Source: Sipunculus nudus
Taxonomy: Eukaryota; Annelida; Sipuncula; Golfingiida; Sipunculidae
Reading direction: 5' to 3'
Assembly (NCBI GenBank): GCA_026874595.1
Contig: CM049320.1
Span: forward strand, 21,275,714 to 21,339,713
Length of the DNA stretch: 64,000 nt
The notes under the pieces: model-generated
The model's database searches: none
What the model saw: only the letters and a program-made list of their open reading frames with translations
Told to the model about the DNA's origin: nothing
Part shown: positions 1 through 64,000 of the stretch, one piece after another
Numbering within the stretch: the first letter of the stretch is position 1
How the letters are laid out: each line of letters opens with the position of its first letter
Program-made: the position numbers and the translations under genes

Positions 1-161
1 GGGTCCGGACCACCTCCCCTTTTTTAAAACGTTTTAAAGGGGTTTCAGAATAATTTTTGTGGCATTGACACCCTTCTCCGGACCTGGGAACTTTTTTAGT
101 TTTTATCATTAGTCCTCTTGGGTTGGACTCCTCCTTTTCCTAAATGCTAGACCCGCCCCTG
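1..161. mobile_element. hAT-like DNA transposon, right end (cut by window start)
   Basis: The stretch ends at 147-161 with CTAGACCCGCCCCTG, whose reverse complement CAGGGGCGGGTCTAG looks like the CAGGGGCGGATC-type terminus of hAT-superfamily elements. The other end lies outside the window, so neither the pair of termini nor a target duplication can be checked. No transposase coding is visible, so this is probably a non-autonomous copy. The assignment is by motif resemblance only. Confidence 0.45.
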
Positions 162-648
162 GAACGAATAACCATCTAGCGCTTGATATGGCTGCTTCCC
201 AGGGTGCCGAGAAAAGCTACAAGAATGCACAGTCCCGAAAGACCAGGAAGGCATAGTGTAAAGTCAGATGAGACTGATATCGTCAGTGATATCAGACTAT
301 AAATCCCCACCTTTTTATATCATGTTCATGGGTTTTGAATTACGGTAGCTAGGTCCGACTTATTTTGAGTAATTCTGCTTTTAATTCCTGTATCGTCAAC
401 TTTATCAGCCCCGTCAATAAGAGTGTTTTCAAATGGCTTCAAGTAGACATGTATTTTAATGTTCTTAGGATTTCCTTTTCTCTTGAACAGTCATCGCAAT
501 GGTGTGAATTGGAAGTTTAATTAGAATGAAATTCATATGTCAAATCTCTCAATATACTTCGCCTCCCGGCGATTATATCTTGGATTAGGGTTACATATTA
601 ATGAAGGGATTGGAACGGATCGTACTTGTGAGATGGTGTCATAAATCT
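162..648. other. Unannotated AT-rich spacer
   Basis: No coding, RNA or repeat signal was recognised here. It separates the hAT-like end from the first tandem array. Confidence 0.5.
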
Positions 649-1310
649 CTGTAAACAGCCAAGTCACTCATTATTTTGATAAGTAAAACTATGTACTTAT
701 AACTTTTAAATTATTCAAGACCCTTGCAAAGCATTACAGGTATTCATTTTATGATCATTTCTTCTGTTCTTATAAAACCATACTAAGAGTTACCTGCTCC
801 TGAAATAAGATTTCTGTTTCTGTAAACAGCTTAGTCGCTGTTTCAGCTGTTAAATATATTTTTATGACTTTTAAATCATACAAGACCCGTGCACAGTATT
901 GCATGAATTTATTTATTATTTATAATTTATTTATTTTGCTTTAATTATTATAAAACAACCAAAACAATTGTCATATATCAGGTAAGATGATTTCTGTAAA
1001 CAGTCAGTGTTTTTGAAAGTAAAAATATGTACTTGTGACTTTAAAAACATACAAGATCCTTGCAAAGTATTATAGAAACTTATTCTAATATTGTCTTTTA
1101 TTATTTAAAGGAGTTTTCGGTTCCTGAAGCCAGATATCCACATCTATGAATAGCCGGTCACTGTCTTCATCGGTAAAAAAGTTATATTTATTAGTTTTAA
1201 CCTATACAAAACCCTTGTTAAGCCTTACAGAACTTTATTTTATCATTTTCACTATTATTAAAATAAAACTACGAAAAGAGTTATCAGTTGCAAAAGTGAG
1301 ATTTTTCGCT
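649..1310. repeat. About 170-bp tandem repeat, four diverged copies
   Basis: The motif CTGTAAACAG recurs at about 649, 820 and 994. Each time it is followed by 'acttttaaat' and 'acaagacccttgcaaagcat'-like blocks. A fourth, more diverged copy starts near 1142 ('cctatacaaaacccttgtta'). Spacing is 171, 174 and about 148 bp. Copies differ by many substitutions and small indels, so the array is old. No function is apparent. Confidence 0.75.
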
Positions 1311-1784
1311 ACAGAGAGTTACAAAAACAACAGGCTTGCCCGTGTGAGGTATGCCGTGCCTGTACCTCAGCCCTTCGATCAGGCCGGATCACTGGGATGG
1401 CCTAGGTAAATGCTTCCTTCATGTCCCTGGCGTCTGCTCCATCGTCGATCCTGACATTCCAAGGTACTAGTCCGTGAATCCAGGCTTACTAGGGGATCAA
1501 GAGGATTCACCTCCTTCCAAACAAGTCATAAATATCCAACGTTATAACGGTACGCCAGAAAAAACAGCCGCCGCCTATGTAAACAGTGCCGGCTTATAAT
1601 AGAGGACACACGTACACACACACACGCATATATATATATATATATTACTGTACACACATGTAGGCTAAAGTATCGCATAATTATATATATTTGCAAATGC
1701 TTAAGTTTGTATATCATTTAAAACGATGTACAGGTATGTATATTGTTATAATTTGTTTATTTGTCTATTTAGTTATATGTTTAT

Positions 1785-1826
<42 letters not shown>

Positions 1827-3639
1827 TGGGATTTCCATTTGTGTCAACAAATAAATAAGCACAGATTCCCACAGGGAACGGCACCATGTTTTTTACATCA
1901 AAAGCCTGCTCCCGTTTTACACAGCCAAAATGCTTTACGGGAAAAAAAACCCTGTTTTGTTGTCTACGTACAAAAGAAAAGGACGGCACGAGAACTGAGT
2001 GGGAGTTATACATATAAATGAGAATGATCACCAAGAATCAGTCATTTGTTTCTGTGAAATGGTAGTTTTAGTTGTAAGATAGATAAACTTTTATCACAAC
2101 TTTCGAATTTTTTCCCGATTTTAGCAAACCTTTAAATGTGTTACACTATCAAACGACATTTTACCTGGGACACCTCTATTAAAATTTAATCGTATCCTGG
2201 ATACAATTATTGTTTAAGAGACAATTTATTTTCACTCTTCCGTTTTCCCGGCTCACATGTTAGGTGTTACTTTCCTTTTCATCTCTGAAATAACTAAAAA
2301 ATAATCATTTTTACATTACCGGTATGTAAGTTGTTAACAATGCAACTATGCTGTATGGAAAGCAAGTTTAGTGAGACTTCGGGAAAGGAAACCGAGTAAT
2401 GGAATACCGCGAAATCTTTGTAAACATATATACCGTCATTTTGCGAGGCATGATGAGTCAATTTCTATATTCATGTTTGGATAAAAACATTTTTGGTTGA
2501 TGGATGTACTTCGGTCTCCCCCCTGTGCATATCAATCGCTTTCAATTTTTCCTTATTTTTTCTCTTTTATCCGCAATATTCTGTTTCAGCGAGATTTGAA
2601 ATGCATTACAGCTTATTTTCAAAAGCCGAACTACCAGTTCTAGGTCAAGGATTTGCACCTTCTATTTATTTTGACCATGACTTTATATTCAAGGTCTCCA
2701 CTGCCAATTCTCCATTATCGCTCAGTAGCTGGCCGGTTGGGGGGGGGGGGGGGGCTTCCAGAATCAATCGGTGATTGAATACATCTAGTTCATATTTCTT
2801 CTGTAGATGAAACGTTTCTATTCCTATATGTGAAAATGAACAAGATAGTATGGAACACAATATCAAAGAAAAAATAGGAAAACTAAAAACTTATGTCTAA
2901 TATCTGGCAATGCAGAGCACTCACCGCTCGAGGAAGAACTTTAAAATCTAAAACTCTCATCTCAAATAATTTATTGTATGTCAGTTTATCATGTTACAGA
3001 TAATTATTAAACAGAAATATAAAAACAATAAAAGCACATATATGGAAAAACTCAACGCCTAAAAAAATATGATAAGACCAATCAGCCAAGGAAGTATGAA
3101 ATTACAGACACAGAAACTCAAGACATTGCATTAAACATTATTGGGTTAAAATAATTTGTAACGGTTCTATGCCTGTATGGTATATTTTATAAATATTAAA
3201 TATCTTGGAAGTAATTACATGGATGTAAAAGATCCCGCTTACAAACACTGAGGTCGTAGAAGAGGAAATCCATTCCATTTATAATTATTCTTAAGACAAG
3301 TATATTTTAAAAGCCCTTGTATAGATATGGTTTAAAGGGGATCAAAGATGATTTTTTTCAATGACAAAGGGTATTTCTTGAAAGCCCAAGAATTGATACA
3401 GAGATATAACTTAAATACGAATTTTCTCGAATCGTAGTTTGTCTAAAACAATTTCAAAACAATAGGAAAATATTTTGATCCATGAAAAGTGAAATTTAGT
3501 AATTTGCACATCAAGCAAAAAGTCTTGTGAGGTTTCATGTGACACTGGCTCCAATGTTTCACAGAGTAAATGTTTAACCCCCTCTATTACACACTAATAA
3601 ACAAAAATACCAAGAGCCAACTGCTCTTTCAAAAATATG
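1311..3639. other. Gene-free AT-rich spacer with microsatellites
   Basis: The stretch holds a (CA)n/(TA)n tract near 1612-1646, a longer (TA)n tract at 1788-1824 and a 16-base G run at 2739-2754. Open frames of 60-93 codons occur but have low-complexity composition and no recognised domain. Confidence 0.5.
1788..1824. repeat. (TA)n microsatellite
   Basis: Uninterrupted alternating TA. Confidence 0.95.
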
Positions 3640-5345
3640 TATGATTATCTAATGAAAAAAATGCTAAAATATCTTTCCTGAATTTTCTTAACCATACTAT
3701 AATACATCTAGAAAACGAAATATCAGTAATAATGGGAAGAGGTGATTAAAATAAACACATCGATCACTGGAAGAGTTTGCATGATACGTTACAAGTGTTG
3801 TACACTTTATACATTAATTTGATACATTTTTTTGTATAAACTTTGTGTTACTAATCACACCTTACATGCTGTGTGAAACAAAGAGCCAAGGAGATATAAT
3901 CTAAATACGAAGGCCTATTAATACTTATATAGCATATCGATTTTGTTGGACCCTTCTTTGGGTTCTGCCATGGGTATACGCAGTTTGTGTTATTTCCAAG
4001 TGCAACACTTGTAGAGCGCCTTTTCACTTCAAGTTCCTCTACCGAATAATCCCTTTAGAGAGAGACTATACAAAATGATACTTAGTAGATAGTTCTGACT
4101 TTGAATATTGTAATAGACGTATATTTTAATATAAATATATATTACGCTTTTTGGTATGAATTTAATAACTTTCCAAACGTATTTAATGAGAGTCGGATCT
4201 CCGTCACAATTAGACAAGTGATTTTCGGTGAACACGAAAAATACTAACAGAAGAAATCGGGAGATTTTTTTAAGTTATTTGATAATACAAGAAAACTTTG
4301 TATCATGTCTCAATGCGGAAATATCTTTTCTGAATATTCTAAACCATACTATTATAGATCTAGAAAACAAAGTATCAGTTATCATGCGACGAGGCGAGTT
4401 AAATAAATACATCGATTACTTGAAGAGTTGGCGTGATACGTTACAAGTATTGTACACTTGATACCTAATTTTTTTTATAAACTTCATGTTACTAGTTACT
4501 CCTAGTGTTGTATGGAACACGGGGCCAAGGAGATATAATCTTAATACGAAGGCATAGTAATACTGATATAGTGTATCGATTGTGTTGGACAAACATAACC
4601 CTTCTTAAGGCTCTGGCATGGGTAAACGTAGTTTATGTTATTTCCAATTACAATACCTGTAGAGCGCCTTTTCACTTCAAGTTCCTCCATCGGATAATCC
4701 CATTTAGACAGAAAATATACAAAATGTAACTTCAGTAGATAGTTCTGACTGTGAATATTGTTATAAAAGTATTGAATCTCAGGAGCACAGGTTCTACTTT
4801 TTTCGATATACATTACGGTTTTTTGTAGGAAAGAAATATCTTTCGAAACGACTTTAGTGAGAGTCAAATCTCCGTCACAATTAGACAATTGATTTTCGAT
4901 GAACACGAAAAGAATTTAAGAAGGAACCGGAAGTGTTTTTAGTAATTTGATTAAACAAGGAAAACTATGTATCATGTTTAAATGCGGAAATATCTTTCCT
5001 GAATTTACTAAAGCATTCTAAAAGAAATCTAGAAAACAAAATATCATTAATGATGCGAAGAGGCGAGTAAAATAAATACATCGATCACTGGAAGAGTTTG
5101 CATGATACCTTAGAAATGTTGTACACTTGATACATTATTTTTTGTATAAACTTTGTTTATGTTACTCATCACACCTTACATGTAGTTTTCAACACAGCAC
5201 CAAGGAGATATAATCTTAATATGAAGGCATAGTAATACTGATATGGCATATCGATCTTATTGGAGAAACAAACCTTTCTTAAAGTTCTAACATGGGTTTA
5301 CGTGGTTTATGTTATTTCCGAGTGCATTACCTGTGGAGCGCCTTT
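3640..5345. repeat. Tandem repeat of 0.64-0.68 kb, about 2.5 copies
   Basis: CCAAGGAGATATAATCT recurs near 3887, 4524 and 5201. It is followed in each copy by 'cgaaggc..ta.taatact' and then 'gtagagcgccttttcacttc'. The block 'gcggaaatatctttcctgaa' also recurs, near 4316 and 4986, and a partial leading copy starts about 3640. Copies are visibly diverged. Minus-strand frames in two copies both start near ENxLSNCDGD (about 4220 and 4900), but the frames are broken elsewhere, so I treat this as a non-coding repeat or a decayed duplicated sequence. Confidence 0.8.
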
Positions 5346-6335
5346 TGTTTACTAATTTCATGATTTCAAATTGTATATTTTTTGTCTGCTACGTTACGAT
5401 GTTTCTTCTTTTTTCGTGTCGTAATGAAAAGAAAAAGAAATAAATAATAAATGTACTTATTGTCTGAGACGAGAAAAATAGGAGGAAAGTCTATAAAAAA
5501 ATTTAAACGTCCTGAGACAGCTTTTTCCTTTGAATACTATCATATTAAAAAACTGATTACATTAACTTAATTCCGAATGTTATCGCACAGATAATACGCA
5601 TTATTTTTAACCGAGTTTGAAGTGTTTTTTTTTTGCTCTTACAAATACAATGGTTGTTTATGGATTAATCTTTAGAATCTGGTTTAAAAGACATAAACAG
5701 GAAGTTTGTCCATTTAATATTTCACGAAATATCAATCAGTTAAAATGTGTCTCAAATGATACATCCTATGTTTATCCAAGGATGGTGTCTTGTCTTGATA
5801 TAGTTCTAATTTCATACACGGTGCATCCATTTATCAATTAGTAATCATATTTTTTAATTTGAAATCCTATGATTAATCTAGATGGAGGCATTCGCCGAGC
5901 ATAATGGAAGCTTCCAGAAGAAGCCCACTATTGAGCAATGGTGGGGAAGCTTCCATTGTGGCATTCACGACAAGGTGTAAAGGTCACGGTAAAAATAAAT
6001 ATCAAATGCAGTTCTGGGAAATAATACCAATATTGTGCCCAAATTTCGACTTTTGTAAATCACCCATGTTGGAGAACTAGCGCAAGCGGAGAAAAGGAAA
6101 AAGAGTCAACTTAGGGGTCTTCCCATATAGTTCCTATCGGTTCAAAAAAATAACCCAAATATGAAAGGAAATTAACCCATTAACCCGTATAAGCCTCCCC
6201 GTTCTACGGGGAGGGGGGGGGGGGGGCTTAATTATATATCAACTTACCGGTATGCTGCGACCGATATGATTTTCAAAGGAAATTCCCGACAAAGTCCACA
6301 AAAAGTAAATATATGCATGTCTTTGTAAGTATTTA

Positions 6336-6378
<43 letters not shown>

Positions 6379-7319
6379 AGGGACTGTAGGTGTGAAGTCT
6401 GTATTGAGTAAGGATAACCAAGTGATTAGAATACAGTATAAGTGTCAAGCATTGTGGATTCAGGGGTTTTTTTTTGCGCGCGCGGGAGTAGAATAACCCA
6501 GGAGACATTGGAGAATATCCCACACTGCGCAGACTCGGACTCACAGGAGTGCGACTTTGATGTTAAGGGATTGTTGTAGCCTTAATCCGACCTCCACAAT
6601 GCACCGGGGCTTCTGGTTACATCAGTGGCGTAGGTATAAATATAATCGGGAGGAACAGGTAGTCCGTTAAGCTATGTTGGATAAGAATCGTTTATAGGCA
6701 AATAACATAAACATGGATTTTTTTTTTTGTTAAGGACTTTACGAAATAAGTTATATTTTGTAAGCATGCACATGTGGAATATAAATAGAAGACCTTTCCT
6801 TAAAATGTAAAGAAGTTTGTTTTTAAAGTTTGACAGTTGAGACAAGTAGTCCCGGCCGTCCCACAGTGCCAACACAGAGGAGATTCGCTTCGAGTAGAAA
6901 TTACCTCTGGCGGAAGTGTACGAAAATCTGAGGTTATATCAAGAATTGAACATTTTGTCTTTGAGGCTGTGAAGGTGATCGCACCAGTTTAGACAGATAG
7001 ACATAAATCTGGTTACCAGTTACCCAGAGATTACCACTGACTTTGGACGGACCACTTTAACCTACTCTTGTGGCCACAACGGGAATCGAAACTGGGTCGC
7101 CGGCTAAGAGTGATTTTTTTTTTTTTTTTTTTTTTGCTACACACTGCACCACTCAAATGTTGCTCGATATATCAGCTTTTTATCAATTATTGTGTTTATA
7201 ATTTAAGTTGTATACTGATATTTGCAGCAAAGACTTTCATACAGTTCATACATAGCAGGCTGGTTAACGTTATTGTTTTAATTTATTTAAATGACATGAA
7301 TCATTTAATCCTCAGCTGA
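5346..7319. other. Gene-free spacer
   Basis: The stretch contains a 13-bp inverted pair AATGGAAGCTTCC / GGAAGCTTCCATT (5903-5915 and 5945-5957), a 14-base G run (6213-6226) beside a small hairpin, (TA)n at 6339-6374 and a T23 run near 7112. No gene is recognised. Confidence 0.5.
6339..6374. repeat. (TA)n microsatellite
   Basis: Uninterrupted alternating TA. Confidence 0.95.
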
Positions 7320-7334
7320 CTGTAAATCACCTGA

Positions 7335-8090
7335 GCTTTAGCGATCACACTTTGTCCGTCGTCCGTCCGCTTGTCCGGCCGGCCGTCCATAACCAGGGCA
7401 CATGTTGTAACCGGTAGACCTAGAAACTTCTAGCTAAACATCCAGGGAGGTCCTAGACAACCCCTTGGAAACCTGAAATTAGGTCATGGTGACCTATATT
7501 TTGTGACCTACGGGCCGAAAACATGATTTTGAGCACCATGAAACTCAGACGGGGCACAAATTGTATAAATTAGGCCTAGAATCCTCTGACGTAACATTAA
7601 GGGAGTTCCTATAGGCAAATGTCCATGGAAGAGTGAAATTAGGTCACTTTGACTTATATTCTGCGACCTATAGGAAAAGATGTCATATGAGCACCCTGAA
7701 TGTCAGATGGGCACAAATCGTATCTGTGAGGTCTAAAATCTTCTTAAATAAAATTCAGGGAGGTCCCAGGCAAATATCCTTGAAAATCTTAAATTAGGTC
7801 ACTGTGACCTACATTCTGTTACCTATTGGCTAAAAAGTGGTTTGACCACAAAAACAGTCAAATGTGGCACAGAATGTATCCAATTGGCCTAGAATCTTCT
7901 GACCTAATCTATGCAAACCTGCTACATTACAGGCTAAAACATAATTTGAGACTGCTAACGTCCGACGGGTACGCATTGTATGCTTAGGCCTAGGTCCTGG
8001 GCAAATCTCCTTTGAAATTTAAAATTAGGTCATGGTGACCTATATTCTCTGAGCTATGGACTAGAAACATGATGTTAAGCCTTATGGCTG
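7335..8090. repeat. About 155-bp tandem repeat with AGGTCAnnnTGACCT palindromes
   Basis: The block 'aaattaggtca..gtgacct' followed by 'tattctgtgaccta' recurs near 7477, 7636, 7791 and 8023. Between copies are 'cagggaggtcc' and 'cagatgggcacaaa'-like blocks. The array is preceded at about 7338-7375 by a TTTGTCCGTCGTCCGTCCG segment, a type I associate with dispersed mollusc repeats. Perfect IR3 palindromes occur at 7481-7495, 7796-7810 and 8027-8041. The array abuts the left end of the giant inverted repeat. Confidence 0.8.
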
Positions 8091-9219
8091 ATGTCAACTG
8101 ATCAATGACCAAAATAAAACAACTATTAATGCTTTTTTTATTCCCTAGAAAATTCAGATGACACTTTTTTGTTTCGTTTCATTTTACAGACTACAATTCT
8201 AAGGTTTTCTGTTAATATTTTAGTATCGTGAATTACCTACACTGAGCTCCCCTAACTAATAAATCTCGTGCCATATATAATATGCAGATTTGGGTAGGAT
8301 TTCAAGATTACATAGATTTTAAAACAGTGTGATTCTAAGGATCATGCTTCAACGTTATCTTAAATATATATTACCATTTGACTGCTTTCTCATTAAGTCT
8401 CAAAAAGAAGAGAGGACCTAAATTTGCAATAATACTGAAAAAAAGGCAGAAGAATCCTTAATTAACAGCCTGGATACAACGTTTTGCTCCACAAAATGAG
8501 AAAGAAACATTTTTTATTGGATTTAAAAACTTCGCACTTGTTTACCGATCTGACCTTGACCTTACTTAAAATTTCATCAAATATGAGCTGCAACTGACCA
8601 CTTATACAAATAATGTTTTTGTGGATCATAAATGGATAGCATGGATAAAACTTTTCACTCAGGACGGGTAGTATAAAAAAAAACAAATTATTTTAAAATA
8701 TCTGCTGTTTCATAAGAGGGGCAATTTTTGCATTAAATTAAATACTTAAGACGTTACAGAAATTTTCACTACCCCTACCTCCATCCTGGAAACACAGATT
8801 TATGCATTTTCTTCGCTTGGGTGGTTTATAAACGAAGCGAACCTCTTTTTCACTTGAATCTGCCCTGACAATAATCCAGAGAGCTACAGCTAACTATTGA
8901 TACCATTAATTAGCATATGAATCACAAATGGACAGCTTGGGTAAAACGTTTCACTTAAATAAAGTTATAACGAAGAAAACTGTTTGAAGGAAATTAAGTT
9001 GCATGCACTTGATGACCCCTCTGACATTGACCTTTCACAAAATATCATTAAGCATGATTTTAGGTTAAAATGTAATTTCTACTCTTACATATGAGGGGCA
9101 ATTTCTTGCAATTTATTAAATACTTATGAAGTGACAATTTTTTTTATTACGCCAACCCCCATCCTAGGAACACAAATTTACACATTTTCATTGCCGGATA
9201 AGTTTATAAAAACAACATC

Positions 9220-9523
9220 GGCTTCTGTGGCTCAGGGATAGATCACCGGACTCAGAGCCGGGAGGTCCTGAGTTCAAATCTCAGCCTAAAGGGATTTAAA
9301 TGAAAATGGCAGGAAGCGAGTGATACCGCCCAGTCAAGTGTTCCGAAACCGGAATGGAACTCTGCAGATGTTAATAAGTAATAGCTTAAGAATTAGATAA
9401 GTCAGCATTAAAAATGAAAGCGGTTACCTCCATGTAAAATTATTTAAAAGAGTGTGTAAAAACATGCCTTCACAAAATATTGCACTTGCGTCCACCGTCA
9501 AAGAGACGTTAAGCCGAAACAAG
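9220..9523 (+). mobile_element. tRNA-derived SINE
   Basis: The 5' end reads like a tRNA gene with pol III promoter boxes. An A box TGTGGCTCAGGGATAG lies at 9226-9241 and a B box GAGTTCAAATCTC at 9270-9282, about 29 bases apart as in tRNAs. There is no proper acceptor stem and no mature tRNA fold to the end. An unrelated body of about 220 bp follows, ending with GTCAAAGAGACGTTAAGCC (9497-9515), a tail block I associate with mollusc tRNA SINEs. The element is missing from the matching position of the right arm, so it inserted after the inverted duplication arose. The exact 3' end is uncertain. Confidence 0.75.
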
Positions 9524-10324
9524 GTACCAATATAAACTTTCTAGGCGATGGGGTGAGCAATTCGTCTGAAACCTCTCCTGGTCATAGTCTATAATAAATA
9601 TTAATGAACTATATTTATTTTTATATGGATTATAAATTTAGTTAGTTTGATAAATCGAGTCACTCTCCATGGCTAATATGGTGTGTTCGGTAGTGTCTGT
9701 AGAGATGGGAAACCTCTCCTTCTATAAGGAAAATTTCGGCATCACTAGAAAAAAAATTCTGAATTACCTTAAAATGGCCTCACTTATACGAAAATACCAT
9801 ATTAAATCTTTATTCTTTCATAGAACCAACATTACCGTTTCTTAAGAACTCAGCCATAAAAATTAATTTTTTTAGATGTTTTCACCCAAGCATAACAAAA
9901 ATCCGAACCGCCGTGCATAGAATATTAAAATAGGAGAAAGAGTGGCTTTGCTGATGAGGAGCTTTACAAGAATTTACGTTAATTTACATTTAGTTACCAG
10001 GATACTTAATTTGATTTAGCCCGCCAGCTGAGACCCACACAAAAAGTACAAGTCGAATGAAAACCATAACGGCAATTCAGACTGGCCTAAAGTCTCATAG
10101 AAAAGTCTTCTTAAAGACCACGCTGAATCAATACTTTGTTCCCACGTCTTTGTACAACTTTTATCACAATGTTTATATTAAAGTTATTCCATTAGTAACT
10201 AAAAGCCAGCAACTCTTGAAAGAAGCAGCGAAAGATATGTGATATTTTAAGAAACTATAACGGTGTTTACTTTTTGTAAAAAGTCGGGAATTACGATGGC
10301 GTACGTCCCCTGAAGCGATTGTAA

Positions 10325-10830
10325 CTGTTTATCCATGTGTGACGTCACGTAACACAGGTTTAGTAATAGGGACGTATGTGTGACGTCACATTACCCATGT
10401 TATATAGGAGAGCCTTATGTGTGACGTCACATTATACATGCTTCCTAGAAGAGACGTATGTGTGACGACACGTAATTCATGTTATATGGGAGAGCAGTAA
10501 AGGTGATGTCACGCTATCCATGTAATATAGGAGAGACTCAGTGTGACGTCACATTATTAACATTATTAAGGAGAAACGTATGTGTGATGTCATATTATAT
10601 ATACATAATATATAGCAGAGACGTATGTGTGACGTCACATTATCCATGTTATAAAGGAGAGACTCAGTGTAACGTCACATCATTCATGTAGTATAGAAGA
10701 GCTGCATGTGTGACGTCAGATTATATATATATACATAATATATAGCAGAGACGTATGTGTGACGTCAATAAATATTATTCATGTTGTATAGGAGAGACTG
10801 TGTGACGTCAGATTATAAATAAATATATAC
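10325..10830 (+). repeat. CRE-core minisatellite, left-arm array
   Basis: About 12 units of 38-47 bp follow the pattern 'tgtgtgacgtcacattatcc' then 'atgttatataggagagacgt'. Most units carry the palindrome TGACGTCA, the consensus full cAMP-response element bound by CREB/ATF proteins. Some units have decayed cores (gacgaca, gatgtca) and some have an inserted 'atatatatacataatata'. The reverse complement of the right-arm array is clearly homologous. Confidence 0.88.
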
Positions 10831-11092
10831 ACATAGCCCAAAAGCCTCAAATTATAGCAGAATCAAAGATCTTTATCAAATAAAATGTAGGACAGATTAA
10901 ACGGAACGAGTACGATGACGAGAGAAGAAGCAATTTTAAAATTGGGACACCGACCCATTTTCGTTCTTTTTTAAATGAGTAGAATAATTGTTTACAGGGT
11001 TCCATTCGGATACCTGACAAATCTTAATCTAAACACGTCCAACGAATCAGACTAACCAGTTTGTCCAAATGAAAAAATATGCTTCACATGTT

Positions 11093-11310
11093 CAGGCGCG
11101 GATCAAGTTTTTTTTTTTTTTTTTTTGCAGGATTGGGTCAACGGGTGTCATGCATAAAATTGTCTAAAAAAAGGTTATTGATTAAGAGCGGGGATGGGGG
11201 TCTCGATCCCCGACAACCCCCGTCAAGCTTTGTCTAAGAACAGGGTCGTCGGTTGAGAACAGGAGAACCCCCCCCCCCCCTCTCCCCACCACCACCTTGA
11301 TCCGCGCCTG
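11093..11310. mobile_element. Non-autonomous hAT-like MITE
   Basis: Perfect 15-bp terminal inverted repeats CAGGCGCGGATCAAG (11093-11107) and CTTGATCCGCGCCTG (11296-11310) bound a 218-bp element. The terminus resembles the CAGGxGCGGATC type of hAT elements. It is flanked on both sides by CATGTT (11087-11092 and 11311-11316). A 6-bp duplication is shorter than the 8 bp usual for hAT, so the superfamily is provisional. The inside holds a T20 run and a C13 run and no coding. Related internal sequence is present in the right arm near 15790-15860. Confidence 0.8.
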
Positions 11311-12597
11311 CATGTTATCATAAACAACTACTGGGATCTTCAACTTCTTTAAAGCACAGTAAACCACTTGCGGTCACTTTTTTTTGTGGACATGTGTGCT
11401 GTGCTACTTCCAACTTGTATATAGATAAACATGGAGGGGGTGTTTTCGTTCACTTCGCTGTATGTTATTATGCGTTTCTAATGACACAGGTTTGGCTTAA
11501 CAAAGGATGATGGCAAACTATAGTATAATTGTAATTAGAAATCTTATACGGCCAAATACTATTTACGAATGTTATTATTGAATTGCATATATTTTGTGCA
11601 AATAGAAAAAAAAGTCAAGGTAGAACTTCACAGTTAATAGAGTATCATCTTATGCAATAACAATGTAATTTTAATTCGTTAAAAGAGATGTGGTGATATT
11701 TCAGCTCCAGCATCGGGACTAATTTGATCTAAATCGTACAGAAAAATCGTAGTGAAAAGTCCTTATACCGTCGTATTCGTCACCCGGCTTGCGACAGCCG
11801 GGTTTTAAACTTTATGGAAAATAGCGGCCCTCGATGAAGAATAACTGGGAGGATTAACCAGGGTTCGATAAGGGGATGCGACACGAACGTACACAGGAAC
11901 CATTGTCAAGGTAGGTATGTGTGTGTGGAGGGAGTGCTATGACAATTGCCGGGACGTGCAGCGGTTGAGAAATAACCTTATTTTGCGACCACGCCCAAAT
12001 CCGCAAATTTTAGTATGATTAACATACGCCACTCCTTATACACGTAAGGTCAGAAATGCAACAAAAATATAATCCCCATTATCGTTGTTCTAAAAAAAAT
12101 TATTTCTTTCAAATCAGTAAAACTTAATTAATTATTCATGAATGAATCATATAGGTTTTTCCATCATCTTTTAAGCAAACAGCTTATGCATTTTATCTTT
12201 TCACTATTCAAATAAAATCTAAATTCCAGTCCCTATGTGATGTCCCGATGTAAGAAGTGAAACCACAAATCGGTCAAAGAATATCAAACTGGAAAAAAGG
12301 GAAACTTTTCATGAATATATCAAATGGGCCGCAGTGGAATTTGTTTAAAGGAAAATGGTTTCGCTTTGACTTCCGCCTGATACTGGATAGCCGACATTTT
12401 TATCTACCCTATACGATGTTCTTAAGCTAAACGCTAGCTAGCAGATTTAAGGTTATACAGGATCAGTTTTCCGCTCATACATATTCATTACACAGAATAC
12501 CTGTCGTAATCTTACACGCTGACAGAATGTATTTACGGTCTGAAGACCATGTTGCAGCCGAACTTTTTGTCCGCGAATTTTATACATTCCTTAGGAA

Positions 12598-13156
12598 CGT
12601 GCTTTGTTTCAACGAAACAATATTGCTTGATCAATACGAAACTGGTCCAAGACAAAAAAAAGAAATATGAGCGAAGAAACACTAAAATGAGCACCGTTTC
12701 GGGGGGGGGGGGGGGTTAAAAATTTCACATTATGAAGTTGCGCGATACAGCAACCATGTGGCGGGTGCACTAGATTATTCTAAGCCACTTATTGCGTCCG
12801 ATGCAAGTTTGTCTCCACTTGTGTACATGTTTAAAGCCTCGGTCACAACCCGCTGCGGTCACCGCAAACCGTAGATTACCGTGCGGTTTTGGGGACCGCA
12901 CGAATACTATAAACAAGCGGTTTAAGAAAAAATATTGGCAGATAGCATGATATACCAAGCAGAAAACATTATATTTGATGTATGTTAACAGGCCCCTTTA
13001 ATTGATAAGGTTGATACCGATGCTTCCATATCTTGCAAGGGTTAATTGTAAAATCATATTTCAATGATATATCTAGCATCAAGCGGCATAATGCTGACAT
13101 AAACCCCCTGATCATTTTACTATGATATATTTTGTTGTTAGTTTTCGAGAAGTCTT
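12598..13156. other. Spacer between inverted-repeat arms
   Basis: This segment shows no match to either arm. It contains a G15 run (12701-12715) and a locally quasi-palindromic GC-rich patch at 12839-12905 built on 'cggtcaccgcaaaccgt' and 'accgtgcggttttgggg'. No coding region is recognised. Confidence 0.55.
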
Positions 13157-13262
13157 CAGTGGAGGATCCAGAATCTCGGGAACAGGTGGGCGCTAATACT
13201 TGTTTAGCGGTTGATTGGTATTTTAAATAAATACTTTCTCAAGATGTGTATATATTTGTTGG

Positions 13263-13308
<46 letters not shown>

Positions 13309-13890
13309 TAATATTATTTTTTGTTTGTTTTGTAGTACAATCTAGAGGATTTTTTACAGCATATGTTAATAACAGGCACACAAGGGAGGGTTATGGGATG
13401 GAATGTTTAAATATGAAATGTAGTGGACAGTTTGTGGCAGGTTTCACAAAAAAGATCAGGAATTTCTGTTCCTGAACTACTATTCTCTTAAATGACTTTG
13501 CAAACGTAGTCAAACTTAAGGGTGGTGTCTCTCCTATATAAATTAGATAATGTTGGTTCACGTGTGGCCGGCTTTAATAATTACATTTCTTCAAAATAAG
13601 ATATTAAGTGGAAAGGCCAAATATACGATCCATCCCTCAGTAAAGAAAGTAGGACTGCTAATAAATCAAATAACTAACAGAGCTGTTCACAAAAATCCTG
13701 TAAGTTTTAATAAGAAGGTTCTCATCTGTGGATAACTTAATAATTGTATTTGCTGAGGCATTAGCAGATCTTTGAAAAATGGAAATTAGTTTTAAAAAAC
13801 TGGGGAAAATTGATTACATGACAGATGTTATAGCTGGACGGTCCGGTGGGGGGGGGGGGGGGGGGGGGCGTGCCATGGGGTCCTCCACTG
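13157..13890. mobile_element. Non-autonomous hAT-like element at the palindrome centre
   Basis: The termini CAGTGGAGGATCCA (13157-13170) and TGGGGTCCTCCACTG (13876-13890) are imperfect inverted repeats of the CAGTGGCGGATCC type seen in hAT elements. Near the right end is a G21 run (13848-13868), and inside is a (TA)n tract (about 13264-13298). Flanks GAAGTCTT and AGTCCTTA are similar but not an exact 8-bp duplication. The right arm of the giant inverted repeat starts immediately after the element. No transposase frame is visible. Confidence 0.6.
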
Positions 13891-14704
13891 AGTCCTTAGG
13901 GAACGTATAAAATTCGCGTACAAAAAGTTCAGCTACAACGGTGCACCTCAAATGATTTTATCGTGGCAGTTCAAGAAAATCTTAACCAGTCGGTGTTTTC
14001 TTCAGACCATTAGTACATTCTTTCAGCGTGTAGGATTACGACAGGCATTCTGTGTAATGAATATGGATGAGCGGAAAACTGGTTCTGTGTAACCTTAAAT
14101 CTGCCAGCTAGAGTTTAGCTGAAGGCCATCGTTCAAGATAGATAAAAATGTCGGCTATCCAATATCACACGGAAGTCAAAGCGAATCCGGTTTCCTTTAA
14201 ACCACTTCAACTGCGGCCCATTTGATATATCCATGAAAATCTTCCCTTCTTTCCAGTTTGATATTCTTTGACCGAATTGTGGTTTCACTTCTTACATCGG
14301 GACATCACATAAGGGCTGGATTTTCGATTTTATTTGAATAGATAAATAGAAAAAATGTCCTAAAATATTTTGTTCAAAGATGATGAAAACCTATATGATT
14401 CATTCATGAATAATTAAATAAGTTTTATTTCGACTGATTTTAAAGAAATAATTTTTTTTTGGAATACCGATAATGAGGATTATATTATTTTGTTGCATTT
14501 CTGATGTTACCTGTATAATGAGTGGCGTATGTTAATCATACTAAAATTTGCGGATTTGGGCGTGGTCGCAAAATAAGGTTATTCCTCAACCGATACACAT
14601 CCCGGCAATTGTCATTACACTCTCTCCACACACACATACCTACCTTGACGATGTCTTCGGAGTCCTTTCGTGTCGCATCCCCTTATCGAACCCTGATTGG
14701 TTAA

Positions 14705-15112
14705 AAGATCATTCTCGACGTGTAGTGAGAATTAAACATACCTATCAAAGGTGTTTTATTTTTTTAAGTCTGCTAGAAAACCATGTATCTGACATATTTG
14801 ACGTGACTTTGAAACTTGTATGCTAAAAACGGATCCAGGTGTAACACAGGATTATCTGCATTTACCAAAAACTTCACTATTTTGAACGGCTATTTCGTCA
14901 TTTTCAAACTGGGTTAGTATGTGCATGGGAAAACAACAACAAGCCGTGTAGGACAAAACAGGCATTTCAGACCCGGCATTCCGCGGTCGGTTTACAACTG
15001 TCATGCAATGAGTTGGGTAGGTATGATATCCCCACGGACCTTTCACGTGTCGTGAGTGCAAAATACTAGGTTTTATTCGTCTTGGGAGAGCAACGCACTC
15101 GTGGGGTGCTCT
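14705..15112. mobile_element. TTAA-flanked insert (piggyBac-type MITE candidate)
   Basis: In the left arm the site reads 'gaggattaaccagggttcga'. In the right arm the mirrored sequence is interrupted by 408 bp, with TTAA on both sides (14701-14704 and 15113-15116). Precise TTAA duplication is the hallmark of piggyBac-superfamily insertion. The ends (AAGATCATTC and the reverse complement AGAGCACCCC) match only weakly, and I see no transposase. Insertion into the right arm is the simplest reading; loss from the left arm is the alternative. Confidence 0.6.
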
Positions 15113-16484
15113 TTAATCCTCCCAGTTATTCTACATCGGGGCCGCTATTTTCCATACAGATTAAAACCTGGCTGTCGCAGGTCGGGTGACGAATACGACG
15201 GATACGGTCAAAACTGAACAAGTACACTTTACACTATTCTTTACGATTTAGATCAAATTAGTCCCGATGCTGGTGCTGATATATCACTACGTATCTTTAA
15301 ACGAATTTAAATTACAATGTTATTGCGTATGATGATACTCTATTAACTGTGAAGTTCCACCTTAACTTTTTTTCTATTTTTTAGTAAAGTTGCACAAAAT
15401 ATATGCAATTCAATATTAACATTCGTAAATAGTTTTTGGCCGTATAAGATTTCCAATTACAATTATACTTTAGTTTGCCTTCATCCTTTGTTAAGCCAAA
15501 CCTGTGTCATTAGAAACGCATAATAACATACAGCGAAGTGAACGAATTAACGAAAACACCCCCTCCTGATCAACACATCTTTTATTTTGATTTAAACAGT
15601 CAAACCACACACGCAGCTTAAAGTCGGCTATTCACATACCTTTCTAGTAGTTTTTAAGTGATTTCTGATTTACTCTGGATACATGTAGAAAATACCTGCC
15701 AAGAAACATTTCAATGACGCCCCTGTGGTAGAAATACGAGTTTGTCTATCTACAAGCTGGAATTAGGGTGAGGTATGAGTGTCTGTGGGGGGGGGGGGGT
15801 CTCCTGCTCCCAACCAAATACCTTGTTTTAGACAAATTTCATGGGTTTAGACCCCAACCTCCGTCATGATTCGTGGACGTGTTTGGATTAAGATACGTGT
15901 CAGTTATCCGAATGGGACCCTTTAAACTACTCCGCTCATTAAAAAAAATCACGGGTCGGTGTTACAATTTTGAAAATGCTTCCACGCTCGTCTTCCTATC
16001 TTCCTAGATCTGGTCTATACTCGGCCCGTTTCATCTGTCCCACATTTTATTTAATATAAATCTTTTATTCTGCTATAATTGTAGGCATTAGGCGAGGTCT
16101 AAGTAAAGTATTAACCGCCTTATACTTTGCTGATGCACGTCCACTATACTACAAACTTTCTCCGCAGAAAAGGTTCTCGCCTGGACGCTGTCCTAGAGGT
16201 ACTTTCTTGTCTCTTCCCCTTTCCTTTATAGAACCCTGACAGTTTTATTTCTCGAGTTTCTCGAAACCACTCTTGCGCCTGCCCTTTTTCGTACACTCTA
16301 AAACACGGATGTCATACGGGCTCCAACGCAGAAACCACGTACTATTTGATTAAAAAAACCTAACGTGTGCGTTAGCCGCGCGACAATCGCACACATATAA
16401 AAAGAACATGGCTTTATAACTTGTTGGATTTTCGCCGAGCGGCAAACCCATGCCAAAACGCATATTTAGAAAAGCATCCTTAAA

Positions 16485-17945
16485 TGGATAGTGTTAAGTC
16501 ACACATACGTCTTTCCTATATAACATGGAAAAAGCGACGTCTCACACACGTCTTTCCGTTATAACATGGGGAGCACCACGTCACTCATACGTCTTTCCGT
16601 TATAACATGGGGAGCGCCACGTCACTCATACGTCTTTCCGTTATAACATGGGGAGCGCCACGTCACTCATACGTCTTTCCGTTATAACATGGGGAGCGCC
16701 ACGTCACTCATACGTCTTTCCGTTATAACATGGGGAGCGCCACGTCACTCATACGTCTTTCCGTTATAACATGGGGAGCGCGACGTCACTCATACGTCTT
16801 TCCGTTATAACATGGGGAGCGCGATGTCACTCATACGTCTTTCCGTTATAACATGGGTAGCGTGACGTCATTCATACGTCTTTCCGTTATAACATAGGGA
16901 GCGCGACGTCACACATACGTCTTTCCGTTATAACATGGGGAGCGCGACGTCACTCATACGTCTTTCCGTTATAACATGGGGAGCGCCACGTCACACATCC
17001 GTCTTTCCGTTATAACATGGGGAGCGCCACGTCACACATCCGTCTTTCCGTTACAACATGGGGAGCGCGACGTCACACATTCGTCTTTCCGTTATAACAT
17101 TGGGAGCGCGACGTCACTCATACGTCTTTCCGTTATAACATGGGGAGCGCGATGTCACTCATACGTCTTTCCGTTATAACATGGGTAGCGCGACGTCATT
17201 CATACGTCTTTCCGTTATAACATAGGGAGCGCGACGTCACACATACGTCTTTCCGTTATAACATGGGGGGCGCGACGTCTCTCATACGTCTTTCCGTTAT
17301 AACATGGGGAGCGTGACGTCACACATACGTCTTTCCGTTATAACATGGGGAGCGCGACGTCACACATACGTCTTTCCGTTATAACATGGGGAGCGCGACG
17401 TCACACATACGTCTTTCCGTTATAACATGGGGAGCGCGACGTCACACATACGTCTTTCCGTTATAACATGGGGAGCGCGACGTCACACATACGTCTTTCC
17501 GTTATAACATGGGGAGCGCGACGTCACACATACGTCTTTTCGTTATAACATGGGGAGCGCGACGTCACACATACGTCTTTCCGATATAACACGAATAACG
17601 TTACGTCATATATACGTCTCTCCTATATAACATGAATAATGTGACGTCACACATACGTCTGTCTTATATAACATGAATAACGTTACGTCACACGTACGTC
17701 TGTCCTCTATAAAATGAACAATGTGACGTCACACATACGTCTCTCCTATATAACGTGAATAATGTGACGTCACACTGAGTCTCTCCTTTATATCATGAAT
17801 CACGTGTCGTCACACATATTCTCTCCTATGAATCACGTGTAATGTAAAGTCATTCATTAGGCTCTCATTTTAAAATGGGTAATGTGACGTCACACATACG
17901 TCCCTATTATAAAACCTTGGTAACGTGACGTCACACATTGGTAGA
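16485..17945. repeat. CRE-core 41-bp minisatellite, right-arm expanded array
   Basis: About 35 units are present. The central block (about 16560-17580) is highly uniform, with a 41-bp unit of 'acgtctttccgttataacat' then 'ggggagcgcgacgtcacaca'. The outer units (17580-17945) instead keep 'tcctatataacatgaataat' and 'gtgacgtcacac', closer to the left-arm array. In the core many units read CGACGTCAC or CCACGTCAC rather than the full TGACGTCA. The pattern is that of central homogenisation and expansion from an ancestral array shared by both arms. Confidence 0.93.
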
Positions 17946-19508
17946 CAGGTACAATCACTTCAGGGGACGTACGCCATCGTAATTCCCGACTTTTTACAAA
18001 AAGTACACCGTTATAGTTTCTTAAAAATAACATATCTTTCGCTGCTTCTTTCAAGAGTTGCTGGCTTTAAGTAACTAATGGAATAACTTTAATATAAATA
18101 TTTTGATTAAAAGATGTACACAGACGTGGGAACAAAGTATTGATTCAACGTGGTCTTTAAGAAGACTTTTCTATGAGACTTTAGGCTTGTCTGAATTGCC
18201 GTTATGGTTTTCATTTGACTTGTACTTTTTGTGTGGGTCTCAGCTGGCGGGCTAGATCAAATAAAGTATCCCGGGAACTTAATGTAAATGAACTGAAAAT
18301 CTGTTTTGTGAAGCTTTTGATTAGCAAAGTCACTCTTTCTCCTAGTTTAATATATTTTTCCCGTCGTTTCGGATTTTCGTTATGTTTGGGTGAAAAAAAA
18401 TCATTAAAAGTCATTAATCTTTTTTTTTTTTTTTTTGCTGAGTTATCAAGAAACGGTTATGTTGGTATTATGAAAGAATAAAGGTTAAACATGGTATAAA
18501 AGTGAGACAATTTTAAGGTAATTAAGAAACTTTTTTTATCGTGTGATGTCAAATGTCTTTAGGTCAATCCAGATTTAGGAAAGACGTTTAATCAACGCGC
18601 TTTTGTACAAAGCAAGTCTTTACTGTAAACATATTTCCCACGCGGGTTGCTACAGTTGAATATGGAACGCTCAACCCTCTCTGCTGGGGAGCCGGGTTAG
18701 ATCCTTAGCATGGCTTTGAAAGAGGGTTGTGGCCCGTCTTAAGGCGGGCGTGTTCCCCGTGTCGTAATTTCCCATCTCTACAGACACTACCGAACACCAC
18801 CCTGTGTTTATACACCACCATAGCGAAGAAAATGTATAAAAATGTAACAAATTGTCCCTTATAAGAAAGAGGAGAAATTTTACTTGCACATCAAGTGTAT
18901 GAAACTTATTTTTTTTAATATTTTGTTCTTTATACTAACCATCTTGAGTGGAAAATTTTATCCAAGCCATCCATTTACGATTCACAAACATATTATTGGT
19001 ATCAGTGGACAGCTGCAGCTCATATTTGATGCAATTAGGGCAAGGTCAGACCCTTCAAAAGTGCGTGGTTTATAAATCCAATAAAAACTAATTTTTTCTC
19101 ATTTTCTTGAGCAAAACGTTGTATCCAGGCTGTATATTAAGGATTCTTCTGGCCTTTTTTTCAGCATTATTGCAAATTTTGATCCTCTGTTGTTTTGAGA
19201 CTTACTGAGAAAGCAAACAAGTGGAAAATTATATTAAGGATAACGTTTCAGCGTCAACCTTATAATCCCACTGTTTTAAAATCTATGTATACTTGAAATT
19301 GTTCCAAAATCTGCATATTATATATGTCACCGGATTTAGTAGTAAGGTGAGCTCACTTGAGGTAATTCATGATACTAATATATTAACAGACAACCTCAGA
19401 ATTGAACTCGTTTAAATGAAACCAAAACATAGTGTCATCTGATTTTTTAAGGGAATAATAAAAGCATTAATAATTCGTTTTATTTTGGTCATTGTTCAGT
19501 TGACATCA

Positions 19509-19776
19509 AAACCATTCTGTAAAGTATTCCTACAGCCGCCTCTAAACCGAGACCGGTAACATTGAGAAACTCTCATTATATTAAATATGCAACATGAAGC
19601 ACAAATCGGATAAAACATCAGCACATAAATTTTTATGGATTCTCACACACGCTTTGGTATATTTCCCGCTTTTAGCCGTAATCACGTATATGCATTGTCA
19701 TGTGTTAGGACTATGATTTTATTAAACTCTAAAAGGTATGATTCACATCACTTAAATACATTAAATCAATTAACGT
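19509..19776. other. Short spacer outside the inverted repeat
   Basis: No clear match continues from the right arm, and no target-site duplication with the left flank is evident. Confidence 0.4.
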
Positions 19777-20264
19777 TTGTGTACAGAAGTTGATGGAAAA
19801 TCAGACGGATTGTAGATTTTTTCGCTTTTATTTTGCAAGTGTTTTGAATTTAAAAGAAGTTCGTGCCACTGCTATCATACTTTCCTATTTAAACACATGA
19901 CGGGGACTATGTGTGCCTCTAGGCCCTTGTTGTGTATGAACTGCTGTGTCCTAGTTATAGGATAACATTTCAGCTGTGCAAAACCGTAGCCGGGCTAGTA
20001 GATACCACAGTTGAATATTCTATATGAATTATTCTTTATCTAGTTTCAGGTTGATTGCTTATGAAGCTAGACGAACTTGTCCTTTTCAAAGATAAAAAAA
20101 CATATTACATTGCAACATTGGTCCGCTATTGGTATATTTTACATTGATATATCATTATCTTCTAATCTAAGAATTCCATTGCAAGAGGTACAGTAACGCA
20201 TGTGCGAATGAAAGCAAAAAAAATCTACAGTCCGCATGACCTTCCATCAACTTCTGTACACAAT
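19777..20264. mobile_element. MITE-like element with about 52-bp inverted ends
   Basis: TTGTGTACAGAAGTTGATGG starts at 19777. A mirrored CCATCAACTTCTGTACACAA ends at 20264, and the match continues inward for about 50 bp ('tcagacggattgtagatttt' against 'aaaaatctacagtccgcatg'). No coding is visible between them. No target duplication could be defined, so the superfamily is unassigned. Confidence 0.65.
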
Positions 20265-21390
20265 GGTGTCCATTGTGAAGGTGACATGAGGCATTGAAGC
20301 GGGATGCGACAAATATAGCGGGAAATTCTTACTTGTCAGTCTTCAATAGAGTCCCGTGGATCCACTTTACGCTCAGGAACATGTCTGTAATCGATTTTCC
20401 GGGACTTCGGTTCCATACTATACGATCTCTCCGATAGAGGCTATATCGTCCTCAGTGTCACACGTGACCCGCATTGGTTTACACACAGCGGAAGTGATTT
20501 AACTTAATTTGGCACGTGAAACGGAGAAAACTCGGTAACTTCAACGCCTGAACTAGGGTGGGTGGGAATTTTCTTTCAACCCTAACAGTTTACATATCTA
20601 ATCTTTATACGTCGCTGCAGCAGTGATCCAGATTTAAGCCAAATGTATCACGAGGTCTTCTGCAATGAATTTACCATGATTTAGGCATTTTGCCATAACA
20701 TATTTTGCCCGGGGCTTTCGTGCCTTGCGTCGTTACTGTCCGTCTAATCCCTATGTATAGTCCCGTGTTCTTCCGTTGAGAATAAACCAGTTTCCGTAGT
20801 ACATTTACTGACTGTAGGGGAAGTCAGTATCGAGTCTCCAGAAAAATTGACTGGAAGCTTCAGTGATCTTCTTGAAGGTCAAGATGAGTACATGGAAGTT
20901 CACAATCAACAGCTACAATGGATAAAAAAAAGGTCTTCTTTGACGAGTGAACTCAATTAACTTGAAAATGTAAATATGATAAATAAAAATGGATTAAGAA
21001 AACAAAGATTTCTTCTCATTACGCTTATATGTATTACAAGGTAGTTGTTCTGATCGTTTACTTTTTATTGAAATCCCAAGTTTGATATAATAAGTAGAAA
21101 TAAAATGATAAGTACAAAATAATAATCCAAGATTAACATAAACACGTGTAAGTTGTGACATATGTTAAACATGATGGTATAATTTACATAGAGGTAATTT
21201 TTCCAGAAGAATGTCCTTCAAACGAAAACCTACCAATTAACACCTAAGGTTGTGAAAAACCAAGGCGAACAAAGGGAAAATCGTACCTAAAATTTTATTT
21301 TGCGGTTTCATTAGTAAAATTCAGCAAAGAATTGTCCATGTCCATGTCCGGAAGCAGTACTACACGTTGTGTAGGCATTTTACCCTTTGG

Positions 21391-21393
<3 letters not shown>
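20265..21393. other. Gene-free spacer
   Basis: A somewhat GC-richer patch lies near 20380-20560, with a CACGTG E-box-type hexamer at about 20461. No coding frame or RNA gene is recognised. Confidence 0.45.

Positions 21394-21441
<48 letters not shown>
21394..21441. repeat. (TA)n microsatellite
   Basis: Alternating TA over about 48 bp. Confidence 0.95.
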
Positions 21442-21444
<3 letters not shown>

Positions 21445-21742
21445 GCTGAGGCGTCCCATTACTAAATGGAGTTCACCACAGTTACCTCACCAGTACCTAA
21501 ACGACAAAAATGTGAACTTTCAATAGAAATCTAAGCCAGGTGCATATTACGCCGGTTTGTTGAATGAGAAAAATCTTAAGTGTTTGTCGGGCTTATATTT
21601 CCTATATGAATGTTATTCTGTTTTACGGCAGAAACTGCAATTATTTGATATAACTGCGTATTTCAGACAAACTTGTACGAAATTCGACGTCGACATAGTA
21701 TGAATACGAGAAAAAAAATTTGTCGTATGTTATCTAACATCT

Positions 21743-21745
<3 letters not shown>

Positions 21746-21840
<95 letters not shown>
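21746..21840. repeat. (TA)n microsatellite, about 95 bp
   Basis: This is the longest TA tract in the window, with one internal CA interruption near 21798. It directly abuts the left end of the MITE-like element at 21841, so that element may have inserted in the tract or the tract may have grown from its TA target. Confidence 0.95.
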
Positions 21841-21841
<1 letters not shown>

Positions 21842-22600
21842 TGTTGTCTTCTTATTTGCGGTGGTTTCAAATTCGCGATATTCACCGTCGCTCTCTGACC
21901 GCGAAAATGAAACCACGCAGTTATGAATGCATGTATACCAGGCCATGATCGTTAATTTCAGAAGCTGCCGTTATAATTATAGTTGGCGACAGTTGAGATT
22001 AATCTTCAGCTACGTGATGATGTCCATCGAGCCTCGTGCATATAATTTAAGTGATTCAGGGTGAATTAAAAACAGGGCCCATTAAACATAATATCGGTTT
22101 GCTTAGATGCAAAAACCGTGACCCTTTGCAGGGATGTGCAGACCCGGTTGGCGCGCTGGCAGTGTTTCCTGCAGCCCCGCACAGTTCTGAAGTCTGAAAA
22201 GTGTCAATGCCCCTAATATTTTAAAATTACGTTTATGTGTGCCAAGCCAGTTGACATCCACTGCAGCTTAAAATGAATATTGAGTAGAAGGTACTCTTTC
22301 ACATTGTGCCGTATTTAGTGATTGTTATTAGATAAAATTTGCCACTAAAATAGTGAACGTAGCCGCTGGGGTAGCGCCACCTTGTAACTGTTTAAAGGAC
22401 TCATTCTGTCCCTACTGAAATCATGACGCGCCAAACCATGTTTGATTCGCTATTGATGACGTGAATTTTGAATACAAATAATAATAAAATATACTACTTG
22501 TACTAGACTAATGATAAAGCGCGAAAAAGGAACCCCGTGAAATTTAAAAAAATACAAAAACCGCGAAAATTCAGCCGCGCCGATAAAAAGGCAACCACAG
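21841..22600. mobile_element. MITE-like element with TA flanks and CGCGAA motifs
   Basis: The left end CTGTTGTCTTCTTATTTGCG and the reverse complement of the right end, CTGTGGTTGCCTTTTTATCG, are related imperfect inverted termini, each preceded by TA. Just inside, both ends carry 'ttcgcg' blocks. The 760-bp interior has no recognised coding. TA flanks suggest a Tc1/mariner-like mode, but the termini are diverged. Confidence 0.55.
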
Positions 22601-24474
22601 TATATATATCTTACTATTGGTCATAAGATCCCGCAAATGGCGGACATTAAGCATGGTAGTTGCCCTGGGTTCGATGATTGCGCAACGAAGACAAAGTAAT
22701 GACGAAAATGGGGGTAATTTTCACGAAATATCAGGCCAATCTGAAATGTCCCTGTTGACCTAGGCCATGTCCCAAATTACATGTCCTGACGCCGATAAAC
22801 GTCGCGCGAAAAAATCGCCCCAATATGCATCCGGCTTCATCCTAGGATGTGAGCCCTCTCCAAACAAAACCGGTAAAGCACAGATCGTCCAACGAAAGAA
22901 AAGGATAACCGTAACCGGACAGGAATAAGGGTTATATATATTACGGGAAGATCCAGGATGAGCCAATTAAGGCCTAAGTCCAGGCAAAGTTCAGGATTGC
23001 CGATGCTGCATAAAGGTCTACTAAAGGAAATCCAAGGTATCCGTAAATGCCGGACATTAACAGCCACTGTACGGAGGGTCAAGGACAATACCCCGAAGGC
23101 CTCTGCAAGTACAGCAAGTACGGCAAGCCACCGTGAACACTGTTATCCGGCATCTGACTTTGGCAAGACCGGCTTAATTTGGCACATACCTCTCCATTTC
23201 CGTTTGTATTTAGACATTTGACCGGCAATAAGCCAGTAGTTTACCACTGAAACCTCTGAAGAAATCGCCAATCATCCGATTTCCGACCGGGATAAGGACG
23301 AGTCCTGTGCTAATATACCCGCCGGCTATTCGACGGTTTTGCCCACGGGGTACCGTCGGGCGATTCGGCCCTGACTGTGATACTGTGTTTCGCGTTCATC
23401 TATTGTCCAAGGTAGACCTTGTTCTATCACGGCTCATCCGTGGCCTAACTGTACTGCAATAAATTGCTTTAAATATCACATATGCATAGAGGACTATAAA
23501 CATATATCAAATACTTATTTTTAATCATATTAAATTGACATTTCTCATGAAAGTATATGATCTTTGATCTGATAATTAATGACAAAACAAGTTTGGAAAT
23601 TTATGCATCATCATTTCCAGGAAAACTGTCCTAAAGTCAACGGATATTTAAAAGAAGAAATATTGATTTTTTTTCTTTGGTTTAAGTTTTCACAGGATCC
23701 TTTACCTGTTCATTTATATTCAGATAACAGAATACCCGGCGTAATGTTATGAGCCCACAAGGCCAACACAGGGGAGTATAAAGAAGCCGTCTTAATGCAT
23801 ATGTGCCAGTGCACACTGGGTTGACATGATAAATACTTTTCAAGGGTCACTTGAAGTTGGAACCTTTCGCGATTTTTTTTTTCATCTACTTCTTCTGTGT
23901 TGGCTTCATGAAAGGTCTTTAGGAAGTATCAAATGAAGCAGTTTAAAGTATGTTCCCGTGTTGTTCCTTTTTTGTTTAACGGTTTATCAGAGTGCCGCAT
24001 CCGTACGATGCAACCTCCACCAATCACTCAAGCTCATCCACACGGCTTTGTCGGCAGCCAACTGTCCGTCTTTCTGCGTGTTCACAATAATCATGAAAAT
24101 AAGCTGATGCTCTCGAAGCATTTCAGTTCCAAACATTTTCATAAAGCCTACGTCATTTATCCAAAACGGAGCCCGTCCGACTTCTCTGCGAGCTGCAAAG
24201 GGCATTTTCGGCAGGAATACGGACGGTGTTTTCTCGATCACTGCGGACTCCGCTGCGATAATGAGGGCTCGGCCGACGATCGCAGGTCACCAAAACCTGT
24301 TTTTAAATCAGCGATTTTCCAATGGCAATTTTTGAGGTCGCAGAACTCGTTAACAGGTCGCCCGTAGATCGCTCGTGCAGCGGCCAACTTGCGATCCATG
24401 TTCTGGCAGCAATCCGACGATTTTAGACGCATTTTGCTTTAAAATTCGGATGGAGGTGGACAAAGCTGTGCGGC
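22601..24474. other. GC-richer region of unknown origin
   Basis: From about 22760 the base composition becomes clearly GC-richer than the neighbours, and short motifs such as GGGCGATT and CGATCG recur (near 22816, 23354, 24278). Frames of up to 144 codons occur on both strands (for example 23933-24367 +), but none has a recognised domain and they overlap each other antisense. This may be a degraded transposon. Confidence 0.4.
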
Positions 24475-24867
24475 CTACGCGATAACTTCGGCCCCCGGCC
24501 GGGCATCTCCTGTCAACCCAGCTTCCAGTTCATGCTCCGATGAAGTGGACTCAGGCTCTCGTGTCATCATCTTAGAAACTGGTTGCTCCCTTGGTCTTCT
24601 TTGGCGGCATCTTAGCTTGGCCCCATCTTGTGCAGTGCTCTTCACTCTGTCAGACTTCAGACGTATGATGTGACAAACATTAACATGCCATATATATACT
24701 CGACGGGTTGATGCCGGAGCCCGCCCGGGAGTTGCCCAGGTGTCTGGCGGGCATCGACAGACCAAATGACCATCGACCGCAACTCGGAAGGCGCCTGCCA
24801 TTATATCGGGCGGCCGTCTCCCGACTACCGACGGCCGCCGGGGCGATTTTTTATCACCATTATTCAA
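24475..24867 (-). pseudogene. Possible retroelement ORF1-like fragment, unidentified
   Basis: The minus strand is open for 130 codons, rich in Arg, Pro, Glu and Ser. Its C-terminal part contains SKMMTREPESTSSEHELEAG and ends in a stop near 24475. In another frame just upstream is MPPKKTKGATS, the kind of basic start often seen in retroelement ORF1/gag proteins. The two would need a frameshift to join, so this may be a decayed transposon protein. I do not recognise a family; a chance frame in GC-rich DNA is the alternative. Confidence 0.25.
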
Positions 24868-25170
24868 TGGGCACCGCCCGATCTCCGTCCGATATGTGAA
24901 AGGTTCGATTTTAAGTGTAAAAACGCTCGACTTCCTGGCACGCTTGGAATTTGGCGACTATCTGGCGATCAACAAATTCGGGCGGAGGTCGTTGGATATG
25001 TGAGATCTACCACCCAGCGAAATGAACTCTGCCCACCCCTATTTACTATATGTCAGTTGATCGGTTCAGCCAATAACAGACTGTGTAGAGGATGTTCACA
25101 TTGAATCATCCAACAGTTCCTCCTGACCAGAAGCGAAACTGAACTTCCTTTTAAAAAAGATAAGCTGAAG

Positions 25171-25201
25171 TATATATATATATATATATATATACATATA
25201 T
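25171..25201. repeat. (TA)n microsatellite
   Basis: Alternating TA with one CA interruption. Confidence 0.9.
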
Positions 25202-28200
25202 GAGAGTGGGTTGTGCTAGCACCGCCAAGGTCGGTGGTTTTCTTCAAGTTTCCTGTACCCCTACAGACTACAGATATATGGAATGATTCACGCTAGGGCT
25301 TATCAAGGGATAGTAGACAGCTAATAAAATGTGTAATTAGCGCGATTAAATACTTGTTACAAAAATGGGATTATAAAATTTTTATATATTTTAACAAATT
25401 TATTTAGCTCTACAAGCGACACAAAACAAAGGCCACCTCCCAAATAAATGCTTTATCGCGAATACTAAATTGCAGATTATATTTGTATGGTAATTTAAGA
25501 CATTTAATATATTGATAAAAGACATTTTGAATGGTAATTGTTTATATACAATGGCAGGAAAACAAATTTTAGTCGGCGTAAGCATATACTAAGAGATATT
25601 TCGTCTGGCGGCCTTTTACTTTTTATTTTCAGGTCTGTCCCAGTATTGTTTATGTTTATATTACTGATACTGTCCAAGGATTGTTGTTAGTATTTATTGA
25701 TTTTATTTAGAAATAGTTATTAGCAACTGTGATATAGAGTAGAGGGTTTAAGCCAGTCATACAGCCTTGGTTTCTTCTCGCTTAAGATTCCCCGACTACA
25801 TGTAGTTTTGAAGTTTACACCTCTTGTAATGTAACATGCTTGTGACAAAATGTAATCTGTATATTAACCCTAGGGTTCAACGATAAAATTTGGTTTATTA
25901 ATCCTTGAAATGAAAGTTATTAGTTAAAAATCAATCATCATAAATCAACAAAGGACAGTATAATTACAGGTATCGGTGTTTCTCGGTATGGTCATCGATT
26001 CCTATCTAACACTATTTAAATAGCTTCTCTACAAAAAGCAATATTTGGAATTTACTAAACCGACACTAAGCAGTGAGATTTGCGAAATACAATATTAATT
26101 CTGGGAATTACCTTAAAATATATTTAACCATAGGAAAACTGGACTTTTCCTACAGTTGTAATAAAATTTTTGATTTGTGTGTTTTTAGGTACCTGACACT
26201 GATTATCCAACTTTGTTAGATTTTTGACGCACCTTGGCCTCAATATAACAATGACAGTGCGGGTTTAAGGTTACATGAGACTTTTTTTCTCTTATTCATT
26301 CCTAATGAAAGGAAGACCCGATGTAATTCTACCCACAAATAAAGAAGAATACGGCGTTTTTAAAAAAACAGCTGGTTTAGGTTGACAAAGTCTTCTTGAC
26401 AGCAGAGTGGTTGCAGGATTTTTTCGGCATTGTATTTCTTTTTAACTGGAGTAGATATCACAGGCTAGTTCATTTTAAAGGTGTAAAAAGACCGTTTGTT
26501 TTCATGTTAGAAACTTAAACGGTGTTGAATAAATATCCATTCAGTCAGTATTTAACGGTTGAGAGTCAATTAGCATTAACATGTCCATTTAATGTGCTAA
26601 CCATTATTTGTAAGACGTAATACATCTTTAATGGTACAGGCTCGGTCTTCACAAAAGGAATAACGATTTCCTATATATGCCCTTTTCTAATTAGAAATTT
26701 GATGCTCTTAATTCTCATCAGAAATATGAATCTTTAACTTGATATATTTCGGTTAAACTGGATTCCTGGTATGGAAGTGTAAGACAAGTTACACCTTTTA
26801 AGATAATGGTTCATCATTTTCACTAATAAACTGAATATTAATCTAATTGAAAACTAATTGTTTGTATGTTATTGCCTTGAATGCAGCACTTTCGATAATA
26901 AGCTTGTGGGAAAAGAATATTAATCAAGGAAAGGTTATGTATGGCTCAGTTGTCGGGATATTTATTACTCGGATCTGTTTTACATACTAGGTATAATAAA
27001 TATTCACGAAACATTGAGAATTCTCATGTACACCAAACATAAAAACGTTGGGAATCGTGAGATAATAACGTGAGGTGATAGAGATACTTTTGCAAATTTA
27101 TATGAACCCCTAAAAGCAAAATAAAGTAATACTTTGTTACATGTACAGCGGGACAAATTATTTACGATCCAAAAAGAGTGTTTGGAATATACTTTTTGAT
27201 CGCATCTTATATGATCAGCACCATTGTTAAAACAACTTGTGAACATTTCTTAAACAATCAGGTTTCATCAAGAATCTGAAACGCAACCATGTTAACCCAT
27301 ATCCAAGGGCGAACATATAGAGGGAACGCAGGGCTCGCGAGCCTCTTTTGTCTAAAAATAGAAAAATAGACGCTTAATACCAAAAGGCCTGGTCTGGTTT
27401 TCCGTCTCACGCCATTTCCCTCTCCATACTTCTCCATGTACAAAGCCTACTGGCTTTCTAGGCAAACTATCCGCTCCTAATGACTGTCATTGGCCAATCA
27501 GACTCTCTTTCCCCGCTGTTTCCGGGATCGTTTGGTGTCAAAACAAAATACACCACACCATTTCACATCACGTGTCAACCGGAACTTGCATCACACGCTG
27601 GGGGTCAGACTTCAGGTTAGGATCAGAGCTTACGTGCCGTACGTTCCTGGTATGGAGTTTAAGAGTTTGAAATCCCTTCACCACTGACCAAAGAACGGTT
27701 CATGTTGCAAAGAAGAGATTCCATAATCCTCGCACATAATTTCTTCCGTTATTACTTAACTTTAAAATATGTTCCCTGCTCCCTTGCAGAAAATATTCCA
27801 GAAGAATGTATTCTAAATAAGTTTTATGCAGAGAAACCTCAAATAAAGTTTGACATGATCACTCGAAGGGTTTTTTCTTCATTACAATTTCAATATATTG
27901 TCAGCTTTGTTATCCATTCGTAAAAACATAAAACTTGACCATTGACCTTGTGATGTTGTGGAAACGGGCTCTATGTCAAGCATCAAATACAATAACGAGA
28001 AGAAACACAAATGTAATTAGTAATTGCAAAGAGATTCATGACATATTTAAATTAATCATTACACACTCATCGTTATTAACTTAAACATTAATTAATATAT
28101 TATATTCTAATCCGATACCATATCCATGCTTAGTTAAGCTTAATTATACAATACATTTCATGATAAAGGAATAGATAATATCAAGCCAATCTGTCTATTA

Positions 28201-29519
28201 TCTTTTGTAAAATTTTATATTTTTTGTAATATGGTTACGAACACAAAACTATACAATTTCCTGGAGTTACCAAGGGGTTCGATAAACATGTGCCTTTCAA
28301 AGCAGCTTTTTCAAATAAAAAAATCCATAATTCCTCATATAATAATTTTTGGTTCATGATATACGGACTGGAGGAGAGACAAATCTAATAAGACACTTAA
28401 AAACCAGACATTGCATTAAAACAAAATTTTATTTAAAATATTGAATTTGTTAAATTTGTATATCGTAATTACTATTAAGCCTGCGTCAAAACACATATTG
28501 ACTTAAAACTGAGAGAAACGGAATGCTCCATGAGGACTTAATTTATAATAAAGGGAAGCAAATTGAGGCAGCGGTTAAGAAAAGAAAGAGAAAATATGCA
28601 TAAACGTATCAAGTTCTCTACAGTGCAGTGCATTTACAGGTATTGTGATCACTTTGTCAACCATGTAATTCTTAAGGGTTAAAACGATCTCCTGTACTTT
28701 GCAAGTTTAGAATTTAACAATAAAACCATCTGGCGGACTCATTCAGTTAATCAAAAGTGTAATGTAAATCGGCCAGGAAATTCTCTGCTTCAGAAATATT
28801 ACACCTGTTTCTTTAAGAGGCAGCTGTTATTTATATTTCTTATAGAAACTTGAATGATAGTGCAATTGGCCGCAAATATGTAATGGATTCAAATGTATTA
28901 AACACGTTGAATCGATGTGGAGAAAATGAAAAATCCACTCTTTGCATTGTATGACAAACACAACCTAAAGCGGGATTCATTTATTTTTCAGTCATGTTCA
29001 CCATTTTAAGGACCAATTTTTTTCGTACCCGGATTTAGAAAAATACAAATGTAATTGATTCAGAGTACATCCGGATATAGTATCAAGGGATGTAGCATCT
29101 TAAAGCTCAACCTAGTACAGATTGTTATAAAACAATTTCTCAAGCCACACTCAAAATATTTTTATCCAAAACCCCACAGTGTTCTTTTCACAATCACTGT
29201 CATCATGTGAACACGATGAATAAATGTATTAGTAGTTCACATCAAAGAATCTGTGGTTGTCACTACAACGAGCAATTCGAATGTTTTTTTTTTTCTTTTT
29301 CCATTTCACAGGGCCAACTACCTTTTTTATTGGAGGTAACCGTCTCCTTTTATATGTTGGCTTAACCAGACAACGTGTTCATCTGCAGAATACCATTTCG
29401 GTTTTAACTTCATTACAGGGAGAAAACACATGGTTGCATCACGGGGCTTTATGTACAGTACCTGTTAGGCCTTTTTATGTGTGAGAGAAAGGAACATCCG
29501 AAACGTCTTTAGTCTCTTA
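25202..29519. other. Gene-free AT-rich spacer, 4.3 kb
   Basis: No domain, RNA gene or long repeat is recognised. An open frame at 29257-29484 (+) is preceded by a pyrimidine tract ending 'tttcacag', like a splice acceptor, but its 75 codons match nothing I know. Confidence 0.5.
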
Positions 29520-29739
29520 ATTTTCATATAGTGCCTATGCTATTATAAACGTTTACGCTCCATGTAACACAACGGAGAAGATAGCTTTTTTGAACAACTC
29601 CGAACATATGCGATGGGCGTCTTAGACACCTCGGACTATACATTCTTGATGGGAGATTTTAATTCAGTGATAAATCAAAGTTTAGATATTATTTCAGGGA
29701 AGGAACATTAAAAAAAAAGAGAGTAGAGCTTTCAATGAT

Positions 29740-30324
29740 ATGATAAAACAACTTGGGTTGCTAGATATATGGCGTGAACATAACACAGACCGTAGGGACT
29801 ACACCTGGAGTAGAAATAATCCTTTCAAAGCAAGACGCCTTGACTATATATTTATCAATCCAACATTAATAAATAAAATAGATCAAGCAAATATACAAAC
29901 CTACCCTTCTACTAATCACAGAGCAATATCCGTATATATTAATTCCAAAGAACCAGAAAGGGCTCCTTCCTACTGGAAATTTAACAACTCTCTCTTGAAA
30001 GATAAGGAATATATAAAACAAGTAAAAGGTATACTTTTTTCATACACATCAGGATCTAAACAAACCCAGTATAAAAGCCCACAGATTAGATGGGATACGT
30101 GTAAAGTAGAAATTAAATCTTTTAGTGCAGGCTATAATAAATCTAAAGCAAAATCTAAAAAACTTCATGAAAATATAATCAATTCAAGACTAAAGGAGCT
30201 AGAAACGAGCATAGTGAATAACCCGGGCAATAAGATAATAGAAGAAAAATTATTACATGCACGTAAACAATTCGATTTAATAGCATTACACAACGCAAGA
30301 GGAGCCTTTACGCGCTCCAGGTGA
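29740..30324 (+). pseudogene. LINE endonuclease C-terminus and linker (open segment)
   Basis: This 194-codon open stretch covers the end of the APE-type endonuclease and the basic linker before the RT. The family's catalytic Ser-Asp-His near the domain end reads Thr-Asn-His (about 29911-29919). The His is kept but the Asp is replaced, which would be expected to impair nicking. The stretch ends at an in-frame TGA (30322-30324), and the next open segment continues in the same frame, so the stop is a point mutation rather than a true end. Confidence 0.85.
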
Positions 30325-30330
30325 ATATGG

Positions 30331-31263
30331 ATGGAAGAAGGGGAACGTAACACAAAATACTTTCTGGGCTTAGAAAAAAGTAGAGGTATATCAAAATGTA
30401 TACAAAACATTAGATTTAAAGACGGGAAAGTCGTCAGAACCCAAAAAGATATTTTAAAACGTCAACAAAACTATTATTTGAACTTATATAAAAATAAAAA
30501 TACAGATGAAAAGTTGCTTCAAGTCTTTATACAAGATATAGAACTACCACAGTTGAGTTACGAAGATAAAATGATTTGTGAAGGATTAATAACTAATGAG
30601 GAAGCTACAAAAGCTGTTAAAGAAATGAAAAACGGTTCCAGCCCAGGACTAGACGGTCTTACTACAGAATTTTTCAAATTCTTCTGGCCCGATTTATCTA
30701 AATTATTAATTCACTCATTTAATTATGCTTTCCACACCGGATCACTCTCAACCTCGCAAAAGAAAGGAGTAATGATAATATTGCATAAAGGAAAAAACTT
30801 GGAAAGAGACAATCTAAATAATTATAGACCCATCACTGTTAGTAATACTGATTATAAGATACTCGCTAAGACTCTTGCCATTAGATTACAAAAAGTAATT
30901 AAATCTGTGATCAATACAGACCAAACTGGTTTTATAAAAGACCGAAATATAGCTAACATCATCAGACTAATTGATGATGTCACAACATACACACATAAAA
31001 CAAAAACAAAAGGGGCCATATTAGCACTCGATTTCAGGAAGGCTTTTGACACTTTATCAAAAAATTATTTGACTGAAACATTCCGACTATTTGGTTTTGG
31101 AGAAAATTTTGTCAAATGGTTAGAAATTGTTAACAATGACACAAAAAACTGTATTCAGTACAACGGATGGTTAGGTCAATGGATTACTTTACAATGCGGT
31201 GTCCGGCAAGGCTGTCTATTATCGCCCTTGGCCTTTGTAGTCGCAGTGGAACTGCTGTCGTGA
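30331..31263 (+). pseudogene. LINE reverse transcriptase fingers and palm (open segment)
   Basis: This 310-codon stretch includes RT block SPGLDGLTTEFFK (near residues 104-116), LNNYRPITVSN, the first catalytic aspartate in LDFRKAFDT (about residue 238) and GVRQGCLLSPLAF near the end. It stops at TGA 31261-31263. A second TGA follows at 31270-31272, after which the same frame runs on into the YADD motif. The encoded enzyme would copy LINE RNA into DNA at a nicked target; here it is interrupted. Confidence 0.88.
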
Positions 31264-31305
31264 AAAATATGACAATCTAAAAATATTAAAGGTATTCAGC
31301 TCCCC

Positions 31306-31542
31306 ATGAAAAGTTATGATCGTAACGTCTTGAAAATTGTCCAATACGCGGACGACACAACGCTTTTCTTAACTGATAAAAAGAACGTTTTAAACGCCCT
31401 AAAAATTATTGATAAATTTTCTTTATTTTCCGGACTAAAACTAAATAAAACAAAAACTGAAGGTCTATGGTTGGCAGGTGCAGAATCAAATCAAGAAAAT
31501 GAGATAGACGAAATCAGTTGGAAAAAACTCGACATCAAATAA
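31306..31542 (+). pseudogene. LINE reverse transcriptase YADD segment
   Basis: This 78-codon open stretch in the same frame as the preceding RT segments starts just after KNIKGIQLP. It holds the catalytic VQYADDTTLF (YADD at 31345-31356) and the following FSLFSGLKLNKTKTEG block, both standard for L1/Tx1 RTs. It ends at a TAA, after which the reading frame shifts. Confidence 0.88.
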
Positions 31543-32112
31543 AATAAAAAAGTCCAGGAATTTGGTTTAGAAATTCACGGTCAGCATCTGATATACAAGA
31601 AAATTAGGAAACCAAAGCAGAGAAAATCAAAGATATCTTTCAAAAATGGAGTCGGAGAAATTATCAATTATCGGAAAAATTCTTATGGTCAACCCTTTTA
31701 TCATTTCAATATATATATCTATGTACTTCAAGCATTATGCGCTCCGGATTCGTTCATTAAAGATTTGAATAGAATTATTTATAAGTTTCTATGGCAAAAA
31801 CAATTCAACAACCGGAAAACTATTAAAAAGGTAAAAAAGAAAAACACTCGTTGCTAAATATGAGACAGGGGGTCTTAATCTAATAGATATCGCTACTATG
31901 CAAGATGCTCTACATATAAAATTAATATCAAAACTCAGCACAGATACAAGAGAAACATTGAAAAATATAGCCCTTTTCTCATACAGCAAATTAGGAAAAA
32001 AAACCTTAGTGTATTTGAAAGTAATGTTAGGCCGGAAGACTTTAAGGGATTGGACCTAATTGAGTATCCCTTTTATAAACTTTAAGAAAATGGTTACATT
32101 CAAATAAGATGA

Positions 32113-32502
32113 ATGAAAACAAATGTTCTCCAGTATAACAAACATTTTGTGTATAATAAGAGAGTACTATTTTTTCATAACTGGATTAATTCTGGTATTG
32201 TATATATTCAGGATATGTTAAAAGATAATGGTGATATGGTATCTTTAGAGCATATTAAAAAATTGTTTAAACCTGTATGTCCTGCCGCAATAAGGTTGCA
32301 GTATATGTTGGTGACTACAGTGCTGCGCACATTCATCAAATCCAAAGGACATATGATGACTAAGGATAGGAATATTTACTTCCATGGAAAGACAATACAA
32401 GACTTTAAAACAAAATTACCGCGACTAACATTACAAGATGAAAAAAAACTGAACGGCCGAATATCGAACTTTTCTGGCAAAGAAAATACCCCTCGCATTT
32501 AA
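32113..32502 (+). pseudogene. LINE C-terminal domain segment
   Basis: This 129-codon open segment corresponds to the region after the RT of L1/Tx1 elements, with FFHNWINSGIVYIQDMLKDN being characteristic. A further short match, KSLHWKIMHN, follows in another frame near 32540. No zinc-knuckle or poly-A end was found, so the 3' end seems lost or separated. Confidence 0.75.
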
Positions 32503-32615
32503 TTAACAGCAATACATGGACAATGGCTGAACAGTGTACCGGAGAAGTGAGACTGAAATCGCTACATTGGAAGATAATGCACAACATATCCCACAAAAAT
32601 TCTGTTGGAGAAGAT

Positions 32616-33376
32616 GAAACCACCCTGGGTGGGGCCGACCGAGATAACTCTCACCGTCTCGCTGTGATTCTAACTCACGATTTCATGGCTTTGTATTCTG
32701 TGCTCTGTCTCTAGGACACCGAAGCCTGCTCGCCTACAACTTACTTATTTTAATTCTAGAAAAGTTCCGCCTGCTCAGATTGTTAAAGGGGCCTATTCCG
32801 GTATCTGGCCTCTATAAATTAAAGTCTATCTCCTTCAGCTTTTACACAAATAGTCCAGAAAACGTGGATATCACCACACACAGGCTGCTTGCTTTGTTTA
32901 TATAAACATGTTTTTAACATATGGGGCCCACCAAAATAACCAAAAATTATAATTTCGAAAACACTATTCCAATGAAATGGTAAGATGCGTAATTAATGTA
33001 AATATACACTGAACGAGTAAATTTCGTGTTGTGGAGGACTATGGAGCTGAAATATTTTGATGTATGTTTTGGTCTAATGCGGCGTCGTGTTTGTTCTTGG
33101 ATAAAGTCCGTTGTTGTTCTCCAAAAAGATTGCAAGCCTTTTCGCTGCTTCCATTTTTCCCTTCAGAGTATGACATAATCGTTTCTTCACACAGTCAGTG
33201 ACTTTGCTTCTCCAGCTGCCTCCACCGTTTATCTGAGGCAGCAGCTTCCGGTCCCTCTTGGCACACCCTTGTAGCGATGATGAGGTTTGGGCAAATCCCC
33301 CCTCCCCCGCTAACGATCCATAGTGGAGGTCCATCGGAATGTGTTTCAAGAAGATACACATATGCACCACGCATGC

Positions 33377-33378
<2 letters not shown>
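32616..33378. other. Spacer after LINE
   Basis: Short frames only. A GC-richer patch at 33180-33310 has no recognised coding. Confidence 0.45.

Positions 33379-33437
<59 letters not shown>
33379..33437. repeat. (TA)n microsatellite
   Basis: Alternating TA over about 59 bp. Confidence 0.95.
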
Positions 33438-33440
<3 letters not shown>

Positions 33441-33507
33441 TAGATCTGCAGCTTTTCTGCAAGCAACAACTACTAAACTGCTCTATTGCATTTCACCAGA
33501 GCTTTAA

Positions 33508-33814
33508 AATTATACAAAATGAAGACGAGACAAGTATTTTTAGACATTTTACTATTACGTAGTATATATTATACGTGGTATATCTTTGCCCTAAGGCGCA
33601 CATTTACACTCAACAGTCTTGATTACAAGTGACACAACAGGTCGGTAACTTATATACGTTCAAGGTCGCATATCTATGTAACACGTATATACCAGTATGA
33701 TCTAGTCCATTTCAGCCAGACAGCATTACCTGACGAGTGCAACAACATGTTGCACGAAACTACGTAGTAGTAAAATGTCTGAAAATACTTGACTCGTCTT
33801 CATTTTGTATAATT
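33508..33814. mobile_element. MITE with near-perfect 56-bp terminal inverted repeats
   Basis: The left end 33508-33563 begins AATTATACAAAATGAAGACG. The right end 33759-33814 is its mirror image, ending CGTCTTCATTTTGTATAATT, with only a few mismatches over 56 bp. TA dinucleotides at both edges fit a Tc1/mariner-type insertion, which would make the termini TACAAAATGAAG. The 195-bp interior includes a small GTGCAACAACATGTTGCAC palindrome and no coding. It is followed by palindromic AT-rich sequence to 33866. Confidence 0.85.
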
Positions 33815-34559
33815 ATATATGTATATATATAATATTATATAATATATATATACATATAATATTATTTATTCCGTACAGAGATGGTAAATCAAGTGTGAAA
33901 AATGTTTAACACATGTACTAGTCCAAGAAAATAACAATGTGGGACCACAGTGATAAGAAAAAAAAATTGAAACTTATGTTTAATTCAGCAATATACTTTA
34001 TACCATCTGTTAAATTCCCCAGCCCAAAGACGATGCTTCCTGTATCTTGATCCTCTTCAGAGCTTCCTGGAGACAATACTGTGCAACATAGTTCATTCAA
34101 TTTACTTAAGTTTTGTACTTTAGTTATTTTTTCCACCCAACTAACCTAGATTGTTACCAATTTAACCTCAACGGGATATAAAAAAAAACAAGTACATTAT
34201 TAGAACCACACTGGCATAATATTACTGTAGACGTGTTTCTTGGTATTCTCAGTTTGTTTGTTGTTGTTCTATGCTGTCTTTTCAAGAATGGGCAAATCGG
34301 TTACTGCCTTTTCTTTGCATTTGTTCAGCCCAGCAGCAAGGAAGAGAACGTCAAAGATGGTTAAACCTAGATACACGAAGTTGTGGATAATAATTCACTT
34401 ATTTCCCCATTTTTGATACCCGGTGGAGGGTCAAACGTTTTGTTCGTCTGATGGGGAAACCTAATTTTCGGAAGCATATATTGAACAACTTCTTAGTCAC
34501 TGTTTTTAGCCATTCATGCGTCCTCTGACGAGAAAATCTCGCAAAAGTTTCAATAATCT

Positions 34560-35340
34560 TTTTACCTTGCTTTCAAGCCTGGAAACATTGACGAACATTC
34601 CGTCAGATATTGTCCAGAGTTAAATACCTTCCAGAAAACAACCAAAGGCATGTCTTCATCGAGATACCATGTTTCAAAGGAGTCTTGTCAGTGCCAAGAG
34701 AATCCAAGGTTTAGCCGAGTGTTTCGTGTGTAAGTTCTGTGTCAAGTTCTTCTAGTCCTGCATGCATTCAATTGAGTTCTTAACTATATTCTCCGTTTTG
34801 TAATGATGGGAGTAGTGCTCTGGCCAACGCGTCATCTATTATGAATGGTTTTTAATTATATTCTCCTGAGGTTGATTTCTATAATGATCTCTTTTGTTGG
34901 ACCCCATGCATTCTTTATTCCTTCCTCTTGCTGTTGCTAGTGTCTGCTGCTGTCTATATCTTGGAGCAGAATATCTGCTGCTTTGTAGCAGATTCTGCAG
35001 ATACCGTTTTTATGAAGCCAGACTATTTTCTTTCCCGCAATAACAAATAGCATTTCCTCAGAACAAACCTCAAACCAATTTGCCGACTGGTGGTTTTCCT
35101 TGCCTAATACCCAGATGGCAGTGTTGCAGACTATATCTCTTAAGAGTCCCCGTCTTTCTCTGGCATTAGTTTTGTTCGAGCCTGAGAGAGATACCTCCAG
35201 AGCCTGTGTTTATACCTCCACTTTCTGTTGAATACGAAACTTGTCGGTCCGAGATTTGCCCTCCTTCCACGAGGAATGAAGTCTCTTTACGTGCAGTTTC
35301 GTATTTATGTCTAGAAAGGGTGGCCATGCTTTCTGTCATA
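34560..35340 (-). pseudogene. Old LINE relic (endonuclease-RT linker and start of RT)
   Basis: The minus strand translates, across many stops and frameshifts, into a recognisable non-LTR retrotransposon order. VLGKENHQSANWFEVCSEEM lies near 35115-35060, then EGIKNAWGPTKE near 34930-34890, RWPEHYSHHYKTEN near 34835-34795, GLEELDTELT near 34757-34727, and LDSLGTDKTPLKHGI near 34710-34666. Compare the usual 'LGKxKRxNPDWF', 'GIKKALGP', 'RWxEHYSELY', 'MEELDxEPT' and 'IDSLASGKAPGKDGIP' blocks. It is a different LINE lineage from the copy at 29520 and far more decayed. The catalytic RT motifs were not found. Confidence 0.65.
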
Positions 35341-36687
35341 TGCGTTCGAATTTGACACTTGGATACTTGCCGCGCCTGGTTGGGACGAGGGCGATCTTGT
35401 GCCAGTGCCTTTCACTCGGGGTCTACAAGACAGTACATGACTTGGTGTAAAAGGGATCAAGTATACTGAATATACATTAAATATAGGATTTTCTCCTTAA
35501 AATGTTACGGTGTCTGTCCTTACTAGGTTCTAAACCCGCTTGCTTACTCCAGTATACAAGTGTAGAAGCATGCATCACGCTCGTGGCGCAGAATAAAATG
35601 GTCCGGACGCTACCTTCCGCGCATATCAGATTGCCCAACCTTTAAACGGTGTTCGTTACGTGTTTTTTCTTCAAGTTTCTTTCCCTTGTTAAGCAATTGT
35701 AGGGTGGGCGCAAGATTGGAACTCTGGTTACGCAGTCTTGTTATGGTAAACAGACACATGTAGACTGTGTTCAGTCACACACAGAGATATCAAGCCCGTG
35801 TGCCAGGATGGTTTTGCTGGGAAACTAAAGTATTCAACAAAAATGAACTAAAGTATTCAACAAAAATGAAGTAATAACATGAGGTAATACCCATATTGGT
35901 GTAAATGATTATTAACCTTGCAGCTGTAGTGACAGCACTATTCCAGCAGACACCACCCCACCCCCTTCTTATTAATCTTTCTATTGCCAAACTGACCCAA
36001 GGAAGTAAACGAGGGAGTTTTTACTCTGGCACTGAGGTCGCCAAGGATGAAAATGGACATTTCTCTGGATTGTTATGTACAAATCGTCGTAAAGCTCTCC
36101 TTTGTTCATGTCGTGGACGTAAGAGTTAGTGTAAAGTGCTGAAGGGACAGAATTCGCTTGGTCATATCTATTTGAGGAAACATGGATACCAGCGAAGTAC
36201 GTTTAACCGTAAACCCCACTCCATGTTCCCTGATCTCGCGTTGCTATTTCCTTGCCTGGAAAAGGAAACGTTATTCTCCCTCACACATCTGATTCTATGG
36301 ATGGCTGGTGCAAGGTCTCTTTGAGTATAGCGTTTAATTACGAGCATACTTCAAGCTGTATAAAACTTCATATGAAAATCCTGTAAAAGAAAAACATAAA
36401 CGGACTGCTTTCAAATTAACAGACAGAATTAGTTTACTGTATCATTATGCTTATTGTGGAATAAACGCATATATTACAAATCATACAAGGTCAGCTGATG
36501 ACTTTCCAGTTTAAAATAACTTCTTAAAAGAGATTACGTTTTGCCTTATTAAAGTGTTTGTGTCTAACCTGGGGCAAAAAGTGCCGATCAGAATTTAGAC
36601 TCCAAGGGCTTTATCTAACATCCTTTAATTTTATGCTTCACAAATACGCTATATTTATAAATATATGGATCTCCAAGCTTCCGCAAG

Positions 36688-36689
<2 letters not shown>
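35341..36689. other. Gene-free spacer
   Basis: It includes a tandem 28-bp duplication (near 35826-35870, 'aaagtattcaacaaaaatga' twice). Open frames at 35905-36324 show no recognised domain. Confidence 0.45.

Positions 36690-36730
<41 letters not shown>
36690..36730. repeat. (TA)n microsatellite
   Basis: Alternating TA. Confidence 0.95.
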
Positions 36731-36731
<1 letters not shown>

Positions 36732-39379
36732 GTATGTGTATAATTCTCTATTTTTACGTAATAAACTGTATCTTTTTGTAAACCTGCTTTGAATTTTAGT
36801 TAAGGGACTGACTTTGCATAAACTGCGGAGTTAGTGGAATACGGCTCGGGTTGTTGCCAGTGTTCCTTTGGAAAGGAACTTCGTCAGGTTTGTTGAAACC
36901 ATTTCCTAATGGATCACAAGACTGGCCACCATTCATGTATAATAAGTAAGTGGTATTTACAGATCGGTAATCTAATGCGATGAATAACCAGTACGCGGCC
37001 CCATGTGTCTTCTGAGTGAGTTCATCGCATCAAATAACGTCTTCAGAGAGGAAAAGCTATTCATTACCTGCAGAAACTTACGCAAATTCTTGATTCATTT
37101 TCTTTAAAATCCTTTTGTCCATAAAAGGTTTTAATCCCAGCTGGTTCCTTTGAATAAAAGTTCTAATGATGTTTACGTGTTTAAAGCCCATATTTAGCTT
37201 TCTTTTGAAAAAGGAATTTTCTATGACAGAATCTGTATTTTTATCATGTTTTCAACCTTCCAAATGATACAAATGGAAATTTAATTGATAATTTCGAATC
37301 AAGCTTCAGTTTTCTTTTATGGTCCATTAATAAATTATTATTGATGAATATATAAATATGATTTTGCACAGGAGTTTGGTTTGTTTCAATTACTAGTCCC
37401 CAGGTGTATTCCTTAAGACCTCAGAACTGCCCATGAGCATGTATTCATATTGTTTCAGGTTTTCCTTAATATTTTATAAACCATTGATCTGTGTCCCCTT
37501 GGCATTTACATACTTTAAAATCTGTAAAAGGGCTCCACATGCAGGTAAATTGAAAGTTTAGCTCATCTGATACTGTTGGATTATATTTAGAGTTTAAAAT
37601 AGTTAATGAATTTCAGATAGTTGACTAAACATCATTATTTCCGGCGGTGTAACTGTAAAAACTACAAAATATGTCATGCTATCATATTAAAATACAGAAA
37701 AAAATCCTTGGACTTTTTTTTAAGATATTAACTCTCAAATTATGATTTTCCATGATTTTTACGTTTTAAATGTATACTTTTTTTTTAAATTTTCACTTAT
37801 GAAAAGCATTCCAATTGAATATGGGCAAAAATAAAGATACACAATTTATACAAAACTCAATATATATACTCTAACTCAATATCGTGAATGTGGAAAGAGG
37901 TGAACCATAAATGGTTGAAATATTTATTTAAAGTTAAGATATATGCAAAATAATGGGGTTTTTTTCTTAAATGTTCCAAATTCAACATAATTAAGGAAAT
38001 AATAATTTTTTACATAAAGTATTGTAGAGAATATTTCTATCTGTTAGAATATGGAAAAGGGGTCATAGAGCAACAATTTAGCTGATATTTAAGGAAAACT
38101 GAAAAAATGTGTTATTAGACTCCTTTGACAGTTTTGAGATATATTAGGTAACAAAACATATATAATAAAACACCACTGGTCTAAAAATATATATATTATA
38201 AAAACAGACTGAAGTATTGCCATCATTTGCTATTTTAGTTATGTCAAATATTTATTTCTGACAATGCTACCTTTGAGACATGGTAGACAAATATGGTCTA
38301 TTTAATTCAAGTATGAATACTGTAATGCAGAAAAAAGATCTACTATATACTGCCGAAATGAACTTAGGGGCCCCACTTTCATCCCTTCCCTGTGTGTAAT
38401 AGATCACATTCGAAACCCCTATGATATAAGCATACTGAAATCTGTACAAAGATTTCCCAAAGATTTGTATAAAAACATCCATATTTCTTATACATGAAAG
38501 TCTTATTTTTTTCACATGGGATATTTTTTCTTCAATTACCATTGCATCTGCATGTGTTTATATTTTTTGTTCACATCCCCTTTTGAGATCGTCTTTGAAA
38601 TTTTATCTTGCTTTCACACTGTTTTATTTGAGAAATTTGATGCAGAATTGGTAAAAAAACATTTTTTCTTAGCAACATGCCAGATGATATTTCAAGAAGT
38701 AATTAATTTTGAGCGCATGCATGGAGATATAAACACCAAAAAAAGGGGCTTTTAATTAAATTCACAATATCATAATTTCAATTAGCTATGAGATATTAAA
38801 CGCTAAACACAATATAAATCTTTAATATTTTATTTTTCACAATCCTATTTATATGTTGCAAGGTTACATACATATCCTGCACAAATGTAATGTCTAATTG
38901 GTGGTTGATTATTACTCATTACTTTCTTAATAAAAAGCTAATAAAATCAACAGAATAATAAAAGCAACAGAAGTAAAAATGTTAAAAGGTACCTTTTTTT
39001 TAAGATCAGAGCTAACATTATATTTGCAGGCGCACCGATGGTACAATTTAGGTTATCGTCCAGTTTAGCACTTAGAGTACATGTTTTTTTAATACCACAT
39101 ACAAGACAAGATAATTAACATTTCAATAAACTTATGTGGTATTTCGAAATTAAGGATGTAACAATACAGATCATGCTTTCTGTGTATTTGTTCATGTGTT
39201 GAAATATTGCGTTAGACAAGTATGGCATGAAAATATCGGTATTTAAAGTACTGCAATAATCTCACATATCCGTATGACAGTTTAAAATATGCAAATTGTG
39301 ACTGTTTTTACTGCATGGTCATTTGTGTACCGGTATTTCTGAGAAACAAAAGCTGTTATACGATTAGAGAGAAAACTAG
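36731..39379. other. Gene-free AT-rich spacer
   Basis: Very AT-rich DNA with T- and A-runs. No coding, RNA or repeat structure is recognised. Confidence 0.5.
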
Positions 39380-39590
39380 AAGGTGCGGATTTATAGTGGA
39401 CGCAGGGGGCGCGCCTTTTTATAAGGGTCGCGGGGGACGCACCCATTTTTTAAAATAATTAATCAGCTCCATCTATATGTTAGAAATATGAAAAAGTCTC
39501 ATAGCACTCCCGGTATATATTTTAGCTATGGCAAGGTCGAAGCCCCCCCCCCCCCCCCGCCTTTTTTTCTAGGGTCTTACATCCGTCCCT
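39380..39590. mobile_element. hAT-like MITE, diverged
   Basis: The left end AAGGTGCGGATTTA and the reverse complement of the right end, CAGGGACGGATGTA, are related termini of the CAGGGxCGGAT type. The inside contains G-rich 'cgcagggggcgcgcc' and 'cgcgggggacgcaccc' repeats and a C15 run (39543-39557), typical of the G/C-run-bearing copies elsewhere in this window. No convincing target duplication is seen. Confidence 0.5.
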
Positions 39591-41792
39591 GATCACGTAC
39601 ATTTGTGCAGATATACATTTCGAAGAAAACAAAGCAGGTTAAAAATGACGTGTAGCTTATATCTTGTAATCTCATAAAAAGGACTCATTTACCTCCTTTT
39701 TTTTCAGCTAAGAACTGTAACAAAAGAGATCCTAACATATTTTGTGTAGCTATGGTTGACAACATAGCATGACAAATTGGTAAACCACACACGCGAAAAC
39801 AAAACATTGTACTGTGAACTCTGGGAACAAGAAACTATGTTATCGATAGATTTTTTTTATTTATTACTTATTTATTTTTAATTTACCATTTAAAATGCCT
39901 GCCAGGAAAAAAAACAGAAATTGTGCCTTATTTTTTTAAATGGTGCATATGCTAGCAAGAAGTCTAAACCATATTCCATACATTTAAGAGTTCTTTTAAG
40001 GAATTCCGGAAATAACGGCAAGTCCATAAAACATTTTTGACTGGTCTCACTGCCCTGACTTTCCATTAGAGATACCAAGATATTTTACAGATATCAATCA
40101 TATTAGTAGGTGGTTGACGTACCTGTATACCCCTGTATTACTAAAAGGAAGGCAATGAAAAACATTTAAGCAAGCTATTTTTCGCGAGCGTGTAATTTTC
40201 TCGATTTTCGCGAGGTAACCTTGAATCGCGAACATTAATGGCTTGCAAATATTACATGCCATACTAAGTAAAACACATGGACGTAAGCATGCCAAGTGCA
40301 AGAAAATGAGGTTCAATTTATCTGGACCTTTAATTTAAATCTTTGTATATTTTTTTTCAGTGAAAATATTTTGATTGTCGTAAAATAAACACACACAAAC
40401 ATATTTGCAAGTCTGAACCTAGTTAAGTGTCATCGGGAAACGAATGCTTTGAACATAAAAAAATGAGCTCATAAAATTTGAGAATATATTAGAATGTTCA
40501 GTTGTTCATTAAGTATATCAAATTAATAGAAACAGAATCAAACCTGTTGGAGTTAATATAAAAAAAGTTTATGAGTTACCACAAGCAATATACGTGAAAA
40601 TTAAATGCTTGCGAAAGGTCGGACCTTGTCAATTCGCAAAATTAGAGTTTCGCGAAAATAACATGTTCTAATATATTCACCTTCCTTTTGGAATTTATGC
40701 ATAATTATTACTGATTAACATATATAATTCGTGTATAGGAAGGATCTTATGATGTCTTTTTGACAGGCGTACCACCTTCTTTATCTAAAAACTGTTGATT
40801 GGAAAAGGAAAAAAACATGTAACCTTTAAGCTGGTTGGTTGTTTATTTGCTGAAGCTGAAAGTTCACTAGTTGCAAATATTCTTTGCAAACATTTGGGCC
40901 CCCACATGTTATAAACATGGTGATATAAAGAAAACGAACAACCTGTGTGCATATTTTCAATGGATAATACAGACGAGTTAACATACTTCAGATATCGGAA
41001 TAAGCCCCTTTAAAACAGGGAATAAATAAAATCCTGCTTCCCCGAAACATGGTTTCAAAGCAGGTTACGTAATATTAGTCATATTAACCACACAAAATAG
41101 CAAACGTTTAGAGAAAATTTGATTGAAATACATAAATCAGAAATAAAAATAGAAATTTGCGCGATAAAATGTGTAGTTCTCTTAATGACTTCAATGCATG
41201 GGGAGGGCCCGTTAAGTTATAGTACCGCAAGCTCATAACGAAAACCGAGAAGGCCTTATTAAACATCATCTTTGGGACTTCATAATGATACCCATGTCAT
41301 CACGGCCTCCCTTGTAACAGCATGTCGCGTGAGCTCTAAGAATTTCAGATAAAAGCCCGTAATTTAAGAACGCTGTTTAATTTACTTTAATTATTCTGAG
41401 AGTGATCGTAGAGCCTTTGTCACTAATAAGATCTGTGTCGTCAGTGATATTGCTCTCGCGGATCGCTAGCCGAGAGAATTAACGCAAAATGGCTGCCTGC
41501 CCACAAAATGTGTCCCGCCATTAAGAATGACCCACGCGAGACTAATGAGTGGAGAATTTTCCCCACTGATGACGCACTGAACTATTTGAAACTTTAAGAT
41601 CAATAAAAAAATGAAGGACGAAGTGAGATTAAAAATGAAGTTCATGGACACTTTGTAAGTGGCAATCCGTGCATGGCTATAGTCGACAGTGAGATGTAAT
41701 GTTTGCCATATGTTTACACATACATTTTGAGAGAAAAAGGGAGGGGGGGGCGGAGAGGGAAACAAATAAACAGACACAGAGTACGATCCATT
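39591..41792. other. Gene-free AT-rich spacer
   Basis: Scattered TTCGCGA motifs (near 40182, 40205 and 40650) recall those in the element at 21841-22600, but no paired termini were found. Confidence 0.4.
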
Positions 41793-42073
41793 AGCCCGGA
41801 TCCAGGAAGAGGGGTTTAGAGAGAACGCATACCCCCCCCCCCCCCCAACCCCCACCACCCACCCCCTACCCCCTCTCCAACCCACTCCCCTCCAGACCAC
41901 CTTGTATAACCGCCTTACGTTCTTGCTTAGAATATTCTTACAAACGATATACTCGAATTTGTTCAGATTCTCGTAAGAAACACCAAATACATGTATTTAA
42001 CATACATTGCGTGACACTTTATTTGGTACTAGATTTTACAAACATAATGGTCAACCCCCCCCCCCCCCCCCCC
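41793..42073. mobile_element. Possible hAT-like fragment with C-runs
   Basis: AGCCCGGATCCAGGAAGAGG near 41792 resembles the interior edge of CGGATCCAGG-type hAT termini. It is followed by C15 (41832-41846), a CCCACC-rich stretch and a C19 run (42055-42073). No inverted partner terminus was found, so the limits are arbitrary. Confidence 0.3.
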
Positions 42074-45000
42074 GTCGATTTCATTTCAACTTACCAACTA
42101 CATTGCTTCCGTATACTTCATCATTTGTCTTAATTTAATAGAAAATTCATGTTGTCTTAGTGTCTTATGAGATAAAGACAGGACTTTACTAACAATATGA
42201 TGCCTGATGGCAGTGCACATGTTGTCTCGGAATACGTAATAATATTTCATATTTCGTTATCCTTGTTGGTTATTTTCGTTTTTCCAGTAAATGCTGAAAT
42301 AATGTAACGAAAACTGTAAGCCTCGTATTTTTATCTGAAATATCCCATGCTATTGACGAGCATCAGTTGATAACATTTGTTTTACAAAGCTAAGGTATAC
42401 TGGTATTACGTGAGTTGAATAATGTTAACACATAGATGTAAAACATATGACTCTGCTGTCATTTTAAGTTAAATATTGTCAATTATATGCATTGTTTAAT
42501 ATACGAAAACACGCCATGAACTAAAAGGTAGGTTGATGAATGAACAGAATTTGGAAAACCCGTCACATGGTTGATACACGGTAGCCATATCCGTTATTTA
42601 TCCAAAATATAAATTAACAGTATATGTCTTTTCTAACTCCTATAAGAACGGCTTGCCATTTCAACTGGACTTCGGGCTGTCAAACAGAGAGGATAAAAAA
42701 CTTGATGTTCTTGAAATCCTGGACGTGTTGGATGTTATTTTATGTTCTTGCATTAATGTGAAACTGATTTTGACAAAGTATGATGGATTTGACGCACAAT
42801 TAATAAACAACTTCAAAAGCTAGCTGCGGCGCTGATATTTAGGACTCCCTTGAATGATAGGCGGCACAAAAAAACGTCTGCCATCCTCCGTAAGATAATG
42901 GCAACTATTTACGGCAATGTATTATTCAGACCATCCCTGTACATTATTTAATCAACCTAAACCAGTATATCCATTAGCGTTTCCCGAGAATTTTATGAGA
43001 AAGGAAACCTTGAACCCGCCAAAGCCTTTATTTTTTCTTGTAATACGTGAGTGTTTTGACTGGACAGTAACTGTGAAATCTTCTCATCATACAACATGCT
43101 TGCCGAAAAAAAATGTGTTTGCAAACTTTTGGCAGTGCTAATATTTATTGTCTAACTTTAACGAAATTTTCTTTTGAAATATACACCCTGAGCCCAGAAT
43201 AGCATGACCTTATGTAAATGTAAATTTTCCAAATAAACGTGACTTAATTGCGAACGAGGTAAAATCTAGATACAATTAGGAATACAAATTTATCGATGAT
43301 TAAAATAAATGTTTAATTTAACCAGATATTGCTTACATATGCAAACCTACTATTTTTATTCCTTTTTCTGGGGGGGGGGGAGCGTTTCCTGTCATAACCA
43401 TAATTAGTGACCGAACTGGATTCGAAATAAATGTTTATACAGGATCGACTATTTTCTTGGTATCATCCGGGCGTGCTAATAGTGTTCAGTAACCTCAAGC
43501 ACACAAGAACCAACAAAGGACAGTTTGTAACAATAAACCATTGTATTGCAAAACATTAGTCGGCTATTCACTCACTTTTCTATAGATTTTATGAAATTTC
43601 TGTCTTTCTCACATTTAATGAGCTCTGGGTAATTCCAGTGAAAAAAGGTTTCAGTAACCCCTCTTAAAGTTGTATAAGCTTGTTAATAAACAAGCTACTG
43701 CTAAACATGGAAATGATGACCAACGGAAAACCACGTAATCTACGGTTGTAGATGCATATGTGTGTAAGTTAATGGCAACTAGTTGCAAAACAAACTCGAG
43801 TTCGTCTGGCTTGCCACCAAATTTTCTTGTTGAATGAATTTGAGTTATTTTAGCCGACCCCAAATGTTATAAACACGTAGATATAAACGAATTAAACATT
43901 TGTGTGCGGTTTGATATGAGTTTTACTCAATGATTTTATAAAAGGTTCAAGGGGTTATCTTTTGTTAAGATACGACAGATATCGGAAAGGGTTCCTTTCA
44001 AACTGAGTAAAAAGATATGAGATTCTGTATAACTGCAACCCTCTAAACTTTTATCATAACATGTAAGGGATTATAAAGTAGTGTGCACCACTAAGCACCA
44101 CTGTAAAACAAAATAATCATAAACCAAAAACAAGTATTGGCACTAAAACAAATTAATTGTACGAAACCAGAAGTTATAGTCCGATAAAACAGTAAAACAG
44201 TTCGAACATGAATGTAAGTTCAATTCGTACTTCAAACTCACAGCTAGTATTTGTTACAGGTAAACAGATGGGTAATGCATCTGCAAATCCAAGGACACTA
44301 TGATAAGATCACATGACGTGACGTCACTTTGGCTCCACAACACAGACGCCCGTTCTTGGTATTTCATACTTATCCTTCTTCTAGATTAACGTAAAGTCCC
44401 GTATTAACAACAATCATTATTCGGTTTTATGCCATTTTCTATTAAAGTGTTTCATAGAGATCATGTTTCAAAACATTACCCCTCTGAAAAAGTGTCCAAA
44501 AGTCTTGAAACGGCAATTATATAAACTACCCTTGCTATATATATATATTTTTAATATATTGGTTAATGTCTAGGGTTCACTTTACGAAATCATTATATGG
44601 AGAAATTTTTACTGCTCAATTTAGTCAGAGCTACCACCACACCTTATTTTGATGTGCTGCATCCATTAAAATTAATTTCAAAACTCTATTTTAAAGTTTT
44701 TTATAATTTAATAAATTACTTTTATTTGAGATAAAAAGAGGCAAGATTAGTCCAAATCATCAATATGATGAGCTAAATGGAATTTTAATGTTATTTTTGT
44801 CATTCCGCGTGTTTCAAGCCTGAAAGTTCACAATATTTAGCTCATTAAAGTAATTAGATAAGTGATTATTTGTTTTTATTAGGGTTGCTTTAGGGGCAGA
44901 GCTATATTTTAATGTTTATATTCCATGTAAACGGCATTTGGGCAATACGCTGTTTTCCTCAATTCGAATGAAATTAAGTTACAAAAGAAAAGATTGTAGT

Positions 45001-47552
45001 TTCAATGTGAATGAAATAAAAATTTAAAAAATCACAAAATTTAAAGTCCAAATGGCATTAAAAAACATCCAGATGCAGGCAAAAATAAAATGAACATGTC
45101 CAGGGATATTATCGCTTTCAACACAAATCTGCTTTGCAACTTAAAACTTGTAGCATTTAGAATTATAACTATGCATACATTCGGGATTTATATGTTTTGT
45201 TATTGTTTTAATAAGTTTTGTGACCAAGGCATTACGTGAGAAAAAATAGCATTAACGTCATTAATATGAAGTGGCGCGTCTAAAGTAATCGCTTAAATTA
45301 TCCGCCCCAAAAGTTTGAAAATAAATTTGAAAAAAGACAAATAAGCTGGGGAAACCCCTCTTTGGCTGACACCACTGGGAGTCAGAGAAATGTTTTTTTC
45401 ATAAAACAATTCGAAATATGAGCATTTTCAAGCAGTGATGTAAGTTATACATAATAAAGACAATAGAAGAGATGCTACTCATAATTTTGAAATTAAAACA
45501 TTTAAATTAGATTTTATATTTGTCAGAAAGACTGGCATATTTAGCTCAGTCATTCAAATTTTAAAATTAAAACACAGTTTGTTTGTTTGTTTCATTGAAA
45601 CCTCTTAGGACCTGGCAAAGAGTTTCTATATTTATTTATTCCGCAATATTAAGATATAATACATTTGTTTCTATTTCCCATTCCTTTTACTTTTTGGAGT
45701 AAAATAAAATACTGTTTGTACATTGTGTGATAGGTTTTGTTTAACGCATTCAAAGTTTAACTATTTTTAAAGTCTAGAAATCATCAAAATCCTGATTCAG
45801 TTTCTGAACATATGAACAACAACAAAAATGAATAGGCAGCCCCATTCATCGTCTTTTGCATGACGGTTCTTAAGTACTGGTCAGTATGAATGACGATTGA
45901 TTGAGACAAACGCAGATGAAGGAATTCCTGTAATAGTTTCAATATAATGACAATTTCACTTAACTGGATATTTCAGAGATTTTATTTCTTTTGTCTTTAA
46001 AACAGATTTTTGTAGACACCCTTGTACGTCTTTTACAATTGGAAACAATGCGAAAGTACTAAATTGCATCCGATATCATTCGAGCAGTGTTAAGAAATAT
46101 TTTGTATCAATATTCATTGATAAATTTTTATATAGAGAACATTTGGCCTCAAGGTTATACAAGAAAGATGACATAATATTTGTGTTTTATTTGGTTCGTT
46201 GATGATTCTTTTATATATCTGATTTTTTGTTTTGTTCGCCGAACAAAGACTATTTATAATTCCTCCTTTTTTGTTGATAAACAACAAAACTCAATCATCT
46301 TGTGTATCTCGTCATGATATCTGACAACTGACGACACACCAAATTGTGAGACAATCGGTGAAGCCATCTCTTAGGGGCTAATCTCCTGCTAACACTTATT
46401 CAAACAAATCACTAAATTTGTAAACTTAAGTGAAATTTTGTAGGACTGATAAGGCCATATATTTACATGTTTCTCGTGACTTGAATGTATGTTTCCTTGC
46501 TGAGAATGTAAGTATGTCCAAGAAGATTTCTTAAGAAATTCCATTGTTTACACTTTCGAACGGCCGCAAAGGAGATAAAAAGAAAACCAGCCACGCAACT
46601 AAGTCCAAGTCAAAGAAATAAAACCAGTTCATATGAAAAAATCATTAATTTTTTACCTTTTAGTTAATATATCTTTATTATCTTATTAATGATTTTACCT
46701 GAGTAGCATCTGGGCACAGATGAAAGTTTGATATGTAAATTAACGGAAGATAGAAAAGTTATAAAACATCGATCCATATTAAGTCATTTCCCTCTACAAT
46801 TAGTCTTCTCCTTTTCTCTTGTATAAAAAGTGATTTAAATACAAGCTGTCAAGGCTGTAAGTGTCTAACTCTGAAATGGGCGGAACTTTAAACTCCCAAC
46901 TGTAAATAAAGGTCAGTTTTGTAGAGTGTACCGTTAGTATTCAGGTCACATGGGTACCTATTCCAGAACTGCATATTTATTTTCTAATAATCAATGTTGC
47001 CGCAACCATAGACTATCAGATTATAAATAGACCCCAAACAGTCCAGTTCTTGACTACTGGCTATCATAGCTTAAGACTTCTTCAAAAATATTTCTAAAAT
47101 CGATAATACGTTTTATAATTAAAAATGTAATTAATATAAAATAATGAAATAAGGAATAAATGGTTAAGCTAATGGTAAGAATAAATTTTGCTCTCAGCTC
47201 GGTTAGGCAGCTCAATTCACACAAAGCTTATGGCCTTAAATTTGTCCAAAGTCTAGTTCCATTCTAAATGCTTACCAACACTTTTTATACATATTCGAAA
47301 TTTGAGATTTTCAATATATAAACTGAGTCTAACGAAAGTAAAAAAAAATCAAAAATTTTTTTTTTCATTGGCATTATCACACTCAAGTTTTCCTGTCCTG
47401 TCGGACACAATACTCAATTAACACAAAATGCAAACGTATACATTAAATATAAACATATATAGTTACTGTTAAAGAACAGTTTGGAGTGTTAAATTATGTA
47501 AGGGTGAACTAAAGGCAGACAATTGACTAGAAGTTCATTGAAAAGGGGTTTA
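42074..47552. other. Gene-free AT-rich spacer, 5.5 kb
   Basis: No domain, RNA gene or long repeat is recognised. A single TGACGTCA occurs near 44318 and a G11 run at 43370-43380. Confidence 0.5.
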
Positions 47553-47560
47553 AATATATA

Positions 47561-47596
<36 letters not shown>
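47553..47596. repeat. (TA)n microsatellite
   Basis: Alternating TA with one TT interruption. Confidence 0.95.
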
Positions 47597-47600
<4 letters not shown>

Positions 47601-48558
47601 TCTAATACTTAAAAAAGGAAAACCGCGTTGTGCACAATTGTGTGCAATACATCATTTTAAAGGTTATTATCCCCACAGTGACATAGGCGATATAAGAATT
47701 AATAATTTTTAATGTATTTATTATTTTGAGTGATTTTCCCGTTTTTACTTACTTGCACGGAGGTTTGACCGATCACAGCCGAACGGCGATTCGGCAATGA
47801 CCGGAATGGGTGCATCGTTAATTGTCACTAAACCTCAAACACAACTATTGTTTATATGAAAAGTGAGGGAATTGAGCCTGTCGGGCCTTACATTTGAACG
47901 AGGCTCTCACCCGTGTGCGTGGTCAGTAAAAGAGTAAAACACGTTTCTTGCTTTAAAAAATTGAGAGTGCAACCCAGGAGGATTAATGACAAAACCTAAT
48001 TCAAGGTCCCAAATTCAGGAACAGACGTGGGGTGGGGTCGAGGGTTTCAGGCCTCAATATTTGTCTGATATGATGAAAGACAACGTTGCGGTGGATGAAA
48101 ATGGGTTAGGGACCCTATGCATGGAGTTCCGTTGGTTCCGCTTCTGCTACTTACAAAGTATGCATATTTCTGTTTCTTTCTTCAGGAACAGTTTCCTTCC
48201 AACGTACATTTAAAAAATTTTTCATGTGTTCCTCAAATCAACCAAATCTTTATACGTCCACCGACAGAATCAAGCCAAATATCATCGAAAACCTGAATGC
48301 CCCCGCGTCTCATTCCGGTTCATCATTGACCTGGTCTTCAAGGTAAACATACAGAGGTATAAATTTCTTGCCACGAGGACGGCCAACAAAATAAATGTAA
48401 AAAAAAATATTTATACATATCTTATTGAGACAGTTTCCGACTTAAAACCGGTATTTTCTAATAACTTTTAGAATAAGAAATGAGCGAATATTCCAAATCT
48501 CGGTTAATATATCTCCCCAACCCCGATAACAAGCTCGGTATACCGGATGTATCAGCTA

Positions 48559-48559
<1 letters not shown>
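47597..48559. other. Gene-free spacer
   Basis: Several short open frames (75-81 codons) with no recognisable domain and no supporting splice or homology signal. Confidence 0.4.

Positions 48560-48605
<46 letters not shown>
48560..48605. repeat. (TA)n microsatellite
   Basis: Alternating TA. It lies inside a 152-codon frame, which I regard as spurious. Confidence 0.95.
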
Positions 48606-48606
<1 letters not shown>

Positions 48607-50837
48607 TTGCTGATATATGTATTAAGAAATTAAGATGTCCTTGCGTTCTTGCCGGCTTAAGTAAAGACTTTTACATCCAACATGTGCTTATTTTGAGTTC
48701 AAACACACTATGTTGCCAGTTATACATCAGAAATGATGTTACACCAATCCATTGGTTTCTGTCCATCAATTTTATGTTAATTTTGTTGTACTATAATTTG
48801 CAAAAGGACACTAAAACTTGCCCGTGCCGGCAAGTGTGGGAACGTATTAGTATGCTGCCGGCTACAATAATGGAATGCAGCAATATATTTTTTAAGACTT
48901 ACCTCATCAAAATACAAATCTTATGCAAAATGTCATGACAACTGTAAATGTCTATACTAATTTTCATTTTTTTTCAAATTAGAAATCAGGATTTCAAGTG
49001 AAATGTTTAAATTAAACTGGATTTGAATCAAATTTCTAATAAAAAAATGAATCACCCATGCCGTTTCAGTTGAACAGACCCACAAATATTCTAATGTGCT
49101 TCAGCTCAAAAAGCCAATTAATACTCAAAATATAAACATTGTTTGATATTTATTTAATTCAATAAACTATCTTTATATAGTGAATTTTTAAATACATAAT
49201 GAGACGTGGGGCTGAATTGACAAAATTATTCGATCAGATCGATAGTTAGGGACTAATTTTGTACGTTTAAACCCAACGTTATAGAATTTAAGTTCATATT
49301 CATATTCATTTTAAAATTCAAATTAAAAAAAAAATACACCTGTAACTTCATTTCAGTCGAATTAAAGAAAACAAACAAATTGCAACCTGCCGTTCTTATG
49401 GAATGTATACATCAAAGCTTTGCTCGGCTATAGAAGAAGATGTATACCCTTATTATAAACAAATAATCACTTATTTAATTGCTTAAAGCAGCTTGAAACT
49501 GTAAACTTTCATTCTTGAAATTCTATGAACAACAAAAATAACAATTTAGTCCACTTGGCTCATCAAATAAAAAAATAACAGTAAACTTTCCAGAGCAGTA
49601 ATGTTTTGAAATATGATCTCCATGAATCACTTTTAACAGAAAATGGCATCAAACCTAATGACAGGGAGTGCAGCAAACTCAAAATTTATGGCTTGTTTGG
49701 AAACTGGCCCAAGGATTTATTTGGAAGAGACCTCTGCTAGCCAAGACCATCACTTTACAAGCGCTGATTGAATAAAAAAATAACAAAGAAATTCCTACCC
49801 GTCAAACCATAACTGAAATTTGATCCATGATATGGCAGGTTTCTCGCAACGCACTGTTCTCCCTTAACGTTGCCTGAATGTTATCAAATCATTATCAAAC
49901 AACAAACAAAAACCATTATCAGTAATTCCACTCATATAGCCGACAGCAAGACTAGTAAAAACTGACAGAGAACTCTCACGTTGTCAACGAAAACTGTTCG
50001 TAAAACCAAAGGATAATGGTATGGACTTAAATCAATTCTATTCATTTTTTACCTAGGTCGGTTAATGTATACAGATGGATATAATCCTCTTATTCCTTGT
50101 CAAGGGCAATACATATCATTAAAAACTCTTGCAAATTTTGCTCGGTTTTTCAGAGAATTCAAAGAAGTGAGAAAACTTTAAATTTTGTAGGATCTTCAGT
50201 TTCACTAAATGGGTCAAACCTCTTCTTGACACGTAACCTAATGACTTTGCCTTGCCTTATTTATATATTTCAGCTTCCACGAAAGTGTCTGTAAATGTAA
50301 ACCGTATATTACAGAGTCAAATTCGGGCGCCTCGACGCCAATTTACAATAAGAAAACTCTGATCTTAGATGGTGAGCAATAATGTAAGGAAAGAAAAAAA
50401 GGCGGGAAGTCGGTCTTGTCAGCGTGGAGCTCATAAAAGGAAAATGTGTGGACTAAAATCGCAATGGTCACGTGACCAGTGCTGCTCAGCGTGAGACCTG
50501 TCACGTTGTCATTTGTTGCAGAAGATTTTTTTTCTAATTCCGTGGCGCAGCCGGTGCGATTAACTGAATAGGACACCGGTCTGAAACTCCTGAAATAACC
50601 TCTACTCAGCGGCCTGACTGACAAATAAACGAACCCATTTAGACAATTAAAATAACAAGGAGCTTTCGGAGGTTTTTTCAAGGTTTTATTGCGAATCACG
50701 TCTCAACTTGAACAGGCAACATACGATGTTCTTGACTTCTCAACAAAAGATTGAAACCAATTGACTTAATAAGAGTCTGTGTCAAATTTCCCATTGGACG
50801 TCAAGAAAACCGCGCTCCATGTTCCGTGATTTTGTGG
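48606..50837. other. Gene-free AT-rich spacer
   Basis: Nothing is recognised here beyond short frames. Confidence 0.45.
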
Positions 50838-51146
50838 TCATTTAAGCACATTTAAATGCAGAGCATGGATTTTATTGGACGTGAAGATTGGCACAAAGAG
50901 AAGGTTGCCTGGTAACTGTAATAGATGGGTCTTCATTATTCTATCTATTGTCTGATATAAGAATACATAGTTCTCCAACTCTTGAAGAAAGTTTTTTGCA
51001 TGTGCCACTGCTAGTTTAAAAGTTGCACGGTAGGATTTCTCCAATGGATAAAATATAACATCACCAGAATTTAGTTCAAAATCACCAAATATCCGGAAGG
51101 TCTGAACTTTAAAGGAACATATATTATTATTTACTTGCAGAAACAT
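50838..51146 (-). CDS. Unidentified 102-codon open frame
   Basis: The frame runs from an ATG at 51146 to a TGA, with protein-like composition: few low-complexity runs, and segments such as VQTFRIFGDFELNSGDVIFY and KNFLQELENYVFLYQTIDRI. There is no signal peptide, membrane segment or family motif I recognise. Its N-terminal third is the unit of a 125-bp triplication that continues upstream out of frame, so the start codon sits at a duplication junction. It could be a fragment of a longer gene or transposon protein, or a chance frame. Confidence 0.3.
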   Translation of the reverse strand: MFLQVNNNICSFKVQTFRIFGDFELNSGDVIFYPLEKSYRATFKLAVAHAKNFLQELENYVFLYQTIDRIMKTHLLQLPGNLLFVPIFTSNKIHALHLNVLK

Positions 51147-51396
51147 GTTGCACGGTAGGATTTCTCCAATGGATAAAATACAACATCACCAGAATTTAGT
51201 TCAAAATCACCAAATATCCGGAAGGTCTGAACTTTAAAGGAACATAAATTATTATTAACTTGCAGAAACATGTTGCACGGTAGGATTTCTCCAATGGATA
51301 AAATATAACATCACCAGAATTTAGTTCAAAATCACCAAATATCCGGAAGGTCTGAACTTTCAAGGAACATTATTATTAACTTGCAGAAACATGGCC
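51022..51396. repeat. 125-bp tandem triplication
   Basis: Units start GTTGCACGGTAGGATTTCTC at 51022, 51147 and 51272 and end near 'acttgcagaaacat'. The copies are almost identical, with only a few substitutions and one small deletion in the last copy, so the duplication is recent. At 125 bp it breaks the reading frame of the overlapping minus-strand open frame. Confidence 0.95.
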
Positions 51397-51567
51397 ATAC
51401 TGCCAGTCCTTAGTAAGCACTTCATTAAAGATAAGGAGAGTATTTGGTTTCATCCGTCTCCTAATTTTAAGTTTGGACCCCTAGCTACTAAATTAGTGAA
51501 ATGCACAAGAGTCATAGCATGGGGTCTTCATCCTAAGCCCTTTAAGTGGCCAAGTGAAGTCTAGGCC
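51394..51567 (+). CDS. Small unidentified open frame
   Basis: ATG directly after the triplication opens 57 codons with protein-like composition, including SIWFHPSPNFKFGPLATKLV, ending at TAG. It matches no family I know and has no ribosome-context or splice support. A chance frame is equally likely. Confidence 0.15.
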
Positions 51568-52408
51568 CCCTCTTACCTATCGGTCACCTTACTTTATCCG
51601 ACGGTGATAATGGGTCAGTCCATTTGAAGTAAAGGAGGGATACATATTCGTGCAAGGGGTGGGGGGTTAAGGGTAGATCTATGGTATATCCGCCAATACC
51701 TCCCATGCCATGTATACTGGCATTACATTTAGACATAATAATCATTAATTTAATAGCAACACCGTGCCCCCCCCCCCTCCCCCCACCAAACTCAGCCGCC
51801 CACATGTGACATCTTCTCTCGGAGACGAATGATTTGTGCGGGACTAACTGTAGTACGGTTAAGAAGGACATTCCCTTTGGCATTTACATAGAATTTAAAA
51901 TCATACTTATTCACACAACATGTCAACTCAAAGCAGGAAATTATTTTTAAAGTGACCTACTCACAATACCAGGCCTGTTTAATATACATGAATGTAGTGT
52001 TTTCTGCATAAAATATGATGTTATCTGCCAATATTTCGTTCTAAAACCGTTTGCTTTCGTTAGGTCTGGCCGCCTCGAGCACGGAGGTACATGGCCCATG
52101 CATTAATTAACCACTTGCACTCTCGATTGGCTGACTTATCCCGGTGAAAGCTCGGGGCACAGTGATTGACAGGCCTGTGGCAGGGCTGGAGTTAATTTAC
52201 AAACACCCTGTCAACACATCTTAGTGTTTACTGAACAGAAATCACCGGCAACTGGCGACCCAAAATGTGCTCAGCTGCGTTAGATCCGCCCAATATTGAA
52301 TATTACGTATAACTATTATGTAAAAACACCAGTCCTGCCATCTTAAATTAGCTTGCACCATCGCAATCTCCACACACATCCCCCCTCCCTAAACAATCCA
52401 AAGAATAT

Positions 52409-52453
<45 letters not shown>

Positions 52454-53425
52454 GCAAATGAAATATATTAATAAATAGAATTATAGACTTTGGTTCCATT
52501 ATGAGTATACCATGAAAGATTAAACCTGGTTTAGAATTATCCTATCCCGGAAACATAATACTATTATTTCTAAAATTTTTATCATAATATATTTAAAAAT
52601 ATGATTAAGTATATAATTGAAATGTGGTATACAGAAGCTAATGAAATATGTTATTAAGACGCTAAGCATATTATATATGTGTGTGTGTGTGTGTGATAAA
52701 ATATAAATGTAGCGTGTACGCCAGCTGGTAGCCATTCACAAAGCAAGATTTTTCAGGCTTTCGACCCCGTGTTTCTTCGTGTTTTCTCCTTCATGTTTCT
52801 CGTTAATTAGGAGATATCACGAATGTCAAGCGCTTAAGATCGTACCTCGATCTGGTCACGCAGTCTTGTTAATGACAACAGAAATATATCAATATGTTTT
52901 TTTTTATATTATGCCAGCTAGTGTGGTTACTGAACATGGCACAAACGGAAGTAGAAAACCTCTGAACGGTAAAAATATGGAGTCACATAATAAATCAAAT
53001 TCATATGCCTCTGAAAAAAATCAACAGTCAAAGTTTTGTTTCCCTTTTCACAACCTCTAGCTCTAAAGTCATGTTTCCCCGAAATAAAGCTCGGTTTTTA
53101 CTTTAATCATGCATGAAGTGCGTTTATTTCTGTTTCAGTGTGTTTATATATTTGTATACTTCATTAAAAGCATTTGTTTACGCCAATATATATTTATTAA
53201 TATGTAAAATGTAAAGCTTAATATACCCAAATCGACAAATGTCGTGAAACGTTTCGGGTTTTTTTGGTCACAAATCAACTAGAGAGAGATAACCCAATTG
53301 CGCATGACCTCTCATAGGTCAGGCCATTCATCAGAATTCTATAAACTCAATGACATCATCGATGTTTAGTGCTGACGTTCATTCTAAACATTTTAAATTG
53401 ATACAGGTTTGCGTTAAAAATAATA
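51568..53425. other. Spacer with microsatellite
   Basis: It holds a G/C-run patch (51655-51790), a moderately GC-rich unique segment (52070-52290) with ATTGG and GATTGACAGG motifs, and a CA/TA microsatellite. No coding is recognised. Confidence 0.4.
52405..52454. repeat. (CA)n(TA)n microsatellite
   Basis: A compound dinucleotide tract. A (TG)n tract lies nearby at 52678-52695. Confidence 0.95.
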
Positions 53426-54004
53426 CCCCTTTCACACACAAACCGGTTTTGAAACGCTTTTGTCCAAAGCAGATTGGTCAAATCTGTTTTACATCATATT
53501 GTGCTTTCAAACTGCATCTAGAATGCATGAGGTGCACATTTCACCTGTGACACCATGTAAGAACATAATGCAACAAGCATTTGCGTATGCGTTGTGGTTC
53601 AAAGCTAGTTCTAAATCGTTTTGAATGCAAATTGATAATCGCATTTGAAACGGTTTTAAACCTCTTCCTGAGCTTGATTATGGCCGTTTTCGCCAAAACG
53701 GTGTGAAAACATTTTGATATTCTAAGCCCTTCAAGCACACCGGTTGGGAGGTTCTTAGACCCGTTCCCTGGTCCTTAGGCGTGAGTTTTAATTGAGCCAA
53801 TATATGACGAAGATGCCACTAAGCTAAGCAGAGAAGGGGGGCTGTTCCAGCCACCAGCTTGTCCCGGAGATTTCGAAGAGTCGCTGGAGGAGTCCAGTCG
53901 GCTACAGCATACACCCACATCGTAATTTCATCGGCAGCAAAAAAACTCTTTGGATTACCTGTGAACGGTTTGAAACATTTTATGCATTCACTGTGTGAAA
54001 GGGG
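53426..54004. mobile_element. MITE-like element with CCCCTTTCACAC termini
   Basis: CCCCTTTCACACACAAACCG opens at 53426 and the inverted GTGTGAAAGGGG closes at 53993-54004. Inside are further related GAAACGGTTT and CGTTTTGGCGAAAACGG blocks, giving a self-complementary interior. No transposase is seen and flanking duplications are unclear, so the superfamily is open. Confidence 0.5.
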
Positions 54005-54870
54005 TGTCAGAATGGGCTTATATGCCTGAACCCATCCTTGAAGCATGGTTGTATGGGCACTGCTGCAGATTGCTCTGGCGCTAGACGTCATGCAGAGCTG
54101 AAGCACTTGGAAATAAAGATTAATTCATCAGTGCAAGTACTGAACCAGTATGGGGCTTATTGGCGCGTTCTAACAGCCACTTTAAGAGCGGACTGGCTTG
54201 AAGTCCAGCTGGCCTCCCCTTGGTGAAAACTACTTCTACCAAATAAGCATATAAAAAGGAAAACGTTCATTCAAGTAGCTAGCGGGCTTGAAGACCTTTA
54301 GAGAGCGTTGGTTCATTGTCTGTTTTTATTTTCTCTCAAAGCACACACATTCTTGCCATAAGATTCTAGGAAAATGGTCCCGGAAAACACAAATGAATGT
54401 GGCCTGAAGAAATAACCCTCCCTGACCATATAAAGACCAAATCACGCACAGCCCTGCCTCAAGTGTCCCAAGGCTCTGTATTACTGCGTCGGTTGAAGGT
54501 AGTAGCAGACAAATTGCGAAGTGATTAGTATTCAGGCGACTTCCGGTCCAGACTATAGCAAGAAAACTACGTCATTAGGTCTCCTGGCGTTTCCGTGATG
54601 GTCCTATAGTTCCCGCCTGGTGTTTATTCCTTCTGTTTTGGGGCACTTTTTAGTAATTTCACATTGCCATAAAGGAGTCCAGGGACCTGTATGTGAAAAT
54701 TTAGACACATAACTTAGTCATAAGTAAGCAATTTTAATGATGTTAACAACCACTGTTAAAGCAACTTAATTTGGCGAAAATACTCTTTATCTGAAATCTG
54801 TCCATAAGAGTCCATATAAGTCCAATTAATATTAGACCCATGAAGTATTAGTTCAAGTGATCTTTCATAT

Positions 54871-54874
<4 letters not shown>
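54005..54874. other. Gene-free spacer
   Basis: No coding or RNA feature is recognised. Confidence 0.45.

Positions 54875-54928
<54 letters not shown>
54875..54928. repeat. (TA)n microsatellite
   Basis: Alternating TA. Confidence 0.95.
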
Positions 54929-54930
<2 letters not shown>

Positions 54931-55148
54931 ATTTTTTATCATTCATTTTCATATGATATTTTAAGTTTATTTTTATATTTTTAAAAGGTATGTACATGAC
55001 AAAAACTCAAAATCAATTTTCCCGTCTAATGTGTGTCTTTCTTTATTAAAAGTTATTTTTTTTTACTCAAATTTTAAAATTTCAGTATTAGGGTAGATAG
55101 AAACATGAATGCTAATAATCGCAAATTATAAAAATAAGATAAATATTT

Positions 55149-55213
<65 letters not shown>
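55149..55213. repeat. (CA)n(TA)n microsatellite
   Basis: A compound dinucleotide tract of about 65 bp. Confidence 0.95.
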
Positions 55214-55214
<1 letters not shown>

Positions 55215-56258
55215 TCTTTTATAATGAATAAAGTGAGGAAGATGGCAAGTTGAATGTTCATCTGAAAAAAATGGTCACCAATCATAAATATTTTCTCAAT
55301 TTAATTTGAACCACGATATGTAAATGTTTGTTCCTTTTTTCTCCTTTTTATCGTATCCTTATTATGTTTGTCTCTTGTTTAGCTGCACTTACATATATAT
55401 GTATGTACCTCTTTGTATAATGTATATTTTGTCACGCTGTGTATGTCTATGTATGTGTATAATAGCTTTCTGATATAATTATTTTTAAAAGATTAAGTAG
55501 GAATCTGCATTCTATAAGGAGTACAAGCCTCAGCCATGAGTCTGAATCAACTTATTCGGCCGATATTCTCAGATTCATTCGTGCATGAATGACTCTGCAT
55601 TTGTGAATTTTCCTTGATGACGTTACTGAATCCGGATCATGTGCCGGATCCACGCCGAAATCTAATCGATTCTTCCTTGGTTCTCTCCCGAAATGTTCTG
55701 AACATTTCATGAAATTTAGTTCATGATTCCGTGATTTATATCTTGAACACAAACACACACACGAAAATACGAGCGGGGATGAAGGCATACCCTCCAGTCG
55801 GAGACAAAATGCACACGGCCACCAGCTATACGAGACAGAATGGTCTGTTGTCATACGCCGGCTCTCTTGTTAACAGTACCGACCGCTGCGCTGTTTGCAT
55901 TGATCGTGACTAAATGAACTCCTTTGATCTGATTGACTGTGTTAATTAGAACCATAACAGTGCTCTTTAATCTGCTTTGTAGTTGCCTCGGCGTCACGTG
56001 CTCCCCCATCCGGTTCCTTCATTACGTTCAGATCATATTCTTCTTTACAAAGGAATTATAGTGGTTAATTTCCACACACATTTTATGAGACTAATGATTC
56101 CTAGTGAAAATGATACCGAGAGTATTAAAAAATTCCCACCTTGATTAGTTTCATATAAAAATTGATTCATACGAGTTGTAGTATGATATTAAGGGTTCCA
56201 AAAATGTCAACACTGGTGGATATCATACTGAAATTGATTTAGCAAAAGTCCGTGTTAT
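55214..56258. other. Gene-free spacer
   Basis: Only short antisense-overlapping frames (55552-55913), with no recognised domain. Confidence 0.45.
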
Positions 56259-57152
56259 GTGTTTTATCATGATATAGACGTAAATGGGTGGGGATTAGGG
56301 ATGTTTTTAGCCCGATGTGGATGTAAATGTGTGAGGATTTGGGATGTTTAAGCATAATATGGATGTAAATGGGTGAGGATTTCGGAAGTTTTATCATGAT
56401 ATAGATGTACATAATACGGATTTAGAATGTTTTATCATGATAAACATGTAAATAAGTGAGGATTTGGGATGTTTTATCATTATATACATATAAATAAGTG
56501 AAGATTAGGGATGTCTTATCATGATATAGATGTACATAATACGGATTTGAAATGTTTTATCATGATAAACATGTAATTAGATGAGGATTTGGGATGTTTT
56601 TAGCCTGATATGGATGTAAATGTGTGAGGATTTAGGATGTTACAGCATGATATGGATGTAAATGGGTAAGGATTTCGGATGTTTTATCATGATAAAAGTG
56701 TAATTAAGAGAGGATTTGGGAAGTTTTATTCATGATAAAGATGTAATAAGATGAGGATTAGGGATGTCTTATCATGATATAGATGTATATAATACGGATT
56801 TGGGATGTTTTATCGTGATAAACGTGTAAATAAGTGAGGATTTGGGATGTTATATCATGATATAGATGTTAATCGGTGAGGATTTGGGATGTTTATAATC
56901 ATAATAAATATGTAATGAGGTGAGGATATGGGATGTTTTGTTATGATATAGATGTTGCTGGGTAAGAATTTAGGATGTTTTATTATGATATAGATGTTAT
57001 TGGGTAAGAATTTAGGATGTTTTATCATGATATAGATGTAATTAGGCAAGGATTTAGGATGTTTTATCATGATATAGATGTAATTAGGCGAGGATTTAGG
57101 ATGTTTATCATGATATAGATGTAATTAGGTGAGGATTTGGGATGTTTTTTCT
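56259..57152. repeat. About 43-bp minisatellite
   Basis: Roughly 20 diverged units follow the pattern 'ggatgttttatcatgatata' then 'gatgtaaatgggtgaggatt'. Unit length varies by small indels, and the right-hand units (56930-57130) are the most uniform. The ATCATGAT-like core is locally palindromic. No gene is attached. Confidence 0.9.
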
Positions 57153-57639
57153 TGACACATTAAATTAGGTTAACCACATGGTCATCTGTCGCAGATGGAT
57201 CGAAAGATTCGATTACATTATGGATTGCTCTTACAGATACTGATATAATAGTATTGGAGCATCTTCTTTAACTGGTATTGCAGACAGTTCATGTGTTATT
57301 TTATAATTGTAGTGAAAATAAGATATTAAAAATTAAAACAATCAGTCATTCACTGCACTGTTACCTGTCAGGTTGGCGTGAGTGCTGCCATCCTTAGGGT
57401 TCGAACCTCTTTCAGTTAAGTACTGTGGAGATTGCCGGGACTACTAATCTCAACTGTCAAACTAAAAAACATTTGTTACGTTTCAAGGAAACGGCATCGG
57501 TTTAAATTTCTCATGCGCTACTTACAAAATATTACGTGTTTCGTAAAGGTATTACTAATAAACACATATTTATCTGACTCGCTTTGAAACAATTCTTATC
57601 CAAACTATTTGCAGGGACCACATAACCCTCTTCACTACA
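57153..57639. other. Spacer, with a weak tRNA-like patch
   Basis: Around 57372-57412 a TGGCGTGAGTG A-box-like motif and a GGTTCGAACC B-box-like motif are about 30 bases apart. The surrounding sequence does not fold as a tRNA. This may be the head of a decayed SINE; support is weak. Confidence 0.25.
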
Positions 57640-60600
57640 TTTCTTCTCCATCTTCTCCTCCTCCTCCTCCTCCTCTTTTTCATCTTCTCCTCCTCCTCCT
57701 TTTTCATCTTCTCCTCCGCCTCCTCCTCCTTTATCATCTTCTCCTCCTCCGCCTCCTCCTTTTTCATCTTCTCCTCCTCCTCCTTTTTCATCTTCTCCTC
57801 CGCCTCCTGCTCCTTTATCATCTTCTCCTCCTCCTCCTCCTCCTTTTTCATCTTCTCCTCCTCCTCCTTTTTCATCTTCTCCTCCGCCTCCTCCTCCTTT
57901 TTCATCTTCTCCTCCTCCGCCTCCTCCTCCTTTATCATCTTCTCCTCCTCCTCCTCCTCCTTTTTCATCTTCTCCTCCTCCTCCTTTTTCATCTTCTCCT
58001 CCGCCTCCTCCTCCTTTTTCATCTTCTCCTCCTCCTCCTTTTTCATCTTCTCCTCCGCCTCCTCCTCCTTTATCATCTTCTCCTCCTCCTCCTCCTCCTT
58101 TTTCATCTTCTCCTCCTCCTCCTTTTTCATCTTCTCCTCCTCCTCCTTTATCATCTTCTCCTCCTCCTCCTCCTTTTTCATCTTCTCCTCCTCCTCCTTT
58201 TTCATCTTCTCCTCCGCCTCCTCCTCCTTTTTCATCTTCTCCTCCGCCTCCTCCTCCTTTTTCATCTTCTCCTCCGCCTCCTCCTCCTTTTTCATCTTCT
58301 CCTCCTCCTCCTTTTTCATCTTCTCCTCCGCCTCCTCCTCCTTTATCATCTTCTCCTCCTCCTCCTCCTCCTTTTTCATCTTCTCCTCCTCCTCCTTTAT
58401 CATCTTCTCCTCCTCCTCCTCCTCCTTTTTCATCTTCTCCTCCTCCTCCTTTTTCATCTTCTCCTCCTCCTCCTTTATCATCTCCTCCTCCTCCTCCTCC
58501 TCCTTTTTCATCTTCTCCTCCTCCTCCTTTTTCATCTTCTCCTCCGCCTCCTCCTCCTTTATCATCTTCTCCTCCGCCTCCTCCTCCTTTATCATCTTCT
58601 CCTCCTCCTCCTCCTCCTTTTTCATCTTCTCCTCCTCCTCCTTTTTCATCTTCTCCTCCGCCTCCTCCTCCTTTATCATCTTCTCCTCCTCCTCCTCCTC
58701 CTTTTTCATCTTCTCCTCCTCCTCCTTTTTCATCTTCTCCTCCGCCTCCTCCTCCTTTATCATCTTCTCCTCCTCCTCCTCCTCCTTTTTCATCTTCTCC
58801 TCCTCCTCCTTTTTCATCTTCTCCTCCTCCTCCTTTTTCATCTTCTCCTCCGCCTCCTCCTCCTTTATCATCTTCTCCTCCTCCTCCTCCTCCTTTTTCA
58901 TCTTCTCCTCCTCCTCCTTTTTCATCTTCTCCTCCGCCTCCTGCTCCTTTATCATCTTCTCCTCCTCCTCCTCCTCCTTTTTCATCTTCTCCTCCTCCTC
59001 CTTTTTCATCTTCTCCTCCGCCTCCTCCTCCTTTTTCATCTTCTCCTCCTCCGCCTCCTCCTCCTTTATCATCTTCTCCTCCTCCTCCTCCTCCTTTTTC
59101 ATCTTCTCCTCCTCCTCCTTTTTCATCTTCTCCTCCGCCTCCTCCTCCTTTTTCATCTTCTCCTCCTCCTCCTTTTTCATCTTCTCCTCCGCCTCCTCCT
59201 CCTTTATCATCTTCTCCTCCTCCTCCTCCTCCTTTTTCATCTTCTCCTCCTCCTCCTTTTTCATCTTCTCCTCCGCCTCCTCCTCCTTTATCATCTTCTC
59301 CTCCTCCTCCTCCTCCTTTTTCATCTTCTCCTCCTCCTCCTTTTTCATCTTCTCCTCCGCCTCCTGCTCCTTTATCATCTTCTCCTCCGCCTCCTCCTCC
59401 TTTTTCATCTTCTCCTCCGCCTCCTCCTCCTTTTTCATCTTCTCCTCCTCCTCCTTTTTCATCTTCTCCTCCTCCTCCTTTATCATCTTCTCCTCCTCCT
59501 CCTCCTCCTTTTTCATCTTCTCCTCCTCCTCCTTTTTCATCTTCTCCTCCTCCTCCTTTATCATCTCCTCCTCCTCCTCCTCCTCCTTTTTCATCTTCTC
59601 CTCCTCCTCCTTTTTCATCTTCTCCTCCGCCTCCTCCTCCTTTATCATCTTCTCCTCCGCCTCCTCCTCCTTTATCATCTTCTCCTCCTCCTCCTTTTTC
59701 ATCTTCTCCTCCTCCTCCTTTTTCATCTTCTCCTCCGCCTCCTCCTCCTTTATCATCTTCTCCTCCTCCTCCTCCTCCTTTTTCATCTTCTCCTCCGCCT
59801 CCTCCTCCTTTTTCATCTTCTCCTCCTCCTCCTTTTTCATCTTCTCCTCCTCCTCCTTTTTCATCTTCTCCTCCGCCTCCTCCTCCTTTATCATCTTCTC
59901 CTCCGCCTCCTCCTCCTTTTTCATCTTCTCCTCCTCCTCCTTTATCATCTCCTCCTCCTCCTCCTCCTCCTTTTTCATCTTCTCCTCCTCCTCCTTTTTC
60001 ATCTTCTCCTCCGCCTCCTCCTCCTTTATCATCTTCTCCTCCGCCTCCTCCTCCTTTATCATCTTCTCCTCCTCCTCCTCCTTTTTCATCTTCTCCTCCT
60101 CCTCCTTTTTCATCTTCTCCTCCGCCTCCTCCTCCTTTATCATCTTCTCCTCCTCCTCCTCCTCCTTTTTCATCTTCTCCTCCGCCTCCTCCTCCTTTAT
60201 CATCTTCTCCTCCTCCTCCTCCTCCTTTTTCATCTTCTCCTCCTCCTCCTTTTTCATCTTCTCCTCCGCCTCCTCCTCCTTTTTCATCTTCTCCTCCGCC
60301 TCCTCCTCCTTTTTCATCTTCTCCTCCGCCTCCTCCTCCTTTTTCATCTTCTCCTCCTCCTCCTTTTTCATCTTCTCCTCCGCCTCCTCCTCCTTTATCA
60401 TCTTCTCCTCCTCCTCCTCCTCCTTTTTCATCTTCTCCTCCTCCTCCTTTATCATCTTCTCCTCCTCCTCCTCCTCCTTTTTCATCTTCTCCTCCTCCTC
60501 CTTTTTCATCTTCTCCTCCGCCTCCTCCTCCTTTATCATCTCCTCCTCCTCCTCCTCCTCCTTTTTCATCTTCTCCTCCTCCTCCTTTTTCATCTTCTCC

Positions 60601-61405
60601 TCCGCCTCCTCCTCCTTTATCATCTTCTCCTCCGCCTCCTCCTCCTTTATCATCTTCTCCTCCTCCTCCTCCTTTTTCATCTTCTCCTCCTCCTCCTTTT
60701 TCATCTTCTCCTCCGCCTCCTCCTCCTTTATCATCTTCTCCTCCTCCGCCTCCTCCTTTTTCATCTTCTCCTCCTCCTCCTTTTTCATCTTCTCCTCCGC
60801 CTCCTCCTCCTTTATCATCTTCTCCTCCTCCTCCTCCTCCTTTTTCATCTTCTCCTCCTCCTCCTTTTTCATCTTCTCCTCCGCCTCCTCCTCCTTTATC
60901 ATCTTCTCCTCCTCCTCCTCCTCCTCCTTTTTCATCTTCTCCTCCTCCTCCTTTTTCATCTTCTCCTCCGCCTCCTCCTCCTTTATCATCTTCTCCTCCT
61001 CCTCCTCCTCCTTTTTCATCTTCTCCTCCTCCTCCTTTTTCATCTTCTCCTCCTCCTCCTCCTCCTCCTTTATCATCTTCTCCTCCGCCTCCTCCTCCTT
61101 TATCATCTTCTCCTCCTCCTCCTCCTTTTTCATCTTCTCCTCCTCCTCCTTTTTCATCTTCTCCTCCGCCTCCTGCTCCTTTATCATCTTCTCCTCCTCC
61201 GCCTCCTCCTTTTTCATCTTCTCCTCCTCCTCCTTTTTCATCTTCTCCTCCGCCTCCTCCTCCTTTTTCATCTTCTCCTCCTCCGCCTCCTGCTCCTTTA
61301 TCATCTTCTCCTCCTCCTCCTCCTCCTTTTTCATCTTCTCCTCCTCCTCCTTTTTCATCTTCTCCTCCACCTCCTCCTCCTTTCTTCATCTTCTCCTCCT
61401 TCTCC
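57640..61405. repeat. 3.75-kb TCC/TTC-rich satellite with higher-order structure
   Basis: The plus strand is almost entirely pyrimidine, built from 24- and 30-bp modules such as TTTTTCATCTTCTCCTCCTC, a TTTATCATC variant and a CCGCC variant. A common higher-order unit joins three modules (24+30+30, about 84 bp). Nearly every length change is a multiple of 3, so frames stay open for over 1,200 codons on both strands. The minus strand reads as KMKKEEEE/KMIKEEEAEE in one frame and GGGGEDEKGG in another; the plus strand reads as Leu/His/Phe-rich. None of these is a recognised protein. I call it satellite DNA, not a gene. Confidence 0.95.
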
Positions 61406-61534
61406 TCCTCCATCTTCTGCTACGGTGCAAATCACCAAAGTATTTTCGCAACTTGCAGGGTCTGTGACTAATATGAGCAGTGCTACATGTTTTTGGTCTC
61501 TTTATTTTACAGAAACCACTTAAAAATAATAAAA

Positions 61535-61740
61535 TCACATACCTTTACCTTGTAGTGTTTTGGACAACTGGGTTGAAAATTTGTCCAGGGTGTCCGCCTC
61601 CACCCACACGCTTGGCAGATGATTCCACAAATGGATTGCCGTATGGAAAAAAAATAATGCTTTAAAGACACTTGTTTTTGTATGTGGTCCTAAATATGGG
61701 AGTGGCCTCTGGTCCATGCCATGTAAGGGTTAAAGTTAAA
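61535..61740 (-). pseudogene. LINE reverse-transcriptase C-terminal remnant
   Basis: The minus-strand frame contains FFFHTAIHLWNHLPSVWVEA followed by TLDKFSTQLSKTL. This matches the conserved tail just after the RT domain of many non-LTR elements ('FFxPRTIxxWNxLPxxVVxAxTLxxFKxxL'). Only about 60 codons remain, with no upstream RT palm motif, so it is a short relic. It sits immediately beside the TCC satellite. Confidence 0.6.
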
Positions 61741-62562
61741 TGCCCCCCGGAATGTCGACAAGATTATGTAAGATACAGTACCTAAGCCGCTTGTGTATTT
61801 AGAACCCAAGTGCATTGTAGGTTTGAATTTCAAAGCCCATAATCCCTAACCAGAAGATTCACACTCTTGTGAGTCCGATTGTGCCCAGTTTTGAGTTTCT
61901 TTACCTCTCGTATGATAAGGATTAAAACTAGAAACGCGCTAAAACGCCGAAATATAGATCCCGCTATTGAAAAAGGAATAGAATATATGGCACTTGGTCA
62001 TATTTTCTAGGTTCCTTTGTGAGTAAATTGTGAATTTTGCTACGTCATCGCTGAATCTAGGACGATGTGCACAATTACTTAAAATTAAGTTGGTGAAAAT
62101 ACGTATAACAACTGGATATCGTGAAATATATATACACATATTTTAAATTCGATTAATCTATATTATAGTTAACGGTGGTCGCATTGGACTTTTGTCATGA
62201 AATTTCTCTGTGCAAGTGTTTGGTGGTAAACTGTGTGAATGCTGCAAAGTGTGTCCTAAGGTGGGGTTATTTTAATTATTTTTCCATGAATCCAAATATT
62301 TTTTTTCGAAGACGCTACCGCAGCGACATCTGACGGCAACACAATTGTGTATCAAGGAAGAAAGTAGTTTGGTACCCTGCAGCCCTCCAACCCCATGTTC
62401 CGAATTGCAGAATGTAGAGACTTAAGTTTGATTTAAATTATTTGCATATTAGTTTACAAGTTATCTTCCCTCGTCCTTTTCCTGTGGCCCTTGCAACAAA
62501 ATGTTCACCTGCCATGGGCAGATCCAGAATTTTGGAAAGGGAAAAGTATAACCCAGGAAGAC
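61741..62562. other. Spacer beside the immunoglobulin-type exon
   Basis: No further immunoglobulin, transmembrane or TIR-type coding could be recognised on either strand here. Confidence 0.4.
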
Positions 62563-62984
62563 TCAACGAGTACCATTTTGCTCAACACGATTCCATAACA
62601 CAGTATTTGCTGGGTCGAAAGGATGCTCGCTCTTGCGGAAATCCCCTCCACAGCTGACCGATATATTCTTGCCAATTTTAACAACAGCATCGCTTGGTTT
62701 TGGCGATTCTGAAACGAAAGGTTCAGCGTGCTCGGCGTCCAATACGTAGAATTGATATGGGTGGCGCCAGCTGTTGCCCTGTCTGGTAACAGCACACGTG
62801 TAGTTGCCCCGGTCTCCCAGCCAAGGTTTCATTATAATAAGGTTACCATGAATCAGATAATACTTGTTATCTTCAAATGGTCTCGCCCAGTTCTACCGTG
62901 TATTATTCCTGTACCAAGTGAGTGTATCGTTCACACCTTGCAGCTTAGTTTCGTATAAGCCCCCTCTCTGGACCAGGCGTATGG
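62563..62984 (-). pseudogene. Immunoglobulin-superfamily receptor exon, IL-1R/FGFR-like, with one in-frame stop
   Basis: Reading the minus strand from a splice-acceptor-like 'ctgctcggggttgcag' (ending at 62985) gives a protein with classic Ig features. TLTWYRNN holds the core Trp, and LGDRGNYTCAV carries the D-x-G-x-Y-x-C motif (about 62817-62789), closing one domain. VVKIGKNISVSC then starts the next domain (Cys near 62648), with its core Trp in NTVLWNR (near 62595). The Cys-to-Trp gap and the linker resemble domains 2-3 of IL-1 receptor-like or FGF receptor-like proteins. NxT/S glycosylation sites (NYT, NIS) fit an extracellular role. A TAG at 62895-62893 interrupts the first domain. The 3' end (splice donor) is uncertain; the frame ends in TGA at 62565-62563. 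A pseudogene, a sequence error or a polymorphic stop are all possible. Confidence 0.6.
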
Positions 62985-63724
62985 CTGCAACCCCGAGCAG
63001 AAGAGGAACTGAGACACGTTGCTGTGTGTGACATCATCAAGTGTTTTCCGCGCCTGTATAAAATAACTTGTTCAGATGCACAGCAGACATAGACAATTGC
63101 TGCTGTGTGACCGCCCCATCTTTTCCATGCCATGTGGAATGTCGTGACTTCTAAAGAATTTTTCCTACGCCTCGAAAATACTGTGTCTACGTGACGCAGT
63201 GTTCAGGAGCTCCTGGCTCTTTTTACTTTGTAAACGGGTCACACACTGTACAAATACCGCAAAAGCCACATACATATCAACGTCCGTACAGGATTAAAGT
63301 CTATCCTATCTCCTTCATAAACGAGATAGATATATTACAGGCTGCCTATTATTGGAGCATCCGGAACCGAGGACGGTAATTTCTTGTATATCCTTCTTAA
63401 TAAGTAGATCAGGCGTAGCCGCACAAAACGTCATCCGTGTATAAGCACTAATATATTTGTGTAGGCAGACGTACCATCTAAAATATACATAATTGATTAT
63501 AAAATCATGTTCGACAGGGAAAAAAAGATGATCGATTTTCAGTGGATTACTTTGGAAACCTTCCATAATACCGTGAAATCTGCTGTTCAGAATTTTCCTT
63601 AAATAATAACGAAGTGCATTCAGTCTGATATTTAACCACTCTGATAGGTGAAGGCAATGGTCGAGTTTATCACACTTGTTTACTGCAAAAAAAATCAGTT
63701 TAAGGTGGTTTTCATGAGTGCATT
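62985..63724. other. Spacer upstream of the immunoglobulin-type exon
   Basis: This would be intron if the exon is real. No second coding exon is recognised on the minus strand. Confidence 0.4.
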
Positions 63725-63960
63725 GTGCTTATCAGTAGTCTGTATGCGTAGTCCGCATGCGTCGTCAGCAAAAACCACTTTGTGAAGCTTTTAACTGAGT
63801 CATTTTCATTTATCGGTAAGCTTAGTCCGCATGCGAAGTTCATATTCGTACTAGTATAAATGTATGCGTGGTCTGTATGCGTAGTCCGCATTCGTAGTCC
63901 GTATGCGTAGTCAGCATTCGTAGTCCGTGTGCGTAGTAGTCTGTATGCTAAAGCTGTGTT
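63725..63960. repeat. Short minisatellite (TATGCGTAGTCCGCA-type)
   Basis: Units of about 12-18 bp such as GTATGCGTAGTCCGCATGCG and 'ttcgtagtccgtatgcgtag' recur with variation, interrupted by about 60 bp of unrelated sequence at 63765-63820. No function is apparent. Confidence 0.8.
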
Positions 63961-64000
63961 TCCATGTATCCGCAATAAACGTATCCGCAAAAGACGTACG

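Follow-up and report, generated by a model that had tools for sequence, protein, structure and literature searches.

An 11.4-kb fold-back with minisatellite-bearing arms in Sipunculus nudus, probably an old inverted segmental duplication

Introduction

What has brought two arms of several kilobases, each carrying a minisatellite, to lie in mirrored order around a short spacer: a mobile element with giant inverted ends, two separate elements placed head to head, or the inverted duplication of an ordinary piece of the genome? The question is raised by a locus of the sipunculid worm Sipunculus nudus, contained in a stretch of 64,000 bp (assembly GCA_026874595.1, contig CM049320.1, positions 21,275,714 to 21,339,713), hereafter the window. 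A first-pass annotation, made from the letters alone, had described a fold-back at 8089–19508 of the window and had suggested two possible origins, namely a foldback element of giant size and non-autonomous type, or an inverted segmental duplication. The features considered here are listed in Table 1.

Table 1 Features of the fold-back and its spacer (positions are those of the window).
Feature	Position	Strand	Remarks
Left arm	8089..12593	+	4505 bp; basis: self-BLAST, global alignment
Segment private to left arm	8834..9680 (inner limit approximate)	+	Read as SINE
41-bp minisatellite array, left arm	10335..10829	+	8 intact TGACGTCA sites
MITE, left arm	11093..11310	.	15-bp identical inverted ends; flanked by 6-bp CATGTT direct repeats
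Inner part of left arm, probably old dispersed repeat	12440..12593	+	Right-arm counterpart ~13897–14105
Spacer between inner ends of the arms	12594..13896	.	1303 bp; ~570 bp without the MITE-like insertion
MITE-like insertion in spacer	13157..13890	.	Abuts inner end of right arm; inverted ends share CAGTGGAGGA
Right arm	13897..19508	-	5612 bp; inverted relative to left arm; basis: self-BLAST, global alignment
Insertion private to right arm	14699..15114	.	~415 bp, at TTAA; left-arm site uninterrupted at 11848
Likely truncated relic of the left-arm MITE	15787..15836	.	Collinear place in right arm; both inverted ends missing
41-bp array, right arm	16498..17938	-	~35 units; 7 intact TGACGTCA sites

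Architecture of the fold-back

Global alignment and self-BLAST of the window confirmed that the fold-back is real, with arms that mirror each other in order; the first-pass annotation had placed the outer and the inner ends, as well as the 1.3-kb spacer, correctly. The inverted matches returned by self-BLAST were 8089–8690/19508–18916 (82.9%), 9740–10717/18548–17561 (82.4%), 10838–11049/16092–15867 (72.3%), 11433–11857/15566–15113 (85.6%) and 11856–12546/14698–13999 (87.7%), and the global alignment pushed the inner ends from 12546/13999 to 12593/13897. Chance similarity of the arms is ruled out, as none of 20 controls in which the right arm was shuffled in 3-base blocks gave an inverted match with the left arm at E 1e-5. 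At their outer ends both arms start with TGATGTCAACTGA... and agree to 97% over the first 32 bp of the global alignment. Allowing up to 3 mismatches, the outer 22-base pattern was found at two places in the window (0.00 expected), which are the two ends of the structure itself.

Over six curated non-satellite blocks, which account for 2592 aligned columns out of the 4505 bp of the left arm, the identity between the arms is 88.4%. The collinear part of the satellite adds about 380 bp to the match (10335–10717, self-BLAST), and the remainder of the arms is either private to one of them or without clear alignment. The mirrored match therefore stands, but its extent had been overstated when the arms were said to match over nearly their whole length. 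What had been said of their content agrees with the alignment: the arms have diverged by substitution, each has insertions of its own, and each holds a satellite, the 41-bp array. The divergence is uneven. Block identity ranges from 83.6% (10844–11040) to 93.7% (11433–11855), and the scatter of identity per 100 bp exceeds that of permuted columns (p = 0.0005, 2000 permutations). The longest identical run between the arms, 66 bp, is not significant by comparison with permuted columns (p = 0.078).

Recognisable protein domains in the arms were ruled out by a search of all six frames of 8089–19508, read with X at stops, which gave no Pfam family at E 0.1. Known structured RNA was ruled out as well: no Rfam family reached the gathering threshold anywhere in the window, and no tRNA gene was found. 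Elsewhere in the window, positions 29686–31263 hold a LINE-type remnant with an RVT_1 reverse transcriptase domain in 30325–31260 (E 1.4e-20); the adjoining frame, 29686–30321, has no Pfam match.

Repeats shared by the arms and private to them

The history of the 41-bp minisatellite differs between the arms. Because the inverted match 9740–10717/18548–17561 runs on through the outer 380 bp of the array in self-BLAST, the array was probably present before the duplication, a reading supported by this continuity. The register of single units is less clear. When compared with the 12 outermost right units, the first six left units scored best against right units 1, 2, 2, 4, 4 and 5; a positional partner is clear for left unit 1 only (0.85, the runner-up scoring 0.73), and the second and third score equally well with more than one right unit. 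Part of the right array (16498–17754) is homogenised, with 92% matches in TRF, and the palindrome TGACGTCA is intact 8 times in 495 bp on the left versus 7 times in 1441 bp on the right. Judged by these units, the right array appears to have grown later by near-identical copies, mostly without the palindrome, and its loss from most of the expanded array speaks against a conserved protein-binding role. The homogenised unit had no exact match in the viral collection (viral_contigs).

Tandem repeats are found in other parts of the window too. Positions 3660–5346 form a tandem duplication whose copies have diverged (78.8%) and whose period is about 650 bp, and 56260–57155 hold about 21 units of a 42-bp array that also shows higher-order periodicity at 125, 253 and 378 bp. 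A 3.8-kb minisatellite of CATCTTCTCCTCC type at 57649–61411 is extremely asymmetric between the strands, with a GC skew of -0.94 in 58001–60000, and several frames are open across its full length.

The MITE of the left arm has a likely relic in the right arm, with 43 of 51 positions identical when a C-run is included (E 7e-11) and 30 of 37 when it is left out (E 8e-6, reached by none of 200 shuffles). Since this relic sits at the matching place, the MITE would predate the duplication, which the alignment supports. The inner 150–240 bp of the arms have weak matches at 23680–23877 and 26259–26423, with E 4.6e-9 and 5e-4 for a two-arm profile in nhmmer; single-sequence matches to the same loci gave E 1e-7 to 6e-4 in small nhmmer searches. 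This inner part is probably an old dispersed repeat, although the family is weakly founded because no match at E 1 was obtained between the two outside loci. Their loose local alignment scored 511, below the shuffle maximum of 555. Matches of the two-arm profile with E 0.09 to 0.9 were excluded from this evidence, and a profile built from the two outside loci was not used at all, its matches to its own members being circular and those to the arms (E 0.033 and 0.75) weak.

More than half of the spacer is filled by the MITE-like insertion, the ends of which we take to be hAT-like; its flanks, AGTCTT and AGTCCTTA, are alike and not identical. Another dispersed repeat is seen at 12911–12994 of the spacer, which matches 52056–51972 (80%) and 35546–35469 (69%). 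Within the arms, 15622–15758 is present on the right only and weakly matches 43558–43696 (65%). The private segment of the left arm contains a second copy of an outer module (9074–9210 matches 8697–8832, 75%) and a tRNA-like stretch at 9227–9285. We read the segment as a putative SINE on the basis of this tRNA match, which lies below the Rfam threshold (22 bits against 29).

Outer junctions and flanks

Words shared by the two outer junctions, searched to 25 bp around 8089 and 19508, do not reach 6 bp; a single 5-bp match lies inside the left arm at one junction and just one base beyond the right arm at the other. The 8-mers abutting the exact ends agree at 0 of 8 positions, so that no target-site duplication is present there. 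When the junctions are shifted by 1–2 bp, a degenerate 10-bp duplication appears with 7 of 10 positions matching, which is the best of 49 shifts and has no shuffled control.

The left flank carries a tandem repeat (TRF period 157) which breaks off in the middle of a unit at about 8068, some 20 bp before the arm. It was not found at E 10 in 19509–20300 on the right or in the tested part of the spacer (12594–13160), which rules out a repeat continuing across the element; the best matches of the left flank in the rest of the window ranged from E 1.4 to E 3.7. If the 11.4 kb as a whole, or just the left arm, had been cleanly inserted, the repeat would be expected to resume on the other side. The break is only moderate evidence against such an insertion, as the repeat may also have ended by itself. 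The outer end had no exact match in the viral and prokaryotic collections (viral_contigs and genome_contigs), nor did a conserved arm block in viral_contigs.

Origin of the fold-back

An old inverted segmental duplication, forming a large and imperfect palindrome around a spacer, with later expansion of the right-arm array, is in our view the probable origin. A non-coding stretch of about 4 kb, in which a short 41-bp minisatellite and a MITE were already present, as probably was an older dispersed repeat, would have been copied in inverted orientation beside itself; we infer that this occurred once, by template switching in replication or repair. Substitutions and private insertions would then have set the arms apart, and in the right arm the minisatellite would have expanded and become homogenised. 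Such an origin is supported by the collinear mirrored arms, the junctions, the flanking repeat that is not regained, the TTAA insertion with its uninterrupted partner site, the lack of any Pfam family in six frames, and older repeats that the two arms share at corresponding positions, of which the MITE relic weighs more than the dispersed repeat and the array register. Against it stand the uneven block divergence, which no model considered here specifically predicts, and the fact that a nested old element could likewise carry a MITE and a dispersed repeat. The caveats given above on the dispersed-repeat family, the array register, the shifted junctions and the end of the flanking repeat count against it as well. 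Inverted segmental duplications and imperfect genomic palindromes have diverged kilobase-sized inverted arms, a spacer, no target-site duplication and pre-existing repeats in both arms, all of which are seen here; what differs is the 41-bp array within the arms, expanded in one of them only. It is unlikely that the fold-back itself has a function.

In the case of a giant non-autonomous foldback transposon, the arms would be its terminal inverted repeats, holding tandem repeats inside, and it would depend for its movement on a transposase from another source. We consider this unlikely, though the hallmark of the class, long terminal inverted repeats with tandem repeats inside them, is present. 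As far as the excerpted accounts of Tetris and Galileo go, these elements likewise have inverted arms with internal tandem repeats that differ in number, and the middle of Tetris, like the one here, is without coding capacity. Their target-site duplications and arm lengths are a different matter. Those of Tetris measure 8–9 bp in complete copies and 8–10 bp overall in the excerpt of PMC4079207; the 7 of 10 flank match at shifted junctions could be a decayed 10-bp duplication, but the exact ends have none. The terminal inverted repeats of Galileo are given as about 0.3–1.26 kb (PMC3573991, in excerpt), so that arms of 4.5–5.6 kb would be several times longer than those described. The agreement of the outer ends, which might seem to favour a transposon, is no evidence for one because any inverted duplication has matching ends. 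Furthermore, the outer end has no second copy in the window, the arms are made in part of older repeats and the interrupted repeat of the left flank is not regained on the right; the lack of a Pfam domain also counts against a transposon, while it would be expected of a non-autonomous copy. Of the two origins first proposed, the duplication fits what was tested and the transposon is only partly supported. More doubtful still is a whole family of giant non-autonomous foldback elements with satellite-bearing arms of this size, an unknown transposase and a potential as a source of hairpin siRNA. Among the bivalve and mollusc papers listed, none named an element of this kind.

It is also improbable, to a similar degree, that each arm is a separate copy of a satellite-bearing non-autonomous element of Helentron (HINE) type, the two lying head to head. 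In the excerpt of PMC7492417, the oyster Cg_HINEs, which are non-autonomous Helentrons, have short central tandem arrays between two flanking modules, subterminal inverted repeats, T-rich insertion sites and no target-site duplication. Both arms do have a central satellite-like array and lack a target-site duplication, the private insertions fit two independent copies, and the outer flank of the right copy is T-rich (GGTTT/TGATG, the slash marking the junction). However, the right copy is T-flanked at this end only, and the left copy lies at GGC/TGATG...TTA/GGAAC, which is not a TT site. Comparison of the two terminal 150-bp stretches of each arm gave no inverted repeat of at least 9 bp, the one found being of 8 bp in the left arm, so the subterminal inverted repeats expected in both modules are missing, and the two mirrored arms are a further difference from the oyster elements. 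The repeat broken off before 8089 also does not reappear in the spacer at 12594–13160. As for the 3' palindrome of HINEs, small hairpins are predicted in 12531–12610, without a control.

Inverted repeats are prone to misassembly, but a false inverted join or an unmerged haplotype is highly improbable here, as the first-pass annotation had held in calling the structure old: the arms differ by about 12% and carry private insertions, far from a sequencing copy, and a haplotype copy is not expected to be inverted with a spacer of its own.

Potential for double-stranded RNA

Perfect pairing between the arms would be possible in 26 runs of at least 19 nt among the 2592 aligned columns, 790 nt in total, the longest being the 66-bp run mentioned above. 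It is possible that a transcript across both arms would form hairpin double-stranded RNA. Substitutions between the arms comprise 115 transitions and 185 transversions, the corresponding counts for a tandem duplication elsewhere in the window being 72 and 92 (p = 0.28), and thus show no excess of the transitions that would preserve pairing. This control was used out of four, two of the others being small (2/3 and 21/21) and one void, as overlapping copies had been aligned to themselves without differences. A dedicated function as a hairpin is conceivable, but nothing here supports it.

Significance

If copies with the same ends occur at other loci, the fold-back would represent an unusually large foldback element. 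As an inverted duplication, it would be a well-preserved record of how such a duplication and a minisatellite evolve. Each arm serves as the empty-site control for the other, so that insertions and array growth can be placed in order of time.
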